Source of the DNA: a virus | IMG/VR virus record: IMGVR_UViG_3300009529_000048 | Location: 1 to 23,646 of that record | Reading direction: 5' to 3' (one strand) | Length of the DNA: 23,646 nucleotides | Part shown: positions 1 through 23,646 of the stretch, piece after piece | How positions within the stretch are numbered: position 1 is the first letter of the stretch | Layout of the letters: every line of letters begins with the position of its first letter | The notes under the pieces: generated by a model | The model's input: the letters and a program-made list of their open reading frames with translations, nothing else | Told to the model about the DNA's origin: nothing | Database searches by the model: none | Translations under genes and position numbers: made by a program

Positions 1-51
1 ATCAGCGTCTTTTTTTCGCAGGTTTTGGCCCATTGAACGGAGGCCTGAAAC

Positions 52-396
52 ATGCGGGCGAAGCTAATCCGAATTACCCCGCAAGTTCTTGTAAACCAGC
101 TTAAGAGCGGCGAGAAACCCAAGGTCATATGCGACGGTTTACCCGAGGACACGGAGTTTGTAACCGCCCATATTCTCGGAGACTATAGCGGCCACGAAAC
201 GCTTCAGCTCATCGTGACAAGCCCGAGTTTCGCTGAGGTGCCCGAGGGGCATGCGATACCGGAAGTGCGGCCGACGTTTTATGACATGTCTTACATAGGT
301 GGATTGAATCATGGGATCCCGTGGGCCAGCAGCAACGCCGACAGCTCTGAAGATACTGAGGGGCAACCCGGGCCATCGTTCGCTGAACAAGGATGA
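52..396 (+). CDS. Hypothetical protein upstream of terminase
   Basis: This encodes a 114-aa protein that I do not recognise. The ATG is well supported by GGAGG at 39-43, eight bases upstream. Residues 1 to about 85 look like a small globular soluble domain with mixed charged and hydrophobic residues and no transmembrane segment. The last 27 residues are read out of frame across the start of the next gene and are low-complexity (rich in S, D, E, G), as expected of a coding extension imposed by the overlapping frame. Its place just ahead of the terminase genes fits a small accessory or regulatory gene of the packaging module, but nothing in the sequence gives a function. The 86-base overlap with the small terminase gene is long for a phage. 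Confidence 0.6.
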   Translation: MRAKLIRITPQVLVNQLKSGEKPKVICDGLPEDTEFVTAHILGDYSGHETLQLIVTSPSFAEVPEGHAIPEVRPTFYDMSYIGGLNHGIPWASSNADSSEDTEGQPGPSFAEQG

Positions 397-754
397 GCCG
401 AAGCCCACGGCTGGCGTGCCGACCGCGCCGAAGTTTCTGGATGCGGAGGCCAAGGCTGAGTGGAAGCGGGTAGTTGCGGAACTCGCCCCGCTTCGGGTGT
501 TGACGAAGGTGGACCGTGGGTTCCTAGCGGCCTATTGCGAGAGCTGGTCGGCGTATGTCCGAGCCTGTAAGCGAATGGCCCTTGGCGCAGATCGGACAAC
601 GCGGCAGGACCGCCGCGAGGCCCAGCAGGGGATGTTGCAGTTCGGCACACGGCTGGGGCTGAGTCCTGCGGATCGGACGAAGCTGCACACTCTGCCTGAG
701 CGGAAGGGTGACGGCAAGCGGCGGTTTTTCAAAGGACGAGACGAGCGTGCCTAG
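311..754 (+). CDS. terS: Terminase small subunit, P27 family
   Basis: This 147-aa protein is the DNA-recognition subunit of the packaging motor, which binds the phage DNA and hands it to the large subunit. The N-terminus (RGPAATPTALKILRGNPGHR, residues 4-23) is the hallmark of P27-family small terminases in HK97-like phages. The rest is a helical domain (about residues 37-110) followed by a basic C-terminal tail (KRRFFKGR). Length is normal for the family. The start has AGGTGG at 297-302, eight bases before the ATG. The gene overlaps the unknown upstream gene by 86 bases, and its stop overlaps the proposed GTG start of the large terminase by eight bases, so the two subunits are probably translationally coupled. 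Confidence 0.88.
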   Translation: MGSRGPAATPTALKILRGNPGHRSLNKDEPKPTAGVPTAPKFLDAEAKAEWKRVVAELAPLRVLTKVDRGFLAAYCESWSAYVRACKRMALGADRTTRQDRREAQQGMLQFGTRLGLSPADRTKLHTLPERKGDGKRRFFKGRDERA

Positions 755-2438
755 ATACGCTTCATCCAGAATCCCCGCCAAGTGGCGGAAGCTCATCCGG
801 CAGATACCGGGTTACGATCCGGTCAAATCTGCTGCGACGGGGGACCGCTTCAACACGGACGAGGCGGAGGACGCTTGCGACTTCTTCCCGTCTTGTCTCC
901 GCCACGTCAAGGGTGCCAGGGCGGGTCAGCCGTTCGAGCTTGAAACGTGGCAACAGGCCATCATCGCCAACCTGTTCGGCTGGCAGCGAAAGAACAAAGC
1001 GGGTCGCTGGGTACGGCGATACCGCGAGACGTTCATTATGGTCGGGCGGAAGAATGGCAAGACGCCCCTGGCCGCCGGCGTAATTCTTTATGTCTTGACG
1101 TGTGACGGCGAGCCGGGGGCCGAAATCTACGGGGCCGCGGCGGAGTACGGACAGGCCAGTTTGGTGTTTGACCACGCAAAGGGGATGGTGGCGCAGGATG
1201 ACCAACTGCGGGCGGCGCTTAAGGTTTACGCCGGGCAGTCGAAAGCTATCACGATGGAAAGCGCGTTCAGTAGCTACAAGGTGATTAGCGCCGAAGCGTT
1301 CAGCAAGCATGGTTACAATACGCACTTGTACGTCATTGACGAGGTTCATGCCCAGCCGGATTCCGAGCTTATCGACACGCTGGAAACCTCGACGGCTGCC
1401 CGCGAACAGCCGATAGCCTTCCTCATCACCACGAGCGATTACGAGCGGGAGGATTCGATTTGCAATGAGAAGCACGCCTACGCCAGCGCGGTGCGCGACA
1501 ATGGTGGCGACCCGGACAAGCCGGGCCATGATTCACGGTTTCTGCCGGTAGTGTACGAGGCGTCTATTGATGACGATTGGACCGACCCGGCAGTGTGGGC
1601 GAAGGCCAACCCCAATATCGGGGTGAGCATGGAGGAGGACTACCTGCCCAGCAAATGCTGCAAAGCGCAGGAGTCGCCCAGGTTCCTCAATACCTTCCTG
1701 CGGTTGCACCTGAACGTCAGGACGCAACAGGATACGCGGTGGCTTTCTATGGAGCATTGGGATGCTTGTGCCGGGGCCGTGAATCTGGATGAGCTAGAGG
1801 GGCTGCCTTGTGTCGGGGCTATCGACTTGGCCAAGACAAGCGACATGACGGCGGTAGTTCTGGCGTTCAAGCACGAGGACGATACCATTAGCCTTGTGTC
1901 GTCGTTCTTTCTGCCGGAAGCGGCGGCCGAACATGGGCGGGAGAATGACGAGCTATATCAACGGTGGGCGACAAGCGGGCACCTGACGCTGACCAGTGGG
2001 AACGTGGCGGACTACGAGTTTATTCAGGCACACGTCCTAGAGTGTCAGAAACGATTTAATGTTGCTGAATGGCCCTATGATCCCTGGAATGCAACACAGT
2101 TTGCGCAGAATCTTGAAAACCAAGGACTGAACGTCACCGAGCATCGGCAAGGCGATATATCAATGAGTGAGCCGTCAAAAGAGTTTGAGCGATTGGTGAT
2201 GTCGCACAAGATACGCCATGCCGGTCATCCGGTGCTAAGATGGAATGTGGGCAATGCAAGTGTGCGCACAGGGCCGACGGGGCTCATTAAGCCGGACAAG
2301 AGCGGCGGCAAGAAACGAGGGGAGAACAAGAACAAGATTGACGGACTGGTGGCGAGCATCATGGCAATTGGGCGGCTGTTGGCACAGCCGGAGGATACCG
2401 CATCCGTCTACGAGACGCGGGGGCTTATATCGCTATGA
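747..2438 (+). CDS. terL: Terminase large subunit (ATPase and nuclease)
   Basis: This is a 563-aa DNA-packaging motor of the Terminase_1 / HK97 type, which pumps DNA into the prohead and cuts it. The N-terminal ATPase has a Walker A loop GRKNGKT (residues 100-106) and a Walker B with catalytic glutamate, VIDE (196-199). The C-terminal RNase H-like nuclease shows the three expected acidic positions: D360 (GAIDLAKTSD), D445 (YDPWNA) and D532 (IDGLVAS). I chose GTG at 747 because AAAGGA lies at 731-736 and the family domain begins right after it. An ATG at 708 in the same frame would add 13 residues inside the small terminase gene and lacks support. The stop overlaps the ATG of the next small gene (ATGA). 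Confidence 0.93.
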   Translation: MPRYASSRIPAKWRKLIRQIPGYDPVKSAATGDRFNTDEAEDACDFFPSCLRHVKGARAGQPFELETWQQAIIANLFGWQRKNKAGRWVRRYRETFIMVGRKNGKTPLAAGVILYVLTCDGEPGAEIYGAAAEYGQASLVFDHAKGMVAQDDQLRAALKVYAGQSKAITMESAFSSYKVISAEAFSKHGYNTHLYVIDEVHAQPDSELIDTLETSTAAREQPIAFLITTSDYEREDSICNEKHAYASAVRDNGGDPDKPGHDSRFLPVVYEASIDDDWTDPAVWAKANPNIGVSMEEDYLPSKCCKAQESPRFLNTFLRLHLNVRTQQDTRWLSMEHWDACAGAVNLDELEGLPCVGAIDLAKTSDMTAVVLAFKHEDDTISLVSSFFLPEAAAEHGRENDELYQRWATSGHLTLTSGNVADYEFIQAHVLECQKRFNVAEWPYDPWNATQFAQNLENQGLNVTEHRQGDISMSEPSKEFERLVMSHKIRHAGHPVLRWNVGNASVRTGPTGLIKPDKSGGKKRGENKNKIDGLVASIMAIGRLLAQPEDTASVYETRGLISL

Positions 2439-2584
2439 CGGTTGCGCGGGATATTCTGATACTGGCATCTGCGGCCGCCGTCGCCTATGGCCTCTGGCAG
2501 ATGTGGCCGCCGCTGGCCTGGGTAGTTCTTGGGACGGTGATTGGCGTCGGGCTGCTAACCGCAGAAAGGCGGGGTGGCGGATGA
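2435..2584 (+). CDS. Small two-helix membrane protein between terminase and portal
   Basis: This is a 49-aa gene with an ATGA overlap at both ends: its ATG overlaps the large terminase stop at 2435-2438, and its TGA overlaps the portal ATG at 2581-2584. It can be read as ATG GTT-type codons with no interruption. The product has two hydrophobic stretches (about residues 6-20 and 27-42) separated by a WQMWPP turn, and ends in a basic, glycine-rich tail (AERRGGG). This looks like a small hairpin membrane protein. Small membrane proteins occur at this position in other HK97-type phages, but their role is not established. The perfect coupling on both sides and the hydrophobic composition argue that it is real and not chance. 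Confidence 0.7.
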   Translation: MTVARDILILASAAAVAYGLWQMWPPLAWVVLGTVIGVGLLTAERRGGG

Positions 2585-4212
2585 TTGCAGACCTATTTAA
2601 CTTGGATATTCGGGCGGGTCCTACGACCCGGCGAACATCAGCGTGGTTCCCGTTGACGTATCGGGCTACCGGCGCCGGAGTTGACGTGACTGAGGATTCA
2701 GCGCTGGCCTCATCGGCAGTGTTCTGTGCGATTACGCTGCTGGCTGATGCGGCGCTGTTGCCATTCTTCGCATTCAAGCGACGCGCGGATGGCGGGCGCG
2801 ATAAGGTGCCGGATCATCGTGTTTATCGCCTTGTCCACCAATCGCCCAACCCGGAGCAATCGGCGGCGCACTTCTGGTGGTTCATTCAGGCGTCGGCGGC
2901 GGCGTGGGGGCGTGGCTATGCAGAGATCGAGCGGGATAGCGGCGGGCAAGCCGTTGGTCTTTGGCCCATTCATCCGTCGCGGGTACGGACATACCGTGAC
3001 GAAGCAACCCGCGAAATCCGCCATGAGATTCATAATGACGATGGGACGATGGTTGACTTGGCGGATGACAGGATTTTGCATCACTACAAGTTTAGCCGGA
3101 ACGGGCTAACCGGCTGTTCGCCGATTTCTGTGGGCGCTGCATCTATCGGCGGGGTGCTTGCGGCAGATGAACATGCCAGTTCATTCTTCGGCAACAATGC
3201 TGCGCCGGTGGGTGTCTTGTCGCATCCCGAGAAGTTGAGCGAGGAAGCCCAAGGCCGATTGCGCCGGTCCTGGCAGGCTATTTACGGTGGACCACGGAAT
3301 GCGGGGAAAGTCGCTGTCATTGAAGAGGCGATAAAGTATTTTCCCGTCGGCATCGCGCCTGAGGATGCGCAGCTACTTGAGACCCGTCGATTCAGCGTGG
3401 CCGAGGTGGCCCGTTGGTTCAACATCCCGCCACACAAGCTCAAGGATTTGGAACGCGCCACATTTTCAAACATCGAGCATCAGGCGATCGAGTACGTCGT
3501 CGATAGCGTATTACCCTGGCTGGTGTGCCTTGAGGCAGAGTGTAACCGTAAGCTCTTCAATGAAGCCGAACAGGCGGATCACTTTGTCAAGTTCCAGCTT
3601 GGGGGCCTGTTGCGGGGCGACCAGAAGAGCAGGTACGAATCCTACGCTGTCGGGCTCAACAACGGCTTCCTGTCACCCAATGATGCAAGGCAGCTTGAGG
3701 ACATGAACCCGATTGAGGGTGGCGATACCTACGTTCGCCCGATGAACCTATCGCCCGTGGACGGCGAAGCTAAAGAGCCCGCGCCGCCTGCACCAGCATT
3801 GCCACCACCTACTGAGGGCACGACAGACGATGCGGCGGTAACGCACATTGAACTCCGCGGGTCGGACGTGTGGGCAGCGTGGGTAGAGGATGCTGCGGAA
3901 CGGATTGCCGTGCGAGAGTCAAAGGCGATAGCCGCCCGCGCCGGCAAGGCGGACGAGAACCGGACGCGGTTCAACAGATGGCTGGATAAGTTTTACGCCG
4001 ATCACCGGCAGTACGTGATAGCCGCCTTGGCGCCTTTGGCGCGGGCTGCCAACGGGCAGGGGTTCGACGTGGACCGGGTACTGCGGGGGACGATAGACGA
4101 ACCGCGGCAGTTACTCAAAGACCGCGACCCGCTGACGGTGCTGCGCGAGTGGACCGGCAAGCGCGGCCCGCAGATTGCGAAACTGATAGACGGAGGCAAC
4201 GGTGATGAATAA
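2581..4212 (+). CDS. Portal protein, HK97 family
   Basis: This 543-aa protein is the dodecameric portal at the DNA-entry vertex, which anchors terminase and later the tail. The N-terminal part has typical HK97-type features: SSAVFCAITLLADA near residues 40-53, the aromatic WWFIQASAAAWGRGYAEI segment, and the SPISVGAASIGG and RRFSVAEVARWFNIPPHKL segments that follow the clip and stem. The ATG at 2581 is chosen because it overlaps the upstream stop as ATGA and lies about eight bases after AAAGG. The open frame continues far upstream but only inside the terminase. The protein is longer than the usual 400 or so residues. After a proline-rich linker (APPAPALPPP) there is an extra charged helical domain of about 130 residues, read up to the protease start. 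Confidence 0.9.
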   Translation: MIADLFNLDIRAGPTTRRTSAWFPLTYRATGAGVDVTEDSALASSAVFCAITLLADAALLPFFAFKRRADGGRDKVPDHRVYRLVHQSPNPEQSAAHFWWFIQASAAAWGRGYAEIERDSGGQAVGLWPIHPSRVRTYRDEATREIRHEIHNDDGTMVDLADDRILHHYKFSRNGLTGCSPISVGAASIGGVLAADEHASSFFGNNAAPVGVLSHPEKLSEEAQGRLRRSWQAIYGGPRNAGKVAVIEEAIKYFPVGIAPEDAQLLETRRFSVAEVARWFNIPPHKLKDLERATFSNIEHQAIEYVVDSVLPWLVCLEAECNRKLFNEAEQADHFVKFQLGGLLRGDQKSRYESYAVGLNNGFLSPNDARQLEDMNPIEGGDTYVRPMNLSPVDGEAKEPAPPAPALPPPTEGTTDDAAVTHIELRGSDVWAAWVEDAAERIAVRESKAIAARAGKADENRTRFNRWLDKFYADHRQYVIAALAPLARAANGQGFDVDRVLRGTIDEPRQLLKDRDPLTVLREWTGKRGPQIAKLIDGGNGDE

Positions 4213-5101
4213 CACCTGCGACATTTATGCGATTCTGCCCAGCCGGCTTGAGACCATGCTCGATATCATGCTTAGGCCAATTGAACACAGGTCGAGTAAA
4301 TCGGATGACGAGTTCGTAAAGATGGCGGTGGCCGCCGAAGCCAAGGCATCTAGGCGAATCCGCGGCAGTATCGCCGTTTTGTCCCTTCAGGGCTATATCG
4401 CCCAGAAGCGGGACTGGTTCCTGATGTTCTTTGGCGGTACGTCTACGGAGGAATTCGGCGCGGCGTTTGATAAGGCACTAGCAGACAAGGACGTCTCGGC
4501 CGTTGTGCTGGACGTAGACAGCCCCGGCGGTAGTGTGTACGGCGTTCACGAACTGGCCACAAAGATTCGGTCGGCCCGCGGCCAGAAGCCCATCGTCGCT
4601 GTTTCCAATAGTCTGATGGCGTCGGCAGCACTATGGATCGGGACTGCTGCGGATAAGGTGTATGTCACGCCAAGCGGTGAGACCGGCTCGGTCGGGGTAG
4701 TAGCGGTCCACGTCGAGACGAGCAAGGCCGACGCGGAGTTGGGCGTCAAGTATAGCATCATCCAATCGGGCCAGCACAAGGCCGAAGCCAATCCATACGA
4801 GCCGCTGGACGAGGATGCCAGGGACTTCATACAACAGCGGGTAGATGAATACCGCGATATGTTCGTGGCCGACTTGGCCAAGCAGCGCGGATTGCGTAAA
4901 GACAGCCTACAAAAGAACTTCGGTGACGGTCGGGTATTCGGGGCGGCCGAGTCTGTCGAGCGTGGCATTGTAGACGGCATTGCTACGTTTGAGGATGTCG
5001 TTAAGCAACTGGCGAGCAAACGCGGGGTGCGGACAGACACCCGCAGACTGCGGCAGGCGACGGCCAAGATTGCGCTTGACAGCCAGATTGCGGCTGGCTA
5101 G
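4205..5101 (+). CDS. Prohead protease, S49 / SppA-like serine peptidase
   Basis: This 298-aa protein is a Clp/crotonase-fold serine protease that would mature the prohead by cutting the scaffold-like N-terminus of the capsid protein and itself. It has the DSPGGS oxyanion loop (residues 105-110). The likely nucleophile is S140 in LMASAALWIG and the likely general base is K192 in GQHKAEANPY. Their spacing of 52 residues is the same as the Ser-Lys dyad of short SppA proteins, and GSVGVVAV follows as expected. GGAGG at 4192-4196 is eight bases from ATG 4205; the GTG at 4202 in the same frame is possible but too close. The gene overlaps the portal stop by eight bases and lies directly before the capsid gene, as in lambda- and HK97-type phages that use S49 proteases. 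Confidence 0.88.
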   Translation: MNNTCDIYAILPSRLETMLDIMLRPIEHRSSKSDDEFVKMAVAAEAKASRRIRGSIAVLSLQGYIAQKRDWFLMFFGGTSTEEFGAAFDKALADKDVSAVVLDVDSPGGSVYGVHELATKIRSARGQKPIVAVSNSLMASAALWIGTAADKVYVTPSGETGSVGVVAVHVETSKADAELGVKYSIIQSGQHKAEANPYEPLDEDARDFIQQRVDEYRDMFVADLAKQRGLRKDSLQKNFGDGRVFGAAESVERGIVDGIATFEDVVKQLASKRGVRTDTRRLRQATAKIALDSQIAAG

Positions 5102-5123
5102 GATATAGCAAGATAGTCAGTCT

Positions 5124-5180
5124 ACGCAAAGCGGGACTGGCCAGGAATTGAAATCGCTGTCGTGCGTCACGCAAAGCGGG
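5124..5180 (+). repeat. 12-base direct repeat in the capsid leader
   Basis: The sequence ACGCAAAGCGGG occurs at 5124-5135 and again at 5169-5180, 45 bases apart, both in the non-coding gap between the protease and capsid genes. The second copy forms the start of the long-range stem described in the next entry. The copies could be protein-binding sites or alternative partners for the same downstream strand. Confidence 0.6.
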
Positions 5181-5236
5181 CGCGGAACAGCCGCTCAGCC
5201 CTTTTGGGCCGGGCGCGTGTTTCGCGCCCGCTTTTT
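5173..5236 (+). terminator. Terminator or attenuator-like hairpins before the capsid gene
   Basis: The strand CGCGCCC (5223-5229) followed by GC and TTTTT (5232-5236) can pair locally with GGGCGCG at 5211-5217 over a five-base loop, forming a short intrinsic-terminator shape. The same strand extended to CGCGCCCGCTTT (5223-5234) is also perfectly complementary over 12 bases to AAAGCGGGCGCG at 5173-5184. That makes a longer stem enclosing a GCCC-TTTT-GGGC mini-hairpin (5198-5209). The two folds are mutually exclusive. Placed 17 bases before the capsid start, the element could reduce read-through, stabilise the capsid mRNA end, or be a processing site. Whether it terminates transcription is unproven, since the downstream genes must be expressed. 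Confidence 0.55.
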
Positions 5237-5252
5237 CGATATGAGGTGTATC

Positions 5253-6611
5253 GTGGGACGTTTACGCAAATTGCAGGAGGCACAAGGCAAACTGCACGAA
5301 CAGATGGAAGCGATCCTCGTCGCGGCGGAAACCGAAGATAACGGCGCCATGTCCGATGAGCGGCTAGAGGAATACGACAAACTACAGGAGCAGTACAACA
5401 AGCAAGCCACTGCTATCGAGCGCGAGAAGCAGCACGAAGATCGCCGCGAGAAGCTGGCGACGGTAGAGCCCCGTAAGACCACGCCGGACCCGGTTCGATC
5501 AAACGACATCCACGTTGGCAAGGATCGGCTGGCCGATGACCCGAGTGGCGGGTACGGCGACCACTGCGGTTTCGGGGCGTTTGCTGCTGACGTGAAGGAG
5601 GCTGCACGGAATCCGGCGCCGGAGCGACTGCGCAAGTGGGACACTGCGATCCAATCGGCTGCTGGCGACGGCATGACATCAACGGTCGGATCAGAGGGCG
5701 GCTATCTGATTCCGGTTCAATTCGGGGCGCTCATCGACCGCATCGCGCTTGAGGCGGCGGTTGTTCGGCCGCGAGCGACCAAGATTCCGATGTCGAGCCA
5801 GCGTGTCAACTTCCCGTGTGTTGATGATACTTCGCACTCCACAACCGTATTTGGTGGCGTGCGAGCATACTTCCGCTCGGAAGAGGCGCTGCTAACGGAG
5901 AGTAAGCCTGCGTTCAGTGAAGTTGAGCTGTCCATCCACAAACTGACGGGGCTTGCCTATGTGTCGGGCGAAATGCTTGACTGGTCGCCAGTATCTATTG
6001 ATGCCTGGTTGCCTCAGAAGCTTGCGCAGGCTATCGCTTGGAAAGAGGACCACATGTTCATCAACGGCAACGGCGGAAGCGGCGAACCCGTTGGGTTGTT
6101 GAACTCGACATGCATCCTCTCGATTGCAAAAGAAAAAGGACAGGTCGCAGCCACTATCGTCTTTGAGAATATCCTGAAGATGGACTCGCGGATTTGGGAC
6201 GGTAGCGGACGGGGCAGCATCGTCTGGATTGCGAACCGCACCTGTAAGAAGCAATTGTCGCAGTTGCACCTTGTCATTGGTGCAGCCGGCATACCGGTAT
6301 TTCTGCCGGCCGGCGGGGCAGTGGGGCAGCCGAGCGAAACATTGTACGGCTATCCGATCCTGTGGACGGAACACGCGCAGGCGCTCGGCACGGTTGGCGA
6401 TCTCCTGCTGTGCAACCTGGCTGAATACCTCGTTGGCGATGCGTCGAGCAAGACGCGAAGCGACCGGACAATTGCGCTGAAGTTTGACTACGATCAGACC
6501 GCGTATCGGGTGATTACATACACGGGTGGCGTTATGTCGTGGCGCTCTGCGTTTACTCCGCAGCATGGCGACACATTGAGCCCGATACTGAGTTTGGCCA
6601 CAAGGTCCTAA
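5253..6611 (+). CDS. Major capsid protein, HK97 fold
   Basis: This 452-aa precursor of the main shell protein begins with a charged coiled-coil delta (scaffolding) domain, roughly residues 1-100 (LRKLQEAQGKLHEQ... EYDKLQEQYNKQ), expected to be removed by the adjacent protease. The HK97-fold body follows, with a GGYLIPVQFGALI N-arm start, the E-loop, the LTGLAYVSGEMLDWS spine helix region, the INGNG(G)SGEPVGLLN segment and a C-terminal DQTAYRVITYTGG A-domain strand. I chose GTG at 5253 because GAGGTG (5243-5248) lies just upstream. In-frame earlier starts (ATG 5241, TTG 5148) would translate through the terminator-like hairpins. The next gene follows after three bases. Confidence 0.92.
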   Translation: MGRLRKLQEAQGKLHEQMEAILVAAETEDNGAMSDERLEEYDKLQEQYNKQATAIEREKQHEDRREKLATVEPRKTTPDPVRSNDIHVGKDRLADDPSGGYGDHCGFGAFAADVKEAARNPAPERLRKWDTAIQSAAGDGMTSTVGSEGGYLIPVQFGALIDRIALEAAVVRPRATKIPMSSQRVNFPCVDDTSHSTTVFGGVRAYFRSEEALLTESKPAFSEVELSIHKLTGLAYVSGEMLDWSPVSIDAWLPQKLAQAIAWKEDHMFINGNGGSGEPVGLLNSTCILSIAKEKGQVAATIVFENILKMDSRIWDGSGRGSIVWIANRTCKKQLSQLHLVIGAAGIPVFLPAGGAVGQPSETLYGYPILWTEHAQALGTVGDLLLCNLAEYLVGDASSKTRSDRTIALKFDYDQTAYRVITYTGGVMSWRSAFTPQHGDTLSPILSLATRS

Positions 6612-6614
6612 ACC

Positions 6615-7466
6615 ATGAATCCTCCTTTCGTAATCGTTGGGGTACCCAGGTCGGCGACGGGCTATGCGTCGGTACTGCTACGTGCGCTGCAAATTGATTG
6701 CACGCACGAGCAGGTCTTCCGTCCACGGGGCGCACTTGAAGATGTCGTGAAATGGTATGCACGCGGCGGCGATACGCATGGCGATAGCTCGTGGCTGGCC
6801 TGGGTATTCCTGACGGCTATTCCGGGGCCGGTGAAGGTGCTATGGACGACTCGCAATCCGTGGGCGGTGATTGATTCGCTGGCGAATCGGAATGATCTGG
6901 TGCGTGAGGATGCGAACTTGCGCCCCGGCAAGCGGGCCTACCGTGACATCATCGCGGCGTATTGCCCTCGCGTGTTTGAACACGAGAGCGCGGTGGACCG
7001 AGCGGCAGAGCTGCTGGTTGAGTGGACGGCGCTGACGGGCGCGGCGCTACATCGGTGTGACGTTACGGCATTCCGCTACCGAGTAGAGGAGTTGGACGCC
7101 GACAAGGTGGCGGACATGCTGGAGTACCTTGGCATCTATCGCGACCGACAAGAGATTCGGCGGGCGCTGGACGAGGTGCCACAGAACGTAAACGCCGGGT
7201 CTAAGCTCGACTACAACATTCCAATTAAGAACCCGCTCATTCGTGGGTATCTGCAAGAGATGTGCCCCGACATGAAAGAGCCGACGATTGCTTGCGGGAT
7301 GTGTAAGGATACCCCGCGCGGCTGCGAGGAGCTTGAGGCGCAAATGGCGCCTGAACTGATAATGGAAGTCCGCAGCCTGGCAGCTCGCCAGGGCTACGGG
7401 TTGGACGATACGAGTGAGCAAGAGCCAGTTTTGGCAGGAGTAACTAACGATGACTCTGAGCAATAA
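6615..7466 (+). CDS. Sulfotransferase-like protein
   Basis: This 283-aa protein resembles PAPS-dependent sulfotransferases, which move a sulfuryl group from 3'-phosphoadenylylsulfate to a sugar, lipid or tyrosine. A P-loop-like 5'-phosphosulfate motif, VGVPRSATGYASVLL, is at residues 8-22. A typical 3'-phosphate motif, RNPWAVIDS, is at 80-88, with the R and S eight apart as in classical family members. EWTALTGAAL near 136-145 and NVNAGS near 191-196 also fit the fold. A four-cysteine cluster (C217, C227, C230, C237) near the C-terminus may bind metal. The gene sits three bases behind the capsid gene and overlaps the next gene by 17 bases, so it is in the late operon. A sulfotransferase is unusual here; it may modify the virion. 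The substrate is unknown, and another P-loop kinase-like role cannot be excluded. Confidence 0.62.
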   Translation: MNPPFVIVGVPRSATGYASVLLRALQIDCTHEQVFRPRGALEDVVKWYARGGDTHGDSSWLAWVFLTAIPGPVKVLWTTRNPWAVIDSLANRNDLVREDANLRPGKRAYRDIIAAYCPRVFEHESAVDRAAELLVEWTALTGAALHRCDVTAFRYRVEELDADKVADMLEYLGIYRDRQEIRRALDEVPQNVNAGSKLDYNIPIKNPLIRGYLQEMCPDMKEPTIACGMCKDTPRGCEELEAQMAPELIMEVRSLAARQGYGLDDTSEQEPVLAGVTNDDSEQ

Positions 7467-7953
7467 CGCAAGGTTGTGCGACCAGATCAACATCAAGACG
7501 ATTTACGATGCCAACGGCACGTATGATGTGGCTGCGGACGAAGTTGACATGAAAGACTGGGACCGCTGCTGTGTTATGGTGCTGGGCGCCGCAACAACTG
7601 CGGACGCAACGCACCACATTACCGGGTTCAAGATCGTGTCCAATACAACTTCGGCGGGCGCAGGGACTGACCATGACATCGTTGAGGCAGTCACGACGGA
7701 CGGCGGAACGACCGTAGCCTTGACGCAGGCGGATTACGGGATTGTGGCACCGAGTACGCTAGGCGATCAGGTATTGTGCCTGGATATCAGAGCCGATCAA
7801 ATGTACGCGGGCGACCGTTATATCCGCGCGGTATTGGCGGCAACAGGAACGTTTACCTGCGTCATTCTCTACATCCGCTACAACGGGAGCTTCAATTACA
7901 AGGACATGATCCAGGCGACGCGGACGGCGTTCCAGCACGACGGAGACATTTAG
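7450..7953 (+). CDS. Probable virion structural protein
   Basis: This encodes a 167-aa protein of unknown family. It starts at ATG 7450, nine bases after AGGAG (7436-7440), and overlaps the sulfotransferase end. The composition is that of a beta-rich virion protein: many T, A, G, D and V residues, alternating hydrophobic strands (VMVLGAATTAD, VILYIRYNGSF), no signal peptide and no membrane segment. Its position between capsid and connector genes is the usual place for head decoration or stabilisation proteins. I infer a head-associated structural role from context only. Confidence 0.72.
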   Translation: MTLSNNARLCDQINIKTIYDANGTYDVAADEVDMKDWDRCCVMVLGAATTADATHHITGFKIVSNTTSAGAGTDHDIVEAVTTDGGTTVALTQADYGIVAPSTLGDQVLCLDIRADQMYAGDRYIRAVLAATGTFTCVILYIRYNGSFNYKDMIQATRTAFQHDGDI

Positions 7954-7978
7954 GCCGACTGGCCAAGGAGTGTGAGCT

Positions 7979-8926
7979 ATGACTGTAGCTTTTGACCATG
8001 ATACGAAACTGGTTGTGAGCAAGCAATCGGGCGGGATGTTCGTCGTGCGCGACGCGGAGGCATGTCCCGGTAGGACGTTCTGGGTCGGCAGCAATGTAAC
8101 GGGCGCGACGGATGGCGCGGGCTACGGCCGCAATCCGGGCTCTCCGCTCGCAACGCTCGACTATGCGCTGGGAACCGGGTTTGCGCTGGCGGACCGCGGC
8201 GACACCATATTCCTGATGCCGGGCCACAATGAGGGCAAGGGTGACGCACAGTGGGATATTGATGTTGCGGGCGTATCTGTCATCGGGCTCGGACGCGGAA
8301 CACTTCGCCCGATACTTGACTTTGACCACGCCAATGCTTCGATGAACATTGGGGCGAGCAACTGCAGGGTTAAAAATGTTGTTTTGCGCCCGTCTACAAC
8401 GGCGGTACTGATCGGCATTGACATTGAGACAACCGTTACGGATACACTGCTGGAAGACATCGAGGTGATACCGGGCGAGGATGGCGCGGGTGCCGACGAA
8501 TTCGTTACGGGCATCGAGACGAAGGCGACCTGTACCCGGACGCATATTAAGGGATTCAAGTATTCGCATCATGCATCCGCCGCCGGAGCGAATCAGGCAA
8601 TCCATATCAACGGTGTCAGCGATCGGGTCCATATCGAGAAATTCTGGATCGAGATCAGCGGCGCTGGCGCCGTGGCGGGTATTGCGGGAACCGGGAACTC
8701 GACCCGCGCCCTCATTGAGAACGGCAAGATAACTACCGATGCCGAGCCTGGCATCGAAGTCGCAGCAGCCATGACGGGCATCATTGATACTGTCAAGATA
8801 TTCGCGGATCTGGCCACTATCGATGCGGCCACCGTGGCAGCAGGCATGGCCCACTTTGATGTCAAGTATTGCGAGGTTGGGGACGAGGCTGGAACGCTGG
8901 TCAAGACTGAATCGATCGATGATTAA
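7979..8926 (+). CDS. Right-handed beta-helix-like virion protein
   Basis: This 315-aa protein has the pattern of pectate-lyase-like right-handed beta-helices. An N-terminal cap segment (GRTFWVGSNVTGATDGAGYGRNPGSPLATLDYAL-like, residues about 31-64) is followed by RGDTIFLMPGHNE and then repeated short strands with turns (VSVIGLG, CRVKNVVLRPS, TLLEDIEVIPG, RTHIKGFKYS, VHIEKFWIEISG, ALIENGKI, VKIFADL). AAGGAG at 7965-7970 sits eight bases before the ATG. Proteins with this opening are common in phage structural modules and may be capsid decorations, glycan-binding or depolymerase domains. No catalytic residues can be assigned by eye. The position before the connector genes favours a head decoration or head fibre over a tail spike. 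Confidence 0.72.
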   Translation: MTVAFDHDTKLVVSKQSGGMFVVRDAEACPGRTFWVGSNVTGATDGAGYGRNPGSPLATLDYALGTGFALADRGDTIFLMPGHNEGKGDAQWDIDVAGVSVIGLGRGTLRPILDFDHANASMNIGASNCRVKNVVLRPSTTAVLIGIDIETTVTDTLLEDIEVIPGEDGAGADEFVTGIETKATCTRTHIKGFKYSHHASAAGANQAIHINGVSDRVHIEKFWIEISGAGAVAGIAGTGNSTRALIENGKITTDAEPGIEVAAAMTGIIDTVKIFADLATIDAATVAAGMAHFDVKYCEVGDEAGTLVKTESIDD

Positions 8927-9173
8927 GATAACGGAGCGCGGCTACCGTGACACATGCCTCGGGCGAGTATTGCAACTTAAGGTGTTCAGCGATGACTACC
9001 ACCCGCTGTACTGGACCGAGATATGGCAAGAGTTTGTCCGGCGATACCCGAACCGCTGGGCCGTGCAATGGTTCCCGCCAGCCGAACAGGTGGTGGACTC
9101 TAAGGCGGTGTATCACTTGTTCGTCTGCGAGAACTGTCCGGACGGTTTCAATCTTAGGGAGACTTCCCCATGA
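8919..9173 (+). CDS. Hypothetical 84-aa protein
   Basis: This 84-aa protein is unrecognised. The start ATG 8919 overlaps the end of the beta-helix gene by eight bases, and the stop overlaps the next ATG as ATGA, so it is tightly coupled on both sides. The sequence is rich in aromatic residues (YHPLYWTEIWQEFVRRYPNRWAVQWFPP) and ends with a CENC pair. No signal peptide or membrane segment is visible. The open frame extends upstream to 8784, but that part lies within the preceding gene and is not believed. It is probably a small structural or assembly accessory. Confidence 0.65.
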   Translation: MIKITERGYRDTCLGRVLQLKVFSDDYHPLYWTEIWQEFVRRYPNRWAVQWFPPAEQVVDSKAVYHLFVCENCPDGFNLRETSP

Positions 9174-9718
9174 GTGATTTGATTACACTGGTCGGCACCA
9201 ACGGCGAGCATATTTCCATCGAGGACGGCGCCATGCTCGTGGAGCCGAAGAGCGAGTTCCTGCAGGCGGTAGAGAACGGTTACGCCTTTAGCTGGTCGAA
9301 CCTGTCTACGGACATCAACGCAACCGATACGGTGTTGTGCGTCGAGAACAACAGTTCGACGCTGGACCTCTACATCGAGAAGATTCTACTGGCGACGGAT
9401 GCGAGCGGCGAGATGGTAGTGCATACGTCGAGTGGCGCAACGATGACGGGGACGGCACTGACAGGCGTAAACCTGAATCGTAACTCCGGCTATGTCGCGC
9501 CAGCGACGGCAAAAGCCGATGAGACTGGCAACGGTCAACAGGCGGCAAGCTACACGGGTCGGTTATACATCGTGTTCGCGCTGGCGGACCAGAGCGTACA
9601 GATCGACGTAGGCGGCGCCATCGTTCTACCGAACGACCATAACATCGGCATTGACGTGACAGCGGAGCCAACGGGCTGCAATGCAACGATCATCGGTTAC
9701 TTTAAGGCCAGAAGCTAG
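9170..9718 (+). CDS. Structural protein, first of two tandem paralogues
   Basis: This 182-aa protein has no family I can name, but it is clearly a paralogue of the next gene. Shared blocks include WS near residue 43, VENN, TGVNLNRN, DETGNG, GAIVLP and ATIIGYF/ATIIGWF in the same order over the same length. Its beta-rich, T/A/G/N-heavy composition is typical of virion surface proteins. AGGGAG (9156-9161) lies eight bases before the ATG, which overlaps the upstream stop. It lies between capsid and connector genes, so a head decoration protein, perhaps paired with its paralogue, is a reasonable inference. Confidence 0.72.
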   Translation: MSDLITLVGTNGEHISIEDGAMLVEPKSEFLQAVENGYAFSWSNLSTDINATDTVLCVENNSSTLDLYIEKILLATDASGEMVVHTSSGATMTGTALTGVNLNRNSGYVAPATAKADETGNGQQAASYTGRLYIVFALADQSVQIDVGGAIVLPNDHNIGIDVTAEPTGCNATIIGYFKARS

Positions 9719-9730
9719 GGAGGTGCTGCA

Positions 9731-10279
9731 ATGGTTCAATCAGTAGGAAGTGTGCTATTGTCGGATGGCTCGTCCCTGGTGAGCGGCGAAGATAACCGGC
9801 TGTTGACGAGGCCCAAAAGCCGATTCCTAACGGCAGTCGCAAAGGGTATGGCGTATTCATGGTCGTGCGTGACTAAGGATTGGGCGGCGGGCGATACGGT
9901 CATCGGCGTGGAAAACAACGATGCCACGCTGTCGCTGTATATCCAGGAGGTGGTTGTCAGCACCGCGACAGCTACGCGGGCGCTCATCTTCGCCTCCGAC
10001 GGCGTGACGGTTGCGGGGACTAACGCCGTGACAGGCGTAAACCTCAACCGCAACTATGGCAACAATGCGAACGCTACCTGTTACGACGACGAAACCGGCA
10101 ACGGCGAAGCTGCGCTAAGCTGGCCGCGGCGGTTCTCGGAAACGATCCTGCTGGCTGGTCAAACGCAAAGCGTCGTGCTCGATGGCGCCATTGTGCTCCC
10201 GCCGGATGGCTTTATCGGCGTAGACCTGGTGGCGGATACTACCGGCGGGACCGCTACGATCATCGGTTGGTTTGAATAG
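9731..10279 (+). CDS. Structural protein, second of two tandem paralogues
   Basis: This 182-aa protein has the same length and block order as its upstream neighbour (YSWS, VENN, TGVNLNRN, DETGNG, GAIVLP, ATIIGWF), with the N-terminal 40 residues more diverged. Even the DNA around the TGVNLNRN block is nearly the same in both genes (acaggcgtaaacct then diverging third bases). It starts at ATG 9731 after AGGGAGGTG (9717-9725), one of the stronger ribosome binding sites here. The pair arose by gene duplication. The second copy could form a hetero-oligomer with the first or occupy a different virion site. Function is otherwise unknown. Confidence 0.72.
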   Translation: MVQSVGSVLLSDGSSLVSGEDNRLLTRPKSRFLTAVAKGMAYSWSCVTKDWAAGDTVIGVENNDATLSLYIQEVVVSTATATRALIFASDGVTVAGTNAVTGVNLNRNYGNNANATCYDDETGNGEAALSWPRRFSETILLAGQTQSVVLDGAIVLPPDGFIGVDLVADTTGGTATIIGWFE

Positions 10280-10294
10280 TCAGAGGGGTGTCGC

Positions 10295-10876
10295 ATGACG
10301 CTTGTACTAAACACGGCGGCCACCAGCGAACCCCTGACCGTGGCCGAAGTCAAGCTCTGGCTTCGCATCGACGGCGATGACCAGAACGACGTTATCCAGG
10401 CGCTTATCCGCAAGGCGAGGATCGTTGCTGAGACGACGTTGCGCCGGCAATTGTTCACGGCAACATGGAAGCTGCTGCTGGATGACTTCCCGCATGGGTG
10501 CGACTTCATCCGGCTACCGCTTCCGCCATTGGCATCAATAACGTCAGTTCAGTATGTGGATACCGCTGGCGATACACAAACATGGTCGAGCGATGAGTAT
10601 TCGGCGGATACTGACTCAGAGCCCGGGCGGCTGCTACTTGGCTATGGTGAGGTCTACCCAACGACGCGCAGCCAGCGACATGCGGTAACGATCACCTACG
10701 TCGCCGGTTGGACGACAGTGGCGGCGATACCCGAGAGCGTCAAGAGCGATATGGGGGTGCTTATCGGCCGCCTGTACTATAATCGCGAACTGATAGCCGA
10801 TGGCGGGACGCCGCAAGTGATGGGGGAATTGACTAAAGGATTGTTCAGCACTGACCGCGTGATGGAGTTCGTCTAA
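10295..10876 (+). CDS. Head-tail connector protein, gp6-like
   Basis: This 193-aa protein matches the HK97 gp6 / phiE125 gp8 group of adaptors that form a ring below the portal. The N-terminus has the usual EPLTVAEVKLWLRIDGDDQNDVIQALIRKARIVAE pattern (residues about 12-46), followed by a beta segment with RLPLPPLASITSVQYVD and a C-terminal helix (VKSDMGVLIGRLYYNRE). Length is normal. A GAGGGG site precedes the ATG, and the stop overlaps the next start as TAATG. It follows the decoration-like genes and precedes the head closure gene, as expected for the connector module. Confidence 0.85.
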   Translation: MTLVLNTAATSEPLTVAEVKLWLRIDGDDQNDVIQALIRKARIVAETTLRRQLFTATWKLLLDDFPHGCDFIRLPLPPLASITSVQYVDTAGDTQTWSSDEYSADTDSEPGRLLLGYGEVYPTTRSQRHAVTITYVAGWTTVAAIPESVKSDMGVLIGRLYYNRELIADGGTPQVMGELTKGLFSTDRVMEFV

Positions 10877-11202
10877 TGCGTGCCGGGCGCCTGCGCCATC
10901 GGGTGGAGTTACATGCCCTGTCCCAGACAGCAGGCGACTTCAACGAGCCGGTGGATACCTGGACGAAGTTTGCCACGGTCTACGCCGATATTCACCCGAT
11001 GCGCGGGACCGAGCGGTTCGAGGCGGCGCAGGTTGCAGCAGAGGCAACGCACAAGGTACGACTCCGGTACGATAACGACGTATCGACGCTGGACGTTCGC
11101 GATCGTGTGATATTCGGCGACCGGACGTTCGAGATTGTATCGCTCGTGAATCGCGGTGAACGCAACATCGAAGTTGAAATGCTTTGTGCGGAGGCGCTGT
11201 AA
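10876..11202 (+). CDS. Head closure protein (head-tail adaptor, SPP1 gp16-like)
   Basis: This 108-aa protein of the phage head-tail joining family (PF05521 type) forms the ring that closes the connector after packaging. Typical features are the basic start MRAGRLRHRVEL, the GDFNEPVDTWTKFATVYADI block, RFEAAQ and the C-terminal RDRVIFGDRTFEIVSLVN...EVEMLC strand pair. It starts in a TAATG overlap with the connector gene and ends in a TAATG overlap with the next gene. Length and position are ordinary for the family. Confidence 0.87.
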   Translation: MRAGRLRHRVELHALSQTAGDFNEPVDTWTKFATVYADIHPMRGTERFEAAQVAAEATHKVRLRYDNDVSTLDVRDRVIFGDRTFEIVSLVNRGERNIEVEMLCAEAL

Positions 11203-11693
11203 TGGCCAAGGCGATAGCTGGAATTGAGATTGTCGGCGCCAAGGAGGTCGAACGAGCGTTCACGATACTCCCGGACCGACTTGCCCGCAAGGCGGTAGTG
11301 GTGGCGGTACGCGATGCACAGAAGCCGATTATCAAAGATGCCCGCAGTCGAATAGCTCGCCATGCCGTGCGGGGTGAAAGCGGGCGCATGAAACGGGTCC
11401 GCGGACAACTGGCCAAGAGCATTGGCAGCCGGGTGAAGTTCTACAAGAACACCGGAACCGTTCTCGCCATCATCGGCCCACGTCGGAAGTACGCTGGTAT
11501 GATCGAGGGCATAAAGCCGACGCGATACGCGCACCTTGTTGAGTTCGGTACGCGGCGTAGTAGGGCCAAGCCATTTTTGCGCCCTGCCTTATCGGCGCAA
11601 GCAGGCGCCGCCAAAGCGGCCTTCGCTAAGCGCTTCCGCAAGGAACTCGATAAGGAAATAACCAAGATCAGAAAGCGGGGGCGCCGTGGTTGA
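11202..11693 (+). CDS. HK97 gp10-like tail-joining protein
   Basis: This 163-aa protein belongs to the HK97-gp10 family of tail completion proteins. It has the usual basic character with an AIAGIEIVGAKEVERAF start, a DAQKPIIKDARSRI helix, the YAHLVEFGTRRSRAKPFLRPAL signature (residues about 108-129) and a lysine/arginine-rich C-terminal helix. I use ATG 11202, seven bases after GGAGG (11190-11194) and overlapping the upstream stop. A TTG at 11184 in the same frame is not favoured. It overlaps the next gene by eight bases. Confidence 0.85.
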   Translation: MAKAIAGIEIVGAKEVERAFTILPDRLARKAVVVAVRDAQKPIIKDARSRIARHAVRGESGRMKRVRGQLAKSIGSRVKFYKNTGTVLAIIGPRRKYAGMIEGIKPTRYAHLVEFGTRRSRAKPFLRPALSAQAGAAKAAFAKRFRKELDKEITKIRKRGRRG

Positions 11694-12099
11694 GGACGGC
11701 CTGATTGATTATCTGCTGGCCGATACGGATGTTAAGGCGCTTGTCGGTACCCGCGTCTATCCGGTTGCTGTTGCGCAAGATGTGGTGCGTCCGTATATCA
11801 CGATACAACGTATTGCCGTTGACCGCACGTATGACCACGACGGGGAAACCGGGCTTTGCGCCCCGCTTATTCAGATCGACTGCTGGGCGGATACGTATCG
11901 CGGCGCCAAGACGCTCGCAGACAAAGTGCGACTTGCTATCAGCGGGTATAACGGCGCGCTAGGCGGCTACACGGCGCAAGCCATCCTGATACAGAACGAA
12001 GTTGACTTGAGCGAAGGCCCGAGCACGGGCAGCGAGAAGGTGATACATCGGGTGTCGATTGATGCATCGGTGTGGTTCAATGAAGTGGTACCCTCTTAA
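11686..12099 (+). CDS. Tail terminator / completion protein, DUF3168
   Basis: This 137-aa protein fits the DUF3168 (gp17-like) tail completion family, which caps the tail tube and joins it to the head. Typical blocks are the N-terminal DYLLADTDVKALVGTRVYPV, PYITIQRIA, LIQIDCWADTYRGAKTLADKVRLAI and a C-terminal VIHRVSIDASVWF strand. It starts with GTG inside the end of the upstream gene (eight-base overlap). It directly precedes the tail tube gene, the usual order. Confidence 0.85.
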   Translation: MVEDGLIDYLLADTDVKALVGTRVYPVAVAQDVVRPYITIQRIAVDRTYDHDGETGLCAPLIQIDCWADTYRGAKTLADKVRLAISGYNGALGGYTAQAILIQNEVDLSEGPSTGSEKVIHRVSIDASVWFNEVVPS

Positions 12100-12114
12100 T
12101 AAGGAGGCTTTGAT

Positions 12115-12555
12115 ATGTCAGTAGGTTCAGATGGTACGTCCGGTTTCCAGTCTACGCTTTACCGTGGAGCAGCAGATGCACTAGCGGCGGCTATCACAAC
12201 CAAAATCGGCAACGTCATCAGCGTTAGCGGCCCGACGATCAGTGGCGACAGCGTAGAGATCACCAACCACGACAGTTCAAGCGGCTTCCGCGAGTTCCTG
12301 CCCGGTTTATCTGACGGCGGCGAGATCACAGCTGAGCTGCACATGGTGAAGGCGACCGCAACTGCGACGTATGCCCTGATTCAAACCGCATTGAGTTTCA
12401 AGATTGGCATCGGGCTGGCTTCGGTGATTGGAACATGGCATTGCAACGGCCACATCACGGGCTTCGGCACAGAGGTTCTAGCCGGTGCTGATGCGGTAAC
12501 GAATACGCTGACGATTAAGGTCGCGAATCAGCCGACATTCACAGCGGCAGCGTGA
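12115..12555 (+). CDS. Major tail (tube) protein
   Basis: This 146-aa protein is the probable subunit of the tail tube. AAGGAGG (12101-12107), seven bases before the ATG, is the strongest ribosome binding site in the window, as expected for an abundant virion protein. The sequence shows the common tube-protein pattern: SGPTISGDSVEITNHDSSSGFREFLPGLSDGGEITAEL (about residues 38-75), then beta strands with TWHCNGHITGFG and a C-terminal VTNTLTIKVANQPTF strand. Its position after DUF3168 and before the chaperones supports this. The following two genes encode a methyltransferase and a glycosyltransferase, making this protein a candidate target. Confidence 0.86.
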   Translation: MSVGSDGTSGFQSTLYRGAADALAAAITTKIGNVISVSGPTISGDSVEITNHDSSSGFREFLPGLSDGGEITAELHMVKATATATYALIQTALSFKIGIGLASVIGTWHCNGHITGFGTEVLAGADAVTNTLTIKVANQPTFTAAA

Positions 12556-12558
12556 TGT

Positions 12559-13131
12559 ATGGGCGTCGCACAACGTGGCCAGGCAATACTGCGAAGGGTC
12601 TCAGCCGGCGGCACCCTCGTTGGCGCAGAGATCGGCGTATGGGACGGCAAGTTATCCTCCTGGCTGTTGCACATGGCACCGCTGCTAACGCTGTACATGG
12701 TGGACCGCTGGGCACCCGTAAAGCCGGATAGCCGCTATGGCAAGAGCGGGTCAATAGTCGCCAGGAAGTCAAAGCGTGAGCTCATCGTTGCAATGCGCAA
12801 GGCACAGGCTCGCGTATTCTTCGCCAATGGCGTACACCGCGCCCGCGTCATACAGGGGGAATCGCGGATTGTCGCTTATCAACTGCCGAACGAAGTTCTG
12901 GACTTCGTGTTCATCGACGCCGACCATACGTTCGGTGGTGTGACTGAGGACTTGGTTGCATGGCACGCAAAGGTCAAACGCGGCGGGTGGATCGGCGGGC
13001 ACGATTGGGGCAAGCGCCCCGAAGTGTGGGGTGTGCAGGAAGCTGTCGAGACGTTTATGGCAACGGACTATCCAAACGCCGAGTTGGAACTGGACGAAGA
13101 TTCAACGTGGTTCTTTAGGCGACTGATATGA
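12559..13131 (+). CDS. Class I SAM-dependent methyltransferase
   Basis: This 190-aa Rossmann-fold methyltransferase resembles the Methyltransf_24 group often found with glycan enzymes. Motif I is AEIGVWDGKLSSWL (residues 23-36). The acidic residue after strand 2 is D49 in YMVDRW. The motif after strand 4 is DFVFIDADHTFGGVTEDL (115-132), and GGWIGGHDWG (142-151) is the post-strand segment typical of this group. The gene starts three bases after the tail tube stop and overlaps the glycosyltransferase start by four bases (ATGA), so the two enzymes are made together. The substrate could be a sugar, a glycoprotein or a nucleotide. The neighbours suggest a glycan or virion protein, which is inference. 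Confidence 0.8.
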   Translation: MGVAQRGQAILRRVSAGGTLVGAEIGVWDGKLSSWLLHMAPLLTLYMVDRWAPVKPDSRYGKSGSIVARKSKRELIVAMRKAQARVFFANGVHRARVIQGESRIVAYQLPNEVLDFVFIDADHTFGGVTEDLVAWHAKVKRGGWIGGHDWGKRPEVWGVQEAVETFMATDYPNAELELDEDSTWFFRRLI

Positions 13132-13886
13132 CAGTTGTAACCGTATTGCTGGGCGATGCGCCACACTATCGGCGACTGTTTTCCGTATTCAAGCGCAGCC
13201 TTCAGGCGAACTGCCCCTTAGCCACGCTGGAGGTTATGCGCGCGGGGCTACCGCCTAGGCCGAGCAATCTGCCTTATCACACGGCGACGAATACGACCAA
13301 GCTTCACCTATGGCGGGATGCCGTCTATCGGCACGAAGGCAAACTTGTTTTGCTAGATTGCGATGCCGTCATATTGGGCGACCTTGCTGCCGCATTCCAG
13401 CAGGGACCATTTGATATCGGCTATACCGTGCGGCCTGGAATGCTGCGGCTTAATTCCGGTGTCGTATTCGTCCGATGCAATCAGCGCTCGCGCACATTTA
13501 TGGATGACTGGGTTACTATTAACGATGCGCTACTTGCCCATCAGCCCGCTTGTCTTGCTAGTATGGCACGCTACGGTGGTGTCAATCAGGCAGCGATGGC
13601 TTATCTGCTGGACAAGAGACCCGACTGCAAATTGCAGCAATTTCATTGTGCTGTGTGGAACAGCGTACAGGAAACGTGGCATCAGGTAAACGATAAGACG
13701 CGCATCGTGCATATCAAAAGCCGCCTACGCGATATAGCACTGGGGCGAATACCAGCAACGCCGGACAACATGCGTCCACCCAAGGAGGCCATTATGGCCG
13801 GCGTGGACCCGAATGAATCAATCCAGCCGGCGTTGGACGCGTGGCTGAAGTACAGCGGAAACGGAGGTATGAAACATGTTACTTAA
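13128..13886 (+). CDS. GT-A type glycosyltransferase, GT8-like
   Basis: This 252-aa enzyme is predicted to transfer a sugar from a nucleotide sugar. It has a metal-binding DxD motif, LLDCDAVILGDL (DCD at residues 77-79), the acceptor-side block MLRLNSGVVFVR (105-116), GVNQAAMAYLL (151-161, equivalent to the DQ block of GT8 enzymes) and a C-terminal IVHIKSRLRD with H195 as a likely second metal ligand. No signal peptide or membrane anchor is visible, so it should act in the cytoplasm during assembly. The last ten bases overlap the tail chaperone gene, whose GGAGG lies within this gene. It is coupled to the methyltransferase upstream. Acceptor unknown. Confidence 0.8.
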   Translation: MTVVTVLLGDAPHYRRLFSVFKRSLQANCPLATLEVMRAGLPPRPSNLPYHTATNTTKLHLWRDAVYRHEGKLVLLDCDAVILGDLAAAFQQGPFDIGYTVRPGMLRLNSGVVFVRCNQRSRTFMDDWVTINDALLAHQPACLASMARYGGVNQAAMAYLLDKRPDCKLQQFHCAVWNSVQETWHQVNDKTRIVHIKSRLRDIALGRIPATPDNMRPPKEAIMAGVDPNESIQPALDAWLKYSGNGGMKHVT

Positions 13887-14268
13887 AGAAGACATCCTGG
13901 GGGCTGACGATCTGAAGCGCGAGCGCGTTGAAACACCAGACTGGCCATGTAGACATGTGTGGGTACGAACGATGCCGGGCATTGATCGCGATAGTTTTGA
14001 AGAGCAATCATTGGATGGCGATCCGGGTAGTCGTACGATGCGCTACCGCAATCTGCGCGGACGCCTGGCCGCATGGACCATTGTGGACGAAGGTGGACAG
14101 CGTGTGTTTGCCGATGAGGATGCGGATGCGGTGGGGCAAAAAAGCGCGGCAATGCTAGACAGAGTATTCGATGTGGCATCGCGGCTGAACGGTCTGTCTG
14201 ACAAGGATGTGAAGGACTTGGCAAAAAACTTGAGCGGCGCCCAAGGCGGCGCTTCTGGTTCAGACTAG
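13876..14268 (+). CDS. Tail assembly chaperone, gpG-like
   Basis: This 130-aa protein is in the position of lambda gpG, a chaperone that coats the tape measure before tube polymerisation. GGAGG at 13863-13867 is eight bases before the ATG. The sequence is acidic with a beta-rich N-terminal half and a helical C-terminal half (AAMLDRVFDVASRLNGLSDKDVKDLAKNL). The tail SGAQGGASGSD after the slippery site is flexible. Near codon 118 lies an in-frame A AAA AAC signal that should send a fraction of ribosomes into the -1 frame. That would give a fusion of about 230 aa with the next gene, equivalent to gpG-T. Confidence 0.85.
   Translation: MLLKEDILGADDLKRERVETPDWPCRHVWVRTMPGIDRDSFEEQSLDGDPGSRTMRYRNLRGRLAAWTIVDEGGQRVFADEDADAVGQKSAAMLDRVFDVASRLNGLSDKDVKDLAKNLSGAQGGASGSD
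14223..14253 (+). promoter_or_regulatory. Programmed -1 ribosomal frameshift signal
   Basis: The heptamer A AAA AAC (14223-14229) lies in the correct zero frame (GCA AAA AAC). The -1 frame from CTT at 14229 is open through 14271 and is exactly the frame of the downstream chaperone gene, with 14 codons between. Downstream, AGCGGCGCC (14233-14241) can pair with GGCGGCGCT (14245-14253) around a CAA loop, with one G-G mismatch. The part above the mismatch begins eight bases after the heptamer, a typical spacer. AAGGA sequences at 14203-14207 and 14212-14216 could act as internal Shine-Dalgarno stimulators. Confidence 0.82.
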
Positions 14269-14270
14269 CG

Positions 14271-14567
14271 ATGGCGCTGGGTATGTCGGTACAGAAGTTG
14301 TTGGCCAGTACCGACTCGCGGGAGCTTGCAGAATGGGAGGCATACGAAAGGCTAGAACCGTTCGGCGAACAGCGGGCGGATTGGCGAATTGCCCAAGTGG
14401 CGTGCATCTTGGCAAACGTCAACCGCAAGAAGGGGGCGCCGGCATTTAAGGTGGATGACTTCATGCTAAAGACCGGGGCAGCACCCAAGACGCAACAGGT
14501 ATCGGCGACAGACCTGGCCCAACAACTGAAGGGCATAACGAGAGCAATGGGCGGCAGGATTAAGTGA
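14271..14567 (+). CDS. Tail assembly chaperone T-domain, made by -1 frameshift
   Basis: This open frame corresponds to the lambda gpT part of the tail chaperone. The block MSVQKLLASTDSRELAEWEAYERLEPFGEQRADWRIAQ is that of the phage tail assembly T / DUF4035 family (residues 5-42 of the free frame). It ends in a disordered-looking linker and a helix (ATDLAQQLKGITRAM). The ATG at 14271 has no good ribosome binding site, which fits production mainly as the C-terminal half of the frameshift fusion (coding from about 14229 in this frame). The tape measure starts two bases after its stop. Confidence 0.83.
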   Translation: MALGMSVQKLLASTDSRELAEWEAYERLEPFGEQRADWRIAQVACILANVNRKKGAPAFKVDDFMLKTGAAPKTQQVSATDLAQQLKGITRAMGGRIK

Positions 14568-14568
14568 C

Positions 14569-16107
14569 GTGGCAACAGTAGGCGGTATCAATGTAAACGT
14601 CGTGGCGAAGACGGATCGTTTCAAGCGCAACATGCGCGGCGCGCGTAATAGCGTCCGCCGATTTTCTGGAGCCTCGCAACGAGCCACCGCGACGCTCTAC
14701 AAGTTCGGCGGCGCCATAGCAGCCGTTGTCGGAGCCCGCCAACTGCTACTTATGGCAACGAGCGTGTTTCGCACGGTTGATGCGCTTGCAAAGGTATCTG
14801 ACAAACTCGGTATTGCCACGGAAAAGCTCGCTGGCCTACAGCACGCTGCTCAATTGTCTGGCGTTGCGACGCAGACTTTCAATATGGGCCTTCAGCGTAT
14901 GACGCGCAGGATGGCCGAGGCCGCCCAGGATACGGGTGAAGCTAAAGAGGCCATCAAACAGCTCGGACTGAGTGCCCGCCATCTCGTCACTCTTGCACTT
15001 GACGAGCAATTCCTTGCCGTCGCAGAAGCGCTATCGAAGGTTGACAACCAAAGTGAGCGCGTGCGGCTGGCGTTCAAACTGTTTGACTCTGAGGGTGTTG
15101 CACTTGTCAATATGGCCAAGGGGGGCCGCGAGGCACTGCACGGAATGATGGAGGAGGCCGAGCGTCTCGGCATAGCCATCAGCCGCATTGATGCGAAGAA
15201 GATCGAGCAGGCGAATGATGCAATCACGCGAATGCAGGCTGCGTGGTCTGGCGTCAAGCGCGAGGTGGCGATTGAGGTTGCACCTGCGTTGGAATCGGCC
15301 GCCGAGTGGATTGTAAAGAACGATGCAATTAAGAAGGCGTGGAAAGTATTAACATGGAAGCCGCATACTGTTGCGGGGACAATGTTGAGTCGCCATCTTG
15401 GCCACGGCATCAAACAACAGTTGAAAGACTTTGAGAAATACTGGCAGGCTATCGGCGAGCTAGGCAAGCAATCACAAGACGCTGCCCCCAAGGTTATTAA
15501 GCTGTCCGATGCAATGAAGCGGCTGCAGGAACAGGCAGTCAAGGCGCGGGCCGCGCGGACCGCTGGTTATGCTAGTGAGTTGGAAGCTATCCTTGGTGGG
15601 CTTGTAGTACGTCTGCGCGAGTTGCAAGGCTTAGACCCGCTTGCCGAACTTGAGCGGCGATTGCGAAAGCGGTCTGCGACACTAGGTGAGTTAAAGCTCG
15701 GCCTAGATACGCTCCGGCAGATAATCGACTTAGAGGAACGCGCGACGAAAACCGCCCGACGGGAATCATTGTTTGAATCTATGCGATCGCCACTAGACTA
15801 TATCCGCCAGCGCCTAATCGACGCGAACGAAGCCTTAAAGATCGGCGTCGTAAGTTGGAAGCGATACGGAGAAGTGTTGAAAGGCATTAAAGCAGACCTG
15901 CTTGGCGCAGGCGGCGCGGCCCAAACCATCAGCTACGCGCCAGTCGCCATTCGCGGCACCGTTGGAGGTTATAGCGCGGCGCTCGGCGGATCAGCACCAA
16001 TGGCCAAGATGGAATCGTTGAACGCGGAGCAGTTGCGGGTATTGCGCATCATTGAACGTAAGATCGGCGAAGCGGAGGTTGTCAACGTAACAGGCAACGC
16101 GGCATAG
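14569..16107 (+). CDS. Tape measure protein
   Basis: This 512-aa protein sets tail length and is ejected with the DNA. It begins GTG at 14569, nine bases after AGGA. It has a basic N-terminal region (FKRNMRGARNSVRRFS), a hydrophobic segment near residues 43-66 (LYKFGGAIAAVVGARQLLLM), and long amphipathic helices with an ALAKVSDKLGIATEKLAGLQHAAQLSGV block seen in many tape measures (about 71-97), then alanine- and charge-rich helices to the end. The length is short; by the usual rule of about 0.15 nm per residue, the tail would be of the order of 75-80 nm. The C-terminal part does not show a lysozyme or peptidase domain. Confidence 0.87.
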   Translation: MATVGGINVNVVAKTDRFKRNMRGARNSVRRFSGASQRATATLYKFGGAIAAVVGARQLLLMATSVFRTVDALAKVSDKLGIATEKLAGLQHAAQLSGVATQTFNMGLQRMTRRMAEAAQDTGEAKEAIKQLGLSARHLVTLALDEQFLAVAEALSKVDNQSERVRLAFKLFDSEGVALVNMAKGGREALHGMMEEAERLGIAISRIDAKKIEQANDAITRMQAAWSGVKREVAIEVAPALESAAEWIVKNDAIKKAWKVLTWKPHTVAGTMLSRHLGHGIKQQLKDFEKYWQAIGELGKQSQDAAPKVIKLSDAMKRLQEQAVKARAARTAGYASELEAILGGLVVRLRELQGLDPLAELERRLRKRSATLGELKLGLDTLRQIIDLEERATKTARRESLFESMRSPLDYIRQRLIDANEALKIGVVSWKRYGEVLKGIKADLLGAGGAAQTISYAPVAIRGTVGGYSAALGGSAPMAKMESLNAEQLRVLRIIERKIGEAEVVNVTGNAA

Positions 16108-16111
16108 ACAT

Positions 16112-17107
16112 ATGTCACTTGTAAGCGTACACGAGCGATACCTAGACCAGGGAGCGACAGAGGACACGGAACGCCGGACCTATCGCCGGGTATTCGTCGT
16201 GCGTATGGACAGTCGCAGTGACGGTGCAGCAGCTGCTCGCGTTGCAACCGGGGTTCCCGCTGTCGGCGATACCTGGACGGATGCCAAGGGCACGAACGAG
16301 GATACCGCCGTCCGCGCCATGCGCGTTGATCCGATCCCGCGCGAGGACGGTAAGACGTTCGATGTGGTGGTGGATTATGACACCCGGCCGATCGGCGTCT
16401 ATTCAACGTTCCGCGATTGGTCCGCGCCGCAGGACTTCGCCGACCCAACGGCCAGACCGCCCGAGATACACTACGGGTTCCGGCGCGAGGTGATACCGAT
16501 TGCCAGGGCGCTTGATTACATGACACCGCCGCCGCCATTCCCGCATGATATTGCAGTTGTCAATAGTGCTGGCGAGCCGTTCGACCCGCCGATCACGCGC
16601 GAGATTTCGCGCCCAATCTTGCGCATCGTCCGTAACGAATGGGACCCCGGGGTGTCTGGCGGGATCGGGTACGACAACGCCATAGCAATGGCCTATGTCG
16701 ATACCATCAACTCGGACGACTTCATAGGTGCATTGCCGAAACAGGTAAAGATGGCGGGCATAACGGCGGACAGACATTTTGAATCTGGGATGCTCTACTG
16801 GCGCGTGACCTACGAGCTGCACTTCCGCCAGGAAACATGGGACGTGCAAGTACTGGACCAGGGGATGCGGCATTGGAAGACTGTAGAAGATCCGGAAACG
16901 CAACAATCCGTTGACCGTCTTATCGAGAACCGCGATATGTACGATAATCTCTACAGCGAGCCGCGTCTGCTCGGGACAGACGGTGGGCTGGCGGACGTGG
17001 ACGTAGACGATCCGCGTAAGCATCAGGAGAACTGGTTGACATTCCAGGTATACGAAGAAAAGCCGTTCAGTGGATCACCGTTGAATCTGTCGCAGTTGTT
17101 TACATAG
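16112..17107 (+). CDS. Probable tail-tip / minor tail protein
   Basis: This encodes a 331-aa protein following the tape measure, the place of distal tail and baseplate-hub genes. No Shine-Dalgarno is evident at the ATG, which follows the tape measure stop by four bases. The sequence has a beta-rich N-terminal domain with FVVRMDSRSDG and VGDTWTDA segments, a middle part with a PPPPFPHD turn, and a C-terminal domain with aromatic strands (LYWRVTYELHFRQETWDVQVLDQG). I do not recognise a named family. The position and beta-rich character favour a distal tail or hub component. Confidence 0.7.
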   Translation: MSLVSVHERYLDQGATEDTERRTYRRVFVVRMDSRSDGAAAARVATGVPAVGDTWTDAKGTNEDTAVRAMRVDPIPREDGKTFDVVVDYDTRPIGVYSTFRDWSAPQDFADPTARPPEIHYGFRREVIPIARALDYMTPPPPFPHDIAVVNSAGEPFDPPITREISRPILRIVRNEWDPGVSGGIGYDNAIAMAYVDTINSDDFIGALPKQVKMAGITADRHFESGMLYWRVTYELHFRQETWDVQVLDQGMRHWKTVEDPETQQSVDRLIENRDMYDNLYSEPRLLGTDGGLADVDVDDPRKHQENWLTFQVYEEKPFSGSPLNLSQLFT

Positions 17108-17117
17108 GAGCAAGCCA

Positions 17118-17627
17118 ATGGCTTTACCCGTTCAAGAAATCCGTGGCGATGTTTACATTAACGGCAATTTGCAGGCCAAGACACAGACTTACCCGGCTAC
17201 ATCAATCGCAAACGCCGACATTGCGGCTGCCGCTGCAATTGCCGCCAGCAAGCTAGAGCACCGCCATAATATCATGTATTCGCAGGAGAGCGATACGCAG
17301 GTGCCGAGCGATGCGACATACCCGATCTTTAACTGCTACGGCGCGACGGGGACGACGGTAGCCTTCGAGGCGGGGAGTGTTACGCCTTGTACGGTTACGC
17401 GAACGGTAACGGTGGACCTGTTGAAAAACGGCGTATCGGTGTTAGCTGCTGCAATCGTGCTCGATGTTGGCAACGCGGCGCGGACACCGGAGGCTGCTGT
17501 CGTGGATACATCAGCGATTGCGGACGGCGACCTGTTGGAGATAGATATCGCAAAGGCCGGTGCGGCTGGCGACTACGCAAAGGGGCTATACTGCACCGTC
17601 GTCATCAACGAGGATGCAAGTCCGTAA
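17118..17627 (+). CDS. Tail fibre or appendage-like protein
   Basis: This 169-aa protein has an N-terminal module containing NADIAAAAAIAASKLEHRH (residues 27-45). That alanine/isoleucine helix motif recurs in phage fibre and collar proteins, where it probably forms trimers. A beta-sandwich-like domain follows (TVTVDLLKNGVSVLAAAIVLD, GDLLEIDIAKAGAAG, YCTVVINED). AGGAGC (17106-17111) precedes the ATG. The stop overlaps the next ATG as TAATG. A virion appendage is likely from motif and context; the receptor is unknown. Confidence 0.7.
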   Translation: MALPVQEIRGDVYINGNLQAKTQTYPATSIANADIAAAAAIAASKLEHRHNIMYSQESDTQVPSDATYPIFNCYGATGTTVAFEAGSVTPCTVTRTVTVDLLKNGVSVLAAAIVLDVGNAARTPEAAVVDTSAIADGDLLEIDIAKAGAAGDYAKGLYCTVVINEDASP

Positions 17628-18229
17628 TGAACAGAGGCGTTACATTCACGCGTGAGACCGCGCAGCTTATCGCTGATACCGTTGCTCGCGTGGCCGAGAT
17701 GCCATTGGGCGCAGTGGCTAGGCGGCACAAGATAAGAGGAATACGGCCTGCTACACAGACTCGGCTGGGGCGCATCGTCACTGAGGGACCGATTGATCCT
17801 AGTAATGGATTGCCGAGGTCCGATTACACCGATGCGAGATACTGGATACAACGGGTTGTTCAGGCGCCAGATCGTACTGATGCCACATTGCCATCTGCGT
17901 GGGTGCAAGACGAGGGCACCGACGCCGTGACGGCGATCTATCCGCAGGAGATCGGAATACCGGGCTACGCGGACGGCAACCATGTTTTGCTGAACGTACC
18001 CGCGAACATCGACGCGGCACACCACTGGGATGCCGACAAATTGTATGTCGATCTGTACGAGTCAGCTAATGGCTTGCGGTGGATTTCGCCGAGGTTCGGT
18101 GCGTGGGTGGACTTTACCGTACCGGTGTGGTGTACTGATGAGAACGATTGTCCACCGCACGAATGGGGCCGTGTACCTGGGTCGCCATACATTGATACTA
18201 ATAACCCTGTTGTCGGAGGGTGTTCGTAA
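17627..18229 (+). CDS. Hypothetical tail-region protein
   Basis: This encodes a 200-aa protein starting in a TAATG overlap. The longer open frame beginning at 17387 lies inside the upstream gene and is not used. The N-terminus (FTRETAQLIADTVARVAEM, residues 6-24) is a helix of a type seen in small phage structural proteins. The rest is a beta-rich, aromatic domain (LYVDLYESANGLRWISPRFGAWVDFTVPVW). The end carries a cysteine cluster (WCTDENDC and GGC), linking it in style to the very cysteine-rich protein that follows. It is probably a tail or virion component; function unknown. Confidence 0.68.
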   Translation: MNRGVTFTRETAQLIADTVARVAEMPLGAVARRHKIRGIRPATQTRLGRIVTEGPIDPSNGLPRSDYTDARYWIQRVVQAPDRTDATLPSAWVQDEGTDAVTAIYPQEIGIPGYADGNHVLLNVPANIDAAHHWDADKLYVDLYESANGLRWISPRFGAWVDFTVPVWCTDENDCPPHEWGRVPGSPYIDTNNPVVGGCS

Positions 18230-19212
18230 TGGGTGGCGGCGCGGTGACATTATTGACGGACTGCCCATGCTGCGTTGGCTGTCCTTGTACCCTGTACATC
18301 GACACAAAATGTTACGACTATGGCGTTACTCCGGCTGCGGAGTGTACGCCGTGTTGTCCTGACAATTACACGATCCCCGAATCGTGCGAGGGCCACTTTT
18401 CCGTCGATCCGTGCGATCTGCCGGCCAAGATCACCTATATACCGATTTCGGACACATGTGATTCGCAGCAACCAAACCAATACTTCACCGTTAATGTACC
18501 GACAGACGTTTGGTGCGGCGGCGACCTGTACGAGATTTTCAGTTTGACGCTGGAATGGACATGCGGTGGCGGGTATCACGAAAAGACCGAGTATTACCAG
18601 AGTTCAGTAACGATCTGCTGGCCAACGACGGACGAAGGATGCGACGGAACTTGCATCATCAACCTGATCGTGCGGTATTCAAAGGTCGTCACCGGCTCAC
18701 CTGATTGTCGAGTTTACATCAGCCCTTATGGATCATGGCAGACCCTGCCGGTCGTCTGTGATGTGGGTATTAATTGGACTATGTACCCCCCTGATCCGCA
18801 CGGTTTCATTGTTCCGAGGGATATATACGGTCGGAGCAACTACCTTGATCCCAACCCATGTATGCCGGGCTTACCAAGCACGTTCTGTTATCCGAATCGT
18901 GCGAATGGCGGGCCGCAAAAGGTTACCGTCTTTGTAAAGGCACCTTGCATACTTGTTCACGGGGATACCCCGCCGCGTGGCTGGGCACGCTGGGTTCATG
19001 CGGGCTTCTATGTTCGCGATGCTCACCCATCTAGTGTCTGCTCTCTAAGGCCCAGAACGGAGGGCATGTCTGTTGATGTCTGGTTGTACGATCCCTCAGT
19101 ACCGTCTGGTCCAGGCAGTTCTTGTTGTGATCCTTCCCAGGCTCTTGCCGTATCATCTACCCCGGGGGGGTTTATCCGTTCCTGGGAATGTGGTGTGGAT
19201 GCGTGTCCCTGA
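18229..19212 (+). CDS. Very cysteine-rich tail-region protein
   Basis: This encodes a 327-aa protein with 27 cysteines (about 8 percent), counted from ATG 18229. GGAGGG at 18215-18220 is eight bases before this ATG, and a GTG at 18220 is less likely. The N-terminus has a dense DCPCCVGCPC cluster (residues about 12-21), followed by CTPCC, many single cysteines spread through the chain and a CC pair near the C-terminus. Aromatic, proline and glycine residues are abundant, with beta-strand-like stretches between cysteines. The pattern suggests many metal sites or disulfides; the latter would need an oxidising place, such as an assembled virion after lysis. No signal peptide is visible. I know no family for it. 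Its place among tail genes suggests a virion or receptor-contact protein. Confidence 0.68.
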   Translation: MGGGAVTLLTDCPCCVGCPCTLYIDTKCYDYGVTPAAECTPCCPDNYTIPESCEGHFSVDPCDLPAKITYIPISDTCDSQQPNQYFTVNVPTDVWCGGDLYEIFSLTLEWTCGGGYHEKTEYYQSSVTICWPTTDEGCDGTCIINLIVRYSKVVTGSPDCRVYISPYGSWQTLPVVCDVGINWTMYPPDPHGFIVPRDIYGRSNYLDPNPCMPGLPSTFCYPNRANGGPQKVTVFVKAPCILVHGDTPPRGWARWVHAGFYVRDAHPSSVCSLRPRTEGMSVDVWLYDPSVPSGPGSSCCDPSQALAVSSTPGGFIRSWECGVDACP

Positions 19213-19225
19213 AAAGGTGGTGGCG

Positions 19226-19486
19226 ATGAGCCCCAATGGGCGCCTCCGTGAGTTCCTAGAAGGCCCGGCAACGACCCGGATAGAATATCAAACAAGGAGG
19301 TCAAACCTTGTTATACGGGATCAGCAAGAGGTTGTACGTTGCCTAGCGATCTGCCACGAGTGTCCGGAGCTGCAAGGCGACTGGTGCGGCGAGTTGTTGC
19401 GGCGACGAAAGAATGTTCGGTGCGGCTGCTACCTGCCGATCAAAACGAAGATCAAATGGTTCCACTGCCCGCAAGGTAAGTGGTAA
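19226..19486 (+). CDS. Small zinc-knuckle-like cysteine protein
   Basis: This encodes an 86-aa protein with seven cysteines in the arrangement VVRC-LAIC-HEC-...-WC-...-RCGC-YLPIKTKI-...-HCPQGKW (residues about 39-86). A similar pattern, ending in CP.GKW after a CGC.L..K block, is known in small phage and bacterial proteins thought to bind metal; their function is not established. ATG 19226 is chosen because AAAAGGTGG (19212-19220) lies just ahead. An in-frame ATG at 19199 would overlap the upstream gene by 14 bases. It sits between two tail-region genes and might help assemble or load metal into the cysteine-rich neighbour, which is speculation. Confidence 0.72.
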   Translation: MSPNGRLREFLEGPATTRIEYQTRRSNLVIRDQQEVVRCLAICHECPELQGDWCGELLRRRKNVRCGCYLPIKTKIKWFHCPQGKW

Positions 19487-19500
19487 ATGGAGGCTAAGCG

Positions 19501-20373
19501 ATGGCCAAGACAACAGTATGGAATGGGTCTTTACAAGATGGCGACTGGAGCGGTGCCGGTAATTGGGATAACGGCCTACCTGTCGCTGGCGATACCGTCA
19601 TCTTCGACGGCGCGGCTGCGGATGGCAGTTGGGACTGCGATGTCAACATGGCGCACGCTGCAACCAATCTCGCGCGGCTGGACGTGACGGACGGCTACAG
19701 CGGGACGATCGGCTCGTCCGGCGCCTACCTGACGATTAGTGTTGATCGGTGTATCTACGCCGGCACGGGCAACATCTATCTCGACAGTGGCGGGACGGAC
19801 TCGATTAATGTGCTGATTGTGACAGGTACCGGCACGGCTGGCCACGCCTACTTCAAGGGCGATATCTCCACCCTATATGGGTATCTCGGCGACATCACAT
19901 ACACGGGGGGTGCGGGTAGAACCCTGACTTCGACCTATTTTATCAACACGGGCAGCGCAGCGTCTGATCTAACGTTTACGGCGACGGGTTCCGGCGGCAC
20001 CATAACAAGCCTCATTGTCTACAGCGGAACGCATACAATAAATCACACGATTTCGACGGGAAACGCCATTTATGGCGGTACTGTAACGTATGAAGATGGC
20101 GCAGCGGCCGTGGCGACGGGTTCTCTTTCGGTACACGACGGCACCGTCAACTGGAAGGCAACCGGTACGCTTACGATGCTTACGGCAGGAGGTGGCAGCT
20201 TTGATGCCTCTGGCAACATGGACGCCAAAACGATTACGAATGTACACCAGTACGAAGGCGAAGTTAACTTGGCGAACGGTGCCAACAACATCACTGTAAC
20301 GAACTACTATATCAGAGGTACCAAGTCGCCGACGCTGGACTACGTGAGCAAGATTGCGATAACGTATCCGTAG
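19501..20373 (+). CDS. Beta-helix-like tail spike or appendage protein
   Basis: This 290-aa protein opens with a WNGSLQDGDWSGAGNWDNGLPVAGDTVIFDGAA-like block (residues 7-38). Such a block is seen at the start of autotransporter-like and beta-helix surface proteins. It continues as repeated short T/G/S/N-rich strands (ITVTNY, GTVTYEDG, GTVNWKATG, GEVNLANGANNITVTNYYI) characteristic of a solenoid. GGAGG at 19489-19493 lies seven bases before the ATG. It is the last gene of the late operon and likely an external virion protein such as a spike or receptor-binding element. No enzyme motif can be seen. Confidence 0.7.
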   Translation: MAKTTVWNGSLQDGDWSGAGNWDNGLPVAGDTVIFDGAAADGSWDCDVNMAHAATNLARLDVTDGYSGTIGSSGAYLTISVDRCIYAGTGNIYLDSGGTDSINVLIVTGTGTAGHAYFKGDISTLYGYLGDITYTGGAGRTLTSTYFINTGSAASDLTFTATGSGGTITSLIVYSGTHTINHTISTGNAIYGGTVTYEDGAAAVATGSLSVHDGTVNWKATGTLTMLTAGGGSFDASGNMDAKTITNVHQYEGEVNLANGANNITVTNYYIRGTKSPTLDYVSKIAITYP

Positions 20374-20398
20374 TTCTGACATCTACCGGTTCCGAACA

Positions 20399-20437
20399 GG
20401 CCGGGTCAGCGTAAGGGCAACCTGCGTTGACCCGGCC
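20399..20437 (+). terminator. Strong hairpin at the end of the late operon
   Basis: GGCCGGGTCAGCG (20399-20411) pairs with CGTTGACCCGGCC (20425-20437), with one G-T wobble and a 13-base loop, 26 bases after the stop of the last tail gene. No run of T follows (the next bases are ACCCCCCC). It may be a factor-dependent terminator, an mRNA 3'-end stabiliser or part of the attP architecture. Confidence 0.5.
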
Positions 20438-20511
20438 ACCCCCCCTGCCGATTCCACCCGTCCCATTGGGCACCCGGAGCCGTAGCGTCGCTTAGGCGCA
20501 ACGACAGCAAG

Positions 20512-20573
20512 CCTGGCGCAATCCTCAGCAACCCCCCTACCCCTGTTCCGTTGGGGTAGAATCACACGCCAGG
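20512..20573. repeat. Nested inverted repeats left of the att core
   Basis: The outer arms CCTGGCG (20512-20518) and CGCCAGG (20567-20573) enclose inner arms CTACCCC (20537-20543) and GGGGTAG (20553-20559) around a nine-base loop. Both arm pairs are perfect. The inner motif recurs right of the att core, so this may be DNA recognised by the integrase or an accessory factor and not an RNA fold. Confidence 0.55.
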
Positions 20574-20599
20574 AGCCCCCAATCACCACCCTTCCGGGC

Positions 20600-20641
20600 C
20601 TGTTAACCGCTAGGTTGTAGGTTCGAGTCCTACTCGGGGAG
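20600..20641 (+). other. attP core: 3' half of a tRNA-Asn gene
   Basis: The sequence matches the 3' half of tRNA-Asn. It has the anticodon loop CTGTTAA with anticodon GTT (20600-20606), variable region, T stem GTAGG (20617-20621), T loop TTCGAGT (20622-20628), T stem CCTAC (20629-20633), acceptor strand TCGGGGA (20634-20640) and discriminator G (20641). No CCA follows. The bases before it do not complete the anticodon stem and no D arm is present, so it is not a functional tRNA. Such a fragment next to an integrase is the core where the phage restores the host tRNA upon integration. Confidence 0.78.
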
Positions 20642-20663
20642 TTGTAAATCACGATGTTACAAC
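20641..20663. repeat. GTTGTAA dyad abutting the att core
   Basis: GTTGTAA (20641-20647) and TTACAAC (20657-20663) form a perfect seven-base inverted repeat with a nine-base spacer, immediately beside the tRNA-derived core. It could be an excisionase, integrase or repressor site controlling the integrase gene. Confidence 0.4.
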
Positions 20664-20721
20664 AGGTTAGGCGTCTGTACGCTTGAAGTCGCCTACCCCC
20701 GTCCGGTACGATCTACCCCCG

Positions 20722-21711
20722 ATGAATCTGAAACCACCCCAACTGAGACGCCACGCAACGGGCCAGTGGATGGTGCGGTGGGGCGGCAAGGATCGGTATC
20801 TCGGCCAGGACTGGGAGAAGGCCAACGCGAAATACCTCACCGATCCGGTGAACGGACTCTCGGCCTGGTCGGCATGGCGAGCCGCCCGGAACACTCAACG
20901 ATTGCCGCCCATGCGCCCGATGCTGACCATGGCGGATATCCTGGAGCGCTTCCTGGAGTTCAAGCGCCTGGAGGGGGGTGCCGACGTAGAGAACTTCTAC
21001 GCCAAACACCTCAAGCGGTTCGCCCACGCCTACGGGCAGGCCCGCGGCGATCTGATCCGAGCCAAGCACCTACAGGCCCTCAAAGAAGACATGCTGCGCC
21101 ACGGCTACGCTCCACGAACGGTCAACCATGATCTTCAGGCCGTCAAGACACTGCTACGGTGGGGCGCTGGCATGGAATATGCCCCGCTAATGGATCTGCG
21201 GATCGTCCGGGGTGTGCCGCTGCCTGAACCACCCGACAGGTCGCTACCCGTGGCCAAGGTCCGGCGCATGGTGGCGACAGCACCGGAGACGCTAGCCCCG
21301 TGGCTGGCCATCAACTATCTGTGCCTCATGCGTCCCAGCGAGGTCGTCCGGGTTGTCCAGCAGGAGGGGGAGTGGGAGTCTGACGGTATCTACAAGATCA
21401 GATCGAAGGTTGGCCGGCGGACCCGTCAGCCGCGTCGGGTGGTGTTTTCTCGGCTGGCGCTGAAGTGGCTTGGGCAGTGCGAACCCCGCTGGACCCGACT
21501 GGACTCTTATAGCCAGGCCGTCCGCGACTTCTTCGGTCCCGGCGGGCCTCATCCTCTGCGGCATAGCGGAGCGACGCATCTAATTCGAGCGGGGGTGGAT
21601 CGGGCAACCGTTGATCTCCTACTAGGGCACCTGCCTCCGCGCGTGTCCTTGACCTACGCCCAAATACGGTGGAGTAGTCTACGTCGGACAGCGGCCCGAC
21701 TAAGCGTGTGA
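20722..21711 (+). CDS. int: Tyrosine integrase
   Basis: This is a 329-aa site-specific recombinase that would insert the phage into the host tRNA-Asn gene. It has a short N-terminal arm-binding region (LRRHATGQWMVRWGGKDRYLG), a SAM-like core-binding domain (about residues 68-160) and a catalytic domain with R204 (LMRPSEV), probable K229, H277 and R280 (PHPLRHSGATHL), H303 (LLGH) and nucleophile Y312 (LTYAQI). I prefer ATG 20722, where the family-like sequence begins, over TTG 20683; neither has a clear ribosome binding site. It lies 80 bases right of the att core and converges with the minus-strand cluster, leaving only 12 bases between stop codons. Confidence 0.92.
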   Translation: MNLKPPQLRRHATGQWMVRWGGKDRYLGQDWEKANAKYLTDPVNGLSAWSAWRAARNTQRLPPMRPMLTMADILERFLEFKRLEGGADVENFYAKHLKRFAHAYGQARGDLIRAKHLQALKEDMLRHGYAPRTVNHDLQAVKTLLRWGAGMEYAPLMDLRIVRGVPLPEPPDRSLPVAKVRRMVATAPETLAPWLAINYLCLMRPSEVVRVVQQEGEWESDGIYKIRSKVGRRTRQPRRVVFSRLALKWLGQCEPRWTRLDSYSQAVRDFFGPGGPHPLRHSGATHLIRAGVDRATVDLLLGHLPPRVSLTYAQIRWSSLRRTAARLSV

Positions 21712-21723
21712 TGCGGTTGGGGG

Positions 21724-21909
21724 TCATAGGTTCCACAGCCAGGCACAAAGGGCGCCGATGATGGCGCCAGTGATTGTCCAAGCCACGATGACTCGGAAAG
21801 TACGCCAGCCAAATCGAAATCGGCCAACGGCAAGACCGAGTGTCGCGTACAGAAGATGCACGGCGAACGTGACCAACGCGCCCAGAACAGCCCCTTGCCA
21901 GATCGTCAT
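21724..21909 (-). CDS. Small two-helix membrane protein
   Basis: This 61-aa protein is almost entirely hydrophobic, with two likely membrane helices (residues about 5-28 and 38-59) separated by a basic turn (GRFRFGWRTFR). A good AAGGTGGGG site precedes the ATG, which overlaps the upstream gene's stop by four bases. It is the last gene of the minus-strand cluster. A holin or inner-membrane accessory role is possible, but no endolysin is visible nearby, so I leave the function open. Confidence 0.68.
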   Translation of the reverse strand: MTIWQGAVLGALVTFAVHLLYATLGLAVGRFRFGWRTFRVIVAWTITGAIIGALCAWLWNL

Positions 21910-22130
21910 TCCCCACCTTCTCTTTCCACCGCCCGGATGGCGTAGCGGATGCAGGCGCGGACCTGGGCAATGGTGAGATCGTGTCTCTCGGCGATTTCGC
22001 TCACGCGATACCCGGCCAGGACATTTTCAAGCGCCCAACTAACAGGGTAACACTGTGCCAACAGGCATGGTCTTTTTCGCCCGCCGTTCCAATATAGGAC
22101 TCCGATCTTCACGCTGTTCGGTTTCACCAT
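21906..22130 (-). CDS. DUF433-like helix-turn-helix protein
   Basis: This encodes a 74-aa protein with a C-terminal LAGYRVSEIAERHDLTIAQVRACIRYAIRAVERE block (residues about 38-71), resembling the DUF433 / antitoxin-like winged helix pattern in which EIA..h.Lt..qV...I.YA forms the HTH. The start ATG at 22130 follows GGAGAAGTAGT; an upstream in-frame ATG at 22193 lies within the neighbouring gene. DUF433 proteins are often DNA-binding antitoxins, but no toxin partner is evident here. It may be a small regulator. Confidence 0.66.
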   Translation of the reverse strand: MVKPNSVKIGVLYWNGGRKRPCLLAQCYPVSWALENVLAGYRVSEIAERHDLTIAQVRACIRYAIRAVEREGGE

Positions 22131-22131
22131 A

Positions 22132-22332
22132 CTACTTCTCCGCTTCGGCTTCCTCGTGGGTGACCCAGAGTTGCGCCGGAACCCAGGCTCCACGCGGGTC
22201 TCCGCCTATTCTTGTTACGGTATTGGCTGGCGTCCTGCAGGGGGCATACATCTTTAGCAAATCTGGGATGAGCACCTTTACGCGATCGAACTTCCTTCTC
22301 GCCGCTTTCAGGTATTGTTCGTCGGTTGGCAT
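22132..22332 (-). CDS. Hypothetical 66-aa protein
   Basis: This 66-aa protein is unrecognised. It has a basic N-terminal helix (DEQYLKAARRKFDRVKVLIPDLLKMY) and a C-terminal part with WVPAQLWVTHEEAEAEK. AAGGAG lies ten bases before ATG 22332. The longer reading to 22395 overlaps the previous gene and is not used. It ends one base before the DUF433-like gene start. Function unknown. Confidence 0.6.
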   Translation of the reverse strand: MPTDEQYLKAARRKFDRVKVLIPDLLKMYAPCRTPANTVTRIGGDPRGAWVPAQLWVTHEEAEAEK

Positions 22333-22538
22333 GTCAGTTCTACTCCTTGAACTATTTGCAATTCGGGCTTTTGCCGCAAGAGTGTACGAGCACAATCATC
22401 CGAGCACGTATGGTATCTGGCGGCACCTATCCAATCTCCGTCGGCAAACGTGCGCCAATGCTCGGGCAAACCGTGTTTCCAATATCGCGAGTTCTGCTGT
22501 TCCTGCCTCTTGCAGATGTCACATCCGTAGATCAGCAA
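22308..22538 (-). CDS. Small zinc-finger-like protein
   Basis: This encodes a 76-aa protein with a TTG start at 22538, six bases after GGGAG. The paired cysteines CDIC (residues 6-9) and HTCSDDC (43-49) suggest one treble-clef or zinc-ribbon site, with a WRTFADGDWIGA loop between. Its end overlaps the start of the next gene by 25 bases. Small phage early proteins of this kind often bind nucleic acid or host polymerase, but nothing here shows the partner. Confidence 0.62.
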   Translation of the reverse strand: MLIYGCDICKRQEQQNSRYWKHGLPEHWRTFADGDWIGAARYHTCSDDCARTLLRQKPELQIVQGVELTCQPTNNT

Positions 22539-22539
22539 T

Positions 22540-22725
22540 TTACTCTCCCTTCTTCTCGGCCTTGTCGAGCGCGGCGTTGATGGCGGCGTGGAGATTGGGG
22601 GCCTTGCCCCGAAGACTCCGTGTGGCGCGGAGGGTTACTTCGCAGGCGCGTGAGTCCACGCAAATGATTGCCATCCCAACAGAATCTTCCCTCAGCCACT
22701 TCTCCAGCCGTTCGAGCATGTCCAT
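22540..22725 (-). CDS. Hypothetical 61-aa protein
   Basis: This 61-aa protein has an amphipathic N-terminal helix (MLERLEKWLREDS), a beta-like AIICVDSRACEVTLRA stretch and a C-terminal helix (HAAINAALDKAEKKGE). GGAGG occurs seven bases before the ATG. The larger overlapping frame at 22532-22783 is arginine-rich nonsense in comparison and is rejected. Function unknown; a small regulatory or anti-host protein is possible. Confidence 0.6.
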   Translation of the reverse strand: MDMLERLEKWLREDSVGMAIICVDSRACEVTLRATRSLRGKAPNLHAAINAALDKAEKKGE

Positions 22726-22758
22726 CAGTCAACCTCCGATAAGAAGCCTTCTGTTGCG

Positions 22759-22974
22759 TTACTCCTGGCCGAGCCGGTGCCACTCGGCCCGCGTTTGCAG
22801 GTGTGCCTCGATACCTTCGCGTAGGTCGCGCTTGAGCCAGTCCTGTCCGATAAGCCAGTCGAGGTACTCGACGTCGACTTGGCTGGCGTACTTGCCACGA
22901 TGCTTCTCGAAGGGTAACACCGGGTCAGGCGTTTCGGGCTTCATCAGTTCCTCGTAACTCAGGTTGTCGGGCAT
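22759..22974 (-). CDS. DUF3820-like protein
   Basis: This 71-aa protein matches the short DUF3820 pattern, LPFEKHRGKYASQVDVEYLDWLIGQ then LREGIEAHLQTRAEW (residues about 20-65). The family is usually written as (M)PFGKyrGk...P..YL.Wl. Some members have been annotated as exodeoxyribonuclease-associated or quorum-related, but the molecular function is not established. It overlaps the stop of the upstream gene by 16 bases. Confidence 0.72.
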   Translation of the reverse strand: MPDNLSYEELMKPETPDPVLPFEKHRGKYASQVDVEYLDWLIGQDWLKRDLREGIEAHLQTRAEWHRLGQE

Positions 22975-23153
22975 TGTGACTTCTTTTCCAGTTGCTCAAC
23001 GTGCTCGGTAAGCTCGGCGAGCAGCTTGGCAAGCTCTGCACAGTTTTCGTTCATTCGATTGATCTTCGCGTCCGATGGCGGCGGATGCTCAATGTCAAAC
23101 AATCCCTCAATCTGCCGAAACCGTTTCGCAACATAATTCAGCGTCATGTTCAT
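22959..23153 (-). CDS. Hypothetical coiled-coil protein
   Basis: This is a 64-aa protein with a helical heptad-like C-terminal half (INRMNENCAELAKLLAELTEHVEQLEKK). GGGAG is eight bases before ATG 23153; a second in-frame ATG two codons later is also possible. It overlaps the DUF3820-like gene. It is likely a small oligomerising protein; function unknown. Confidence 0.6.
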   Translation of the reverse strand: MNMTLNYVAKRFRQIEGLFDIEHPPPSDAKINRMNENCAELAKLLAELTEHVEQLEKKSQCPTT

Positions 23154-23180
23154 GGTCGTTTCTCCCGGACGGGGCGATCA

Positions 23181-23354
23181 TCATCCCTCACCGCCTCTGG
23201 CAAACAACAGGAGCCGTTGTATGAGCCTGTCCAAAGTGCGGCTGAGGAGCGCCGACGGCACGACCTTGCCCAATCCCCAGGCAAGTACGACTAAGGGACA
23301 GGCGATGATAAATGCGCCGATCCGCAAGAGTTGTCCTAATGTGTTCGTAATCAT
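23181..23354 (-). CDS. Small membrane protein
   Basis: This is a 57-aa protein with one clear membrane helix (residues about 8-28, [21 protein letters not shown]) and a basic, helical C-terminal tail ([19 protein letters not shown]). The ATG overlaps the stop of the DUF5131 gene as ATGA, indicating translational coupling. Function unknown. Confidence 0.58.
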
Positions 23355-23646
23355 TCCTTCGGAAATTCGTTCCACTCGCGACCGTCGAGCAAACGACCGG
23401 CTCGCTTCTTGCCTATCCGTACCAGTGGCATGAAATCCAGGGCGACACACACGGTTCCATCGTAAGGGCCGCCGTGTAGTACCCCCCGCCCCTTGCGCTC
23501 GGCTGGCGTCTTGTTAGGCAGCGCGGTCCACGCGGTTGCGCCGATCGCGTCCATTGGCGCCCACTCACCCCATTGTTTGAAGAAAAATGGCACGCCCGCC
23601 TCTTGACACTGATCCCGCACCGAGCGGACCCAATCCAGGTGCATCG
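23351..23646 (-). CDS. DUF5131 (phage Gp37/Gp68) protein, C-terminal part
   Basis: This is the C-terminal 97 residues of a DUF5131 family protein; the 5' part lies beyond the right edge. Diagnostic blocks are [26 protein letters not shown] and a C-terminal [17 protein letters not shown]. The family has radical-SAM-like cysteines in its N-terminal half, which are outside this window, so activity cannot be judged. These genes are widespread in phages and mobile elements. It is the first visible gene of the minus-strand cluster. Confidence 0.85.

Follow-up and report, generated by a model that had tools for sequence, protein, structure and literature searches.

A cysteine-rich protein encoded downstream of the tape measure gene in a putative Planctomycetota phage, and a recurrent cysteine-rich position in related loci

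What might a protein with 27 cysteines in 327 residues do when its gene lies in the tail region of a phage genome? The question is raised by an ORF in a metagenomic contig, a virus record of 23,646 bases that was analysed over its full length and is referred to below as the window. To our knowledge, few phages of the Planctomycetota, the probable hosts in this case, have been described, and attachment to the unusual planctomycete envelope is an open question. One planctomycete phage is the subject of an earlier paper (PMC10945688).

The cysteine-rich gene and its surroundings

The left part of the window carries the terminase, portal and major head protein genes. Further downstream the order is tape measure gene, gene X, a 169-aa gene, a 200-aa gene, the cysteine-rich gene, a small cysteine gene and a 290-aa gene, with the following features:

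14569-16107, plus strand: tail tape measure protein (TMP; PHROG 9483, E=6e-65), with homologues in loci L004, L005 and L014-L047
16112-17107, plus strand: gene X, 331 aa, directly after the TMP gene, with homologues in the same place of other loci
17118-17627, plus strand: 169-aa gene between X and the 200-aa gene, matching no family above chance
17627-18229, plus strand: 200-aa gene, its stop codon overlapping the start of the cysteine-rich gene (TAATG)
18229-19212, plus strand: cysteine-rich gene, 327 aa with 27 cysteines, ATG at 18229 and stop codon ending at 19212
19226-19486, plus strand: small cysteine protein, 86 aa with 7 cysteines (8.1%), PHROG 13558 (E=7e-8)
20683-21711: tyrosine recombinase

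The cysteine-rich gene thus lies downstream of both the TMP gene and gene X, in agreement with an earlier note on this DNA that had placed it in the tail region. Gene X is likely a distal tail component, as judged from its position, and homologues occupy the equivalent place in L005 (E=3e-21), L124 and L151 (about 4e-17), L021 (2e-7) and L102 (4e-5). The window TMP contains no cysteine. Another contig, 3300024433_000096, with a length of 18,156 bases, has the same sequence as the window where the two were compared (window 4569-18156) but stops 73 bases short of the cysteine-rich gene, so that it provides no independent confirmation of that gene.

Several other genes were observed among the head and tail genes of the window. 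Two adjacent 182-aa genes in the head region (9170-9718 and 9731-10279) are similar by eye and appear to be a tandem duplication, a methyltransferase gene is found at 12559-13131 (Pfam E=6e-16), and weakly sulfotransferase-like and weakly sugar-transferase-like genes are found at 6615-7466 and 13128-13886, respectively.

The earlier note had given the length, the 27 cysteines and a cysteine content of about 8 percent, and the recount bears this out at 8.26% (27/327), compared with 72 cysteines in 6674 residues (1.08%) for the remaining window genes; at that rate the probability of finding at least 27 cysteines in 327 residues is 8e-16. All predicted window genes have 0-3% cysteine except this one and the next. 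The motifs that had been pointed out are likewise present, with DCPCCVGCPC at residues 11-20, CTPCC at residues 39-43 and a late CC pair at residues 299-300. The protein is composed of an N-terminal cysteine cluster (residues 12-43) followed by cysteines scattered up to the C-terminus. Residues 1-45 hold 9 cysteines where shuffled sequences average 3.7 (P = 0.007); CC, CxxC and CxC occur as often as expected from composition alone.

It is plausible that the ORF is a gene, since its ATG overlaps the stop codon of the preceding gene (TAATG) and it fills the gap up to the following one. Scored with the window's own codon usage, its frame is the top of the six, at -0.018 compared with 0.056 to 0.257 for the other window genes, a low score that is perhaps partly due to the unusual amino-acid content. 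Structure prediction from the single sequence gave a pLDDT of 38, with a possible beta-rich segment at about residues 80-165 predicted at low confidence.

Searches of Pfam, PHROGs, NCBIfam and the PDB with the 327-aa protein returned nothing beyond chance, in line with the earlier remark that it fits no nameable family. A single-sequence search of IMG/VR was empty, and tblastn against annotated phages gave nothing beyond chance (E>=4). Judged by its sequence, the protein is an orphan. Two sets of candidates were rejected. Six of 392 Planctomycetota genomes matched at E 0.001-0.006 by chance, through short stretches in unrelated ORFs, and a search of IMG/VR for DNA encoding the CPCCxGCPC pattern found 19 loci, only 3 of them in frame with an ORF and none related.

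The small cysteine gene and the probable host

The gene directly downstream (19226-19486), which the earlier note did not include, is the sole other cysteine-rich gene in the window. Its product carries the motif C..C...C...CGC....K....CP..KW, and all invariant cysteines of its family are present (alignment A2), although no part of that alignment is conserved well enough to scan with. It is this neighbour that matches PHROG 13558, and not the cysteine-rich protein itself. PHROG 13558 is matched in 30 of the 392 Planctomycetota genomes, with E <= 1e-6 in 18 cases, whereas only 3 of 299 Pseudomonadota genomes gave matches, all weak (best 2.5e-5; none at 1e-6), and 14 control genomes gave none. 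As measured by these matches, the small gene is strongly enriched in Planctomycetota genomes, and it may serve as a host marker. The host of the window phage is probably a Planctomycetota bacterium, a suggestion for which the distribution of PHROG 13558 is the main, indirect basis.

A recurrent cysteine-rich slot in related loci

Relatives of the TMP were taken from IMG/VR and GTDB genomes, and the genes downstream of them were compared with those of the window. We define a positional class, the slot, by the order TMP, X, one or two genes, slot gene and often a small cysteine gene. Four loci (L005, L021, L102 and L226) have a TMP and/or X homologous to that of the window, and all four have a cysteine-rich slot protein; further Planctomycetota loci (L026, L101, L115, L158 and L154) have a TMP match or a small cysteine gene. 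The slot proteins are as follows:

L005: 356 aa, 24 cysteines, followed by a small cysteine protein
L021 (Planctomycetales bacterium ZRK34): 467 aa, 34 cysteines
L102 (also from Planctomycetales bacterium ZRK34): 309 aa, 23 cysteines
L226: 304 aa, 24 cysteines, in the order TMP, X, one gene, slot, from an X-anchored IMG/VR scan
L026 (Phycisphaerae MAG): 306 aa, 15 cysteines
L016 (Phycisphaerae MAG): 231 aa, 9 cysteines
L101: 349 aa, 17 cysteines
L115 and L158: 454 aa, 43 cysteines, near-identical loci of one genome
L154: 318 aa, 26 cysteines

Among the X-anchored IMG/VR loci L223, L225 and L226, only the last has a cysteine-rich slot gene. Sulfotransferase-like reading frames, as judged by eye, lie close to the cysteine-rich slot in L021 (14651-15715) and L226 (11512-11934).

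The TMP gene and gene X that precede the cysteine-rich gene of the window have homologues in L005 and L021, and X also in L124, L151 and L102; the product of the cysteine-rich gene has at least 5% cysteine with an N-terminal cluster (8.3%; 9 in the first 45 residues); and the gene is followed by a small cysteine gene of the kind found after slot genes (PHROG 13558-like or RH..WExGxGPGQ type). The earlier view that the protein is exceptional stands, but for phages in general it gives an incomplete picture, since cysteine-rich genes recur in the same slot of Planctomycetota-type phages.

The frequency of such genes was measured in a TMP-anchored comparison, which took the top cysteine fraction among genes of at least 150 aa within 5 kb downstream of the TMP gene in 41 loci from Planctomycetota and 22 other loci. 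Excluded were the window, L005, and two ORFs that are probably in the wrong frame (L111 and L126), which weakens the contrast; before these four exclusions 8 of 45 loci reached 5% cysteine. The median best cysteine content is 3.2% in the Planctomycetota loci and 1.6% in the others (Mann-Whitney P = 6e-5), with 7/41 compared with 0/22 loci at 4% or above (Fisher P = 0.04) and 4/41 compared with 0/22 at 5% or above (Fisher P = 0.17), though the significance of these values is overstated because related loci were counted as independent (L115 and L158, for example, and 40 slot proteins described below that collapse to 26). Cysteine-rich slot genes recur in Planctomycetota loci, yet they are far from universal.

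A second type of small cysteine gene (CxC...RH...WExGxGPGQ) used as an IMG/VR query yielded 41 contigs. The gene directly upstream of it has at least 4% cysteine in 38 of 40 contigs, compared with 10 of 238 other genes, and the 40 slot proteins collected in this way collapse to 26. Both small-gene motifs occur in one protein in L196, L197, L199 and L200, and the L196 protein matches PHROG 13558, which links the IMG/VR set to the type of gene found beside the window protein. Alignment A5 of 22 slot proteins represents a family (L005 and most of L164-L203) that lacks a database name as well as a Pfam, PHROGs or NCBIfam model. Its members are composed of a CCCxxC start, a DxFNR...W domain, a CPxCxCxC linker and a C-terminal cysteine module. 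Of the 23 columns conserved in at least 85% of the 22 sequences, 12 are cysteine, and cysteine-consensus columns are the best-conserved class in the alignment. The earlier note had named homologues with unconserved cysteines as a sign of drift; this family shows the opposite pattern, which argues against drift in its case. In fold comparison, the slot protein of L005 as modelled by AlphaFold2 (pLDDT 77) matches CBM66, the CBM2 module of Dit from phage J-1 and a large number of minor tail or receptor-binding proteins. The match spans about 165-220 residues, corresponding to the lectin-type part, and the L005 protein is thus predicted to carry a lectin-type domain.

The window protein resembles this family in its place upstream of a small cysteine gene, its similar length, its richness in cysteine and its N-terminal cysteine cluster. 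It differs in sequence: the CCCxxC start and the DxFNR...W lectin domain are absent, with CPCCxGCPC present instead, and its score against the profile of the C-terminal cysteine module is no better than that of shuffles (500 shuffles; hhalign probability 0.35%). Nothing encoded in the slot of L223, L225 or L226 is similar in sequence to the window protein. In make-up it comes closest to the slot proteins that lack the lectin domain (L196, L197 and L202; 9-11% cysteine), a likeness of architecture only. What ties the window protein to the slot class is position, neighbours and composition, and because it does not match the family profile, we infer its tail-adhesin role from position.

Cysteine-rich genes are also often found close to PHROG 13558-type genes in the regions around them (L086-L119). 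In L089, L090, L092 and L094 the cysteine modules lie amid glycosyltransferase-like genes and not tail genes, which indicates that not all loci with such modules are classical phage tails. Single or tandem slot-family modules of 110-160 aa were observed near large glycosyltransferase-like genes, with no obvious tail cluster, in L089, L090 and L092-L094.

Possible roles of the cysteine-rich protein

The slot class is best read as belonging with tail attachment proteins, a known kind, a placement that for the 327-aa protein is suggested by its position. We give an about even chance to the proposal that this protein belongs to the distal tail of a Planctomycetota phage and serves in host attachment, with cysteines under selection that form disulfides after release. 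The protein would be a component of the minor tail or adhesin class in a tailed temperate phage, occupying a slot where such phages appear repeatedly to carry fast-evolving cysteine-rich proteins. Its cysteines would be kept by selection, and upon release from the reducing cytoplasm they would most likely pair into disulfides within the molecule, and perhaps between subunits as well, bracing an exposed and diverse adhesin. That the orphan protein does the same job as the family members, that the host is a planctomycete, that the protein is located in the virion and that its chemistry is that of disulfides are each inferred. Against the proposal, a strongly cysteine-rich slot gene is missing in most Planctomycetota TMP relatives (only 4/41 at 5% or above), and the protein has no detectable homologue and scores at shuffle level against the slot family profile.

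The low codon score and the lack of homologues could also point to a spurious or decaying ORF whose cysteines result from base composition or drift, but the top-scoring frame, the TAATG overlap, the close fit between two genes, the improbability of the cysteine content and the cysteine-rich, cysteine-conserving counterparts in other phages leave that explanation next to no weight. On the chemical side, the chief rival is metal binding. Here the cysteines would ligate a structural zinc or an Fe-S centre, with CPCCxGCPC and CTPCC forming sites in the reducing cytoplasm and the metal stabilising a tail tip or spike. The C-x2-C and C-x-C pairs of the protein, the metal-site-like CPxCxCxC linker and CCCxxC start of the slot family and the zinc-ribbon-like pattern of the small neighbour are consistent with it, as is the fact that metal sites form without oxidation. 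Most of the cysteines, however, are single and scattered over 330 residues, their pairs are no more numerous than composition predicts and no metal-protein family is matched, and we consider this reading rather unlikely.

The main functional rival is that the gene is cargo placed after the tail genes and that its product is not part of the virion, for example a prophage-made protein that coats or modifies the host surface. The cysteine modules amid glycosyltransferase genes in L089, L090, L092 and L094 and the extreme sequence diversity within the slot would fit such a role. The tight overlap with the late morphogenesis run argues against it, as do the predicted lectin-type fold of the L005 slot protein, which matches minor tail proteins, and the 327-aa protein itself, in which neither a signal peptide nor a membrane segment is evident by eye; on balance we think it improbable that the gene is cargo. 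Planctomycete envelopes have been described as made of cysteine-rich, disulfide-stabilised protein (PMC3035269), which makes a direct role for the thiols conceivable: the cysteines would act chemically, by disulfide exchange with this envelope, and either anchor the phage or loosen the wall. A passage in PMC2754498 can be cited in its support, and both the cysteine-rich slot and its small neighbour show an association with Planctomycetota. For the 327-aa protein, however, no family or fold of a redox type was found, the host is itself a deduction, and newer work (PMC5394234) gives planctomycetes a Gram-negative cell plan. We regard this role as very unlikely, and equally a long shot is its general form, that Planctomycetota phages carry rapidly diversifying, cysteine-dominated tail adhesins that attach by thiol-disulfide exchange to a cysteine-rich, disulfide-linked host envelope.

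For the preferred reading as a disulfide-braced attachment component, two known systems offer comparison. Concanavalin-like or CBM-bearing minor tail and receptor-binding proteins, such as the Dit CBM2 of phage J-1 and a minor tail protein of Arthrobacter phage GurgleFerb, are likewise encoded after tape measure genes, but the fold is predicted for the L005 slot protein and not for the window protein, and the known examples are matched by fold only. Agrobacterium phage Milano has a heavily disulfide-linked tailed virion that loses robustness on reduction (PMC10491603). With Milano the window phage would share cysteine-rich structural proteins in a tailed particle and a tie to a single host group. 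In Milano the capsid, neck, collar and sheath are involved, whereas the window has its cysteines concentrated in one or two genes of the tail region, with none in the tape measure protein.

The interest of the finding lies more in the class than in the individual gene, and no description of such a cysteine-rich slot class turned up in open-access full texts. The recurrent slot offers a concrete candidate for the attachment protein of Planctomycetota phages. It may also help to predict which metagenomic viruses have planctomycete hosts, and it may add to Milano a further case in which tailed virions make use of disulfides.

The top cysteine counts seen in any of the loci are those of two related proteins in L100 (8399-9745 and 12021-13463), with 46 and 50 cysteines (about 10%), both of which match the C-terminal module profile (E about 1e-8 to 1e-9). 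The cysteine-rich proteins of L114, L115 and L158 (440-450 aa, 39-43 cysteines) are of a different type from the lectin-bearing slot proteins, with many of their cysteines arranged as regularly spaced pairs in the N-terminal part.
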